A DNA stretch of 64,000 bases from Dipteronia dyeriana (Eukaryota > Streptophyta > Magnoliopsida > Sapindales > Sapindaceae). The stretch lies in the NCBI GenBank assembly GCA_032871835.1, contig CM065299.1, positions 26,801,074 to 26,865,073 of the forward strand, written 5' to 3'. The position numbers and the translations under genes were made by a program. The notes under the pieces are model-generated. The model was not told the DNA's origin and made no database searches. It worked only from the letters and a program-made list of their open reading frames with translations. Below, one piece after another: positions 1 through 64,000 of the stretch; position 1 is the first letter of the stretch; each line of letters begins with the position of its first letter.

Positions 1-749
1 TTTTTGTTTTTCATTTTGTTTTTCACTTTTTTATATAAAAAATATTATTTTGTTTTTCATTTTGTTTCATTTTGTTCTATTATGCGTTTCATATGACTAG
101 GATAAGACGGGATAATATTTTTAAATGACCAAAGTGTCCCTATATATATTCCAGAATAATTTATTTCCAACTAGAACTAAAAGCATTTATACAATAATAT
201 ATATATATATATATAATATTATATATAAAAATATAATATAATATAATATAAAAAATATAATAATATTTAATATATAAAATAATATTACAAATATAAATTA
301 TAATATATGTAATATATGTAATAATATTTAATATATATTTTATATATTATTATAATATGTATATATAAATATAATGTATACAGTTATATTTTTATTATAT
401 ATATATATTGTAATTATTTATTTATAATTTAAGAGTTTAATTTTGATTAATTCATTTTTTGATATGTTTTTTTGAATTAATTTTTGATGTGTTACTTTTG
501 TTTAATTTAAAAATTACAATATAAAAATTATATTGGTTAATTATGTAATTAAATTTTGATAGTTTTCGGTTAACTTATCAGACGCGTTTTTTCCGTTTTC
601 ATTTTCAAAATACAGCTTTCAGTATGTAGTACCAGATGCATTTTCAGAATTCGAAACTGAAATAAAAAACACTGTTTTCATTTTTATTTTTATTTTTGAA
701 AAACAGCAACTGAAAAATAGCAACTGAAAAACGATTACAGGACGAACCC
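1..749. mobile_element. AT-rich tract with probable hAT-like element end
   Basis: No gene is visible. The stretch is extremely AT-rich, with a TA microsatellite near 201-222 and repeated TTTTCATTTTG-like runs at the window edge. Near 735-749 the minus strand reads TTAGGGTTCGTCCTG, followed by GTTTTTCAGTTGC repeated twice. This resembles the terminal region of plant hAT-like non-autonomous elements. The matching left terminus, if it exists, lies outside the window, so the family call is inference. Confidence 0.35.
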
Positions 750-1010
750 TAAGACTCACAATCATCATCAAAAGTAGATTGCTCGTATTCTATAGGTGTA
801 ATATGGCTCTCTTCCCATGCATGTTCAAAAATTAACAGGAAATTAATTAACCGGGATATATATATAATAGCTGAAAGTGCTTATCTAACCATTAAAATTC
901 AGAACATTTGAAGAACAACTATTGTCTACTCTCTTTTGTTCTGCACCCGAACAAACATTAAGTGTGAATGACAGCAGTATATACACAACCCAGCCTATAC
1001 AAGACTTGCA
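750..1010. other. Intergenic sequence, no feature seen
   Basis: AT-rich, non-repetitive sequence between the hAT-like end and the CACTA element. No supported ORF or RNA gene is visible. Confidence 0.5.
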
Positions 1011-2463
1011 CACTACAAGAAAAATGAGCTATAGGGAAGAAATGTTTTTGGGATGAATTTTATTTGTCCCAATTACATCCTAATTTAGGACGTAACAACA
1101 TATTCGTCCCTAAAACTGTAAACCTGAATAAACCTGAATAAACCTGAATAAACCTTTAGGGACGAATGTTTTTTCGTCCCAATAGACGTTCTGTTAGGAC
1201 AAAATAAATTTTTCGTCCCTAAAAAGAATAAACTTGACGAGACTTTCAAGGATAAAAAATATTTGTCCCAATAGAATGTTTATTGGGACAAATATTTTAT
1301 TTTTCGTCCCTAGAAAGTGCAAAAGTGGCGAGACTTTTAGGGACGAAATAAATTATTATCCTAGTAGGATGTCTATTGGGACGAAATAAATTATTCGTCC
1401 CTAAAAAAGTTTGAGATTTTTTTTAAAAAAATAAATAAAGGAAAAGAAAAGAAAAAGTTTGAGATTTGAGGACTTATTAGGAAAAAAATAATATATTTTA
1501 TAAATTTAAGAATAAGAATCTAAAATGCAAAACCACTTTTTAAAAAAGTTATGCATTTCTCCTTCTCTTTTGTGATAGGGATTCAAATCTTACATTTTTC
1601 TACTAAATTGAAAAACGTAAAGAAAGTCTTTCTATTCCGAGTATGATTAACAATAAACTATTTAATATGACGATATATCATTTTAACAAAGAGTAATGCA
1701 AGGCTTCCTAAATTCTTTTCCAAATGTGTGTTGCATGTGAGGTGTCAACATCTCGTAAATTATGTGATTATATGGTGAGTGATGTGATTTTGACACTTCA
1801 CGTGCTATACACATTTGGAAAAGAATTTCGGAAACCTACCATTACTCTTTTAACAAAATAGTTTAATTAAATGCTACAATAAACGTATTTTAATATCAAT
1901 TTATTTATCACATAAAACTAAAATTTAAATTATTGGAATTAAATCTACAAATAAAATTTTGATTCAAAAAAATCAATAAAAATTTCATTATATGTAGAGT
2001 TTATATAAAAATTATTCGTTTATTAATAAATTCAAAGCAACAACAAAGTGGATAAGTCTTTCCATTCTCACCTCATGTATGAACTTCTTTGAGAACAAAA
2101 AATTAATTGTAGTTCTTATGGTGATGAGATGGAGCTGATGGGTGTGAACAAGGTGACTGGGGGGTGACCTTGGAGGCCACATTTTTTTTTTTAAATTCGT
2201 TCCTATAGGTTGTCAAATGGGACGAAAATCCAAATTTCGTCCATACAGGTTGTCTATAGAAACGAAAATTTTCATCCCTATATATTTTCAATTGGGATGA
2301 AAAAATTTCGTCCCTATAGATAACTTTTGGGGACGAATTCAATTTTCGTCCCAAAGAACCTATTACGACCAACCTGAAGCGACGGAATTTGGAACGAATT
2401 TTTTTCATCCCAATAGATCTAATGGAAATGGTGAGGATTGTTACCTTTTTTTCTTGTGTTGTG
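1011..2463. mobile_element. Non-autonomous CACTA (EnSpm-like) transposon
   Basis: The left end begins CACTACAAGAAAAATG, a classic CACTA terminus. The right end reads TTTTTCTTGTGTTGTG, an imperfect inverse of it. Both arms carry many subterminal repeats of the type GGGACGAAA/TTTCGTCCC (about 1040-1400 and 2180-2410), typical of this superfamily. No transposase ORF remains. The small minus-strand reading frame at 2103-2408 is made only of these repeats and is not a gene. The 3-bp flanks (GCA left, ATG right) do not match, and the right end runs into element A, so the exact 3' boundary is uncertain. A 12-bp unit AACCTGAATAAA is repeated about three times near 1129-1160. Confidence 0.7.
1688..1850. 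mobile_element. MITE nested inside the CACTA element
   Basis: The outermost 11 bases AAAGAGTAATG and CATTACTCTTT are perfect inverted repeats. The imperfect arms extend about 40 bp and include CTTTTCCAAATGTGT against ACACATTTGGAAAAG. A direct TAAC lies immediately outside both ends. The 163-bp size and absence of coding capacity fit a MITE. The superfamily is not clear. Confidence 0.75.
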
Positions 2464-3185
2464 ATGATATCACCAGTTTAATAACTTATGTTTAAAAGGC
2501 ACACATTATGGTGAACTGTCCAAAATGCCTTTAAAAGTTGTCTTTGTACTTCAATCAGCTCTTACTTTAAAATTTTTGAAAATTTTATTCTCTCATTTTT
2601 TTCATAGAGATTTGTTTAATAGATCTCCAATGGAGGTCAAACATCATAACATTATCAATGCATCTTCATTAGATAATTAGTTTAGTGGGGCTACACAGAC
2701 GCATTCGGGGGTCGAGCTCCTCGCCGAGCTCGCGGTACTCAGATCGAGCTTTTATATAAAAGCTCAAAGATTTTATATTATAAAAGCTCGAAGCTTTTAT
2801 AAAAGCTCGGATCGAGCTTATGTATAAAAGTTTCGAGCTTATAAAAGCTTGATCTGAGCTTTTATAAAAGCTCCGAGATTTTATATAAAAACTCGAAGCT
2901 TCTGTATAAAAGCTCGAAATTTCTGTATAAAAACTCCATTACATGTCAAAATCTTCAAAAATAAAAACTCGAATGCAAATAAAAACTCGATTTCATATTC
3001 CTCAACAATTTTCAACAAATACAAAACCTCGAATGCAAGTAAAAGCACAATTTCACTTTTTGTCTCTTTACTTTTTCTTTATTTCTTCACAACGACTATG
3101 ATGACATGAGTATTTTCGTCTCCATACTTTAAATGGTGTCTTTTTAACATGATTTATTAATGTGGTGATATTTATACAAAATCCC
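2455..3185. mobile_element. TIR element A with AGCTCGA-rich core
   Basis: The left end (ATATCACCAGTTTAATAAC, then AAAAGGCAC) matches the inverse complement of 3121-3172 (ATATCACCACATTAATAAA, then AAAAGACACC). The interior has a GC-rich palindromic stretch (GAGCTCCTCGCCGAGCTC near 2715-2735) followed by diverged repeats of AAAAGCTCGA type to about 3060. A second copy (element B) is at about 12320-13598. No ORF is present. Ends are approximate because the outermost bases overlap the CACTA terminus. Confidence 0.65.
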
Positions 3186-3222
3186 CCTTCAAAGATGCTA
3201 TTAATTTTTCGAATCCATAGAT

Positions 3223-3934
3223 CTATAGGCAATGGCGGACCCAGAAAAAATGTTAAGAAATAAATAATACCAAGAAAAACAACATAAATAATGAAAAAAA
3301 TTAAATGAATAAATTACAATATAATTTTATAATAAGATTTTTATTTATTTATAATGAATTCAATTTAAATTTATACACAAATAATTTATTAATTAATATT
3401 ATTATATATTTTTTAAATTTGTTATTCTTCAAGTTTTTGAGAAATTGTTGTTTTTAAATAAATTAAAACTATAAAATAAAGAAAAATACTAAGAATAATA
3501 AAAAAAAGAGTCATAATAATAGATTGACTATTTTAATCCAATACAATAAAATTTAAGATTTTATAGTTTATTGATCGGATGTGTTAAGTAAGTCAAACTA
3601 AAACTATTAGAAATAATAATAATAAATTAAATAGATAATTTAATGTAAATAAGAAAATGAATTGTTTTGTTGTAAAAGAAATGAAAGTTTGAGAAAAGAA
3701 TTAGAAAAGATGACAAAATAAATAAGATGGAAAAAAAATTACAGTATAAAATTGAATTTTAAAAAAACAGCATTCACTTTAGAGGGAATTGAACCCAACA
3801 ATAAGAATCTATTGTACCTATGTTAATTGATATGTATATATAATGTATATACATAATCAAATTTTTTTTTTTAAAGAAATAAAGTAGGGCACAAGTTCTA
3901 ACTGTACTCTACATGGATCCGCCGCTAACTATAA
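3223..3934. mobile_element. TIR element with GGCGGAYCCA termini
   Basis: CTATAGGCAATGGCGGACCC at the left is an approximate inverse repeat of GGATCCGCCGCTAACTATAAG at the right. Between them is AT-rich non-coding DNA with no ORF. Similar GGCGGAYCCAG termini are common in plant non-autonomous transposons. I cannot assign the superfamily. Confidence 0.5.
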
Positions 3935-4032
3935 GAACGAATTTTAAATTATTAAAAAAAAAAAATATGTGCCCTGTATTCTACATGGATCCGCCCTGTC
4001 TGTAAAGACGAATTTTGAATTATTGAAACGGA
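3898..4032. repeat. Local direct duplication of an element end
   Basis: The block around 3898-3955 (CTGTACTCTACATGGATCCG, then ACGAATTTTAAATTATTAAA) is repeated with divergence at about 3973-4027 (CTGTATTCTACATGGATCCG, then ACGAATTTTGAATTATTGAA). The terminal segment of the neighbouring TIR element has therefore been tandemly duplicated. Confidence 0.65.
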
Positions 4033-4239
4033 AGTGACATCAATTTCTCGTATACGTAGCAGTGCACGTTGTTCAACTTTCTTCGTATAACGTTTTTATG
4101 TTTCTTTGGCTTAGAGGACACACATTTCATGAGTTTGAACAGAAAATCTAGCTGAGTCATTGAACTTTTGCAACCAAGTAGTATTGCAACCAATAGCAAT
4201 ATCCGAGTCTGTCAGTACATTTTCTCCCATTTGAATAAG

Positions 4240-4918
4240 AGATAATTTCCCCGGTGAATAAACTCTTATCATCACTATCAAAATGACGATTGGATAGAGA
4301 ATTGATTTCAAAATGATAATTTTTAGTAAACAAAGTTACATTAATGACCATTTCATTCAATTTCATCCAATAAATGATATTTTAATAAATAAAAGGATAT
4401 TATTAATTTATTTTAGATATTTTTTAGAATTCAATTTTTCTTTTATTTTTTGAAATAAATAATTATATTTAGTATATATATATATATATATATATGTTTA
4501 TTTTCTTTGAAGATTAAGGTTATAAAATCTAAAAATTTATTTGAGATAAGTTGAATATATATATATATATATATGAGATATGTTATACGTATATACATAC
4601 ATTAAATATAATTATTTGTTTCAAAAGTCAACAGATATATTTATTTGTTTCAAAAATCAAAAGAAAAAAATTGATTTTCAAAAAAATATCTAAAATAAAT
4701 TAATGATATCCCTTTATTTACCAAAATGCCACTTATTGGATGAAATTGAATGGAAATGGATGGAATTGAATGGAAATTGATGGAAATTGATGGAATTTGA
4801 TGGAATGGTCATTAGTGTAACACTGTTTACCAATAATGACCATTTTTAAACCAATTCTCCATTCGGTGGCCATTTTGATAGTGGTGGTAAGAGTTGATAG
4901 CCACCAGGTTAATTATCC
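4240..4918. mobile_element. Fold-back element with about 300-bp inverted arms
   Basis: Sequence from about 4240 (AACTCTTATCATCACTATCA and onward) is inversely repeated from about 4918 backwards. Shared blocks include the start-like GATAAT..GGTG, CATTTCATTCAATTTCATCCA, GATATTATTAATTTATTTTAG and the TTTGAAAYAAATAAAT stretch. The arms meet around 4460-4620 in TATATA microsatellite. Short minus-strand reading frames at 4111-4366 are incidental. The structure could transcribe into a long hairpin. Confidence 0.75.
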
Positions 4919-5488
4919 ATTTGATTAAATAGTTATTTTTTTCCTTTTCTAGATCAGTGTTTTTACCGTCAAATCATGTTAGTGAATATTAATGATTTGT
5001 GAAAACATATATTAGTGAATATTAGTGGTTTGTTAAAATATATTAGTTGTATAATTGTATAAAAACTATAACACAAAAGAATTAGTGAATAACTTTTTAT
5101 TGAAATTTATAAATAACAACCAGTAGAGACTAACTATTCGTAGTAGTTGGGATAAAATATCACGATAACATTAAACCTCAAACTAATAATAACAATTAAA
5201 ATAAAACAACAATAATCCTAACTAATGTTAATCTTAACTAATAATAAATAAAAATTATTTGAAAGATAAATTAATCTAATATCTAAACCGATAAATAAAA
5301 TATAAGACTTGGTTTAATATTACCTATTGTCTCACTTTAGACAAGTTTCCCTTTTAATGGCATGTCACAAAATCATATAAAATTTATATTGACAGATGAT
5401 AATTTGATAAATAAGTTGAAAGTGACACTGCACATTATATGAATTTAGCTGTGATCTTCAAAATATCATGCTACATGTCAGGAGGCAT
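4919..5488. other. Intergenic AT-rich sequence
   Basis: No ORF, RNA gene or clear repeat could be supported between the fold-back element and the TSD of copia element C1. Confidence 0.5.
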
Positions 5489-5493
5489 ATATT

Positions 5494-6369
5494 TGTTAAC
5501 GGATTACCTGGAAGCGTTGATAGATAAAACACAAACAAATAATAGCAAAATAAAAGTATTAAGATGAAGAGAATAAATCCAAATACACAACACAAAAATT
5601 TACATGGAAACTTAAATCGAGAAAAAACCACGGCCGTCAGGACGATAAGAGAAAGATTCACTATGTAGAAAATTGTTACATCCACACTCATGATCCTCTC
5701 TCTAAAATGCCCCAAACCTAATTACACCCAATGCTATCTTGACATCTCTCTTGATATTTGCTAATTTTCTCCACCATTAATAGCCTAGCTATTATGGTCT
5801 ATTTATATTACAGGAAGTTCAAGATAAAAGGAAATCATACTCTTAAACGTACAAGAAGTACTTGTTTCACATAAATACTATTTCCTATTTATGACAAGTC
5901 TTCTTGTTTAAAAGAAATCCTTTTCTTTTAAGTACAGGACTTCCAATTCTGATTAGCACAAGAACTTCCAGAAGAAAACATCTTTCTTATTTTCTTGCAA
6001 CATTCATATTTGGGCAAAATCCACCATTGATGCGGCTTGGGTCGCTGTTGGCCACCCACGCCCTACACCACATTCATCGCTGTTAACCATCGCTCAGAAT
6101 ACCGCGGTTGGTGCACTTGCCGCCGTCGTGGTCCACGCCGCATTGAAATCACTGGAGTCGACCGCTCCTTGTGTCGCGGTCTAAGCACTTGTCCGTACCG
6201 CGGTCCAGACTACGGTACCTACCGGATTTCTATTTTATTCAGTTCTTCAGTCTTCAGGCCTCCTTCAAACTGGATCTCTTACTTCCAAATGTATCCCACG
6301 TCTCTAGAAAGTCTTCACATTGGTTGAATCTCGTTTGGTAGCCATTGGAAATTCAAACCATATCCAACA
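5494..6369 (-). repeat. 3' LTR of C1
   Basis: In plus orientation it begins TGTTAACGGATTACC and ends CCATATCCAACA, with TG..CA borders. It is a diverged copy of 7591-8473. It contains an unusually GC-rich block with repeated ACCGCGGTC-like words near 6100-6225. The plus-strand frames at 5904-6327 and minus-strand 5458-5715 are LTR noise. Confidence 0.9.
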
Positions 6370-6701
6370 ATCCTCATTTATGGTGAGAATTTCCAAAACT
6401 CCGTCCATAGCTACGACTCTCATCACCGAGAATCAACATACCCGCCACGAAGTATAATCACTTAGGAACACCCATCCCAAGATTTCACCGACACATGTCA
6501 AAATTTACCTTGCTGAAATTGTTGTGCAACTCCTCACGTTAGGCTTCTAGGGAGTTCGTTCAACCATCGACATCCTTGTCCACCACACACCTTGCATCAC
6601 CGCCTACCCAATGCTCCTGCATAAATTGTGGACCCGCTATCAGCAATACATCATTTTTCATGACAACTAGTGGTCTTGCCATGAGGATGTTTTATGCCAC
6701 T
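6370..6701 (-). pseudogene. C1 remnant of aspartic protease start and 3' tail
   Basis: On the minus strand downstream of gag, a short stretch reads ADSGST, matching the DSG(S/A)T active-site motif that opens copia proteases. The rest of pol is missing. The sequence then passes to ATAAATGAGGAT next to the 3' LTR, in the position expected for a polypurine tract. The protease call rests on this one motif in a broken frame, so it is tentative. Confidence 0.4.
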
Positions 6702-7541
6702 TTAGAGGGAATCGCTGTAGTCGTCATACTTAAGAGAGGCGATTGCCGGATCCCCCTTTTTGGAGCCATTAGCCGCACTTGTATTCTTATTTTTGCAATC
6801 CTTCCTTAAATGTCCAGTTGTCCACATGCCTAACAAACACCTTTTTTCTTGGAGCCTCCATTCTTCCTGTTAACCAACAAAACCGAGTTATAAGAAGATT
6901 TACCTTCACTTTTTAACCTTCGTTCATCAGAGATTGGTTTGTTTGCTACATCTCCAAAATATATGGTTGAACTTCCATACGTCAAGATTGGCTTCATGTG
7001 CGCATATGATGGTGGAAGGGACCAGATTAATCTAAATCCTTTGTCTTCTTCATCAATCTTTACTCCAATCGACTCTAATTCGGAAACTATCCCATTGAAC
7101 ACTCCTAGATGATCGAAAATTTTTGTACCTTCAGACATCTGCAGTGTGTGAAACTGTTTCTTTAGGTAGAATCGGTTGCAGACGGTCTTTGATTGATACA
7201 ATTCTTCAAGCTTCTCCCAAAGTTCTTTTGCTGGATATGTTCCTTGAATATTTGTAAGAACATTCTTGGCTAAGCTCAATCGTATTGCACTTGCAACCAT
7301 CTCGTCTAGATGTTCCCATTCATCATCGCTCATCATCGCTCATCACCGATTTTCCAGAACTAATACCTGCCTTTTTTTTTCTAAAATCTCCAGAGCCTTC
7401 AGGGTTCTCAGGGATTGGCTTGCCCTTCAACACCTTATGTAAACCACATTAGATTAACAAATATTTGACTTGAACTTGCCACAAGCCAAAGTTAATTTTT
7501 CTATCGAACCTCTCGACCTCGAATCTCATCAACTTTGCCAT
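6702..7541 (-). pseudogene. C1 copia gag pseudogene
   Basis: Gag builds the virus-like particle. The minus-strand frame starts at ATG 7541 (MAKLMRFEVERFD) and resembles copia gag N-termini (Retrotran_gag_2/UBN2 type). An in-frame TAA interrupts it early and a duplicated CATCATCGCT stretch shifts the frame near 7325-7336. The longest open part (6830-7336) has family-like residues WEKLEELYQSKT and RFYLKKQFHTLQM. At the 3' end a CCHC zinc knuckle can be traced (ACG.., GHLRKDC), but it is split by a TAG and a one-base frameshift. The coding region ends at a TAA near 6702. It is not functional as read. Confidence 0.8.
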
Positions 7542-7576
7542 CTCCAGTTCGTTAAGGTCACTATCAAGTAACCGGA

Positions 7577-7588
7577 GCTTTAATACCA
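7577..7588 (-). promoter_or_regulatory. C1 primer binding site (tRNA-iMet type)
   Basis: The minus strand reads TGGTATTAAAGC two bases inside the 5' LTR, close to the plant initiator-Met primer site TGGTATCAGAGC used by copia elements. It also fixes the element's orientation. Confidence 0.8.
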
Positions 7589-7590
7589 AC

Positions 7591-8473
7591 TGTTAGCGGA
7601 TTACGCGGAAGCGTTGCTAGATAGACCACAAACAAACAATAGCAAAATAAAAGAATTAAGATGAAGAGAATAAATCCAAACACACAACACAAGAATTTAC
7701 GTGGAAACCCAAATCGGGAAAAAACCACGGCCGTCAGGACGACAAGAGAAAGATTCACTATGTAGAAAATTGTTACATCCACACTCAGAATCTTCTCTCC
7801 AAAATACCCCAAACTCAATTACACCTAATGCTCTCTTGAGATTTCTCTTGATATTTGCTAATTTGCTCCACCATTAATAACCTACCTATTATGGTCTATT
7901 TATATGAATTATAGGGAGATCAATATAAAAGGAAATCCTACTCCTAAACGTCTAGGAAGTACTTGTTTCATATAAATACTATTTCCTATTTATGACAAGT
8001 CTTCTTATTTAAAAGAAATCATTTTCTTTTAAGTACATGACTTTCCTATTTTGATTAGCACAAGAACTTCCAAAACAAAACACCTTTCCTATTTTCGTAC
8101 AACATTCCTATTTGGACAAAATCCACCATTGATACGGTTCGGATCGCGGTTAGCCACCTACGCCCTACACCACATTCATCACTGTCAACCATCGCTCAGA
8201 ATACCGCAGTTGATGCACTTGCCGCAGCCGCGGCGGTCTAGGCCGCGTTGAAATCACTGGAGTCGATCGCTCCCTGTGCCGCGGTCTAGGTACTTGTCCG
8301 TACCGTGGTCTAGGCCACGGTACCTACCGAATTTATGTTTTCTTTAGTTCTTCGGTCTGTAAGTTTCCTCAAACTCGATCTCCTACTTTCAAATGTATAT
8401 CACATCTCCATAAAGTCTTCGTATTAGTTAAATCCCGTTTAGTAGCTATTGAAAATTCAAACCATATCCAATA
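7591..8473 (-). repeat. 5' LTR of C1
   Basis: Begins TGTTAGCGGATTACG and ends CCATATCCAATA in plus orientation (the final CA has mutated to TA). It is followed directly by the ATATT target-site duplicate. Confidence 0.9.
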
Positions 8474-8478
8474 ATATT

Positions 8479-10340
8479 AGTTTCATAATTTGTAACGGTA
8501 GAACTAGTATATCATAACATGAGCAAGGCACGTGGTGGATCCGGTTAGTGTTGTTGAATAGTATGGTACACATGTCAGCAAACGCGGAATTGGAAGAAAA
8601 ATGCAGTATGCATGCATAACACGCTGCGATGGGCAGTAGGCAAACGGGCAACGTGAAATACGGGACGAAAAAAAAATATCGAAAAAAAACTCGACAATTC
8701 ACTGCAAAGTAAAAATGGTTTTAATAAAAGTTCCAAAATTAACTTAAAAATAATCATGAGTTGACCTATCATGTCCAAGTCCGTAACCCACGTATAAAGA
8801 TAGTTATATAAATATGGTAAAGATTGTATTCCGGATAAACAAACCAACCCATCATGTGTTTATTTACCGAAAGTAAACTCAAACTACAGTCTCTTTTGAT
8901 ATTATTTAAAAAAATTAAAATTGATTATTTAATAATTTTAATATAAAAAACATAGTTAATATTTTTTTAAAAACAATTATTTAAAAATCTATATTGATTT
9001 AACAGTAAATTTAAAAAACATGTGAGTAATTTTATAAACCGATTATAATAGAATTGCTATTTGATTTAATAAATCTTTAAATTAAAGGTTAAATTATAAA
9101 TATATATATATATCTAATGTTTAATTTTATATAATTTTATTTTATTTGTTTAATATTAATTAAATATAAGATTAATTAAAATATTTTTAAAAATAATTTA
9201 TTCATCTTCTCAACGTAATTTAGAAATAAACACCCAAAATAAACACTCGAACGTAAAACTTAAAATAAAACCCTAAAACTCATCTATCTTTTTCACTATC
9301 TACTTCTTTTCCTCTACTATTCATCTTTTTTATCATCACAACCTCACCTAAAAATACAATTAATAAAAATTATTTTTTAAAAAATAAAGATTAAAGTGAT
9401 ATTGATACATGTATCTATATATTAAATAAACAAATTTAAATTTTAAAAAAATAAAATAATAAAAAGGCCATCAAATTTTTATTTGTAGACTTGATACTTT
9501 TAAACCTAGATTTTTAGTTTACCTCCTTGATAATATAATTTTATAACTGTTTTAATCATTATATAAAATTACAGTAATTAAAGATAAAGTTTAATTTAAA
9601 ATTTATCAAATGTATAAAATTTATCTAACATATATATACTACTTTTTAATCTATAATAATTTCAACAACATTAATATTAACGAAACGGTTAACCTAAATA
9701 ACTTCGGACTAAATTATTTTCAAACAATTAATCTAATTAACTTAAGTAGATTATTTATTTAACACAATTATGATCGATTATTTTAAAAGTTTCAATAATA
9801 CCGAATTGCCCTGCATCCACCTGTCCCAACACAGTACCAGCATAAACCCAAATATATAACAAGAGAGGTTCACCCCCAAAAAAATTGCTATTTCTGATGC
9901 TAACAGGCTTTTACAGTAAATAAACCTGATTTATGAAACCAAAATGATAGGCCGGCTGAAGCCTAGCTCAGTCCCGGAAACCCGCTATCAAACAACAAAC
10001 AAAACCTAATTTATTATTATTCTGTACGTGTAGTTTGTGTAGCTGAATTAACAAAACGCAAATAATTTCGACAAACATATTAATTAATTGCATAGGTTGA
10101 TCACATGAGAAACATAGAATAAAAACATGTTTAATTACATAAAATATATTACTTTTAAGTTTTAACTCAACTGATGGTGTAACCTGGAATGGAATGAGAC
10201 GAGAGGTGCGTGCAATAACAGTAAAAAGTTGAAAAAAGAAAAATAATAAAAATAAAAAGCAAACATGGAAACCTCGAAAATATTCACAATTTAAAAAGGG
10301 GTGGAGGAGTACTATGGTGAGGTGGTTCTACGTTAATGTT
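8479..10340. other. AT-rich intergenic region downstream of the host gene
   Basis: Largely AT-rich with simple repeats (TATATATATA near 9101-9112). Small minus-strand frames at 8457-8847 lack any recognisable motif. The final few hundred bases probably include the 3' UTR of the gene at 10348-11187. I could not identify a clear AATAAA on its strand. Confidence 0.45.
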
Positions 10341-10347
10341 AACGGCT

Positions 10348-11187
10348 TTAGCGACCCAAACACAGAGCAGCCTTGACGTCGAGTCTCCATGCAAAGCCAC
10401 CACCGTCCATTCTCCAAACATCACACGGCAGAGTGAGCGAGCTTTTCTCTTTGCCAAAATTGTACTGTAGCCTCATCCTGCAAGTGAAAGCTGGGTACGT
10501 TACCGTCACAGTTACCGGCACTTTCATCACCAACCAAACCACCATCTCTTCCCCATCCTCCTGCCCCACCATCATCTTATAAGCCTGATTCGTCCACGTG
10601 ACCCTCCCAAACTCGTCAGATATGAAACCGGGACACGTGTCTCTCCCGAGATTAATCCTCCTCTCCTCGTCCGTACTCCCCAAACCATCTCCACCCACCC
10701 ACGTGTCCGTCACACATTCCACCGTCACGGTAGAGCCAACCGCCCTCACCGCCTGCGGCTGCGGCATCATCACCACCGTCTGATCTGCTGAATCACGAGC
10801 CCCACCACTCTTGTCAAAGCTGAGCCACATAGGAGCCTTTGAGTCCCGTACGACGTCGTTTCCTTTGGGACCCATCTGCGGCGATCTGGCCGGAGAGTTA
10901 GGTAACAGAGGCAGAGTCACAACAGAATCTGCTGCCTTTTCTTCGTTGGATGCCTTTCTTTTCTTGGAGCTGTTACACCGCTTGTTCACGTTATTGTACT
11001 TTCTTTTGCCTTTACCAGCTCTACAGAAAACCTCTCCGTTGCTTTCGGTCGTCGGAGAGACTGATCCGCCGGTCGTCGGCTTAGGAGCAATCGGCCTGAA
11101 CCGGAGCATTATCCGGTCAACTTTCGACGTTTCGTACGCACCACCACTTGTGTACCTCGCTATACAGCAACCTCCTCTGCTATCCAT
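10348..11187 (-). CDS. DUF7950-type plant protein
   Basis: This 279-residue intronless protein is the one convincing host gene. The N-terminus has the conserved block ARYTSGGAYETSKVDRIMLR (about 10-29) running into FRPIAPKP. A basic stretch rich in K/R at about 58-79 looks like a bipartite nuclear localisation signal. A low-complexity linker follows. The C-terminal domain runs from about 190, with FGRVTWTNQAYKMMVG, and ends in VWRMDGGGFAWRLDVKAALC then LGR (about 257-279). These blocks match my memory of the plant DUF7950 family, which has no established biochemical role. The ATG at 11187 is chosen because the conserved MDSRGGCCIARY start follows it. Complete frame, no stops, higher GC than its surroundings. 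A nuclear regulatory role is only inference. Confidence 0.9.
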   Translation of the reverse strand: MDSRGGCCIARYTSGGAYETSKVDRIMLRFRPIAPKPTTGGSVSPTTESNGEVFCRAGKGKRKYNNVNKRCNSSKKRKASNEEKAADSVVTLPLLPNSPARSPQMGPKGNDVVRDSKAPMWLSFDKSGGARDSADQTVVMMPQPQAVRAVGSTVTVECVTDTWVGGDGLGSTDEERRINLGRDTCPGFISDEFGRVTWTNQAYKMMVGQEDGEEMVVWLVMKVPVTVTVTYPAFTCRMRLQYNFGKEKSSLTLPCDVWRMDGGGFAWRLDVKAALCLGR

Positions 11188-11287
11188 TTTGTTTTATCAA
11201 CTCTCTCTCTCTCTAAAACTCGGTTGAGATTGGTACGACGGAAACAGTGAATACACAAGTGCAATATGAAGATAGAGAGTAGAAGTA

Positions 11288-11562
11288 ATTTATAAGGGAT
11301 ATAGAGTAGACACGTGTGAGAGAGGACACGTGTATGAGCAAAGGTTTCAACAGCGTAGAGAGTTGATTGGTCGAAAAGCGAAACGTGGCTGTTGCAGTAG
11401 GTGGGCCCCTGGGACCGAATGTGAAGCTGTAATTGGGCCCCACTGTGGACCAATGATAACGAGCTAAGTGTCATGTACTAGCGCTATTATAGGGGCACGT
11501 AGGCCTTGAACCTCGTGGACTGCGTACGGGGTTGCTGGTTGTTCCAGAAGGCCGGACACGTG
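11288..11562 (-). promoter_or_regulatory. Upstream region with TATA box and three G-boxes
   Basis: On the minus strand a TATAAAT lies at 11294-11288, about 100 bases upstream of the ATG at 11187. Palindromic CACGTG G-boxes lie at 11311-11316, 11327-11332 and 11557-11562; the first two are about 17 and 33 bases beyond the TATA box. The inferred 5' UTR holds a GAGAGA tract. G-box/ABRE cores bind bZIP or bHLH factors, so light or abscisic-acid responsiveness is plausible but inferred. Confidence 0.6.
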
Positions 11563-12319
11563 GGAGGATACAATTGGATGGTAATTGAGATCAATGCGTT
11601 TAGAGGGTTTCCACAATTAGTAAAGGAAGATCGCGCCATCTGGACGGCTAGATAACGACGCGTATCTATGTTTTGATTGAGATTGTGACGTCAGCTTCTT
11701 AGTTGGACTTCTTCTCTTGTCTCCGTGATTGGAGAAATGAGGGAGAACCGGTTAATTTTTTACTTTGTTTCGAAAGTACAGAAATGTTCATTGATTTTTT
11801 TCATATCGGGTATATGAATATTGATCCTGTGGGGTATTTTTGGGAGGTGAAATTGTAGCCTGGTTAAAACTAGTTATTCCAACAACTAGTTTCTGCTTCA
11901 ATTTTGGTTGGTGTCTGCAAATCAGATGCCCAATAAAGGCAATAATGCACCTGTGTTGTTTCCAGGCGAAACATGAGCATTTTGGAGATTTTGAATCTCG
12001 AAAATCACAAAGCTATCAGGTCACAGTTTTTCTACTGCATTAAATATGAATCCGGTAGTTCATATTTTCTATATAATAATTCCGTAATCTACGATAATTA
12101 AAATGATAGATCGTATAAAATTGTTATGGGTATATAAAAGTAATCATTTCTAGTAAAGAAGACTCAAATGTTTCTCTCTTACATTGGGCATGAATCGAGT
12201 GTTCATATCTACTTTTAATTTTTAATTCTCAAAATAATAAAATGACATCATACGTATAGATATCTCATAATATATATTATATACAAATGGAAATGTTGAG
12301 AAATGTCAATTTTTTTTAT
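11563..12319. other. Intergenic region upstream of the host gene
   Basis: Mixed-composition sequence becoming AT-rich. The short plus-strand frame at 11840-12043 has no recognisable domain and I do not call it. Confidence 0.5.
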
Positions 12320-13598
12320 GAGTTATTGTAATATTACCGGTTTAATAAGTTAAGTTTGAAAGACACCTATTACGGTGAACAACCGCATATAGCCCTTAAA
12401 TAATCAATTTTTAATTCTCTTTATACTTTCATCTCCAAACTTTTATAATTGAAAATAGTAACTCATCTCTCTCTCTATCCCTAAAAAACTTGTCTGAAAA
12501 TCGATCTATAATTTGTCTGAACATGATCTATTTTTTTTGATAAGTTCACGAGCTGTAGTATATATCAGAGATTCTGTTACATTGGTTCGAGCTTTTTTTT
12601 GATATGTTTATGAGCTATTTTGTAATTGGTCTGAGTATTTTTTTTTTAAATTTGTCTGAGCTTTTTTATATTAGTATAAGCATTTTTAAACTGCTGCAAA
12701 CAAGTTTATAATCTTAAACAAAAAAACTCAAACCCTTAAGAAAAAAGCTCGAGCCCTTAAGAAAAAAGCTCGAGCCCTTAAGAAAAAAAATCAATCCCTC
12801 ACAAAAAAAGCTCGACCCTTAAAAAAAAAAACTCGATCATGTAAAAAAAAAAAGTTCGATCCTTAATAAAAAAAGCTCGATCCCTTACAAAAAAAGGCTC
12901 GATCATGTACAAAAAAGCTCGATCATTTAAAAAAAAAGCTCGATTCTTAACAAAAAAAGCTCGATTATGTACAAAAAAGCTCGATTATGTACAAAAAAAC
13001 TCGTTCTCTTACAAAAAAACTCGATCCCTCTAAAAAAAAAAGCTCGATCACTCATAAAAAAAACTCGATCCTTTACAAAATAAGCTCGATCATGTAAAAA
13101 AAAAGCTCGATCCTTAACAAAAAAAGCTCGATTATATATAAAAAAGCTCGATCTCTCACAAAAGTCGATCTTTTACAAAAAAAAACTCAATCCTTAACAA
13201 AAGAAAACTCGATCCCTTACAAAAAAAGTTCGATTTTTTTTTTTTTTAAAAAAGCTCGGAAATGTTTTAAAAAGTCTCAAAAACCAAGATATTCATCTTC
13301 GTCAATACACAACATATCAAATAAAAAAAAGCTCCGCCGGCCAGCTCGACTACCGCGAGCTTGGCGGGGAGCTCGACCTCCGAATGCGTCTGCGTAGTGC
13401 CACTCCGTCGCCGTTCAAATAATTGTATGGGTTTTAACGAGACTTTCTCTCTCTACTTCATAACTCCGTCACTGTAAAATGAATGAAAGAAATCTGATAT
13501 GGAACAACTATTGAGAGTATTTTTATCCGTTCACCATAATTGGTGCCTTTTAAATATAAGCTATTAAAGTAGTAATAGTGTTAAAATACCACTACTAA
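12320..13598. mobile_element. TIR element B with AGCTCGA minisatellite core
   Basis: The left terminal stretch at about 12335-12385 (GGTTTAATAAGTTAAG, then GAAAGACACC, then ACGGTGAAC) is an inverse repeat of about 13520-13570 (GTTCACCATAATTGGTGCC and onward). These termini match element A at 2455-3185. Both elements also share the GC-rich block GACGCATTCGG..TCGAGCTC. There is no ORF. Confidence 0.7.
12720..13260. repeat. Minisatellite: AAAAAAGCTCGATC-type units
   Basis: More than twenty degenerate units of about 18-22 bp, each an A-run followed by GCTCGATC and a variable CCTTAC/ATGTAC segment, fill the core of element B. Confidence 0.85.
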
Positions 13599-14166
13599 AA
13601 AGTGCCATTTATTTTTTGAACCCTTATACAATTTTCATACATCTTATAATATATATTATATACAATTTTCATATGAAAAAAAAAGAAGATTTGAACGATC
13701 GATAACTATATATTTCTACAAATGTTAAAATCCAGAGTTCAAATCTCTTCTCCCCTAATTCATAAAGAAGAGGAAGACTTGTTGCTTCTTTTAACATCAA
13801 ACCTATATACTTACAGTAACTAATATATAATTTTGTTAACAATTTTGTAATGTGCAACATAGATAAAATTAGATATCACAATTCTATCATGTCTGAACAA
13901 ATATAATCTTTAAAAGATGTAAATTTGTTGTTTCTGTTCTTCTACCTCAAACATAAATTTAGTAATTGATATTGAAGAGGAGGTGGATCAAAATAATGAA
14001 GACAAATGAAAGATTAGTTACATAATCGAATTTGAAATATGATTATGATTATTTGATTTATATCATTTTGTTATTATTATTATAATCAATAATATGTATA
14101 TATATTGGTTCGATGGCTAATACTAAATAGTATGATTTACATGTGCTCAAAATGGACATTATATAT
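13599..14166. other. AT-rich intergenic sequence before the retroelement nest
   Basis: No supported gene; the minus-strand frame at 13669-13860 has no recognisable domain. TATAT at 14162-14166 is probably one copy of the E1 target-site duplicate. Its partner was lost with E1's 5' end. Confidence 0.5.
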
Positions 14167-15478
14167 TGTTAACAGAGAATTTGCTCAAGGTGAAATTTTT
14201 TGGTTAACACCCTCGAGACCACTACCGCGTAGGTGGTGGCCGGGGTTGATACCTTAGGTATCTAACCTGTTCGAACAAAGGTGGTTGTTTGAATGTGAAT
14301 ACAATGGGAATGAGAATATAATTTTTTTTTATAGATCATGCATATCGTATAAAAATCTCTCAAATACTCTTAATCTTGCTGGGATTCAATAGGGTGACCA
14401 CCTCGTGCCTGTCGAATAGTAGACAATAGTGGAGGTCGTATTCTGATGACAGAATTTAAGTCGGAGACTCAATCAATAACTCTTCTCCCTATGTCGCTCT
14501 TTACTGTCGATTTTTTTTCTTCCTTTCATCGATCATGCTTGGCATATTTATACATGGTCCGAATGGTTTAAACTTATGGATCTCCCGCCCTGATTCTCTG
14601 AATCCCTTCCCTCATTATCGGGCAAGATCTTTTATTTAAAAGTCAATGACTTTGAGTTAATAACGGATTCGAGAATATCTTTGGTGGAGATTAGTTTGTT
14701 TCATTTTTGAACTCAATCTCTTGCCTTACGCGTACACAAAATTTTAATGTTTGTTGGAGTGTATATATGATTTTGCATGTATTCATGGCATGATTCTTCA
14801 TGGAGGTCGTCTAGTTAGGCATTTTTTTTACAGAACGAGGTACACCCTTACCGTAGTTCTGGTCCCAGAAGCTTTGGCATAACCCTCCTAGTCCTTTAAA
14901 GCTCGAGACGGCCTTATGGGCCCTTATTGAGGGTAACACTGTTTAGGCGGGCTTCATCTTTCTTATCCATATAGGTTCAAGCTTTCCTTAGCGAGTTGGA
15001 GCATGGCTATAACGTGAATCTGATCCCCTTAAGGGCCCCCCTTTTTGTGTCTAGAGAGGATATCGGGCTTCTGTAGAGGTTGACGAGCTTTTGGTTAGGC
15101 TACGAGTTAATCATAACCTCAGGAAGCCATGATTTAGAAGGAGCTCAATTTGTTTGTGTCAGGCTTCACCTGAAAAGCCTTCTGAGCTCGATGACCTTTT
15201 CCTTGCTTTCAAGGGGTGGTTCTGTAGCCAGTCAGGCCCAAGAAACTGAGGTTCCAGAATAGGTGATATTGAGAAGCCAGAATAACCGCGTATCGGGCTT
15301 TGCCCGAATTCTAGTGTCTGCGTGAGGGGTTTAACTTGGTCGTGTCGAGCTTTATTCCTGATAGTTCTGAAGCCCGACGACCCTTTCTCGCCTCTGCAGG
15401 GTAGCTTTATGGCTCGTCCGGGGTTCAATGAATGGTGAACTCGGGCTTTGATTCGAGCTAGGAGAGTGGAAACTTTCT

Positions 15479-15550
15479 CTTTGGTCCCTGATAATAGCAA
15501 AATTTGGCTAGGGGACCAAAGAGAAACTTTGCTATTATCAGGGACCAAAG
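15479..15550. repeat. 23-bp perfect inverted repeat at the LTR junction
   Basis: Bases 15479-15501 (CTTTGGTCCCTGATAATAGC then AAA) are perfectly inverted at 15528-15550. The second arm lies in about 29 extra bases absent from other LTR copies. They look copied from the junction (TSD plus LTR start) in inverse orientation. Confidence 0.85.
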
Positions 15551-16742
15551 AGAAATTTTCCACTCTCCTAGCTCAAATCAAAGCCCGAGTTTACCATTCA
15601 TTAAACCCCGGACGAGCTATAAAGATACCCCGCGAAGCAAGGAGGGGTCATCGGGCTTCAGAACTATCAAGAATGGAGCCCGACACGATCAGGTCGAACC
15701 CTCACGCCTACCTTGGAATATGGACATAGCCCGATACGTGGTTATTCATGTTTCCCGAGATCACTTATCCTGGAATCCCGGTTCCTGAGGTCAAGCTTCA
15801 AAACTACCCCATGAAAGCAAGGAAAGGTCTCCGAGCTCAGGAAGCACTCGAAGTAAAGCCCGACAAACAAAGTGAGCTTCTTCCAGATTAAGGCTTCCCG
15901 AGGTCAAATTTAACTCGTAGCCTAAACCAGAAGCCCACCAATCTTTCTAAAAGCCCGCTATCCCAACCATATATGAAAAGAGAGCCTTTAAGTGGATCAG
16001 ATTCGTGCTATAGCTAATGCTCCAATTCGCTAAGGGACACTTGTAACCTATCTGAACATGAAAGAAGAAACTCGCCTAATCCACACTACCCCCAGAAAGT
16101 GCCCATAAGATCGTCCCAAGCTTCTGGAACTAGAACTAAGGCATAGGACTAGATCATATCTACACTCCAACGAACATTAAAACTCTGCATATGTGTAAGA
16201 TAAGAGATTGAGTCACAGAGGAAACAAGCTTATTTCCACCAACGATAGTCTTAAGTCTGTTATTTATTCGAAGTCAATGACTTTTAAATTGAGGATCCCG
16301 CCCGATAAGGAGGGAACAGATTCAGAGAATCATGGTGAGAGATACACCCGTTCAAACTACTTGGACCATGTATAAAATAAGAGAGGTGTGAGGACGAAAG
16401 CAACACATACATAGATCAATAGATAGAACAGAGATTGAGAGAATTAAGCTGAGCCTAAATTCTGTTATCAGAACACGACCACCATTGTATATACTATTCA
16501 ACAGGCACGAGGTTGCCACCCTCCTATGCTCTAGAGAGATTGTGAGTATATTTGAGAGATTTCGGTATACCATTAGTGATCAATAATAAAATTCTCATTT
16601 GCCATCATAGTAGCATTCGAATATTCATTTCTATCCTAACATGTCAGGTATCTAAGGTACTGACCACGGTCACCACCTCCATGGTAGTGGTCTCGAGGGT
16701 GTTATTTGAAATTTCTCATATTGAGTAAATTTCCCGTTAACA
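15489..16742 (+). mobile_element. Solo LTR inserted in the E1 LTR, opposite orientation
   Basis: A full family LTR in plus orientation (starts TGATAATAGCAAAATTTGG, ends CCCGTTAACA) is flanked by perfect 5-bp duplicates GTCCC at 15484-15488 and 16743-16747. No internal domain is present, so it is a solo LTR left by LTR-LTR recombination. A TATAAAA box lies near 16370. With the host LTR it forms a near head-to-head inverted repeat of about 1.25-kb arms. Confidence 0.9.
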
Positions 16743-16770
16743 GTCCCCTAGCCAAATTTTGTTATTAACA

Positions 16771-17143
16771 GAAGTCCCTTATGACTTGAACACCAGTGAT
16801 TGAGTTGGGGTTAGAGTCAGATTCCTTATTTTTAATTGGAAATTTTTTCCTCTTTTACCGTTACCAAATATGGGTGGAAATTGTACCTATGACGATGCAA
16901 GAAAAGACCGGTGTATTCCCCAAAATAATCTGGCTACGTTACGGTCGTTCCTGCAATTCGAGGCAATCCCTCCGAAGATTTTGTTGACGTCACTGCCTCT
17001 TCCTCCTCTATTTAAACCCAACTTCCTTATCACTTTCCTCACGCTTTCTTTCAAACTTCAAGTTCTCAAAAGATTTCTCTCTTTCGCTACCTTTGAGAAG
17101 CTCTTTTATCTTTTTCTTTGTTCTTCAAGCCCCACATCCAACA
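16771..17143. other. E1 spacer between 3' LTR and antisense gene
   Basis: Starts GAAGTCCCTTATGACTTGAA. The equivalent block follows the LTRs of E2 (28122) and E4 (51174), so it is part of the element. On the plus strand it would be the 5' flank of the antisense gene: TATTTAAACCC at about 17009-17019 and the CT-rich stretch before the ATG are in suitable positions for a promoter and 5' UTR. Confidence 0.55.
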
Positions 17144-18150
17144 ATGTCGAATTCTGCTGATAGTATTGAGGCTATGGTTGAGGGCACTGGTAACCCCAAC
17201 CCAGTTCATAGGAAGCGGGCGAGAAAAAACTCGAGCGACGAGGATACTTCCCAGTTCCGTCAGCACCGTCGCTCTGGTAGGAACGTTTCGATTAGCTCTA
17301 GTTTCTCTAATCAACCAGACAATCCTCTGAACTTAGTCGATGAAGATTCTGACAGAGGAGAAATGGCCGACACCATTAGAAAGGGTCAAGTCACGGTTGA
17401 TGGACCCCCTCCAACGAGACCTCTTCCTTATGACCTTAGGGTCATCCCCGAATCTATTGTTGATCCGTAATCGATTGATCGCCTTAGCACTAAATATGGG
17501 ATTCTTGACAGTGTCACCCTCACAGTTCCTCATAGGAACTACGAGGTCTTCAATCAGTCCAAAGGCGTGCTCCCCATCCACATGGCGGCATTATAAAACA
17601 TGGTTAGGCTCTCTCTTCATCCTACTCTTCGGTGAGCTCTTAACGCCCTACAACTAGCTCCCTTTCAGCTGACACCTAACTTTTTGAGGCATCTGATTAG
17701 CTTCCTCGTGCTGTGGAGGAAACAGTGCGAGCTGAGCAAGGTCACCCGGGAGCCTGGAGCAGAAGAGCTGGCTTACCTCTTTCAAATTGAGAGTTTGTCC
17801 GGAGTTCCCTAAGGTCAGTTCTATGTGAAGGCTAAGAACAAACTCAACTTCATCATCCCTGGCGATTCGAAGAAGGACCCAGCTTGGAAGGAAGTGTGGA
17901 TACTGGCAGGAGAGGGGGGGGGGGGGGGGTGATTGGGTAAGCTCCATATTTATCGGCGGGCATGAGTTCGTGGTTCCCACCGCTTTCAACGATAAACCCT
18001 CATGGGACCGGGACTCATTGCCTGCCGAGTCTAAGGTTGTGCTGTTGACCATCCTCGCCAGGAACTACCTGAACTTGAAGTATCCAATTGTTGATCCCTT
18101 TGATTCCCGCAGGGTGAATCGATACCTGCGGATCTCTGATGCTACCCCTC

Positions 18151-18242
18151 GTAAGTAACACCGAGTCACTATGCTTTATTCTGTTAGCTAGCTCGCTTCT
18201 GACATCCTTCTTCTTTCTTTCTTTCTTTCTTTTTTTTATCAG
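18151..18242 (+). other. Intron 1 of E1 antisense gene
   Basis: Donor GTAAGT directly after ACCCCTC, a pyrimidine tract with (TTTC)n repeats, acceptor TATCAG. Same position as in E2 and E4. Confidence 0.8.
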
Positions 18243-18745
18243 TTTTTGTTGTTGCTTCAACTTCCCGTAAAGCCCAACAAGCTAGTACCCCTCCCCCTTT
18301 TGCCAAGTCGGATTGGGAAATCCCTCTGGCTTTCTTAGAAAAGGAGGGGCCACCTACTCCAGCTAGGGTTTCGTTTGCTCTTGCCCCGTCATCTTCCCAA
18401 CATAGGTTCAAGTTGTCACTCCTCGCATCTCAGACTGCCAAGGTGCGGGGTAAATGGGCCTTCATTTCTCAAGCCGCTGATGCAGCAACGTCAACTCCTG
18501 CTCTGGTTGCCCCTACACCTGCTTCTGCCCTTCCACCTACATTCTCAACCTCCAAAGCTTCAAAGGACCCCGAGGTTGGTGTTGAAGGGGTTTCCCCTGT
18601 TCGCCCTCCAAATCAATCCGGCCCTGTCTTTCAAGATGAGGTCATAGGGCAATTCGTTGTTTCCTGCCCCGAGGGTAGTCTTCTTATGATGGCTTCAATG
18701 CCCATAGATGTTCTGATTACCAAGGGTTCTGCCCTCTTGGTCGAG

Positions 18746-18815
18746 GTAGTCATTTCTTTTTATTTTCTCATGCAATAGTTTGATTTGTCATTTCCTAACT
18801 CGAATTTTTTTACAG
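18746..18815 (+). other. Intron 2 of E1 antisense gene
   Basis: Follows LVE (GTCGAG), donor GTAGTC, acceptor TTTACAG before GCCTTCAAATTCC. 70 bp, phase 0, conserved in E2 and E4. Confidence 0.8.
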
Positions 18816-19744
18816 GCCTTCAAATTCCAAGTGGCCATGGGTCACCAGGTGGCTTCTCTCCGTGACCAAGCAACCAGGGCTGAAGCTGAAGCTGAAGCTG
18901 AAGCTGAGTGGGCCATGAAATTGTTTGCACAGGCTCAAGACTTGGTACAAGAGATGGCCTCTTGCCAGAGGGGATGGATACGGAGTAAGTCGGGCTTCGG
19001 TGTGGCCATGAAAGGTTGAAACGATCCTTTGATCAAGAAACCCTCCGTTCTCAACATCGAGCCAGTCAGCGGGATTCTTGGAAGAAAGAAGAAAATGCGC
19101 TTGACATTGAAAACCAAGGTCTGCAAGCCCAAGTTTCCAATCTTCAGGCTGATGCGGATGCCTCTTTCAGTAAATGATACTTCTATGCTTCCTACCAGGT
19201 TGCTGAAGCCCTTCATTCCCCCTTCGACCTATCTGTTATTGCCAACTGGGATAGGGAGGAGATTATAATGAAGGCTGTAGAGATGTCCTATCCTGAAGGT
19301 GACGGAGCTAGAGCTGGGAAACAAGCAGTTGTAGCAGATCCTCTTCTTCCTCCCCTAGTCTTTCCAGTCTCAGGTCCCAAAGAGACCTCTAGCGGGGTTC
19401 GGTCAGCTTAACCCGATGGAGACCTTTCAGAAGCCCGATGAGAGATCTATAATCACCCGAATGAAACCTCTAAAGAGGGACTAGATACAAAACAAAGCCA
19501 GGTAGAATCTTTGGCAAACCTTTTTGATGCAACCATCCCTCATGAGGTTACGGCGGTGGTTAATGAGGTATTGGAGGAGAACCGTACTGAGCAACATGCA
19601 GTGGAGGACCCCCCGGAGGAAGGGGTAGCGGGTGAATGTGGCCATGGTGAGTGAATACCTGAGGGAGAGGTAAGAGAAGCTGGGGGCGAGGTTCAGCAGA
19701 TAGGGGAAGCAGCAAAAGGAAATCAAGAAGAAGCAGGAGCCTAA

Positions 19745-20270
19745 TACACTTTATTCACAGCTTGCCTTTGCAGCCCGGAAAAGGGGGTGGGCACCCCACT
19801 CTACCCATGCTTGATCATCATCATTTTTCAATTTTTTTATAGCTCGGAACCGAGGGCTGGGCTTCTTATTTGACTACTGTAGCCTTTCCAGGGGATAGAC
19901 TCCCATTTCATTAATAGAACGTAACTTTAAATTGAATTCATGCTTTCTTCAATAAATTTTGATTTGACATTCTCTCGCTTCATTCCGTGCCTCGACCTAG
20001 ATGTAACCTTTGAAACAACTTGACCTTATCTAACTTTGGCAAAGATTGAGAGATGTAAAATTTTGTTTAAGTGTGGAGGTAGACGGCTCACTGGAGCTCC
20101 TAACTCTCAACAGAAACTTATAGCTTGATGAGTAGTTCCCATATGTGATTTTGGGCTAGTTTGTACCTGTCTCAGCAAGCTATCATATACACATGGGGGA
20201 ATAATAGTTAGTAATAACTGGGACATTGAGATTTAGGTAGGAAAGCTTTCCAATCCCGGGCTCTATTAGG
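19745..20270. other. E1 spacer between antisense gene and tandem repeats
   Basis: Non-coding. It contains AGCCCGGAAAAGGGGGTGGG-like sequence after the antisense gene, also seen at about 31130 in E2 and 54100 in E4, so it belongs to the element family. Confidence 0.55.
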
Positions 20271-20645
20271 GGGGCTATAGCCCGATCGAGGCAGCAGAAG
20301 GGCTATCCAACTATTTTATAGTCTCAAGATCTGGATGACAACTATGCTCTTACACTCAGACCCTTCTTGGGGGTGGTAGCCCAACCAAGGCATCAGAAGG
20401 GCTATCTAGCTATTTCCCAGTCTCGAGATCTGAATGGTAACTATGCTCTTACACTCAGACCCTTCTTGGGGTGGTAGTCCGACCAAGGTAATAAGAGGGC
20501 TATCTAGCTATTTCCCGGTCTCGAGATCTGGATGGCAACTATGCTCTTACACTCAGACCCTTCTTGGCGGGGGTTGGTGCCCGACTGAGGCATCAAGGAT
20601 AGCGAGGGGGCTTCCTCGACTAATCCTTGGTCTTGAGATGACTAT
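20271..20645. repeat. About 99-bp tandem repeats of E1
   Basis: Three to four degenerate units with the words ACTCAGACCCTTCTTGG, GGGCTATCTAGCTATTTCC and GTCTCGAGATCTGGATG. Homologous arrays lie at 31690-32330 (E2), 40290-40660 (E3, inverted) and 54560-54930 (E4). Confidence 0.9.
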
Positions 20646-20829
20646 GTCGGACTTACCCGTGTAGATCTTGGTTGGATACGAAGAAATTAATGTAGAATAT
20701 AGTCGAAGATAGAGAAAACAGACTTTATTGATGAAAAATGGAGTACATTATTGTTCGATATTTTATTGAATCCTATATGGAAGTAGTCTACCCACGAGTC
20801 CCTTGTCTAAGGGTAATACTTCTTCAGGT

Positions 20830-22045
20830 GATCTGTATTTCAGCTGTGATCGATGGATCGACCATTCATGTCCTCGAGCTTATATGCTCCGTTGCGGATC
20901 ACTGTCTTTACCAAAATAAGGTCTTTCCCTGTTGGACCCTAGGACCCCGTCTGACCTCTTCCTTGTATTTAAGGCTACTTTCCTAAGAACCAGGTCCCCT
21001 TCCTTAAAGCTTCGGGCTTTAACTCTTCTGTTAAAGTACCTAGTGATCTTGCTCTGGTAAATCGCTACTTTCTGAACTACCCGATCTTGCTTTTCTTCCA
21101 AGATATCTAGGCTGGCTCAAAGCTTGTCCTAATTGCTTCCAAGCTTAAAATGTTGAACTTTGAAGGAGGTTAGTTTGTGCTCGATGGGAAGAACTTCTTT
21201 AACCCCGAAGGTTAAAGAATAGGGTGTTTCTCCGGTGGCTGTTCTCCTTGTAGTATGGTAAGCCCAGAGGACCTCGGGAAGCTCTTCGACCTATCTTCCT
21301 TTTCTCCACTATAACTTTTTTTTTTAGCAATTTCTTGATAGTCTTATTGGTGGATTCCACCAGCCCGTTGGTTTGAGGATGGGTTACTGAGGCGAATCTA
21401 AGGTTGATTCCTAGGCCGTTGCAATATTCCTTGAATCGACTGTTATCAAACTACTTTTTGAGGTCTGCTATAATGATAAGAGGGGTCCCGAACTTGCATA
21501 CCATATTATTTTTGATGAACGTCGTTGTATTTTCTTCCAATATCAAGGAGAGTGGTCCGACCTCGACCCATCTTGTGAAGTAGTCGATTGCCACAATAGT
21601 ATGTATGGCTTGTCCAGGAGCGGTTGGAAGTGGACCAATGAGGTCGAACCCCCACATAGCAAATGGGTAATGCAAGCTGAGAGATGAAAGACGCTCTGGT
21701 GGGAAGTGGCTCAGTTTGGATTCTGGCACGGTTCACAGGATTGAACAAATTTCTTTGTGTCTTGATGGATAGTTGGCCAGTAATACCCCATGCGGAGTAC
21801 CTGATATGCCAGAGCTTCACCACCAACGTGGTTTCCGCATTCCCTAGAATGAACCTCTCTTAATGCCCATTGGACATTCTTAAGATGTAAACATCGCAGC
21901 AGGGGAATGGACCTGCCCCTCCTGTAGAGGTACCCATCTACCAGGCAATATCAGACTGAGAGCCTCTTAATTCTTCTGGCTTGGTCAGACTCCTCGGGGA
22001 TCTTTCCTTCTTAGAGATAAACTACTATTGGGTCCATCCAGCATG
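20830..22045 (-). pseudogene. E1 integrase remnant
   Basis: INT joins element cDNA to host DNA. Minus-strand pieces include the core DLIGPLPTAPGQ with the first catalytic Asp and AIDYFTRWVEVGPL (21451-21729), IIIADLKK (second Asp), then across a stop and frame changes GLGINLRFASVTHPQTNGLV followed by E (the catalytic Glu). The C-terminal segment is AIYQSKITRYFNRRVKARSF (20880-21101). In-frame stops and frameshifts break it at least three times. Confidence 0.8.
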
Positions 22046-22046
22046 G

Positions 22047-22440
22047 TTACCGATCCAGGGAATAAGACTCCTTGCCTGTTACTGTGCTCGGCAGGGAGAT
22101 CACTTGGAGAGGGACTCCCTGTGGTAAGGCTTGGCCCCCATTTGTAACTATCTTGGCTAGGACGTCAGCTCGACGATTCTGTTGTCGAGGCACCTGATCG
22201 ATCTTAAATCCCTTGAATTTATTCTTAAGCAGCTGAACTTGCTTCAAGTAGGCAACCATGTTATCTCCTTTGGCCTGATAGTCCCTAGAAACCTGATTGA
22301 CTATGAGTAATGAGTCACTTTTAACCTGAAGGTAATCGACCCTGAGCTCGGCGGCCACCCTCATCCCATCTAGGAGGGCTTCATACTCTGCTTCATTGTT
22401 AGTGGCTTTAATTTATAATCTAAAACAATGGCAACAATCT
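22047..22440 (-). pseudogene. E1 second RNase H (archaeal-type, aRNH)
   Basis: Minus-strand residues AAELRVDYLQVKSDSLLIVN, VSRDYQAKGDNMVAYLK and RQQNRRADVLAK are typical of the extra RNase H domain found after the retroviral-type RNase H in Tat-clade elements. It shows the KSDS Asp and the (A)DVLAK Asp. The N-terminal part is frameshifted. Confidence 0.75.
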
Positions 22441-22599
22441 CCCCCCTCTGGTCTATTAGGACTACGTTCGCTCCTTCCTCGACTTGCCCAGATACTTTAT
22501 CAGTGTAGAGGATCTATGACTTGCAGCCTTTCAGCCAGCTGTCGGATTTTGGAATTTTCTCAGGAGCTATATTTATTGCTGTGGAGATCGTTTGGCGTA

Positions 22600-23063
22600 G
22601 GGGCACCGAGAGCTTTGCCACAAAGTCCGCCAAAGCCTAGGCTTTAATTGCGGTATTGGGTTTATACCTTAAATCAAACTGGGCGAGTTCCAGGGCCGAT
22701 AAGACCAGTCTTCTAGACACTTCAGTCCTTTGTAGGAATTGACGGAGAGGTTGGTCCGTCACTACTGCTATTGTGTGAGCTAGAAAGTAGGGACAAAGCT
22801 TCCTTGCCGAGGTCACCAGGGCATAAGCGAGTTTCTCTAAAAGAGTATAATTCTTTTCTGGCTTGGTTAGGGCGTGACTTAAGTAGTAGATAGGTCGCTG
22901 GACCGTATCTCCACATTCCTTAACCAAGGCCCCGCTCACTGCTGTTTCTGAAATGGCTAAGTAGATTTGCAGCCCCTTTCCCAGATTGTCTTGACTAGTA
23001 ACGGAGGGCATGATAGATACTGTTTTAAGGCTTTAAAGGCTTGCTCACTTTCTTGGTCCCATT
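22600..23063 (-). pseudogene. E1 RNase H (Ty3 type)
   Basis: Open part 22637-23011 reads GLQIYLAISETAVSGALVKE, RPIYYLSHALTKPEKNYTLL, EKLAYALVTSARKL and AVVTDQPLRQFLQ, the Ty3-type RNase H that degrades the RNA of the RNA:DNA hybrid. It follows RT in element order. A TAG interrupts the tail (TAIKA*ALADF). Confidence 0.8.
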
Positions 23064-23432
23064 TCATGTTCCTCCTTGCTTGATAGCTCTGAAGAAAGGG
23101 AAACATTTATCGGTGGATCGAGAAATGAACCTGTTGAGCGCCGCTATTTGTCTGGTCAAGACTTGAACCTGTTTGAGTGACGTGGGGGATTCTAGATCCA
23201 TGATAGCTTTGATTTTTTTTAGGATAGCCTCTATTCCTCTCTCATGAATCATAAAGCCTAGAAACTTTCTTGCAGTTACCCCGAACGCATATTTGGAGGG
23301 GTTCAATTTCATCTGGTTTTTCTTTAGGATCATAAAAGTTATGCGAAGATCGTCCTTATGTCCTTCTATGGTTGATGACTTGGTAATCATGTCGTCGATG
23401 TATATTTCCATTGATCTTCCAATCTCGGGCTT
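23064..23432 (-). pseudogene. E1 reverse transcriptase, C-terminal part only
   Basis: Begins at the catalytic YIDD (about 23391-23402) in MEIYIDDMITKSS and continues through GFMIHERGIEA, LESPTSLKQVQVLT and a connection region to AIKQGGT. Everything N-terminal to EIGRS is deleted: fingers and the first catalytic Asp are gone and protease sequence is fused directly upstream. It cannot encode a working RT. Confidence 0.85.
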
Positions 23433-24690
23433 GTGTCAACAAGCACGCGATGGACCATACAGTTGGCAATTTGTACCGTGACCACCACGGGATCGTCATG
23501 AGGTTGTATAGTATTGTATACATCCCTCTCGGTGAAAATAATTTGTACCAATTGGGAAGGGTCAGCTGGGCTCTAGTCGACCTTAAAGATACCTCGCCCT
23601 TCATCTACGCAAGGGAGATTCCTCGCATGGTTTTTTCTGGAATTATTGGAGGCACCAACCAATGTAGGACCTCCTCTGATGGTATGTACCTGGATTTGTT
23701 ACATTAGATCTGTCTGCTCCCTTATTCTCTTCTCGGTGTGCTCGCGAATCTCAGCTTGTACTTTCTTCCCAATCTGAATGTTGTCCCTAACTTGCTGTAA
23801 GAACTCTATCAAGCATCCTCCCCTTATTAGAGTCTCGATCTGGTTACGTAGGTTATATCACTCTGAAGTGTTATGGACCACGTCTTCACGAAAGTCACAG
23901 TACTTATACCGGTTCCTCCTATCGTCGGGGAATTTTATGGGTGCAGGCTTCTGTAGTAGCCCCTTATCCCGGATAGAGAGGTAGATCATTTCATGGGATG
24001 TATTTAAGAGGGTGTAGTGATTGTATCCTCTCTCATCTCGCGTGATAGGGGCTACTGTCCTTGGAGGAGGAAAAGTCCGCAGAGGGGTTCGTCTTGCTGG
24101 GTACCTATCTTGCTTGGGTCGAGAAACTGGAAAACAGAAGGTTGACCTGTTGGGAGATTTGTTCTGATTTTTCTGAACTGGTTCAGGTCTGAGACTTACC
24201 TTCTTCTGTCTTTTTGCTGTTCTCATGTCGTCATGCTCCATTTTGACCTTGAGCTGTTCATCAACTTTGACTTGCTCTAGAGCCCGATCATAGGCCTCTT
24301 GGTAGGTCTCGTGTGGTCGTTTGGCAAAGGATCTGAATAACCTACCCACCCACAAGTTCCGTCTGAAATTGGCAAAGGTCTATTTCTTAGTGAAGACCCC
24401 CATTTGGATGACTTCATTGTGGAACCGCTCCACGTAAGCCTGAAGGGTTTCCCCTCTCTCCTGAATCACGTACTGTAAGTTGATGGGATCTTTTGTTAGG
24501 GGTTTGACTCCCTGGAATTACGAGTAGAAATCAGTTGACAGCTTTGTGAAGGAGTCTATACTGCCCGCATGTAGCTTTCTAAACCAGGTCTTGGCGTAGT
24601 CGGTTAGCGTAGTTGGGAACATCCGGTATATAGCGGCTTTGGTTGTGTTCTGGACTTCCATCTGTTGGACGAAGCTTTCCAAGTGGCTTA
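23433..24690 (-). pseudogene. E1 gag and protease start, truncated
   Basis: From the right: SHLESFVQQMEVQNTT (gag core, cut at about 24690), the gag C-terminal region with FRSFAKRPHETYQEAYDRAL (open part 23858-24355), then NRYKYCDFREDVVHNTSE. Further on, translation in another frame gives HRVLVDT of the protease active site, immediately followed at about 23432 by RT sequence (EIGRS). Several stops and frameshifts are present. Confidence 0.8.
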
Positions 24691-25429
24691 ATCTACACTA
24701 CCCCTAGTAAGTGTCCACAAGGCCGTCCCAAGCTTCTGAGACCAGAACTAAAGCTTGGGTCTACCTTGCCCTATGAAACAGCGAGCACCTAACTCGATGA
24801 CCTCCATAAAGAATCATGCATTGAATGCGCACAAGATCATATCTACACTCCACCGAACGTTAAAACTCTGCGTACGTGTAAGACAAGAGATTTATTTCAA
24901 AGAGGAAACAAACTTATCTCCTATAACGATATTCTTGAGCGATATTCTTGAGTCCGTTATTTACTCGAAGTCAATGACTTTTAAATAGAGGATCCCATCC
25001 GATAAGGAGGGAACAGATTCAGAGAATCGTGGCGGGAGATACACCCGTTCAAATGGCATGGACCATGTATAAATATGAGAAAGAGGATGAGAGATAAGAG
25101 AAGAACAAAAAAAGAAAACGGGAGTGAAGAGAGCCTAAATTCTGTAATCAGAACATGGCCACAAAAGGTATTCCACTATTCGACTAGCACGAGCTTACTA
25201 CCTTAAGATGTCCCAGTGAGGTTGAGATTTTTGGAGATTTATTGTTTTGAGTGTTTACTGTATTACTTATATAGCCAATAATAAAAATTCACATTCTTGT
25301 TCTTACAATATCTACCATCGTTTAATAGGCTATGTACTTAAGGTATCAACCCGGGCCGCCACCTTCGTGGTAGTGGTCTTGAGGGTGTTATCGAAAACTT
25401 TCCACCTCGGATAAATTTTTAGTTAACCA
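24691..25429 (+). repeat. 5'-truncated family LTR, plus orientation
   Basis: Homologous to 16075-16742 of the solo LTR. It contains GACCATGTATAAATATGAG (TATA) near 25070 and ends CCACCTCGG..AGTTAACCA. About the first 590 bases of an LTR are missing. On the left it abuts E1 gag; on the right it abuts the aRNH coding region of E3, so it is probably the 3' end of a further element that had inserted into E3. Confidence 0.75.
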
Positions 25430-25645
25430 TGATCGCTTACCTAAAACTGGTTCAATAGCTCAAGAGCAAGTTTAAAGGATTCAAAATCGAGTAGGTACCT
25501 TGACAACAGAATCATTGAGCTGACGTCCTTGCTAAGATAGCTGTAAATGGTGGCCAGACATTACCCCACGGGGTCCCTCTTCAAGTGATCCCCATACCTA
25601 GCACAGGGCAGGTAAGGAAACTTATACCTTAGATCGACAACCATG
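25430..25645 (+). pseudogene. E3 aRNH 3' end
   Basis: Plus-strand residues IAYLKLVQ.LKSKFKGFKIE (with stops) and adjacent RADVLAKIAVN match the aRNH C-terminus of E1 and E2. The N-terminal part was lost when the LTR to its left inserted. Confidence 0.6.
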
Positions 25646-26913
25646 CTGGATGGATCCAATAGCTGATTATCTACAAGATGGGAAACTTCCTAGGGAGCCC
25701 GACCAAGCTAGGAAAGTCAAAACGCTCTCGGTCAGGTATTGTTTGGTGGATAGACACCTATACAAGAGAAGAAGATCCCTTCCTCTGCTCCGATGTTTAC
25801 ACCTTGAAGATGGCAAGTGGGCATTGGGAGAGGTTCATTTCGGGGAATGCGGAAACCACATTGGTGAGAAGTCTCTGGCATATCAGGTACTCCGTATGGG
25901 GTATTATTAGGCAACCATCAATCAAGAGGCAAAGAGCTTAGTGCGAACCTGCGAGGCATGCCAGAGTGCCGTAAACTTAGTTATCTCCCCTCAGAGCGGT
26001 TGTCGTCCCTTAGCTTGCCCTACCCCTTTGCTATATGGGGAGTCGACTTGATCAGACCGCTTCCTACTGCTCCTGGTCAATCCAAGAAAGCTATCGTGGC
26101 AATTGATTATTTCACAAGATGGGTCGAAGCCGGACCGCTCTCCCAGATATCAGAAGAAAAGATAACAAGGTTCATCAAAACTAATGTAGTTTACAGGTTC
26201 AGAACCCCTCTTGCCATTAAAGCGGACCTCAGATAGCAGTTTGACAATGGCTGATTCAAATATTTTTACGAAGGCTTGGGAATCGACCTTCGGTTCATTC
26301 GGTAGCCCACCCACAGACTAACGGGTTGGTGGAATCCACTAATAAAACCATTAAGAGACTGTTGAAGAAAAAGCTGTAACAGAAAAAAGACAGATGGGCC
26401 GTGGAGCTTCCCGAGGTCCTCTGGGCTTACCGTACCACGAGGAGAACAGCCACCGGGGAAACCCCTTATTCTTTAGCCTTCGGTGTTGAAGAAGTTCTTC
26501 CTATCGAGCACAAACTCACCTCCTTTAGAGTCCAACATTTTGAACCAAGGAGCAATGAAGGTAAGCTTCGAGCTAGCTTGGATCTTCTGGAGGAAAAACA
26601 AGATCGAATAGCTGAGAAGGTAGCAGTTTACCAGAGCTGGATTGCTAGATACTTTAACCGGAGAGTTAAATCCCAAAACTTTAAGGAAGGGGACCTAGTT
26701 CTCAGGAAAGTGACGTTGAATACCAGGAAAAGGTCGGACGGGGTCCAAGGGCCCAACTGGGAAGGGCCATACTTAGTAAAAGTGGTGATCTGTAATGGGG
26801 CATACAAGCTCGAGGACATGAATGGCCGACTCATCGATCATACTTGGAATGCAGTCACTAGAGAAAATTCTACCCCTGAACAGGGGACTCATGAGTGGGC
26901 TACCCTCTCCTAG
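25646..26913 (+). pseudogene. E3 integrase
   Basis: Starts MDPIADYLQDGKLPREPDQA at 25650, then a zinc-binding region with GECGNHIGEK and CEACQ in shifted frames. The core at 25958-26236 has WGVDLIRPLPTAPGQ, AIDYFTRWVEAGPL and IKADLR followed by a stop. The C-terminal part 26401-26913 is open for 170 codons ([20 protein letters not shown] to the end). The order zinc finger, DDE core and C-terminal domain is intact, but stops and frameshifts (for example TAG after ADLR) inactivate it. Confidence 0.85.
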
Positions 26914-26965
26914 TTTTTAGTCTAAAGCAATAATGTACTCCTTTCTTTTTATCAATAAAGCTTGT

Positions 26966-28121
26966 TGTTGATGGAAAATTTGCTCAGAATGAGAAATTTC
27001 TGCTAACACCCTCGAGAGAACTACCACGAAAGTGGTGGCTGGGGTCGGTACCGTTGGTACTTGACCTGTTAAGAGGTAAACGAGAGGCTGGATCATAATA
27101 ACAGTAAATGAGAGCTTTTATTATTGGTACTTGTTTTGAAACACAAATCAGTCTCTTATATGCTCGTAGCCTCTCTAGGATCTAGGAAGGTGGCAACTCT
27201 ATGCTTGTCGAATAGTGGAAACAAAGGTGACCATGTTCTGAGTACAGAATTTAGGCCTTCCCCTATTCTTTTCTATCTTTCTTATTATTTTTCTTCTCTA
27301 TTCTTCTGTATCTCTCCTTTGTGTCATGCTTGGCCCTATTTATATATGGTCCAAGTAGGTTTGAATTTGCTGATATCCCACCATGATCCTTCGAATCCCT
27401 CCCTTCCTTATTGGACTGGATCCCTTATTTTAAAGTGGTTGACCCCGAGTTAATAGCGGAAACGATGATATCGTTAACAAAAACAAGTCGGTTTCTTTTT
27501 AGGGATCAAACACTTGGCTTGCACGTATACATAATTAATTGTTGGTTACCACATAGATATGATCTTGTATGTTATTGCGGCATGGTGTGTCATAGAGGCT
27601 ACCCAGCTAGTTACCTGTCGTCTCGTAGAGCGAGGTAGATCCCTGCTCCGTCTCTGTTCTCAGAAGATTGAGATGCATTTTTTCTAACCCTTGGGGGCTT
27701 GAAGTGACCTTGTAGACATTCTTGGGAGGTAGCCAGGGTAGTGTAGATTTAGGCGTGATTTCTTTTTCATCTCCAGTAGGAGCAGCGGGCTTCCGGAGAG
27801 GTTGGCGGGCTTCTCCCGAATGTCTTTTGAGCTTGGAGACTTCTCCAGGCATTCACGGGATGGTTGAGGAGCTCAACCTTATAACCGAGGTTCCCCGATA
27901 GGTGGCCTGGAGAAGCTCGGGTTCCAGTATTCTTATGAGGGTTCGTCTTGGTTACGCCTGGCTTGTTTTCTGGTAGTTTTAAAGCCGAGCTGGCCTTCCC
28001 TGCTTCTGCGGGATGGCTTTATGGTCTATCCGGGCTTCATGAACTTCGATTATGGGTTTCGACTTGTGGTGGGAAAGTTAAAAATTTCTCTTTGACCTCT
28101 GGCCAAATTTTACTATTAACA
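26966..28121 (-). repeat. 3' LTR of E2
   Basis: 1156 bp, begins TGTTGATGGAAAATTTGC and ends TTTTACTATTAACA. A TATA-type sequence on the minus strand lies near 27335-27350. Confidence 0.92.
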
Positions 28122-28495
28122 GTAGTCCCCTCTGACTTGAACACCGGTGGTAGAGTTGGGGTTGGATTCAGATTCCCTTTTTAATTGAAAAAGTTTTCCG
28201 CTATAAAAATAATTAATGAGAGCGAAATCTTCTCATTAGTTACCCAATATTTGAATTTGAAACAGTATTTTATTTGAAGAAAAACGGATGCAATACGACT
28301 CTCTCCACGGCTCCAGGTGATTTTCCCGAGGATATCGCTGACATCATTACCCTTAATCCTCTATTTAAACCCGGCCTTATTGTCACTTTCTTCACACTTT
28401 TTAAAATCTCAAATTTTTAGATTTCTTCTTTCTTGCTTTTTTTCTGCCGATTTCCCTCTATCTTCCGCTTAGTTTTAAGTTATTCTTACCTATTA
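28122..28495. other. E2 spacer / 5' flank of antisense gene
   Basis: Starts GTAGTCCCCTCTGACTTGAA as in the sister elements. It contains CTCTATTTAAACCCGG (about 28359-28374) and a pyrimidine-rich stretch before the ATG, like the E1 equivalent, which is consistent with a plus-strand promoter. Confidence 0.55.
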
Positions 28496-29485
28496 ATGTC
28501 AACTTCCTCAGACAGTATTGACGCCTTGGTTGAGGGCACCGGAGGTTCTAACCTATTTCCTCGTAAACGGGTGCAAGGAATTTCGAGCGATGAGGAATCT
28601 TCACCGGTCTGCCAGCGCCGGGTTCTAGCAGGAACGTCTCTATTGGCTTTGGCTTCTCGAACTAGCCCGATAACCCTTTAAACCTAGTTGACGAGGATTC
28701 TGATGTCAAGGAGAGAGTCGACGCTGTAAGGAAGGTTCAGATTATAGTGGCGGAGCTTCCTTCCATGGTGATCCTTCCTTTCGAACCCAAGGTCATCCCT
28801 GATTCCACCGTTGACCCTCAGTCGATCAGCCGTCTTCAGGATAAATATGGTATTCTTGACATCGTTTCCCTCACCGTCCCCCACAGGAATTATGACGTTT
28901 TTAGCCCGCCCAAAGGTGTACTTCCCATTCATGTTGTGACCTTCGAGAGCGGGGTGAGGCTCCCTCTTCATCCTACCCTTCGGCGGGCTCTCAACGCTCT
29001 TCAACTGGCTCTGCTCTAACTAACGCCCGGCTTTTGGAGGCATCTAGTCAGCTTCCTCGTGCTGTAGAGGGAGCAATGCAAGATGGGTAATATAGCAAGA
29101 GAGCCCGGGGTATAGGAGCTCGCTTTCCTTTTCCAGATAGGGAGCCTGGCTGGGGTTTCTCAAGGGCAATTCTTTGCCAAGGCCAAGAACAAGTTCAATT
29201 TTATCATCCCCGGGGCTTCAAAGAAGGACCCTGCTGGGAAAGAGGAGTGGATACTGGCGAGGGGAGACTGGGGGAGCTTTGTATTCATCGGCAGGCATGA
29301 GCTCGAGGTTCCTACCGCTTTTAGTGATAAACCCTTGTGGGATCGGGATTCCTTGCCCGCTGAGTCTGAAGCCGTGCTGAACACCATCCGGGCCAGAAAT
29401 TACTTAATTTTGAAATTTCCAACCGCTGACCCTTTCGATCCCGGCAGGGTGAACAAGTACCTGCGGATCTCCGATGCTACTCCTC

Positions 29486-29565
29486 GTAAGTATCTCGTTC
29501 TATCCTATTTTTGAATTGTTGGATGGTTCAGTTCTGATGATCTTGACCCCTCTTTTTTTTAATAG
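29486..29565 (+). other. Intron 1 of E2 antisense gene
   Basis: 80 bp, donor GTAAGT after ACTCCTC, acceptor TTAATAG. Confidence 0.8.
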
Positions 29566-30109
29566 TGTTTGCTGTTGCTCCAGCTTCCCGTGAAACCCGT
29601 AAGCAAGGACCCCTCATCTTCATTCCAGATCATCCCCAAGAGCTCTCTCGGCCGCTTCGAAGAAGGGGAGAGGGGGGGGGGGGGGGTCAACCATTAAGGC
29701 TGTTACCTTGCTTACTTCTACTCCATCACCTTCTCAAGTGAAGTCTAAGATGGCTATCCTTGCGTCTTGGGCGGCAAAGGCTTTAAACCGAGGAGGGACC
29801 GCTTCCCAAGCCAGTGATAAGTCCATTACTGCCCCCTCACCAGTATTTTCTGCTTCAACTGATGCTTCCCCAGTCACATTATCCCTTTCTACTGATCCGG
29901 CTGTATCCAGGGCAGCCCAGATTCCCAAGGATCCCGAAACCGATACTCCTGAGGTCGCCCCTTCTCGCCCATACCAGCAATCGAGCTCGGTGGGCCAGGG
30001 TAAGGTTTGGAAACAATTTGTTACATCTTGTCTAGGCGGCGGGCTTTCTAGGATGACCTCGATGCCCGTGGATATATTGATTACCAAAGGGTCTGCCTTT
30101 CTAGTCGAG

Positions 30110-30179
30110 GTAATCGTCGCTTTTACTTCCTCATTCAGTAGCTTGATTTATCATTTTCTAACATGAATTTCCTTTACAG
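30110..30179 (+). other. Intron 2 of E2 antisense gene
   Basis: 70 bp, donor GTAATC after GTCGAG, acceptor TTTACAG before GCCTTCAAG. Confidence 0.8.
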
Positions 30180-31098
30180 GCCTTCAAGTTTCTAGTAGCC
30201 ATGGGACATCAGGTGGCCTCCCTCTACGATCGGGTAGCCAAGGCTGAGGTGAGGCTGAGCAAGCCATTGGGTTGTTTGCGCGGGCTCAATCCCTGGTCCC
30301 GGAGATGACCTCTAGCCAATAGGGAATGGAAGCACAACTAGCCAAGCTCCAGTGCCACCACGAGAGGTTGAAGCGGGCTTTTGATCGGGAAATCTCCTGT
30401 TGAAGCTACGAGCTAGCCAGCAGGATGACTGGAAGGGAGATGAAGGCTCTAGATGTCGAGAATCAAGCTTTACAGGCTCAAATTACCCAGCTCCAGGCAG
30501 AGGTGGAAGCCTCTTTTAATGAGGGGTATTTCTATGCCTCCTATCAAGTTGTAGTAGCCCTTCCTCCCCTATTTGATCTCTCCAGCATCGCCGGCTGGGA
30601 TAGAGAATAGGTTATGTATCGGGCTGCAGAGATGTCTCACCCCAAAAATGATGGAGCAGGTCATTCTAGGGGAGAGCTGGGAAGCAGTTGGAGGTGTCAG
30701 ATCTGCCTCCTCCTGTTCCAACCTTCTTGGCGTTTGGTCCTAGCGAATCCTTAGGGGGGGGTGGTCCAATCTGAGGAGCTAGAAAGAGACCTTGCTGAAG
30801 CCCAAGATCCTCCCAGGGTGCTTCTAGGAGAAGAGTCATCCGAAGGAAGGATTATGCCCGAGTCAGTGGCCAGCTTTCTCTATGCAGCCATACCGTCTGA
30901 GGTTATGGCGGTGATAAATGAGGTCATGGAGGAGGACCCTGTTGATCCCGAAGCAGCCGGGGCGGATCCCTAGGGGGAGGTGGTTGAGGCAGTAGGTGCC
31001 GCTGACTAGGATGAGCTACGACCAGAGAGAGGAGCAAGGGCGAGGTTCACTCTGTAGAAGAGGAGGCGGGAGGTCCTCAGGAAGACGAAGAAGTTTGA

Positions 31099-31689
31099 GT
31101 TCTCTCCCATGTAATTCATTTTGAATGCCTGGAAAAGGGGGTGGGCATCCCATCTTTAACCGTGTTTGACTTTTTGTCATTTTATTCTTTTTTTGTAGCC
31201 CAGAATCAGGGATTGAGCTCCCTGCTTGCTGTAGCCTTGTTGGGGAATAGGCTCCCCCACTTAATAATAAAGCTTTAATTTTAGATCTAACTCTAACTTC
31301 GACTTGCATGTACTTACTTGATCTCCCTCTAGGTCCAGCATTTGTAGCGAAACGAACTATTTTGGGGGAACAACAAGATAAGAAAACCGTTTAAGCGTGA
31401 AAAAGGACAGTTAGCGTCGGGCTTTCTGACCATAAAAACTCGTAGCTCAACTTCTTTAGTCGATAATCCCCTTGCTTGATTGTAGGCCTGCTATAGTGAG
31501 TAACCATGTATCAATGAGGGCTAGTAACCAGAACTAACTGGTATATTTAGAGTTTAAGTAAATCGAGCCATCTATCCCTAAACTCCTTTAGGGGGCTGTA
31601 GCCCAAGCGAGGCATTAAGTAAAGAACTGTCTAGTCCCCCTTTTTAAGATAGGGATCGGGAAGGCTTTCATATTCTTAAATTCGTGTTT
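31099..31689. other. E2 spacer between antisense gene and repeats
   Basis: No ORF could be supported. Shares GGAAAAGGGGGTGGGCATCCC-like sequence with the same position in E1. Confidence 0.55.
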
Positions 31690-32335
31690 TTTCTGGGGGT
31701 GGTAGCCTGACCAAGGTATCATGAGGGCTATCTAGCTATTTCCTGGTCTCGAGGTCTGGATGACAACTATGCTCTTACACTCAGACCCTTCTTGGGGGTG
31801 GTAGTCTGACCAAGGCATCAGGAGGGCTATCTAGCTATTTCATGGTCTCGAGGTCTGTATGACAACTATACACTTACACTCAGACCCTTCTTGGGGGTGG
31901 TAGCCTGACCAAGGCATCATGAGGGCTATCTAGCTATTTTCTGGTCTCGTGGTCTGGATGACAACTATGCTCTTACACTCAGATCTTTTTTGGGGGTGGT
32001 AGCCCAACCAAGGCATCAGGAGGGCTATCTAGCTATTTCCTGGTCTCGAGGTCTGGATGACAACTATGCTCTTACACTCAGACCCATCTTGGGGGTGGTA
32101 GCCCGACCAAGGCATCAGGAGGGCTATCTAGCTATTTCCTGGTCTCGAGATCTGGATGGCAACTATGCTCTTACACTCAGATCCTTCTTGGAGGTGGTAG
32201 CCCGACCAAGGCATCATGAGGGCTATCTAGCTATTTCCTGGTCTTAAGATCTGGATGACAACTATGCTCCTACACTCAGACCCTTCTTGGCGGGGGGTAG
32301 TGCCTAACCGAGGCATCAGGAGCGATGAGGGGGAT
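31690..32335. repeat. About 99-bp tandem repeat array of E2
   Basis: TCTAGCTATTT recurs at 31731, 31830, 31929, 32028, 32127 and 32226, an exact 99-bp spacing, plus a diverged last unit. Six to seven units, the longest array of the family here. The plus-strand frame at 31990-32247 (GVVARPRHQEGYLAISWSR repeated) results from 99 being divisible by 3 and is not evidence of a protein. Confidence 0.95.
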
Positions 32336-32499
32336 TCCCCAGCTTACCCCTAGTCTTGTGGTGATAATTTTAAATTTTCCATGTAGATCCCAATCATTGT
32401 AGAACATAGTTAGGGATGAAGAAAATAAGAAAAGCGAGTTTATTGATACGAAAGATGGAGTACATTATTGTCGGGGATAAAAAGAAACTTGGCAGAGGC

Positions 32500-33745
32500 C
32501 GCTTGCTCATGAGTCCCCTGTTCAAGGGTAGAACTTTCTAAAGTGATCTGCATTCCAAGTATGATCGATGAGTTGGCCATTCATATCCTCGAGCTTGTAT
32601 ACCCATTGCGGATCACCATCTTTATTAGGTATGGTTCTTCCCAGTTGGGCCCTAGGACCCCTTCTGACCTCTTCCTGGTATTCAACGTTACTTTCCTGAG
32701 AACTAGGTCTCATTCTTTGAAGTTTTGGGCTTTAACCCTCTTGTTGAAGTACCTGGCAATCCTACTTTGGTAGATTGCTTTCTTCTCGGATATTCGATCT
32801 TGTTTTTCCTCCAGAAGGTCCTAGCTAGCTTGGAGCTTACTTTCATTGCTCCCTGGTTCGAAATGTTGGACTCTAAAGAAGGTCAACTTATGCTCGATAG
32901 GTAGGACTGCTTCAACCCCGAAAGCCAGCGAGTAGTGCGTTTCCCCTGTAGCTGTTCTCATTGTAGTGCGGTAAGCCTAGAGGACCTCGGGAAGCTCCTC
33001 TGCCCATCTGCCTTTCTTCTGCTGTAGCTTTTTCTTCAACAACTTCTTAATGGTTTTGTTCGTGGATTCCACCAGACCATTGGTTTGAGGGTGGGCTACT
33101 GAAGCAAACCGAAGGTTGATTCCTAAGCCTTCATAGAAATCTCTGAATTGGCCATTATCGAACTGTTTTCTAAGGTTTGTTATAATGACAAGGGGGGTTC
33201 CGAACCTGAAAACTACAGTAGTCTTGATGAACTTTGTTGTGTTTTCTTCTGATAGTTGGGAGAGTGGTCCGGCTTCGACCCATCTTGTGAAATAGTCAAT
33301 CGCTACGATAACATGCTTGGCCTGACCCAGAGTTGTAGGAAGCGGTCCAATCAAATCAACCCCCCACATAGCAAAGGAGTATGGTGAGCTAAGGGATGAC
33401 AACCGCTCCGGAGGGAGGTGACTTAATTTTGCGGTCTTCTGGCATGCCTCGCAGTCTTGCACCAATTTCTTCACTTCTTGATGGATGGTCAGCCAATAAT
33501 ACCCCATGCGGAGAACCTGATATTCCAAAGCCTCTCTACCAATATGGTTCCCGCATTCCCCAGAATGAATCTCTCTCAAAGACCGCTTGACGTCTTCAGG
33601 GTGCAGGGGAATGGATTTTCCCTTTCGGTATAAATGCCCATCCTCCATACAATACCAGACCGGGAACCTTTTGACTCTCCTAGCTTGGTCGGGCTCCCCG
33701 AGGAGTTTCCCATCCTGTAGATACTCCACTATTGGATCCATCCAG
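32500..33745 (-). pseudogene. E2 integrase
   Basis: The open part 32977-33741 (254 residues) runs MDPIVEYLQDGKLLGEPDQA, zinc-binding region (IHSGECGNHIG, then DCEACQ), core WGVDLIGPLPTTLGQA with the first Asp, AIDYFTRWVEAGPL, IITNLRKQFDN and HPQTNGLVESTNKTIKKLL with the catalytic Glu. Where the sister copies read ADLR, E2 reads TNLR, so the second catalytic Asp is replaced by Asn. A stop follows PEVL; the C-terminal domain (AIYQSRIARYFNKRVKAQNF) continues in frame with stops to about 32522. Confidence 0.88.
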
Positions 33746-33753
33746 CTTGGCTG

Positions 33754-34250
33754 TCAGTCCAAGGTATAAGCTTCCTCACCTGTCATAATGCTAGGTAGGG
33801 GGATTACTTGAAGAGGGACTCCATGAGATTGGGTCTGGCCACCATATGCAGCTATCTTGGCAATGACATCAGCCCAATGATTTAGCTGTCGAGGTATCTT
33901 CTCGATTCTGAATCCCTTAAATATGCTCTTGAGTTGTTGAACCAATTTCAGGAAAGCGATCATATTATCCCCTTTTGCCTGATAATCTCCGGAGACTTGG
34001 TTGACCACGAGTGAAGAGTCGCTCTTGACATTCAGGTAATCAACCCCGAGTTGTATGTCTGCCTTTATTCCAGCTAGAAGGGCTTTGTACTCTGCCTCAT
34101 TGTTCGTGACTTTAAATTCAAACCTGAAACAGTGGCAACACTTAGTTCCTTTTGGGTCGATAATGACAATGCCCGCTCCTCCCCCAACTTTTTTGGAAGC
34201 TCCCTCAGTATAGAGAGTCCACGATTCGTAGCCTTCCTACCAGTTGTCAG
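33754..34250 (-). pseudogene. E2 second RNase H (aRNH)
   Basis: Minus-strand residues LYTEGAS, NNEAEYKALLAG, DYLNVKSDSSLVVNQVSGDY, QAKGDNMIAFLK and ADVIAKIAA trace the four catalytic positions of an archaeal-type RNase H: Asp in TDGAS, Glu in NEAEY, Asp in KSDS, Asp in ADVIAK. The first Asp is Glu here (TEGAS). It lies between the Ty3-type RNase H and INT, as in Tat-clade elements. Confidence 0.8.
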
Positions 34251-34740
34251 ATTCAGGACTCCTCTCAAGGGTTACATCTGTTACCGTGGGGGTTGCCTGG
34301 CCCGAAGGTATCGAGAACTCTGCTACAAAGTCTGCTAGTGTCTGAGCTTTTATCGCGGTCCTAGGTTTATACTTTAAATCAAACTGGGTAAGCTCTAGGT
34401 CCCATATAACCAGTCTTTCGGAAACATCCTGCCTTTGTAAGAATTGACGGAGGTGCTGGTCCGTCACCACTGCTATTGAATGAGCATGGAAGTAGGGATA
34501 AAGTTTCCTTACCGAGGTCACCAAGGCGTAAGCAAGCTTCTCTAACAGAGTATAGTTCTTTTTGGGCTTGGTTAGAGCGTGACTTACATAGTAAATAGGT
34601 CGCTGGATTCTATCCCTGCATTCCTTGACCAAAATCCCGCTCACGGCGGTTTCTGAAACAGCCAAGTATATTTGGAGCTCTTCTCCAGGATTCAGCTTGA
34701 CCAGCAGTAGAGGGCTTGATAGGTATTTTTTCAAAGCTTG
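34251..34740 (-). pseudogene. E2 RNase H (Ty3 type)
   Basis: 165-codon open part (34237-34734): ELQIYLAVSETAVSGILVKE, RPIYYVSHALTKPKKNYTLL, AVVTDQHLRQFL, LELTQFDLKYKPRTAIKAQT, LADFVAEF. A short AGCTTGGAA/AGCTTTGAA repeat immediately upstream (34735-34770) disturbs the join to RT. Confidence 0.85.
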
Positions 34741-35640
34741 GAAAGCTTGGAAAGCTTTGAAAGCTCTCCTGATCCAATTTCATGTTTCTTCCCTGCTTGA
34801 TAGCTTTGAAAAATGGTAGACACTTATCGAGTACACCGAGAGATGAACCTATGGAGCACTGCTACCTGTCCGGTCAAGGCTTGAACCTGTTTAAGAGATG
34901 TGGGGGATTCTAGATCCAGGATAGCCATGATCTTTTTGGGTTAGCCTATATGCCTCTCTCATAGACCATGAAGCCCAGAAATTTCCCCGCAGTTACCGCA
35001 AAGGTGCATTTGAAAGGGTTTAACCTTATCTGGTTCTTCTTTAGGATCATGAAGGTTCTACGAAGGTTGTCCAGGTGGCCTTCTGAGGTTGAAGATTTGG
35101 TGATCATGTCGTCGATATACACTTTCATCAACCTTCCGATTTCGGGCTTGAACAACAGATTGACTAATCGCTGGTAAGTAGTTCTAGCATTTTTGAGCCC
35201 GAAAGGCATCACCTTGTAGCAGTACAAGCCTTGCACTGTGATGAAACTGGTCTTTTCTTGTATCGCGGGATGCATCATAATCTGATTGTACCCGGAAAAT
35301 GCATCCATGAAGCTCAAGAGCTTGTTTCCGGAGGTAGAATCGACCAGCTGATCAATTTTTGGCAGATGGAAGCTGTCCTTCAGGCATGCCCGGTTGTGGT
35401 CGGTGTAGTCTACACACATGTGCCATTTTCCATTTGCCTTTGTTACCGTGACCACGTTAGCAATCCACTCGGGATAACGTGCTTCTCGAATGAAACCCGC
35501 CAGGGATAGTTTGTCCATATCTTCCTGAATCGTAACATTTCTTTCGGTGTTGAAGTGGCGCCTCTTTTGTTTAATGGGCTTAAAGGTCGGATCCACTGCT
35601 AATCTATGAGCAACTAATGTCATTGGGATCCCTAGCATCT
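34741..35640 (-). pseudogene. E2 reverse transcriptase
   Basis: Open for 230 codons (34946-35638): [19 protein letters not shown], the fingers, KANGKWHMCVDYTDHNRACL, LLSFMDAFSGYNQIMMHP with the first palm Asp (FMDAF), ITVQGLYCYKVMPFGLKNAR, and YIDD (35109-35120) in VYIDDMITKSSTSEGH. A stop follows YERGI; thumb and connection sequences (LDLESPTSLKQVQ) continue in frame. RT copies the element RNA to cDNA. This is the best preserved RT in the window, but it is not intact. Confidence 0.88.
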
Positions 35641-37379
35641 CAGGATGACTCCAAACAAAAATGTCGTTGAACTCTTTGAGGAGCCTGATAAGCCCTGTTT
35701 CATTCCCGGCTCAAGGGTGGCTCTAATTTTGACGACCTTCGCGGGATCGCTTATTCGGACATGAGTCTTTTCTAACTTATCCATTGGATAGCCACTGGCC
35801 CATTCCTTTATTTGTTCCTCCATGTCAGGCATTATGAGGTTGTCTTCAAGGTGATCGGTGGACCCTACATCTCCGAGGCTTAGTTTGGGGGTTGCCCTTC
35901 CTTGGATCGTTGTCACCTGGGCGAGTTGTTTTGCTAAGGTGGCTGGGTTAGCCGATACTGCGTAGCATCTCTTAGCTGCTTGCTGATCACCCCGAACTTC
36001 CCCACCTTGTCTCCTACTGAGAACTTCAAGACGTTGTGGTAAATAGAAAGGACCATTTTCAAGGATGACAGAAATGGACTCCCTAATATTGCATTGTAGG
36101 TCGATGGGGTATCTACCACCACGAAGTCGGTCATGATATTCTGCTGGAGAGGTGTTGCTCCAATGATTACTGGCAGAAATTTTGATCCCATGGGTGTGAT
36201 TGAGTCCCCAGTGAACCCATATAAAGGTGTTGTGCAGCTATTGTAACACCACTGTTTCAAGTTTAGCTTTTCCAAGGTATCTTTAAACAGGACGTCAACG
36301 ATGCTACCTGTGTCGATGAGCACACGGTGAACCATGCAGTTTGCAATCTGTACTGTGATCACCTTGGGGTCATCGTGAGGCTGTACGGTGTTGTAGACAT
36401 TTGCTTCAGTGAAAATGATATGTGACAACTGGGAAGCGCTGGTCGGTCTCAGGTCGACCTTAAAGACATCTCGCCCTTTGTCCGTACAAGGGACTTTCCT
36501 AGCATGGTTTTTCTTGGAACTGTTGGAGGTGCCGGCCAGAGTAGGCCCCCCGCTGATGGTGTGTATTATTTGAATCTGTTGTATCAGGTCTGCTTGTTCC
36601 CTCTTATTTTTCTCGGTATGTTCTCGGATCTCAGTTTGTACCTCTCTTCCATCCTGAATGTTTTCCCTGACTTGCTGTAAGAATTCCACCAGGTATCCTC
36701 CTCTTATCAAAGCTTCGATCTGGTTCCGTAGGTTGTAGCATTCTAAAGTGTTGTGTCCCACGTCCTCGTGAAATTCAAAATATTTATAGCGATTTCTCTT
36801 ATCGACCGGGGCTTTCATGGGAGCGGGTTTCTGTAACAAACCCTTGTCCCGAATGGTGAGGTAGACTGTTTCACGGGATGCATTTAAGGGAGTGTAATGA
36901 TCGTACCCCCTCTCATCGTGAGCTATAGGGGCCACTGTCCTAGGAGGTGGTAAAGCTTGGTGAGGAACTCGTTTATCTGGATACCTTTCCGATCTGGGTT
37001 GAGGAAGGGGGAAGCGGTATGTTGATTTATTAGGGGGTTTGTTCTTGCTTTTATGAGCTTGCTCGGGTCTGGGAGCTTCCTTCTTATGTCGCTTTACGAC
37101 TCTCATGCCGTCGTGTTCCATCTTGACATTAAGCTGTTCATCAACCTCAATCTGCTCCAGAGCCCGACCATAAGATTCTTGGTAGGTTTCCAGAGGTCTC
37201 TTGGTAAAAGATCGGAAAAGTTTTACGCCCATAAGTTCCTTCTGAAGTTGGCGAGAGTTTCTTTCTCGGTAAAGACCTCCATCTGGATGACTTCCTGGTG
37301 GAAATGCTCGACATAAGCCCGGAGGGTTTCCCCTCTCTCCTGGATCACGTATTGTAGATGGATCAGGTCCTTCAATCAG
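35632..37379 (-). pseudogene. E2 gag C-terminal region and protease
   Basis: A 432-codon frame (35934-37232) starts in gag (KLFRSFTKRPLETYQESYGR) and passes through YKYFEFHEDVGHNTLECYNL (a His/Cys-containing segment) into the aspartic protease: HRVLIDTGSIVDVLFKDTLE with the DTGS active site (36303-36314), then YGFTGDSITPMGS and STYNAILGSPFLSSLK. A further 94-codon frame (35632-35916) links PR to RT (VVKIRATLEPGMK). Upstream, the frame towards the hAT insertion has a stop. PR processes the polyprotein. Confidence 0.85.
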
Positions 37380-37387
37380 GGCTTAAC

Positions 37388-38035
37388 TAGAGATGCACAT
37401 TTTTCCCCGAGTCCCCAATCCCCTGCGTTCCCATCCCCATTTGGGGATTTTTTTTAGGGGAAAATGGGGAAATAGGGGGGGTGGATGGGGATGAATTTCA
37501 TCCCAAATTGAAATAGGGATGGGGATGGGGATGGGGAGAGGTTCTCCCCATCCCCATTTTCCCATTTTCCCCACAATTATATTGAAATGGGGATGAGGAT
37601 GAGATCCCCCATCCCCATTTCCACATTTCCCCCAAACATATACAAATATAATTATAATATATATTATTAGTTATAATATATATTATTAATTATAATATAT
37701 ATTTGTATTTGTTATATATTAATGGGTTTTATTTTGTATTTCTAGTGGAATGTTTGTTTTTTAGTTTAATTTGTAGTTTTTAGTTTAATGGCGAAATGGA
37801 AAAGCGGAAAAAACGGAAAAACAAAGAAAAATGAAAAATGAAAAATGAAAAATGAAAAAAGAACAGGGAAAATAGGGAAATGGGGATGGGGATGGATATA
37901 CCTCCCCCTAAAATTCCCAATCCCCATTTTCCCCAAATGGGAAAATGGGGAGGGGGGGATAGGGGAAGAGTATAGGAAGTGGGGATGGGGATGAGGGGAC
38001 CTATATCCATCCCCATTTCTAAATGTGCATCCCTA
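37388..38035. mobile_element. Non-autonomous hAT element in E2 gag
   Basis: Perfect 8-bp duplicates GGCTTAAC at 37380-37387 and 38036-38043 flank termini TAGAGATGCACAT and ATGTGCATCCCTA (inverse repeats with one mismatch). An 8-bp TSD and a TAGRGATG-type terminus identify hAT. The 648-bp interior is built of CCCCATCC/GGGGATGG and TATA-rich sequence in inverse symmetry, with no transposase. It splits E2 gag; the minus-strand frame 37780-38562 is a gag/hAT chimera. Confidence 0.92.
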
Positions 38036-38960
38036 GGCTTAACTCCCTGGAATTGTGAGCAGTAATCGGTTGATAACTTGGTGAAGGAATCCACTCTACC
38101 AGTAGGTAGTTTCCTAAACCAGGTTTTAACGTAATCCGTGAGTGTAGAGGGGAACATTTGACACATAGCTGCCCTGGTTGTGTTCTGAACCTCCATCTGT
38201 TGAACGAAGCTCTCTAAGTGGCTCAGGGGATCTTCAGTCCCGAAGAACCTGTCAGTTGGCATTTTGAACTTAGGCAGGAGCTCTGCCTCCCGAACCCTTC
38301 TGGTGAAGGGGGCATTCATTTCACTTAGAGGATATTTCTTATCCTTCTTGTATTTTCCCTTCTTCATTAATTGGACCTCCTTTTGAAGTTCTGCTAACTG
38401 GTCTTTTAGACGTTTGCTTTCAGATTTCCTTGAGTTCATCTCTGCTTTCTCACCATCGGATCCCTCTGACGAACTGGTGACCTCTACCCGGTTCCTTCTT
38501 CGGAGAGGGTCTGCTTGGGGGCTTTGTTGACTTTCTTCTTCCCTACCCCGGGCTTTTCTCATTGAAGTCGTTGGATGGAGAAACTCTTCTTATTCCTAGG
38601 GAAGGACATTTGCCGCGGATTTGACTTGTATTGGTTGATTAAGCGTGGCGGCTCTTTGGGAATGGGGGGTATAGGCCTTAGCCTATCCCGGATCAAGGTT
38701 GGGAGCCCTGCTCTATTACCAGCTGATTCCCGAAGGGCATGTCCCAGGCGATCGAAGGCTGGTTGCCTAGCCCCAGGCATGCTTGACTCCCTCTGATTGC
38801 AAAGATCCGCTTGTTGGATAGCCTCAGCGAGTAGTCGAAGGTGAAAGTTTTCTACAAAGGCCGCCGCTTGTTGGTCAAGCTCTACCTGACTTCCCAGAGG
38901 GGGATCCAGAGCTCGCACAGTGGTTGGCTGGGTGGGAACCTGGCTATAGAGCCCAAATTT
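38036..38960 (-). pseudogene. E2 gag N-terminal half
   Basis: The first part (about 38559-38918) reads RALDPPLGSQVELDQQAAAF and FDRLGHALRES and ends in a stop. The second (38562 down to the hAT) reads RRRNRVEVTSSSEGSDGEK, RLKDQLAELQKEVQLMKKGK (coiled coil) and DPLSHLESFVQQMEVQNTTR, then the gag core CQMFPSTLTDYVKTWFRKLP and GRVDSFTKLSTDYCSQFQG. Gag is separated from its C-terminal half by the hAT insertion. Confidence 0.82.
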
Positions 38961-39097
38961 TCTCCCTTTCCTCGGGACCTTTTGTCTCGACGTAGCAGAA
39001 AGTTATCCCGATATGCCCTGCTGCCTCTGTGAGGAGCGGAGCTTCATGATTATTATGAAATAATAAACTTTTTGAATGTAAAGGTGGTGGTGTGAGA

Positions 39098-39117
39098 GTT
39101 TCCCAAAGACGGCGCCA
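39098..39117 (-). promoter_or_regulatory. E2 primer binding site
   Basis: The minus strand reads TGGCGCCGTCTTTGGGAAAC, five bases inside the 5' LTR. It starts TGG, as needed to pair with a tRNA 3' CCA. I do not assign the tRNA. Confidence 0.7.
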
Positions 39118-39122
39118 GAAAG

Positions 39123-40222
39123 TGTTGACGGGAATTTTGCTCGGAATGAGAAATTCCTGCTAACACCCTCGAGACTAATACCATGAAAGTGGTGGCCGGG
39201 GTAGGTACCGTTGGTACCTGACCTGTTAAGAGGTAAACGAGAGGCTGGATCGTAATAACAGTAAATGAGAGCTTTTATTATTAATAGTTGCTTTGAAATA
39301 CAAATCACTCTCTTATATGCTCGCAGCCTCTCTAGGATCTAGGAAGGTGGCAACTCTCTGCTTGTCGAATAGTGGCAACAAAGTTGGCCGTGTTCTGAGT
39401 ACAAAATTAAGGCCTTCCCCTATTCTTTTCTATCTTTCTTATTATTTTTCTTCTCTGTTCTTCTGTATCTCTCATCTGTGTCATGCTTGGCTCTATTTAT
39501 GTATGGTCCAAATAGGTTTGAATTTGCTGATATCCCGCCATGATCCTTCGAATCCCTCCCCTCCTTATAGGGCGGGATCCCTTATTTAAAAGTGGTTGAC
39601 CCCGAGTGAATAACGGAAATGATGATATCGTTGACGAAAACAAGTCGGTTTCCTTTTAGAGATCAAACACTTGGCTTGCACGTATACAGAATTACTTGTT
39701 GGTTACTACATAGATATGATCTTGTATGTTATTGCGGCATGGTTTGTCATGGAGGCTACCCAGCTAGTTACCTGTCATCTCGTAGAGCGAGGTAGATCCC
39801 TGCTCCGACTCTGTTCTCAGATGCTTGAGATGGATTTTCCCTGACCTTTGGGGGTATGAAGTGACCCTGTAGACATTCTTGAGAGGTAGCCGGGGTAGTG
39901 TATATTTAGGCATGATTTCTTCTTCATGTCCAGCAAGAGCAACGAGCTTTTGGAATGGTTAGCAGGCTTCTCTCGAATGTCTTTTGAGCTTGGAGACTTC
40001 TCAATGCATTCACTGGGCGGTTGAGAAGCTCGACCTCATAACCGAGGTTCCTCGATAGATGGCCTGGAGAAGCTCGATTTCCAGTATTAGTGTGAGGGCT
40101 CGTATTGGTTGTGCCTGGCTAGTTTTGAAGCCGAGCCGGCCTTCTCTGATCCTTCGGGGTGGCTTTATGGTCTATCCGTTCTTCATGAACGTCGATTATA
40201 GGTTTCAATTTTACTATTAACA
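39123..40222 (-). repeat. 5' LTR of E2
   Basis: 1100 bp, begins TGTTGACGGGAATTTTGC and ends TTTTACTATTAACA. Compared with 26966-28121 it has many substitutions and a deletion of tens of bases near its right end. Confidence 0.92.
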
Positions 40223-40671
40223 CCTGTTTTTTCTCCATATTCAACTATGTTCTACAATGATTTTGGTCTACATGGAAATTTTAACATTATCGTCTCAAGA
40301 CCAGGGGTAAGCCGGGAAAGCCCCCCCGCCACCTCTGATGCCTCGGCCTGGCACTACCTCCCGCCAAGAAGGGTTTGATTATAAGAGCATAGTTGCTATC
40401 CAGATCTCGAGATCAGGAAATAGCTAGATAGTCTTCTTGATGCCTTGGTCGGGCTACCATCCTTAAGAAGGGTCTTGAGTATAAGAGCATAGTTGTCATC
40501 CAGATCTCGAGATCAGGAAATAGATGGAACAACCCTCCTGATACCTTGGATGAGTTACAACCCCCAAGAAGAACTCAAGCTTAAGAGCGCGGTAGCCGTC
40601 CCGATCTCCAACCTAAGAGAGGGCTAGGAAATTCTCATTGATACCTCACTCTGGATATAACCCCCTGGATA
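40223..40671 (+). mobile_element. E3 fragment 2 with inverted tandem repeats
   Basis: Continues E3 beyond E2. Contains about three units of the family's 99-bp repeat in reverse complement (GAGATCAGGAAATAGCTAGA, AAGAAGGGT..AAGAGCATAG), as expected for the plus-oriented E3. At about 40671 it passes into copia C2 LTR sequence. E3's antisense gene is missing. Confidence 0.85.
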
Positions 40672-40735
40672 CAAGAGATTACATTGGATGCAAATTGGTG
40701 TGTGCACATATATAAGTCTTTGTATAGGATACAAA

Positions 40736-40784
<49 letters not shown>

Positions 40785-40893
40785 AGGTTGACTTTTTATA
40801 ATAGATAATATACACAATATATAAAATATATATGTTTTGTGAAAAAGCATGCATAGGCGTGAAAATCTTTTTTGATGAAAAAGCATATGCAGG

Positions 40894-40975
<82 letters not shown>

Positions 40976-41515
40976 TGCAGGCGATGTAAAGAGAGATAAG
41001 TGCATGCGTATTTTTTTAACAAAAAGTTGAATTTGGTTTTTGTGTGCACCTGATTCACAAAAAAAAAAACATAAGTTTTGCATGAGATGCAATTTATGTG
41101 TGCATGAAATCAATACACCAAATTGAGATGAAAGAGTTTCTTCAAGTATTTCTCTACATCCTCCATTCAAGTTCCTGAGATCTTGACGCGCCCACACGTA
41201 GTTACCAGTTCCTGGAGATAGCGAGGAAGATCGAGTGGTTCAGACAGGAGCACATCGTAGAGTGAAAGAGCTTCCAAACGTTGGTAAGGTTGGTTCTGAC
41301 AGGAGCATATCGAAAAGTGAAGGAGCCTCCAAACGTTGGTAAGTATATCTTCTTCTGATTATATTGATTACAATTTTCTGTATTTACATATTGTTTGTAT
41401 TAGTTCCGAAAATTAATATCGATCCAAAGTTCACTGGTCCCAGATACAGATATGATCTGTATAAAAATTTTAAAATCTAGTTCCGATGCATGACCGGTAA
41501 ACGGGAGTTCCAACA
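40672..41515 (+). repeat. 5' LTR of C2, truncated at its 5' end
   Basis: Homologous to about 48000-49168. Ends GGGAGTTCCAACA at 41515, followed by the PBS. It contains long TA microsatellites (40739-40782 and 40895-40970); the reading frames over these are artefacts. Confidence 0.88.
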
Positions 41516-41517
41516 AT

Positions 41518-41530
41518 TGGTATCAGAGCC
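41518..41530 (+). promoter_or_regulatory. C2 primer binding site (tRNA-iMet)
   Basis: TGGTATCAGAGCC, two bases after the LTR, the canonical plant copia primer site. Confidence 0.92.
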
Positions 41531-43256
41531 GCTTTATTTTTCAGAACTGGAAATTGTTTTCGATGCTCCTGTATGTATGAATGTGTAGGCACCATCTTTA
41601 TGATTGTATGAATGTTTATAATTAAATTGTTTAAGTGAAACATGGTTGATCGTTATTTTTTATGGTACTTTGGATTTAGGGTTTATGGGTTGTATAATTT
41701 TTATTTTATTTATTTTACTGTTATTGTATTGTAAATAATAATAATAAAAAAATTCTAACCTGTAAACGAAGAACTGGAAACGCACGCGACGTCGGTACTG
41801 TTCACGATGTATTGTTCACCAAGTACTATTCACGGTGGCGTTACTGTTCACCGGGGTACTGTTCCGACGTACTGTTCACGACCGACAATGTTCACTGGGT
41901 ACTGTTCACGCACGGTTTCGTTGGCAAGTACTGCCTAGTATATTCCGTGCAGATTTCCCATTTCAGATTCATGAGATGAATCAGAGTGACCTGAAGAGAC
42001 TGGAAGATATCTGAAGTTACTAGAAGACCAAGGAATGCCTTGGGAAATTTTTTGTAATTTTAGATTTCAATTTTTTTTAGGTTAAATAATCCACAGTACT
42101 CGGTCAATTCATGTATGCTTTATATTATGTGATGATAAAAGCATTGCCATGCATACATATATGTTATTTAGATTAGATTTGCCTACACAAATATATTTGA
42201 TATGTCATACATGCATCATAGCCTGATATTTTATGTATTTTTAATGTGATTAAAATGGGTAATGTACATAATTGGCTATGGATAATGAGATTAGTTTTTA
42301 ATGGTTAGAAAACTTGATAATTCTCATTAATATTAATCTAGTTATTAAAGAGTTTAATAAGTTAGATTAATAGGGTCATTTATTGTAATTAGGATTAATA
42401 TGATTAATTACCTAATAATAAATGATCCAAATAAAGTGTTAGGGTTTTAATAGTTAAAACTTGGTAAACACTAACATAATAATCCAACCCTAGTAAATAG
42501 TTTACAAAGGCTTAGATTATTCTCTAATAGATTAGATTTTTAATTGTTAAAAAATCATTAATAATTTATTAGTTAATTAGAATTTGGTTCTAATTAGTTA
42601 ATGCGCTAGATAACTTGATTAAAGTTAGTCGTTTAATCATGTAGAGTCTAGGTGCATTAACGGTTAATAGAAAACCCTAATTTTAAAATAGTGAGTGGGA
42701 GAGGGCTATATGACAAATATATCCCGTGGTCTCCATCATTAGTTCAACACCGTGAGATCCGAGTGGGGCCTCGTGACGGCTTTGCTTTCGTCCTCCCTAA
42801 GGAGGGTTTCCACAAAGGTTAATACTAAGGTTAATACTAAGGTTGACTTCCTAACGGATAGGATTTCTGAGGGTATTTCGGGATTGACCGACCCTAAGAC
42901 GGCAATTCTTGGGTTAAGCTCGTGAGATCTGAAATGGTAGGTTACACTCATGAAGGTTTTGATTAAGTTTGTTAATTAAAAACCTGAATGAATGAACGGT
43001 GGTTGAATGATATGGAATAAGAGTTATTCTAGAATATCATTCGATTGAGAATGACTCGGTCCAACATGCAAAGACTTGACCGACCCTAAGGCGGCACTTC
43101 TTTGTGGTATGTTGGATTGTCGTGGTATAGCAACTAGTTTTAGGGTAGTTCTAGATCGTTAAACATATTCATGCATCATGTTTAAATTTATGCCAAAATC
43201 ACTCGCACTTGTTTTAAATCAATGACTGAATGGATGTTTTATTTATTTCAGCAATA
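41531..43256 (+). other. C2 untranslated leader (about 1.7 kb)
   Basis: No ORF could be supported. Contains a cluster of TACTGTTCAC-type repeats (41796-41930) and two copies of GACCGACCCTAAGRCGGCA (near 42885 and 43078). Minus-strand frame 42739-42951 is not convincing. Confidence 0.6.
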
Positions 43257-43525
43257 ATGTCTTATGTATTACTTCAAATTCTCACAAATGACAAATTAAA
43301 TGGTGATAACTACACTAAGTGAAAATTTAACATTAATGCAATATTGGTCACCAAAGACCTCAAGTTTGTGCTTACGGAGGAATGTCCTCCAGCGCCTGCT
43401 GCCAATGCCACACAAACTGTTCGAGAGGCATACAAGCGAAGGGTAAGCCCAAACCCAAGAAAGCCCAAAGCAAGAAGAAGTCCTAGAAAAGTAAATATGT
43501 TTTACTTGTTCTTGAGTCGTGTTTA
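43257..43525 (+). pseudogene. C2 gag remnant with internal deletion
   Basis: Starts MSYVLLQILTNDKLNGDNYT, the usual copia gag opening. The expected Trp after NYTK is TGA. After ATQTVREAY the sequence jumps to a Lys-rich tail (GKPKPKKAQSKKKS), so the bulk of gag, including the CCHC zinc knuckle, is missing. KYVLLVLESCLVEDDSSP then leads into the protease in the same frame, interrupted by one TAG. Confidence 0.78.
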
Positions 43526-43882
43526 GTGGAAGATGATTCTTCACCCTGGATAGTTGATTCAGGGGCCACTAACCATATTTGTTCTTCTTTACAATGGACT
43601 GAGTCTTGGACACAGCTAGAGGAGCAAGCCTTCTCAATGCGTGTGGGGTCAGGGGATGTCGTGTCGGCACGATCAGTGAGCGTAAGTAGATTATGTTTTT
43701 GTAATAATTATATATTGTTGGACAATGTATTTTATATTCCTGGATTTACACGGAACTTGATTTCCGTGTTTAAGTTGTTAGAATACAAATATTCTATTTC
43801 TTTTAATAATAAGTTTGTTATTATTGGAAAGAATGGTATGAATATATGTTCAGGAATTAATAAAACAATTTGTATGTGTTAA
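43526..43882 (+). pseudogene. C2 aspartic protease
   Basis: EDDSSPWIVDSGATNHICSS contains the DSGAT active site; RNLISVFKLLE and the following residues match copia PR C-termini. The 118-codon frame ends at a stop where the polyprotein should continue; the following INT frame overlaps slightly. Confidence 0.85.
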
Positions 43883-44923
43883 GACCGTTAATACATACTA
43901 CACTGCTAAACACCGAAATGTTTAAGGTTGAAAAACAAAAAACTAAACGACATAAGATTTCTCCAGATAATGACACGTATCTCTGGCATCTAAGGCTTGG
44001 TCATATCAACCTTGACTGGATAGACAGACGAGTAAAAAGCGGACCTTTAAGTGAGTTAAAGGTTGATACCTTACCTGTCTGCGAATCTTGGCTGGAAGGT
44101 AAGATGACTAAGAGACCTTTTACTGGAAAAGGGCTTAGAGCTAAAGAACCGTTAGAGCTTATATATACAGATGTCTGCGGACCGATGAATGTTAAAACGA
44201 GGGGTGGTTATGAGTATTATGTCACCTTTATAGATGACAACTCAAGATACGGATATGTGTACTTGATGCAACGAAAGTCGGAAACATTTGAAAAAGTTTA
44301 AAGAATTCCGAGTTGAAGTTGAGAATCAATTAGGTAGGACTATCAAGTCACTGCGATCGGATCGTGGAGGTGAGTACCTTGACTAAGAGTTTGAAGACTT
44401 CATGGTAGAGCATGGGATAGTTTCCCAACTCACAGCTCCCGGTACACCTCAGCAAAATGGTATAGCGGAGAGGAGAAATAGAACCCTAATAGAAATGGTG
44501 AGATCTATGATTAGTTTCTCATCATTACCAAATTCCTTCTGGGGATATGCATTACAAACAGCGGCAAACATTTTGAATGTAGTGCCATTCAAATCTGTTC
44601 TTATGACTCCCCTAGAGTTGTGGAATGGTCGTAAAGCTAGTTTGAGCCATTTCCGCATATGGGGGTTTCCAGCACACGTGCTGAAGAATAGAACTTGGAA
44701 ACTAGACTCCAAATCTGTTGTCTGGCTGTTTGTAGGATACGCCAACGAGACCAAAGGTGGACACTTCTATAGTCCTGAAGATAACAAAGTATTTGTGTCG
44801 ACAAATGTAACGTTTCTTGAGGACAATTACATTAGTGACCATAAACCTCGTTCCAAGATTGTATTAAATGAGTTGGAGCCTGGTGAGACTAATGCTTCAT
44901 CAACAAGAGTTATTGTTCCATAA
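43870..44923 (+). pseudogene. C2 integrase
   Basis: GAG-pre-integrase and zinc finger: LWHLRLGHINLDWIDRRVKS and LPVCESW; the last Cys of the HHCC motif is Trp. Core: IYTDVCGPMN (first Asp) and FIDDNSRYGYVYLM. A one-base insertion near 44292 shifts the frame. LRSDRGGEYLD (second Asp) is followed by TAA, then APGTPQQNGIAERRNRTL carries the catalytic Glu in an open 173-codon stretch (44402-44923) through LELWNGRKASLSHFRIWGFP. Confidence 0.88.
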
Positions 44924-44938
44924 ACATCTGAGAGTCAG

Positions 44939-45860
44939 ATGGTTCCTGATCAGAATACACTACCACCTAGACGTAGTGAAAGGGTTGTGAGACAACCTGA
45001 ACACTATTTAGCTATAGATGAGGGACAAAGTGTTATCTCTGCTGATAGTGTTGATGATCCATTGACATTTAAGAATGCAATAGAAGATCCTGATAAAGAG
45101 GAATGGCTTAAAGCCATGAATTTCGAGATGGAGTCCACGTACTCTAACTCAGTATGGGATCTTGTAGACTTACCGGATGGGGTAAAACCCATAGGGTGTA
45201 AGTGGATCTATAAGAGAAAGAGAGGAGTAGACGGTAAGGTATAGACCTTCAAGGCAAGACTAGTGGCTAAGGGTTATACCCAGAAAGATGGGGTCGATTA
45301 TGAAGAGACCTTCTCGCCAGTAGCCATGTTTAAGTCTATTAGGATTCTCTTATCCATTGCTGCCTATTTCGATTACGAAATATGGAAAATGGACGTCAAT
45401 ACTGCATTCTTGAATGGCAATCTTGATGAAAGCATCTATATGATACAACCAGAGGGATTCGTGTGTCCAGATCAAGAGCAAAAGGTTTGCAAGCTACAAA
45501 GGTCCATCTATGGGCTTAAGCAAGCATCTAGATCTTGGAACATCAGGTTTGATGATGTGATCAAAACATATGGCTTCATGCAGAATGTCGATGAGCCTTG
45601 TGTCTACAAGCCCATCATTGATAAGAAAGTAGTTTTCTTGGTCCTATACGTAGATGATATCCTACTTATTGGGAATGATATGGGAGTGTTGTCTGATGTA
45701 AAGGGCTGACTGGCTAGCCAATTCCAAATGAAAGATTTGGGAGAGACGAGTCATGTTCTTGGGATCCAACTTATAAGGAATCGTAAGAACAAACTCATAG
45801 CACTGTCTCAGGCATCATATATCGATAAGATTCTTGTGCGATTTTCGATGCAAAACTCTA
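44939..45860 (+). pseudogene. C2 reverse transcriptase
   Basis: Reads through three open blocks in one register: RRSERVVRQPEHYLA and SVWDLVDLPDGVKPIGCKWI (44939-45244), then [20 protein letters not shown] and [12 protein letters not shown] (first palm Asp) to [11 protein letters not shown] (YVDD at 45647-45658). TAG at 45242-45244 and TGA after DVKG (Trp in relatives) are the breaks. Otherwise well conserved. Confidence 0.9.
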
Positions 45861-46633
45861 AGAAAGGTAATTTACCTTCTAGGCATGGAGTTAATTTGTC
45901 TAAGGAACAGTGTCCTAAGACACCTCAAGAAGTTGAGGATATGAGACGTGTACCATATGCATCGGCAGTAGGTAGTCTCATGTATGCTATGTTATGCACG
46001 AGACCGGACATCTGCTATACAGTGGGAGTAGTCAGTAGATACCAGTCCAACCCAGGATTGGATCATTGGGTTGCTGTCAAGACAATTCTCAAGTATCTTC
46101 GGAGAACGAGAGACTATATGCTAGTGTATTCTGGGAAGGATTTGATCCCGTTAGGATACACGGATTTTGATTTTCAGTCAGACAGGGATTTTAGGAAATC
46201 CATGTCTGGATCAGTATTCACTTTGGGTGGTGGAGCCATCGTGTGGAGAAGTATCAAGCAATCTTGCATTTTTGACTCCACCATGGAAGCCAAATATGTA
46301 TCCTCTTGTGAAGCTTCTAAAGAGGCTGTTTTGCTTCGTAAGTTCTTGAGTGATCTGGAAGTTGTCCCAGATCTGGATAGGCCCATCACACTTTATTGTG
46401 ATAACAGTGGTGCTGTGGCTAATTCTAAAGAACCAAGAAGCCATAAAAGATTGAAGCATATAGAGAGAAAGTATCATCTCATTAGAGAGATAGTGCAGAG
46501 AGGAGATGTGATCGTCACCAAGATAGCCTCACAAGATAATCATGCTGATCTATTTTCGAAGACCTTACCGGCTAAAGTGTTTTCGGGTCACCTAGATGGT
46601 CTAGGGTTACGAGACATGCCTCACATGCTTTAG
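45861..46633 (+). pseudogene. C2 RNase H
   Basis: The end of the 301-codon frame 45728-46633: PYASAVGSLMYAMLCTRPDI, GYTDFDFQSDRDFRKSMSGS (first Asp), STMEAKYVSSCEASKEAVLL (Glu), ITLYCDNSGAVANS (Asp), HKRLKHIERKYHLIREIVQR and DNHADLFSKTLP (Asp). All four expected acidic positions can be seen. This block is uninterrupted, so the domain itself may be intact even though the polyprotein is not. Confidence 0.9.
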
Positions 46634-46635
46634 TG

Positions 46636-46647
46636 CAAGTGGGAGAT
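46636..46647 (+). promoter_or_regulatory. C2 polypurine tract
   Basis: CAAGTGGGAGAT immediately upstream of the 3' LTR, the usual plus-strand priming site of plant copia elements. Confidence 0.7.
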
Positions 46648-48567
46648 TATTGAGGTTTATGCCCTAAAGATGTAATTTGTAAATGGATTTATGAAATAAA
46701 TAAAAAGAAAAGTTCAATTCATTATTGTTATGTTATTTATTTTATAAACTCGTGCATATATTTAAACATCCAAGATTGCTAGATGTAATCTCGAACTGTG
46801 TATATGAGTGTCATATACGGATGGATACAGTAAGAGACGTGCAATCTAAAGAGTCCATAGATAGCAAATAAAGTTGGGTACTTTATTTGTGGTTAATCTA
46901 TAGCTACGGTCAATTTCGTAATGTACGATGATTCTATCCTGAATCATTCATATGAGATATGAGAATGGAGGCTGAGCCATGATCTATGTGAATCTCTCGC
47001 AAAGATCCGTTTACCGATGAGATTCATATATATCAACTAATGATGGCTATATGTGGGTGATCTTAATCCTGAGTGTCTTATCTACTCCTTCAGGTTAAAT
47101 CGTAGTCTTTGATATACCATGGGTGAGATCAGATGCATTTCCTGATCAATATACTCCGTATGTTGGGATTGCGGTTTGGCTTGTGGTTGGGAAGGTTTGT
47201 ACACAATAGTGGAATCCACTCCTTCTTGTGAGAAGTAGATGGTAGTTCTCCTAAGGGTTGATTCGGGGCTTGGACAATATGAGCGCTCTCCTAATTCCGT
47301 GAGGAAATATGAGTTATTGTTCATTATAGAATCAATGATACTTAAAGGATATATGTAATTAGAGGGGTATAACGGACATTATGACCCAGCTCTAATTATG
47401 AACTACTGTTGAGGATCACATCATGTGTAATAGTTATATCAATGGACACCGAGTTGTATCGGTCTGTGTAAAAGCGTCTATAGTTGAGAGAGTGTAGCTT
47501 CGTGTTTTTAGTGGAATAACACTAGAGTTAATAATCAAAGAATATTAATTAAAGAGTTTAATTAATGATTCCAAGGATTATTGGAGCTCAAAATACCGTG
47601 GATCCATTAGGTCCCCTTACTAGCCTGATCGATTTAGGTAACAAGGGTCAAGGTTAATTAATTAGATTGTCCAATTAATTGTGTTACAAAAGTGACACGT
47701 ATATATTCGGGAATTAATTGAATAATGAGATTTTTTAATTAATGATTGTTAATAGTTAAATTAATTAAATAATTAGATTATTTAATTATATTGATAATTA
47801 TGAATTATTAATTAACTATTAATTGGATGATATTAGTTGATATATGGATTTAGGTGAAGATAAAATAATAGGATTATTTTATTTTACTAAATCATTTATC
47901 CAAATATTTGAATTTAAGTTAAAATTTAAAATACTTATTATCACTTTTAATATATTAGATATATTTGAAAATGATAATTAAAAAATATATATATAAATTA
48001 TAATATAAGAGATCGCATTGGATGCAAATTGGTGTGTTCACATATATAAGTGTTTGTATAGGATACAAACAATAAATATATAATAGAGGTTGACTTTTTA
48101 TAATAGATAATATACGCAATATATAAAAGATATATATTTTGTGAAAAAGCATGCATAGGCGTTAAAATCTTTTTTGATGAAAGATTAATTAACTATTAAT
48201 TGAAGGGTGTTAGTTGATATATGGATTTAGGTGAAGATAAAATAATAGGATTATTTTATTTTACTAAATCATTTATCTAAGTATTTGAATTTAAGTTTAA
48301 ATTTAAAATACTTATTATCACTTTTAATATAATAGATATATTTGAAAAGGATAATTAAACGATATATATCAATTATAATACAATAGATTGCTTTGGATGC
48401 AAATTGGTATGTTCACATATATAAGTGTTTGTATAGGATACAAACAATATATATATATAAGAGGTTGACTTTTTATAATAGATAATATACGTAATATATA
48501 AAAGATATATATTTTGTGAAAAAGCATGCATAGGCGTGAAAATCTTTTTTGATGAAAAAACATATGC

Positions 48568-48608
<41 letters not shown>

Positions 48609-49168
48609 TATATATTGGTGCAGGCGATATAAAGAGAGATAAGTGCAGGCGTATTTTTTTAACAAAAAGTTGACTTTGGTTTTGTGTGCACCTGATTCAC
48701 ACAAAAAAAAGAGGAAAAAAAACATAAGTTTTGCATGAGATGCAATTTAAGTGTGCGTAAAATCAATACACCAAATTGAGAAAAAAGAGTTTCTTCAAGT
48801 ATTTCTCTACATCCTCCATTCAAGTTCCTGAGATCGTGACGCGCCAACACGCAGTTACCAGTTCCGGGAGATAGCGAGGAAGATCGAGTGATTCAGACAA
48901 GAGCACATCATAGAGTGAAAGGGCTTCCAAACGTTGGTAAGGTTGGTTCAGACAAGAGCGTATCGAAAAGTGAAGGAGCCTCCAAACGTTGGTAAGTATA
49001 TCTTCTTCTGACTATATTGATTACAATTTTCTGTATTTACATATTGTATGTATTAGTTCCGAAAAATAATATCGATCCAAAGTTCACTGGTCCCAGATAC
49101 AAATATAATTTGTATAAAGATTTTAAAACCTAGTTCTACTGCGTGACCGGTAAACGGGGGTTCCAACA
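46648..49168 (+). repeat. 3' LTR of C2
   Basis: Starts TATTGAGGTTTATGCC (TG mutated to TA) and ends GGGGGTTCCAACA. About 2.5 kb, enlarged by an internal tandem duplication. Short frames inside are not genes. Confidence 0.85.
47808..48553 (+). repeat. About 370-bp tandem duplication in the C2 3' LTR
   Basis: ATTAATTAACTATTAATTG.. through GCATAGGCGTTAAAATCTTT..GATGAAA (to about 48183) is repeated as GATTAATTAACTATTAATTG.. through the same end (to about 48553), with scattered differences. Confidence 0.88.
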
Positions 49169-49286
49169 TCATATTCATACAAGATCACCAAGGTACCAAA
49201 GGTACTAACCCCGGCCACCACCTCCGTGGTAGTGGTCTCGAGAGTGTTAATCGAGATTTTCCACCTAGTGTGAATTTTCGGTTAAC
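49169..49286 (+). repeat. End of a family LTR, plus orientation (probably E3)
   Basis: CCGGCCACCACCTCCGTGG, then GGTCTCGAGAGTGTTAATCG to TTTTCGGTTAACA. The rest of the LTR is missing; C2 lies directly to the left. Its orientation fits the 3' LTR of E3. Confidence 0.7.
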
Positions 49287-50056
49287 AAAGTCCCATACCT
49301 ATGGATAAAACTTCTTCAAATGATCAGCGTTCCAGGTGTGGTCGATAGGTCGACCATCCATTCTTCCAGCTTGTAAGCTCCGCTGCAGATCGCTACTTTT
49401 ACCAAGCATGGTCTTTCCTAGTTGGGCCTCAGAACTCCGTCTGATCCTACCTGGGTGTTCTGGGTAACCTTCCTGAGTACTAGGTCTTTTTTTTGAAGCC
49501 CATAACCTTCACCCTTTTGTTGAAATACCTCGCGATCTTGCTATGATAAACTTATACATTCTTGGCTTCTTGATCTTGTTTTTCCTTTAAAAGGTCTAGC
49601 TTAGCTCGGAGTTTAAAATCATTGCTCTTTGGTTCAAAGTGTTGTACCCTGAACGAGGTTAGTTTGAACTCAATGAGAAGGACTGCTTCAACCTCGAAAG
49701 CCAACGAGTATGGTGTTTCTCCTGTGGTTGTCCTTTTCATGGTCTGATATGCCAGAAGGACCTTGGGAAGCTCCTCGACCCATTTACCCTTCTTCTGCTG
49801 CAATATCTTTTTTAGCAATTTCTTGATGGTCTTATTGGTAGCCTCAACCAGACCATTGGTCTACGGGTGAGCTACTGAAGCAAACCGGAGATCGATCTCT
49901 AAACCTTCACAAAAGTCCCTGAATCGGGTATTATCGAACTGTTTATCTTAGTTAGTGATTATGATAAGAGGTGTGCCAAACCTGAGACCACATTGGTCTT
50001 GACGAACCTGGTTGTATTTTCCTCTAAAATCTGGGAGAGAGGTTCTGCTTCGACCC
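49287..50056 (-). pseudogene. E6: integrase C-terminal fragment
   Basis: Minus-strand residues EELPKVLLAYQTMKRTTTGE, SLAFEVEAVLLIEFKLTSFR and VQHFEPKSNDFKLRAKLDLL (49552-49818), with NGLVEATNKTIKKL-type sequence upstream in broken frames. It is the end of pol of another minus-oriented family member, cut by E4 at 50057 and bounded by the LTR end at 49286. Confidence 0.8.
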
Positions 50057-51173
50057 TATTAATTAAAAATTTAATCGTGGTGAGAAATTTCAGTTAACAC
50101 CCTCGAGACCATTACCATGGTGGTGGTGGTCGGGGGTTGGTACCTTATTTACCAAGATTAAATGTGCAATGGTGAAGTATTTTACGTAGAGGAAAATGTG
50201 ATGAGAAGAAGATTAAGACGGCTTTATTATAAATCATATATGTCGTACAAAAACTTTCTAATCTCACTAAGATACAGTCGGATGGCAACCTCGTGCCTAT
50301 CGAATAGTAGAACCCAACGATGACCATGTTCTGGTTACGGAATTTAGGCCAAGTATCCTTTTTTTTTACTCTCCCCTTTTTTCTTTCTTCTCGTGCATAC
50401 TTCCGCCTATTTATACACAGTCCAAATAGGTTAAATTGGTGATTCTCTCGTCATGATTCTCTGAATCTAATCCCTCCTTATCGGGCGGGATATCTTATTT
50501 TGAATGTTGTCGACTTTGATCTAATGATGGAGTTGAGAATATCTTTTAGATATAAGTTTGTTTCCTCTTTAGACTCAAACACTTGCCATGCACGTACATA
50601 GTGTTTCGATGGAGTGCATATATGATCCTATGTGTCTTCATGGTGCGATTCCTCTTGGATGTCGTCATGCATAGCATTTAATATTTCATAGTGAGGGGTA
50701 GATTCATACCCTGGTCATAGTACCATGAGTATTTCTAGACCCTGATCATTTAGAACTTGAGGTGAACGCGGAACACTTTTTGGTGGTAATGGAGCTTTGG
50801 CGAGCTTTATCCCACCGGTCTAGATAGGTTCAAATCTTCCTTCGGAGAGACAAAACAGTAATGTAATGCAAGATGGGCACTTAATGGGTCTCTCTCTGTG
50901 CTTGGGGAGGATGGCTGGCTTCTGGAGAGGCTATAGGGTATTTTCGACCTTGGGGAGACTTGATTTGGTGGAAGAAGCTTGATTGGTTTGTGTCGGGCTT
51001 CACTTTAGATGATTCCTAAGCTCGGTGACCCTTTTTTGCTTTTACAGGGTGGTTCCGAAGCTAGACCTCAGGAACTGGGGTTCCAGGATAGGTGATCTCG
51101 GGTTTGGATTCGAGCAGGGAGAGTGAAAAATTTCTCTTCGGTCCATAGCCAAATTTGGCTATTAACAGAAGTC
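50057..51173 (-). repeat. 3' LTR of E4
   Basis: Starts TATTAATTAAAAATTTAATC (TG mutated to TA) and ends TTGGCTATTAACA; 1117 bp. A minus-strand TATA-type box lies near 50408-50416. Confidence 0.82.
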
Positions 51174-51570
51174 CCCTCTGACTTGAATACCGGTGGTTGA
51201 GTTGGGATTGGAGTCAGATTTCCTATTTTAATTGGGAAATTCCCCCCCCCCCCCCATTTAGCATTACCAAAAATCTTGGTGGAAATCTTCTCATTAATTG
51301 CACAAGTGACGTGGCGAGCATTGGCCGGTACATTCCCCGAAACAGTCTGGCTACATTACGGTTATTCCAGTTATCTGAGGTAATCTGACAGAAGATTCTG
51401 TCGATGTCATCACCTCCCCTACTTCTATTTATACCTAACTATTTCACCGCCTTCCTCACGATTGCTCTTAAACTTCAAATTATAAAAGTCCCTCTCTTTT
51501 GCTACCCTCTTTAACTACGCCTATGTTCCTTCTCTTTTTCTCAGCCTCCAAACTCTATTCCAATTTGTCA
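51174..51570. other. E4 spacer / 5' flank of antisense gene
   Basis: Starts GAAGTCCCCTCTGACTTGAA as in the sisters. Has a 14-base C run at 51242-51255 and CTATTTATACC at 51426-51436, in the position of TATTTAAACCC in E1 and E2. Confidence 0.55.
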
Positions 51571-52556
51571 AAAGTCAGCAATGACTCCGTTGATTTCCTC
51601 GTTGATGGCACAGAGGTTTCCAGTCTTGCCTAAGGAAAGCGAGCTCGACGAGACCTTGACAGTGACGACTCGCCTTCGGCCCCGCAGCGTCGTCTGTCGA
51701 ACATGATCGTAGCTATCAGGATTGGGTTTTCTAATTGAGTAGATAATCCTCTAAGCTTGGTTGATGAAGATTCTAGTGAGGAAAATAGAGACGGTTCTGC
51801 TGGGAAGGCCAAGTCATAGTTGCTGGTCCTTCTCTAGAGAGGCTTCTCCCCTTAGATCTCAGAATTATCCCAGACTCTACCACTGACCCTAACTCGCTTG
51901 ATCTCCTACGATCGAAGTATGGCATCCCCGACAATATTTCTTTCTCCATCCCTCACAGGAATTATGACATCTTCAAACCTTCCAACAATGTGCTCCCAAT
52001 TCACGTAGTGGCTCTCGAGAATGAGGTTAGGCTTCTTCTACATCCTACTCTTCGACGGGCCCACGTTCCCTACAGTTAGCTCCCCTCTAATAGACGCCCG
52101 GATTCTGGAGGCATCTGATCAGGTTTCTTGTACTGTAGAGGGAATAATACGAGCTGAGCAAAATTACCAGGGAGCCCGGAGCAGAGGTGATGGCATACCT
52201 CTCTCAGATTGGAAACCTATCCGGAGCTCCTTGAGGTAAGTTCTATGCCAAGGCAAATAACAAGTTCAATTTCATTGTCCCTGGTGCTTCGAGGAAGGAC
52301 CCTGCTTGGAAGGAGGAGTGGATCTTAGCGGGAGATGACTAGGGAATCTCGACCTTTATTGGTAGGCATGAGTTTACGATTCCCATGGCTTTCAATGATA
52401 AACCATCATGGGGCTATGATTCCTTTCTCGTTGAGTCTGAATCTGTGTTGAAGGCCATCCTTGCTAGTAACTAATTGAACAAGAAATTCCCAACTGCAGA
52501 CCCTTTTGATTCTCCCCGGGTAAACCACTTTATTCGAATCTCTGATGCTTCTCCTC

Positions 52557-52629
52557 GTAAGTAACACTGAATCATCATGTTTTGTTTCATTGATTAATTT
52601 GATTCCGATGGTTTTCCTTTTTTTAACAG
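52557..52629 (+). other. Intron 1 of E4 antisense gene
   Basis: 73 bp, donor GTAAGT after CTCCTC, acceptor TTAACAG. Confidence 0.78.
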
Positions 52630-53177
52630 TTTTTGTTGTTGCTCCAGCTTCCTGTGAAGCCTAACATGCTTGCACCCCTTCCTCCTCCGTCGAATCGAGT
52701 CAAGAAATCCATTTGGCTTTCTCAGAGAAAGAGGGGTCAACTGTTCCAGTTGGGACTTTATCCGCTCCTGCTCCGTCCTTCTCCTAGCACATGTCTAAGA
52801 TGGTGCTCCTCTCATCGTAGGCTACCAGGGCACGGGGTAAGGAGGCTTCTGTTTCTCAAGCAGCTAATGTAATAATGACAGCTCATGCTCTAGTTATCCC
52901 TACTTCTGCTTCTGCTTCTGCTCTTATTGCCTCCGCTTCTAACTTTCCATGCGTTTCTGTCTCTCCATCTACATTCTCTGACCCCTGAGATTAAAAGGAC
53001 CCCGAGACCAGTGTTGAAGGGGCCCACTTGTTTGCCTACAAAATCAGTCCAATTCTGCCATACATGATGAGGTCCTAGGGCAATTCGTCACTTCCTACCC
53101 TGGGGCCATTATATCTGTGATGGCATTAATGCTCGTAGATATCCTGATCACTAAGGTGGTCTACCCTCTTGGTCGAG

Positions 53178-53246
53178 GTAATCATTCTCTTCATCTTTTC
53201 CTGTAACGGTTTGTTGCGTAACTTTCTAACTTGAACTCTTTTATAG
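53178..53246 (+). other. Intron 2 of E4 antisense gene
   Basis: 69 bp, donor GTAATC after GTCGAG, acceptor TTATAG before GCCTTCAAATTC. Confidence 0.78.
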
Positions 53247-54050
53247 GCCTTCAAATTCAACGTGGCTATGGGCCACCAGGTAGCATCTCTCCGTGATCGA
53301 GCATCCAAAGCTGAGGGTGAAGCTGAACGGGCCATGGAGCTGTTGGCACTGGCTTAAGATCTAGTGCAAGAGATGACCTCTAGCCAGATAGGGATGAAGA
53401 CGGAGCTAGCTGAGCTTCATTGTGACAACGAGAGGTTGAAGGGAACTTTCGATCAAAATACCCTCCAGTCTCAACATCGCGTAAGACAATGGGATTCCTG
53501 GAAGGCTGATGCTAAGATGCTAAAAGTCGAGAACCAAGCCTTGCATGCTCATTTGGCCAAGTTGCAAATATAAACGGATGCCTCCTTCAGTGACATATAT
53601 TTTTATGCCTCCTTCCTAGTCACTGAAACCCTCTCTCTTCCTTTTGACCTTTCTTGTATCGCTGGCTGGGATAGGTAGGAAATCATGACCAGGGTTGCAA
53701 GGATGTTATGCCCAGAGGGTAACGACTCCAATCCTTCTAGAGGGGCTGGAGCGGGGAAGCAAGCAGTCGTGACAGATCCTTCCCTTCCTCATCCTATCTT
53801 ACCAGTCTTAGGTCACGGGGCCTCTAGCGGGATTTTGCCTGCACAATTAAAGGGGGACCTGTCAGAAGGCCAGGAGGAGGTCCACCATTGCCACAAAGAT
53901 CCCTCTAAAGAAGGGTCGGAGGTTGAGCAGAACATGATCGATTCTCTTGCAAATCTTCTCGATGTGTCCGTTCCTCCTGAAGTTATGGTGGTGGTTAATG
54001 TGTCTGTCCCTCCTCGAGGGTCATCATGGAGGATGAACGGATTGAGGTAA

Positions 54051-54559
54051 TCAGAAGGATACAAAAGCTTGATGTGACCCATCCTTGACTTACCTTGACT
54101 ACCCGAAAAGTGGGGTGGGCGCTCCGCTTTACTCTTGACCAAACAGATAGTCTTTATATATATATATTATATGTAGCCCGAAACCAGGGGTTGGGCTCTC
54201 GGTTTGACAACTGTAGCCTTTCAAAAGGTGATGGGCTGTCACATCATAAATGAAGATTAGCTTTAGATTTCATTCATGCTTGCTTTTATGGATTTTTACT
54301 TGGCTTGCTTCATTTCTGACCTTCACCATGACACAACCTTTGAAATAACTTGAATTTGGTAAAAATAATGAGATATAAAATTTAACTAAGTGGGAAGTAG
54401 ACACCTAGCTCTAGCTCTCAACTCGCAGCAGAAACTTGTAACTAGACGACTTTAGTGAGTAGTCATCTTATATGATTTTAAGCTAGTTTGCACCTGTTAC
54501 AGCAAGCAATCATATGCACATGGGGGACATTGGAGTTTAGGTAGGAGAACATTCTAAGC
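54051..54559. other. E4 spacer between antisense gene and repeats
   Basis: No ORF. Shares CCCGAAAAGTGGGGTGGGCG-like sequence with E1 and E2 and has a TATATA microsatellite near 54155-54170. Confidence 0.55.
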
Positions 54560-54935
54560 CCAGGTTTCTCTAGGGGTTATAGCCTTATCAAGGTATCGGG
54601 AGGGCTATCTAGCTATTTCCTGGTCTCAAGAGCTGTATGACAACTATGCTCTTACACTCAGACCCTTCTTGAGGGTGGTAGCCCAACCAAGGCATCAAGA
54701 GGGCTATCTAGCTATTTCTTGATCTTAAAATCTGGATGCCAACTATGCTCTTACACTCAGACCCTTCTTAGGGGTGGTAGCCTGACCAATGCATCAGAAG
54801 GGCTATCTAGCTATTTCCTGGCCTTGAGGTCTGAATGGAAACTATGATTTTACACTCAGACTTTTCTTGGCATGGGGTTGTGCCCGGCCGAGGCATCAGG
54901 GATAGCGAGGGGGTTTCCCCTACTGTTCCCTGGTC
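54560..54935. repeat. About 99-bp tandem repeats of E4
   Basis: Three to four units with GGGCTATCTAGCTATTTCC and AACTATGCTCTTACACTCAG. Confidence 0.9.
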
Positions 54936-55079
54936 TTGAGATGGCTATGTCGAACTTACCTGTGTAGACCCTAATTGGATATGGAGACATTACTGTAGAA
55001 TATAATCGAAGATGGAGAAAGCATACTTTATTGATAAAAAATGGAGTACATTATTGTTGGCGGTTTTACTAAAAACTAA

Positions 55080-56340
55080 GTGGAGATAGCCTGCTCACGA
55101 GTCCCTTGTTTAAGAGTAATACTTCCTCATGTGATCTACATTCTAGGTGTGATCGATGGGTCGGCAATCCATGTCCTTAAGCTTATATGCCCCATTGCGA
55201 ACCACTATCTTTACCAAATAAGGTCCTTTCCACTTGGGTCTTAGGACTCTATCTGACCTCTTTCTGGTATTCGAGGTCACTTTCCTAGGAACTAGATCCC
55301 CTTCCTTAAAGCTTCGAGCTTTAACCTTCCTGTTGAAGTACCTAGTGATCTTGCTTTGGTAGATCGCCTTTTTCACAACTACCCGATCTTGTTTCTCTTC
55401 CAAGAGATCTAGATTAGCTCAGAGCTTGTTCTCATTGCTTCCATGTTCAAAGTGCTGCACTCTGAAGGAGGTTAATTTATGCTCGATGGGAAGAACTGCT
55501 TCAACCTTAAAGGTCAAGGAATAGAGTATTTCTCCGGTGGTTGTTCTCTTGGTGGTCTGGTAATCCCAGAGAACCTTGGGAAGCTCATCGACTCATCTGC
55601 CATTTCTCTGTTGTAATTTATTCATCAACAACTTATTGATAATCATATTGGTGGATTCTACCAGTCAATTAGTCTGAGGGTGGGCTACTAAAGCAAACAT
55701 AAGGTCGATTCTCAATCCTTTGCAAAAGTCCTTGAATAAGCCTTTATTTACAATGATAAGAGGGGTTCCGAATCTGCAGACTATATTGCTTTTAAAAAAC
55801 CTTGTTGTGTTTTCTATCGATATCTGGGATAGCAGTCCAACTTCGACCTACCTAGTAAAATAGTTGATCACCACAATAGCATGCTTGGCATGTCTAGAAG
55901 CGGTGGGAAGCAGTCCAATCAAGTCGACTCCTCATATAGTAAAAGGGTAAGGCGAGTTGTGAGATGACAAATGCTCCGGTGGGAGGTGACTCAAGTTTGA
56001 GGTCTTATGGCATGGCTCACATGATTGTACAAAGTTCTTTGCGTCTTGATGAATAGTTGGCCAGTATTACCCCATGCGGAGTACCTGATATGCAAGAGCT
56101 TCCCCACCAACGTTGTTCCCGCATTCCTCAGAGTAAACCTCTCTCAACACCCATCTGGCAACATCGTGATGCAAACATCGAAGTAGGGGAATTGACCTGT
56201 CTCTCATGTAGAGGTACCCATCCACCAGGTAATACTGGATAGAGAGCCTCATGATTCTTCAGGTTTGATCGGGCTCCTCGGGAAGCTTTCCTTTCTGGAG
56301 ATAAACCACTATTGGATCCATCCAGCATGGCTGACGATCC
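55080..56340 (-). pseudogene. E4 integrase
   Basis: C-terminal part AIYQSKITRYFNRKVKARSF and VPRKVTSNTRKRSDRVL (55143-55403). Upstream, the core can be followed only in fragments; a deletion near 55740 removes the ADLRKQFDN region that holds the second catalytic Asp. The zinc-finger region (YSEECGNNVGGEALAYQVLR, 56067-56252) and MDPIVVYLQKGKLPEEPDQT-like start near 56315 are visible. Confidence 0.78.
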
Positions 56341-56880
56341 AGGGTACAAATCTTCTTGGACACTGCTATGTTTGGTTCTGTGATCACTTGGAGAGGAACT
56401 CCCTGAGGTAAGGCCTGGCTACCATTTATAACTATCTTAGCTAGGACATCTGTTTGATGATTCTGTTATTAGGGTACCTGCTCGATCTTGAATCCCTTAA
56501 ATTTATTCTTTAGCAGTTTAATCAGCTTTAAGTAGGCGATCATGTTATCTCCTTTTGCCTGATACACCCCGAAAACCTGATTGACTATGGGTAATGAGTC
56601 ACTCTTTACATGCAGGTAATCAACCACGAGTTGGACGGCTGCCTTCAACCCTGCTAGGAGGGCTTCATACTCCGCTTCATTATTGGTGGCCTTAAACCCG
56701 AATCTGAAACAGTGGCAACATTCAGCCCCCTATGGGTCTATTTGTTCTATGTTAGCTCCTCCCCCGGCTTGTCCAGATGCTCCATCTGTGTAGAGGATCC
56801 AGAGCTTGCTATCCTCCGGCCAACTGTCAAACTCTGGAATCTTTTCAGGAGCTATATTTGCCGTTGTGAAGGTCGCTTGG
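56341..56880 (-). pseudogene. E4 second RNase H (aRNH)
   Basis: Minus-strand residues matching LYTDGASGQAGGGAN, NNEAEYEALLAG, VDYLHVKSDSLPIVNQV and QAKGDNMIAYLKLIKLLKNK can be read through stops, in the same place as in E1 and E2. Here the first Asp (TDGAS) is kept. Confidence 0.7.
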
Positions 56881-57330
56881 CTTGGAGGCGTTGAGAACTC
56901 TGCCACAAAGTCCGCTAAATCTCGGTCTTTGATTTTGGTTATAGGTTTATAATTTAAATCAAATTGGGTGAGTTCCAGGGCCTATAAAACCAGTCTTTAA
57001 TATACGTCCAGCCTTTGTAAGAATTGATGGAGAGGTTGGTCTGTCACTACTGCTATTGGATAAGCTTGAAAGTAGGGACGAAGTTTCCTTACTGAAGTTA
57101 CTAGAGCATAGACGAGCTTCTCTAGAAGAGTGTAATTTATTTTTGGCTTTGTTAGGGTGTGACTTACGTAGTAGATAGGATGCTGGACCCTATTACCACA
57201 TGCCTTGACCAAGGCGCCACTCATTGCAGTTCCTTTCCAAGACTTGGCTTGACTAGCAAATGAGGGCTCCTCAAATACAAGGCTTGAAAGGCTTGCTCGC
57301 TTTCCAGGTCCCATTTCATGTTTCTTCATT
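56881..57330 (-). pseudogene. E4 RNase H (Ty3 type)
   Basis: Open part 56997-57329 includes SGALVKACGNRVQHPIYYVS, HTLTKPKINYTLLEKLVYAL and AVVTDQPLHQFLQ. The beginning (LQIYLAISETA) is deleted, so the first catalytic region is missing. Confidence 0.8.
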
Positions 57331-58380
57331 GCTTGATAGCTTTAAAGAAAGGGAGACATTTGTCGGTGGATCGAGAAATAAACTTGTTGAGCACTGCTAC
57401 CTATCCGGTCAATATTTGTACCTGCTTAAGTGATGTGAGGGATTCTAGATCCAAGATAGCCTTGATCTTTTCTAGGTTAGCCTTTATTCCTCTCTTATGG
57501 ACCATGAGCCTAGAAAATTTCCTGCAATTACCCCAAATGCACATTTGGAGGGGTTCAATCTCATATGGTTTTTCCTTAGGATCATGAAAGTTTCGCGAAG
57601 TCATCCTGATGTCCTTCTACGGATTGTGATTTTGTGATCATGTCATCGATGTATACCTCTATCAACCTTCCAATCTTTGGTCTAAACATTCGGTTATCTA
57701 GCCGCTGGTATATAGCCCCAGCGTTCTTGAGACCAAACGACATCACTTTATAACAACACAGACCTTGTCCGGTAATGAAACTTGTCTTATCTTGGTCGGT
57801 TGGATGCATCTTAATTTGGTTGTACCCCGAGAATGCATCCATAAAGCTCAGGACCTTATTTTCGGACATGGAGTCAACCAATTGATAGATCTTCGGTAAA
57901 GGAAAGTTATCTTTTGGACATGCCCGATTTAGGTCGGTGTAGGCAATACTTATATGCCACTTCCCATTCGCCTTTGTGACCACGACCACGTTGGCGATCC
58001 ATTCGGGGTAGCGCTCCTCTCTAATGAAGCCCCGCTCTGATTAATTTGTCTACTTCCTCCTGAACCGCGTTATTTCTTTTAGCGTTAAAGTAACGTCTTT
58101 TCTGCTTGACTGGTTTGAAGGTTGGATCCACTGCTAATCGGTGAGCAGCCAAAGACATTGGGATCCCGGGCATCTCGTCGTGACTCCAGGCAAAGATGTC
58201 ATTAAATTATTTAAGGAGCCCGATCAGACCCTCATTCATTTCTGGCTCTAATGAAGCTCTGACCTTGACAACCTTTGAAGAATCATCCATCCGGACGGGT
58301 ATCTCTTCAAGCTTGTCCATAAGAAGCCTGTCGACTCATTCCCTGCTCCGTTCTTCTTCATCTGGGTTCACAGGGTTATC
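57331..58380 (-). pseudogene. E4 reverse transcriptase
   Basis: 57582-57989: VTKANGKWHISIAYTDLNRA, VLSFMDAFSGYNQIKMHPTD, LCCYKVMSFGLKNAGAIYQR and YIDD (57642-57653). 57401-57604 carries RKFSRLMVHKRGIKANLEKI and LESLTSLKQVQILTG. A frameshift separates the two. The N-terminal part ([18 protein letters not shown]) is readable with stops to about 58150. Confidence 0.85.
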
Positions 58381-58828
58381 CTTAAGGTGAGTCGCGGGCT
58401 CTATATTCTCTAGGGACATCCTGAGTGTTTCCCCATCCAGGATTATTATAACCTATACAAACTGTTTTGCTAGAGCTGCTGGGTTGGCAGTACTGCGTAG
58501 CACTTTCTGGATGCTTGATGGTTACCACAGACCTCCCTACCTTGTCACCTATAGGAAACTTTAGGACGTTGTGGTAAATGGACAAGACCCACTTCAGGGA
58601 CGATAGAAAGGGTCTTCCTAGTATTGCATTGTAAGTCGATGGGGTGTCTACCACCATGAAGTTTGTCATATCATTTTGCTGGAGAGGTGTGGTTCCAGCG
58701 ATCTCTTGAAGGATCTTCGACCCCACAGGTATGATCGAGTCCCTAGTGAATCCATACAGCGGGGTTGTGCAGCTATTGTAACACCACTGTTTCAAATTTA
58801 ATTTCTCCAAGGTATCTTTAAAGAGGAT
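58381..58828 (-). pseudogene. E4 protease, interrupted
   Basis: Open frame 58382-58810: EKLNLKQWCYNSCTTPLYGF, STYNAILGRPFLSSLKWVLS and HNVLKFPIGDKVGR. The DTGS active site should lie just upstream, but the sequence breaks at 58829 where the E7 LTR begins. Confidence 0.82.
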
Positions 58829-60112
58829 TGTTAACCGAAAATTCGCAGTAAGTGGAAAATCTCGATTAACACCCTTGAGACCGCTACCACGGAGGAGGCG
58901 GTCGGGGTAGGTAACTTGTACCTTGGAGAGATCTCATATGCATTGGGAGAATGAAACAGTAAAGGAGGATGATGCAACTGGTAGATGATGAGACATCCCG
59001 CTCATCAGCCTACATGCTTAAGGAAGAGATATGGGAAGCTCGAGGTTCCCTTGTTGGTGTGAATGGGCTGATCTTGGTCCTTATTCCCTGGTCTTGGTCC
59101 TAGATCGGGGTCGAAACCCATCTTGATACCCTGAGCCCATCCCTAGACCCTGAACTCTTCCTGTAGTTCCCCGACCAAAACAACGATTAAGGAGGGGGGC
59201 TTACATGGTATCTGTGCCGGATCCATGCCCGCTTCCATAGAGAAACCGCAAGAGAGCTCATTGAATCCCTTCTAGCGGGTTTGAGTGGATTCCTTCATCT
59301 TGGTGTATGACTTGGCATGTAGATAAAAAGAATAAGGGTGCTAGGTCCAAGCTATATCCGATTCCTCAGATCTTCGTTGTAATTTCCTGATCTTATGTAA
59401 GAAGGAATAGAGAGCTAAAACCAATGAGGTCAGTACCTAGCCTGCATACACACATAATACAGGAGATAAATAGGAGAAATACAAGACTTATGTAGAGGGA
59501 GGTGGACTGACCAAAGGGGAAAAAGCATCACGAATGATCACATGCTGAAAAACCCCAAGGCAGTATCCAGAGGAAGGGGGAATACCCTTCCCTTCCTTAT
59601 ATATGTATCAAAGAATGCTCCGGGGAGCTTACAAGATTGGTGAAATAATACAACGTAGTCGCTCCGAAGAGGTTACAATGGTAATATAATGTTAACCAAT
59701 CCTGATATATTTCTGGGAGAGGTAGTACATGTAGCAATCATGTAGAGAGAACGTATACAAATTATATAGACTTGCCTCAGGCATGTCGATTTTGGGATTA
59801 AAGATCCCATATGTAGTCATGTGTTGAGTTCTCGAGTCCCCTTTATTGTCCTTTTATAGGAGTATTTATACATGGTGACTACCTTCACGTGAAAGTCCAG
59901 GACTCTTGAATTGGTCTTCTTTTCCATATTGAATATGATTATTCCTTTAATGTAGTTGATCGACTTTTAGCTAATATCTAGGAGAAGATGTGTTTGTTTC
60001 CTCTTTGGACCTTTCGTCCTTGATAGGCGGGATTTTCTATTGTAGCTGATCCCCAATAATCGGTTGTGGAAAATATCTTGGAGGTAAAGGTATTTGTTTC
60101 CTTTTTGGGCTC
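58829..60112 (-). repeat. E7: family-related LTR with extended R/U5-side region
   Basis: Begins TGTTAACCGAAAATTCGC and shares TCGATTAACACCCTTGAGACC with the family. A TATA-type sequence (GAGTATTTATACATGG) lies near 59862-59877, about 1.0 kb from the start, against about 0.4 kb in E1. No ORF could be supported. Its right part is cut by the E5 insertion at 60113. Confidence 0.65.
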
Positions 60113-61324
60113 TGTTAGTAGTAAAATTTGGCTAGGGGTCAAAGAGAAATTTTCCACTCTCCAAGCCCAAATCGAGGCACGAAGTCAACATTCTTATAAA
60201 CCCCGGATAAACCATAAAACTACCCCGCGGAAGTGCGGAGGGATCGCCAAGCTTCAAAACTATCTTGGAATAAGCTAGGCAAGACCAGGACGTGCCCCCA
60301 CGTGAACACTGGAATTTGGGCTTCTTGAGGCCACCTATCTGGGAACCTCGGTTCCTGGGGTAGGGCTCCTCAACCACCCCGTGAAAGCCAGGGGGGTTAC
60401 CAAGCTCAAGAAACATTCGAAAGAAGCCCGGCAAGCAAAGTAAGCCCCATCCGGGTTAAGACTTTCCGAGGTCAAACTTAATTCATAGCCTGAACGCGAA
60501 GCCTACCAACCTCTTAAGAAACCCGTTGTCCCCTCCGCGAAACGAGGAAGAAGAGGGCTTCTAAGTGAATCAGATCCGTGTTACCCCCTAGGAATGCCTA
60601 CCAGGACGTCCATTCCAAGCTTCCGAGAATAAAACCAAAGAATAGATCTACCTCGCTCTAGGAAGACAACGAGCAACTAGTCCAGTGACCTCCATGAAGA
60701 ATCATGCCATGAGTACACACAAGATCATATCCACGTACTAACCAACATTTACGTGCAAGTCAAGAGTTTGATCCCAAAAAGGAAACAAACTTATATTTGT
60801 CAACAGTATCATCGTTTCCGCTATTTACTCGGAGTCAACAACTTTTAAATAAAGGATCCCGTCCTATAAAGGGGGGAACGAATTCATAGGATCGTGGTGG
60901 GATATCTGTGAATTCAAACCTACTTGGACCAAATATAAGTAGGGCCAAGCATGGTAATAAGGAGAGATAAGAAAACACAGGGTAAAGAAAAGAGAGACGG
61001 TAGAATAAAAGGGAGAGATCGACAAACAGAAAAAAAGGGCCTAAATTCTGTGAACAGAACACGGCCACCGTAATGTCCACTATTCAACTAGCAAAATGTT
61101 ACCACCTTCCTACGGTCTAGAGAGACTTTGAGCATATGGGAAAGAGAATCCTATATATCACAAATAATCAATAATAAAGCCTCCCTTGCTATTGTTATAC
61201 AAACATTTATTTTTATCTAAGCAGGTTAGGTATCAAAAGAACCGACCCCCTCCACCACCTCCTTGGTAGTGGTCTCGAGGGTGTTAGTCGGAATTTCTCA
61301 TATTGAGCAAATTTCCCGTTAACA
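60113..61324 (+). repeat. 5' LTR of E5
   Basis: 1212 bp, begins TGTTAGTAGTAAAATTTGGC and ends TTTCCCGTTAACA. A TATA-like ATATAAGTAGGG lies near 60937-60948. Confidence 0.9.
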
Positions 61325-61329
61325 CTTTC

Positions 61330-61349
61330 TGGCAAAGTCTATGGGAAAC
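61330..61349 (+). promoter_or_regulatory. E5 primer binding site (diverged)
   Basis: TGGCAAAGTCTATGGGAAAC, five bases after the LTR; aligns with the E2 site TGGCGCCGTCTTTGGGAAAC. Confidence 0.7.
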
Positions 61350-62530
61350 TCTCACACTACCATCTTTATATTCACAAGTTTATTGTTTTACAGAGGTCAT
61401 GAGGCTTCGCTCCACCCAAGGACAGCCAGACGCATCGGGATAATTTTCCGCTGCGTCGACACGAAGGTCCCGAAGAAAGGGAGAAAATCTTGGCTCAATA
61501 GCCAGGTTCCAGACCAGCCGGCCACTGTGCGGGCTTTGGATTCCCTTATGGGTAACCAGGTCGAGCTTGACCAACAAGCAGCGACTTTCATTGAAAACGT
61601 CCGCCTTCGACTGCTCGCTGAGGGTATTACTATCCAGCAAGCAAACCTCTGCAATCGAGGGGAGTCAAGCAGGCCTGAAGCTAGGCAACCCACCTTTGAT
61701 CGCCTGGGACCTACCCCTCCAGAGACAGCTGGTAATAGAACGGGACTCCCACCTTCGATCTGGGATAGGTTAGGTCCCATGGCCCTCGTTCCCGAAGCGC
61801 TTCCACGCTACCAACCCAGGCAAGTCAAGTCCGCTGCAGACATCCTTTCCCTAGAGCGGGGAAAGTTTCTCTACTCAACGGCTTCAAGGAGGGAAGCCTG
61901 AGTTAGGGAGGAAGAAAGTCAGCAAAGGTTTAAGGCCGACCCCCTCCGAAGAAGGAACCGAGTAGAGGTCACCAGTTTGTTAGAAGGGTCCGATAGTGAA
62001 GAGACTGAGATCAACTCAAGGAAACCCGAGAGCAAACACCTGAGAGACCAGTTAGCAGAGCTTCAGAAGGAGGTCCAACTGATGAAGAAAGAGAAGTACA
62101 AACAGGACAATAAGGATCCTCTAAGTGAGATGAATGCTCCCTTCACCAGATGGATCCGGGATGCGGAGCTCCCGTTTAAATTCAAAATATCAATTGACAG
62201 ATTCTCTGGGACTAAGGATCCCTTGAGCCACTTGAAGAGCTTCTTTCAAAAGATGAAGGTCCAGAACACGACCAGGGCTGCTATGTGTCGAAGTTTCCCC
62301 ATTACCCTTACGGATTACGCTAAGACCTGGTTTAGGAAGCTACATACCGGTAGTGTGGATTCCTTCACCAAGCTATCGACTGATTTCTGCTCACAATTCC
62401 AGAGAGTTAAGCCCCTATTGAAGGACCCAATCCATCTACAATACGTGATCCAGATAATACATACCATCAGCTAAGGGCCTACTCTGGCTTGCACCTCCAA
62501 CAATTTCAGAAAAAACCATGCAAGGTAAGT
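61341..62530 (+). pseudogene. E5 gag
   Basis: The first open part (to 61901) includes TVRALDSLMGNQVELDQQAA and FDRLGPTPPETAG. The true start is unclear, because the frame is already open inside the PBS. After a stop, 61977-62474 gives RKPESKHLRDQLAELQKEVQ (coiled coil), DPLSHLKSFFQKMKVQNTTR and FPITLTDYAKTWFRKLHTGS. Then QFQRVKPLLKDPIHLQYVIQ jumps directly to IIHTIS, which in E2 lies far downstream, so about 0.7 kb of gag's C-terminal region has been deleted. Confidence 0.82.
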
Positions 62531-63232
62531 CCCTTGTATTGACGAAGGGCGGGATATCTTCAAGGTCGACCAGAGACAGACCAACCCCTTCCATCTATCA
62601 CTGATCATTTTCACCGAAGCAGATGTCTACAACACTGTACAGCCTCATGATGATCCCATGGTGATCACGGTACAGATTGCCAACTGCATTGCACATCGTG
62701 TGCTCGTCGACACAGGTAGCAGTGTTGACGTCCTATTTAAAGATACCTTGGAAAAGCTAAACTTGAAACAGTGGTGTTACAATAGCTGCACTACCTCGTT
62801 ATATGGGTTCACTAGGGAGTCAATCATACACGTGGGATCAAAAATCCTACCAATCATCATTGAGGCACACCTCTCCAGCAGAATATCATGACAGACATCG
62901 TGGTGGTGGATACCCCATCGGCTTACAATGCAATATTAGGGAGGCCATTTTAATCATCCTTGAAAGGGGTCCTATCCATTTACCACAACGTTCTGAAGTT
63001 CCCAGTAGGAGACAAGGTGGGGAAGTTTAGGGTGATAAGTCTGCCAACCCAATGGCTCTAGCAAAACAACTTGCCCAGGTGACAACGATCCAAGATAGGG
63101 CAACCCCTGTATTGTCCATAGGAGATGTAAGGCCCACAAATCAAAGACCCCATAGTGCCAGACAGGGAGGAGCAGAGAAGGGAATGAGACAGTGGCCATC
63201 TAGTGGATAAGTTAGAAGAGATTCCTGTCTAA
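62531..63232 (+). pseudogene. E5 protease
   Basis: 62658-62891: QIANCIAHRVLVDTGSSVDV with the DTGS motif, then LFKDTLEKLNLKQWCYNSCT. A frameshift after IIEAH breaks it. Other frames continue PSAYNAILGRPF-like and LSIYHNVLKFPVGDKVGKF sequence to about 63030, then a degraded PR-RT linker. Confidence 0.82.
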
Positions 63233-64000
63233 GTGGACGATCCCTCAAAGGTCGTCAAAATCGGACCTACCCTTGAGCCCGGAGTGAAAGATGGTTTGGT
63301 CAGGATCCTCACAGAATTCAATGACATTTTTGCTTGGAGTCACAATGAGATGACTGGGATCCCGATGACATTGGCTACTCATCGATTGGCAGTGGATCCG
63401 ACCTTCAAACCCAATAAACAAAAAAGATGCCACTTCTACGTTGAAAGAAATGCTGCGGTCTAGGAAAAGGTGGACAAGTTAACCTAAGCGGCCTTCATCA
63501 GAGAGGCACGCAATCCGAATGGATTTCCAACGTGGTCATGGTCATAAAGGCGAATGGGAAATGGTATATGTGCGTCGATTATACTGACCTCAACCGGGCA
63601 TGCCCAAAGACATTTTCCCTATACTAAAATTGATCAGTTAGTTGAATCCACCTCTGGAAACAAGCTCATAAACTTCAAGGACGCAATTTTGGGGTACAAT
63701 CAAATTATGATGCACCCCACCGATAAGAAAAAGACCAGTTTCATCACCCAGCGGGGTCTGTATTGCTACAAGATGATGCCTTTCAGGCTTAAGAATACAG
63801 GAGCTACATATCAACGGTTAGTCAACCGGCTGTTCAAGACCGAAATTGGAAGATCAATGGAGGTATACATCGACGACATGATCACCAAGTCATCAACCTC
63901 TGAAGGCCATTTGGACAACCTTCACAGAACCTTCATGATCTTAATGGAAAACCAAATGAGATTGAACCCCTCTAAATGCGCCTTTGAGGTGACCGCTGGA
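63233..64000 (+). pseudogene. E5 reverse transcriptase (cut by window end)
   Basis: 63233-63463: DPSKVVKIGPTLEPGVKDGL and [20 protein letters not shown], then a TAG. Stops and frameshifts follow (VDKLT*AAFIREA). FKDAILGYNQIMMHPTDKKK, GLYCYKMMPFRLKN and YIDD (63866-63877) in EVYIDDMITKSSTSEGH can be read. FMDAFSGYN of E2 is FKDAILGYN here, keeping the first palm Asp. The sequence ends at LNPSKCAFEVTAG. Confidence 0.85.

Follow-up and report, generated by a model that had tools for sequence, protein, structure and literature searches.

Antisense open reading frames (ORFs) with a TRP28 domain have been reported in 97% of the recently active clusters of the Retand lineage of plant LTR retrotransposons, in monocots as well as eudicots, and in the same survey 57 of the 104 antisense ORFs detected carry this domain, with some clusters also showing Smc or similar matches (PMC11963269). 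A further survey lists Transposase_28 in 23% of the Retand elements that it covers (PMC6317226). Both called ORFs by length, one as single ORFs of at least 600 bp, or shorter if they hold TRP28 (PMC11963269), the other as extra ORFs of at least 250 codons found with getorf (PMC6317226). Neither procedure searches for spliced genes, and a TRP28 ORF followed by a coiled-coil ORF is the expected outcome when a spliced gene of this kind is read without splicing. Gene23 of Grande is likewise antisense, located in the 3' internal region and equipped with its own upstream promoter, and its protein is said to be nuclear (PMC7264820). The word ‘intron’ is absent from the main text of both PMC11963269 and PMC7264820, and we found no description of introns in the antisense TRP28 gene in the searchable literature, although older primary papers may mention them. 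Unexpected introns have been reported in ORFs of another plant LTR element (PMC2669250), and a 2020 review calls for a search for antisense and spliced transcripts (PMC7264820). The type of gene described here is already known, and its new part, as far as the literature can be searched, is the splice structure: judging from three decayed copies, the standing antisense TRP28 accessory gene of a Tat/Retand-type element is likely to be a spliced gene of three exons.

The window, that is, the whole stretch of 64,000 nt analysed here, is plant DNA with a GC content of 41%, and self-comparison shows that it holds a nest of related LTR elements. Three of these, E1, E2 and E4, are homologous across the antisense gene and pol, with about 67-77% DNA identity in the main blocks, and by their sequence are old, decayed Ty3/gypsy copies of the Tat/Retand type. 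In all three, the remains of gag-pol lie on the minus strand and the antisense gene occupies the plus strand of the stretch separating pol from the 3' LTR, which bears out the orientation given in the earlier note. The best preserved of the three is E2, and its main parts, along with the tandem arrays of all three elements, are as follows:

26966-28121, minus strand: E2 3' LTR, 1,156 bp
39123-40222, minus strand: E2 5' LTR, 1,100 bp, K2P distance of 0.117 to the 3' LTR
32977-38589, minus strand: E2 gag-pol remains, antisense to the TRP28-type gene
31694-32322, unstranded: E2 99-bp tandem array, 6.3 copies, between the antisense gene and pol
20278-20574, unstranded: E1 99-bp tandem array, 3.0 copies
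54589-54869, unstranded: E4 99-bp tandem array, 2.8 copies

The K2P distance was computed on 26961-28125 versus 39118-40224. E2 is flanked by a possible 5-bp target site duplication with four of five bases matching (CTTGT at 26961-26965, CCTGT at 40223-40227), and the motif TGGCGCC, found 5 bases inside its right (5') LTR, is taken as a putative primer binding site. Its pol domains are ordered as RT (RVT_1), RNase H (RT_RNaseH), a second, archaeal-type RNase H (RVT_3) and integrase (Integrase_H2C2), and RT-RH-aRH-INT is the order given for both Ogre and Retand (PMC6317226). With an internal region of about 11.0 kb, E2, the one copy to which this comparison applies, has both its LTRs and its internal region within the ranges reported for Retand clusters (315-1,194 bp and 7,380-12,869 bp, respectively), of which about half of the elements carry tandem arrays between pol and the 3' LTR (PMC11963269).

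Beside E1, another LTR appears to end at 16742, and the following 28 or so bases (16743-16770), which adjoin the internal region, look like the tip of E1's own 3' LTR. The stretch 14167-16742 consists of two inverted LTR-like copies, together a 2.6 kb palindrome with arms about 72-77% alike, which seems to interrupt the E1 3' LTR near its inner end. Of the 3' LTR of E4, the inner end survives and reaches to about 51167. Elsewhere in the window, a further element of the same kind occupies 60112-64000, with gag on the plus strand beside an LTR ending at 61324; an antisense region, should it have one, would fall beyond the window. Remains of a Ty1/copia-like element lie on the plus strand at 43487-46633, with an RVT_2 match in the last ORF just under the cutoff. 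A tandem array of about 25 copies of a 21-bp unit is found at 12713-13234, and an open frame of 281 codons (279 from the first ATG) on the minus strand at 10348-11193 matches Pfam DUF7950 (E 5.5e-54) and is probably a host gene.

A tblastn search with five pieces of the E1 gene identified three copies of the antisense gene in the window and no other, each with both introns. Their predicted exons and introns are:

17144-18150, plus strand: E1 exon 1, from an ATG, with a basic RKRARK stretch and the Transposase_28-like region
18151-18242, plus strand: E1 intron 1, 92 nt, phase 1, GT-AG, T-rich, lacking codon periodicity
18243-18745, plus strand: E1 exon 2, Ser/Pro/Ala-rich linker, 167 codons with zero stops
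18746-18815, plus strand: E1 intron 2, 70 nt, phase 0, with CTAAC at -21
18816-19744, plus strand: E1 exon 3, heptad-like part and acidic tail, terminal stop TAA at 19742-19744
28496-29485, plus strand: E2 exon 1, ATG at 28496, PF04195 match
29486-29565, plus strand: E2 intron 1, 80 nt
29566-30109, plus strand: E2 exon 2
30110-30179, plus strand: E2 intron 2, 70 nt
30180-31100, plus strand: E2 exon 3, 3' end approximate, with frameshifts and stops
51565-52556, plus strand: E4 exon 1, TTG at the aligned place of the ATG, several stops and one frameshift
52557-52629, plus strand: E4 intron 1, 73 nt
52630-53177, plus strand: E4 exon 2
53178-53246, plus strand: E4 intron 2, 69 nt
53247-54000, plus strand: E4 exon 3, 3' end approximate

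The two introns per copy had been proposed in the earlier note, and all six borders indeed read GT...AG in the three copies. Donor 1 is CCTC/GTAAGT throughout, and donor 2 is GTCGAG/GTA followed by (G/A)TC, again in all three, while the acceptors consist of a T-rich tract and then (C/T)AG or TAG. In every copy, intron 2 contains a CTAAC 21-22 nt from its 3' end; a branch motif of the CTRAY type is missing from intron 1 of E4, which counts against a spliced gene. The introns have a T content of 0.44-0.51 and a GC content of 0.27-0.36, versus 0.26-0.29 and 0.47-0.52 for the gene. Furthermore, the intron lengths in E4 differ from those in E1 and E2 by non-multiples of three, and the aligned coding frames on either side are identical.

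We ranked aligned sites by their minimum score over the three copies, using splice-site matrices of approximate plant consensus frequencies. The ranking is given without a probability, since the matrices are approximate and the borders had been picked by eye beforehand. Out of 45 AG aligned in the three copies, the top two are the proposed acceptors, ending at 18242 and 18815 (6.6 and 5.6 bits), and out of 40 aligned GT the top two are the proposed donors at 18151 and 18746 (1.9 and 1.5, with the next at 0.5). The minus strand, with 58 aligned AG and 17 aligned GT, yields a top score of 0.6 for either kind of site. The next-best aligned AG on the plus strand, at 19842 (4.8 bits) and 16771 (4.0 bits), are nearly as good, which counts against the proposal. 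When each copy is taken singly, the two highest-scoring AG sites, out of 198 in E1, 198 in E2 and 162 in E4, are again the proposed acceptors. The donors are less distinct and their scores modest, which likewise counts against: among 131, 120 and 116 GT sites, those of intron 1 rank 10th, 9th and 8th, and those of intron 2 rank 15th, 1st and 2nd. The site at 19842, a T-rich tract followed by AG in all three copies, is a third acceptor-like site about 100 nt beyond the E1 stop, and a third intron near the 3' end of the gene is possible there.

The introns were also said to interrupt the gene at the same codons, after an ATPR block and after LVE. Their places do match in the three copies, but the R of ATPR turned out to be a read-through into intron 1: exon 1 ends in ATP plus one base, so that intron 1 is in phase 1, inside a codon, and intron 2 is in phase 0. 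Similarly, the claim that joining the exons restores the frame holds at the junctions but not over the gene as a whole, which is riddled with stops and frameshifts that the earlier note did not mention. In E1, exon 1 is interrupted by four in-frame stops and, near 17918, by a frameshift in a run of G, and exon 3 by a frameshift near 18971 and five in-frame stops ahead of the terminal stop. Three stops were counted in E2 within 28666-29484 and four in the piece of exon 3 considered, plus frameshifts, and five pieces of E4 contain 1, 7, 4, 1 and 2 stops, respectively, again with frameshifts. By sequence, all three copies are dead as genes, and what they preserve is a past structure.

That the core exon pieces once encoded protein under selection follows from comparison of the copies by codon-by-codon Nei-Gojobori counting, with the frame taken from E1. 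The earlier note had proposed a dN/dS below 1 across the exons as a check, and the core pieces give 0.14 (E1-E2, 415 codons), 0.23 (E1-E4, 414 codons) and 0.16 (E2-E4, 412 codons), compared to 0.90-1.39 in the other two frames. The core total excludes the N-terminal part of exon 1, the exon 2 linker, the exon 3 tail and stop codons (10, 14 and 12), and takes in the first codons of exon 2, for which a different frame looks the better one. For the parts outside the core, the ratios in the same order of pairs are 0.09, 0.22 and 0.22 (exon 1 N-terminal part), 0.49, 0.82 and 0.43 (exon 2 linker), and 0.49, 0.43 and 0.37 (exon 3 tail). All of these are rough, because synonymous differences are near saturation (pS 0.54-0.66 between copies). 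As a yardstick, RNase H, archaeal-type RNase H and integrase of the same copies reach 0.10-0.35, and RT reaches 0.07 and 0.32 in the two computable pairs of 65-67 codons. The sequence thereby shows past purifying selection on the core exon pieces, of about the same strength as on pol. Moreover, the pS between copies lies far above the K2P distance of the E2 LTRs, from which it can be deduced that most of the divergence, and with it the intron structure, had arisen before E2 inserted.

Codon periodicity differs along the gene. It is strong in exon 1 (p 3e-4 to 1e-12 for the N-terminal part and core a, 2e-4 to 2e-3 for core b) and in exon 3b (p 2e-6 to 8e-5), and weaker in exon 3a (0.05 to 6e-5); coding selection is accordingly graded as clear for exon 1 and exon 3b and as weaker for exon 3a. 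The exon 3 tail is weakly and not cleanly periodic (p 0.02, 0.03 and 0.28), and the exon 2 linker is without periodicity (p 0.23-0.60), both of which count against the three-exon gene. The 3' part of exon 2 is periodic in both pairs with E2 (p about 0.002), the only pairs in which coding selection is seen there; between E1 and E4 it shows no periodicity (p 0.90) and a dN/dS of 0.64, despite 70-74% identity of exon 2. Intron 1 shows no codon periodicity (p 0.34-0.77). For intron 2, unevenness over 69 columns has p values of 0.20, 0.005 (E1-E4) and 0.24, and the E1-E4 excess falls on the third-position phase of exon 3, with its frame extended backwards, which counts against an intron; the only explanation we can offer for it is chance on so few columns. 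The start of exon 2 poses a similar difficulty, as its first 11 codons (18243-18275) read (F/C)LLLLQLPVKP in a frame other than the one set by the splice, and in that frame nearly all differences between the copies are synonymous. Taking FLLLLQLPVKP as the actual start of exon 2 would need another donor phase, and the open exon 2 of E1 favours the proposed frame.

The predicted protein agrees for the larger part with how it had been described in the earlier note. Its Transposase_28-like region is recognised as PF04195 (TRP28) in exon 1 of E2, where it scores 28.7 bits (cutoff 26.2) when stops are treated as residues, and it falls below the cutoff in E1 (18.7-19.2 bits); the scanned piece of E4, whose start lies within the domain, gave no PF04195 match. 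An antisense TRP28 ORF of the sort that marks Retand is found, as such, in one of the three copies (E2). The Ser/Pro-rich linker is recovered in exon 2, which is rich in Ser, Pro and Ala. As for the coiled-coil acidic tail, exon 3 does have a heptad-like part and an acidic tail, while the coiled coil amounts to a sequence pattern and a weak heptad count, with an a/d excess that is weak for E1 and E4 and stronger for E2. AlphaFold2 gave a mean pLDDT of 31 for exon 1, rendering the predicted fold unusable. The full-length spliced query had no protein relatives at E <= 0.001 among 7993 candidates scored, and scoring on residues 111-334 yielded none at E <= 0.1 among 1091 candidates. With an alignment of exon 1, four of 7994 scored proteins matched, all of them Dipteronia dyeriana gene models with 56-73% identity across 24-44% of the query, none of which crosses a junction. 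Three of the four hold the match beside sequence of other kinds, and one of the Dipteronia proteins, P0001, scores 24.2 bits for PF04195. Viral contigs contained no relatives of the E2 RT or of the exon 1 alignment, and relatives were likewise absent among PDB sequences and in bacterial and archaeal genome contigs, the latter as expected. An intact or distant relative with exons 2 and 3 was not found among the protein candidates scored or the viral, bacterial and archaeal contigs, which counts against the three-exon gene.

Signals for transcription of the gene may be present as well. In E1, the following feature precedes the gene:

17008-17016, plus strand: putative antisense promoter element, TATA-like box CTATTTAAA, about 135 nt upstream of the ATG

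All three copies share the TATA-like CTATTTA(A/T)A at one aligned place (28362 in E2, 51426 in E4), which lies some 240-260 bp away from the 3' LTR and some 135-140 nt ahead of the start position and fits the upstream promoter of Grande gene23 (PMC7264820). Downstream of the gene, an AATAAA occurs at 19951 in E1 and at 31266 in E2, and in E4 only weaker variants are present in the stretch scanned.

Could the same observations be explained without splicing? If the TRP28 ORF simply ended just past ATPRK and a separate coiled-coil ORF followed, the spacers would be merely intron-like. The survey of Retand lists antisense TRP28 ORFs plus antisense regions with Smc or similar matches (PMC11963269), which suits such an arrangement, as do the lack of codon periodicity in exon 2 between E1 and E4 and the fact that reading on from exon 1 into intron 1 meets a stop at the third codon (E1, E4) or the tenth (E2). 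Against it, donor and T-rich/AG acceptor signals are conserved at both spacers in three diverged copies, and intron 2 lies between conserved coding ends (VE/AFKF), where exon 3 has no start codon. We therefore regard separate ORFs as unlikely. About as unlikely as separate ORFs, though compatible with a spliced gene, is that the antisense RNA itself is what matters, as a source of dsRNA or siRNA or by interfering with gag-pol transcription, with the protein being secondary. Silencing mediated by dsRNA has been named as a possible role of antisense transcripts (PMC7264820), but the third-position excess and the low dN/dS show that the protein was selected.

The earlier note had also left room for a captured host gene or a lineage-specific factor, and this is where we depart from it. 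Antisense TRP28 ORFs in 97% of recently active Retand clusters, spread over monocots and eudicots (PMC11963269), imply that the gene is a standing part of the lineage, and it is probably neither a fresh host capture nor lineage-specific. A capture would make the three copies the relic of a host gene that was recently taken up with its introns and carried passively, without a function for the element. Host genes typically have introns, and the copies in E1, E2 and E4 are broken; yet a dN/dS of 0.14-0.23 between copies whose split long predates the insertion of E2, the lineage-wide occurrence of such ORFs in Retand (PMC11963269), and the fact that the sole protein relatives found among the candidates scored are the four Dipteronia gene models, three of them beside sequence of other kinds, make a relic of this sort very improbable.

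If the gene was indeed spliced, host RNA polymerase II would start at the internal promoter and transcribe it in the direction leading away from the 3' LTR; the spliceosome would join TRP28 (exon 1), the linker (exon 2) and the heptad-like part with the acidic tail (exon 3) into one protein of about 800 residues. In line with the earlier note, we infer that introns in this orientation are safe from removal, since the genomic RNA, at full length, represents the other strand, on which the intron reads CT...AC and is not spliced, so that introns would persist through many rounds of transposition. Retention of intron 1 would lead to an early stop, and thus to a short form with TRP28 only. The most likely role for the protein would be that of a nuclear regulatory factor acting in trans on transcription or replication of the element, and such a trans-acting nuclear role has been proposed in reviews for antisense proteins of this kind.

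More tentatively, and with expectations somewhat short of even, we propose that the introns are ancestral to Retand, that the antisense TRP28 ORF and the Smc-like coiled-coil ORF behind it form one spliced gene in the majority of flowering plants, and that retention of intron 1 switches between a short and a full protein, much as in the two forms of hbz. Should this be true, antisense orientation would be what allowed a retroelement to keep a spliced gene of its own over tens of millions of years. Provided that the spliced structure extends to intact elements, the gene would be a clean natural example of introns kept through reverse transcription by choice of strand. In that case the model now in use for this gene of a widespread plant retrotransposon would be incomplete, and length-based surveys of single ORFs would split one protein into two or three. 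Its function would then become testable, with the full protein, and not the TRP28 piece, as the thing to express.

The closest counterparts of the gene remain the antisense TRP28 ORFs of Retand, with which it shares features of the lineage, position, orientation, domain and nearby tandem arrays; whereas those are described as single ORFs, the TRP28 ORF here would be exon 1 of a three-exon gene (PMC11963269). Functional introns are known from other plant LTR retrotransposons, Ogre and EVADE, but there they are part of the sense RNA and subject to partial removal or alternative splicing, unlike the introns on the antisense strand of E1, E2 and E4 (PMC6317226, PMC12786077). In LTR retrotransposons of bdelloid rotifers, additional ORFs such as ORF3 are expressed from spliced messages as units of their own (PMC5408684). 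Outside of plants, hbz of HTLV-1 is an antisense gene of a retroelement with spliced and unspliced forms (PMC7412551), a likeness to a retrovirus for which we claim no sequence relation. Finally, Didymium L2066 provides an antisense homing endonuclease gene of a mobile element that contains a short spliceosomal intron, though the element is a group I intron in rDNA and the protein unrelated (PMC9548176).
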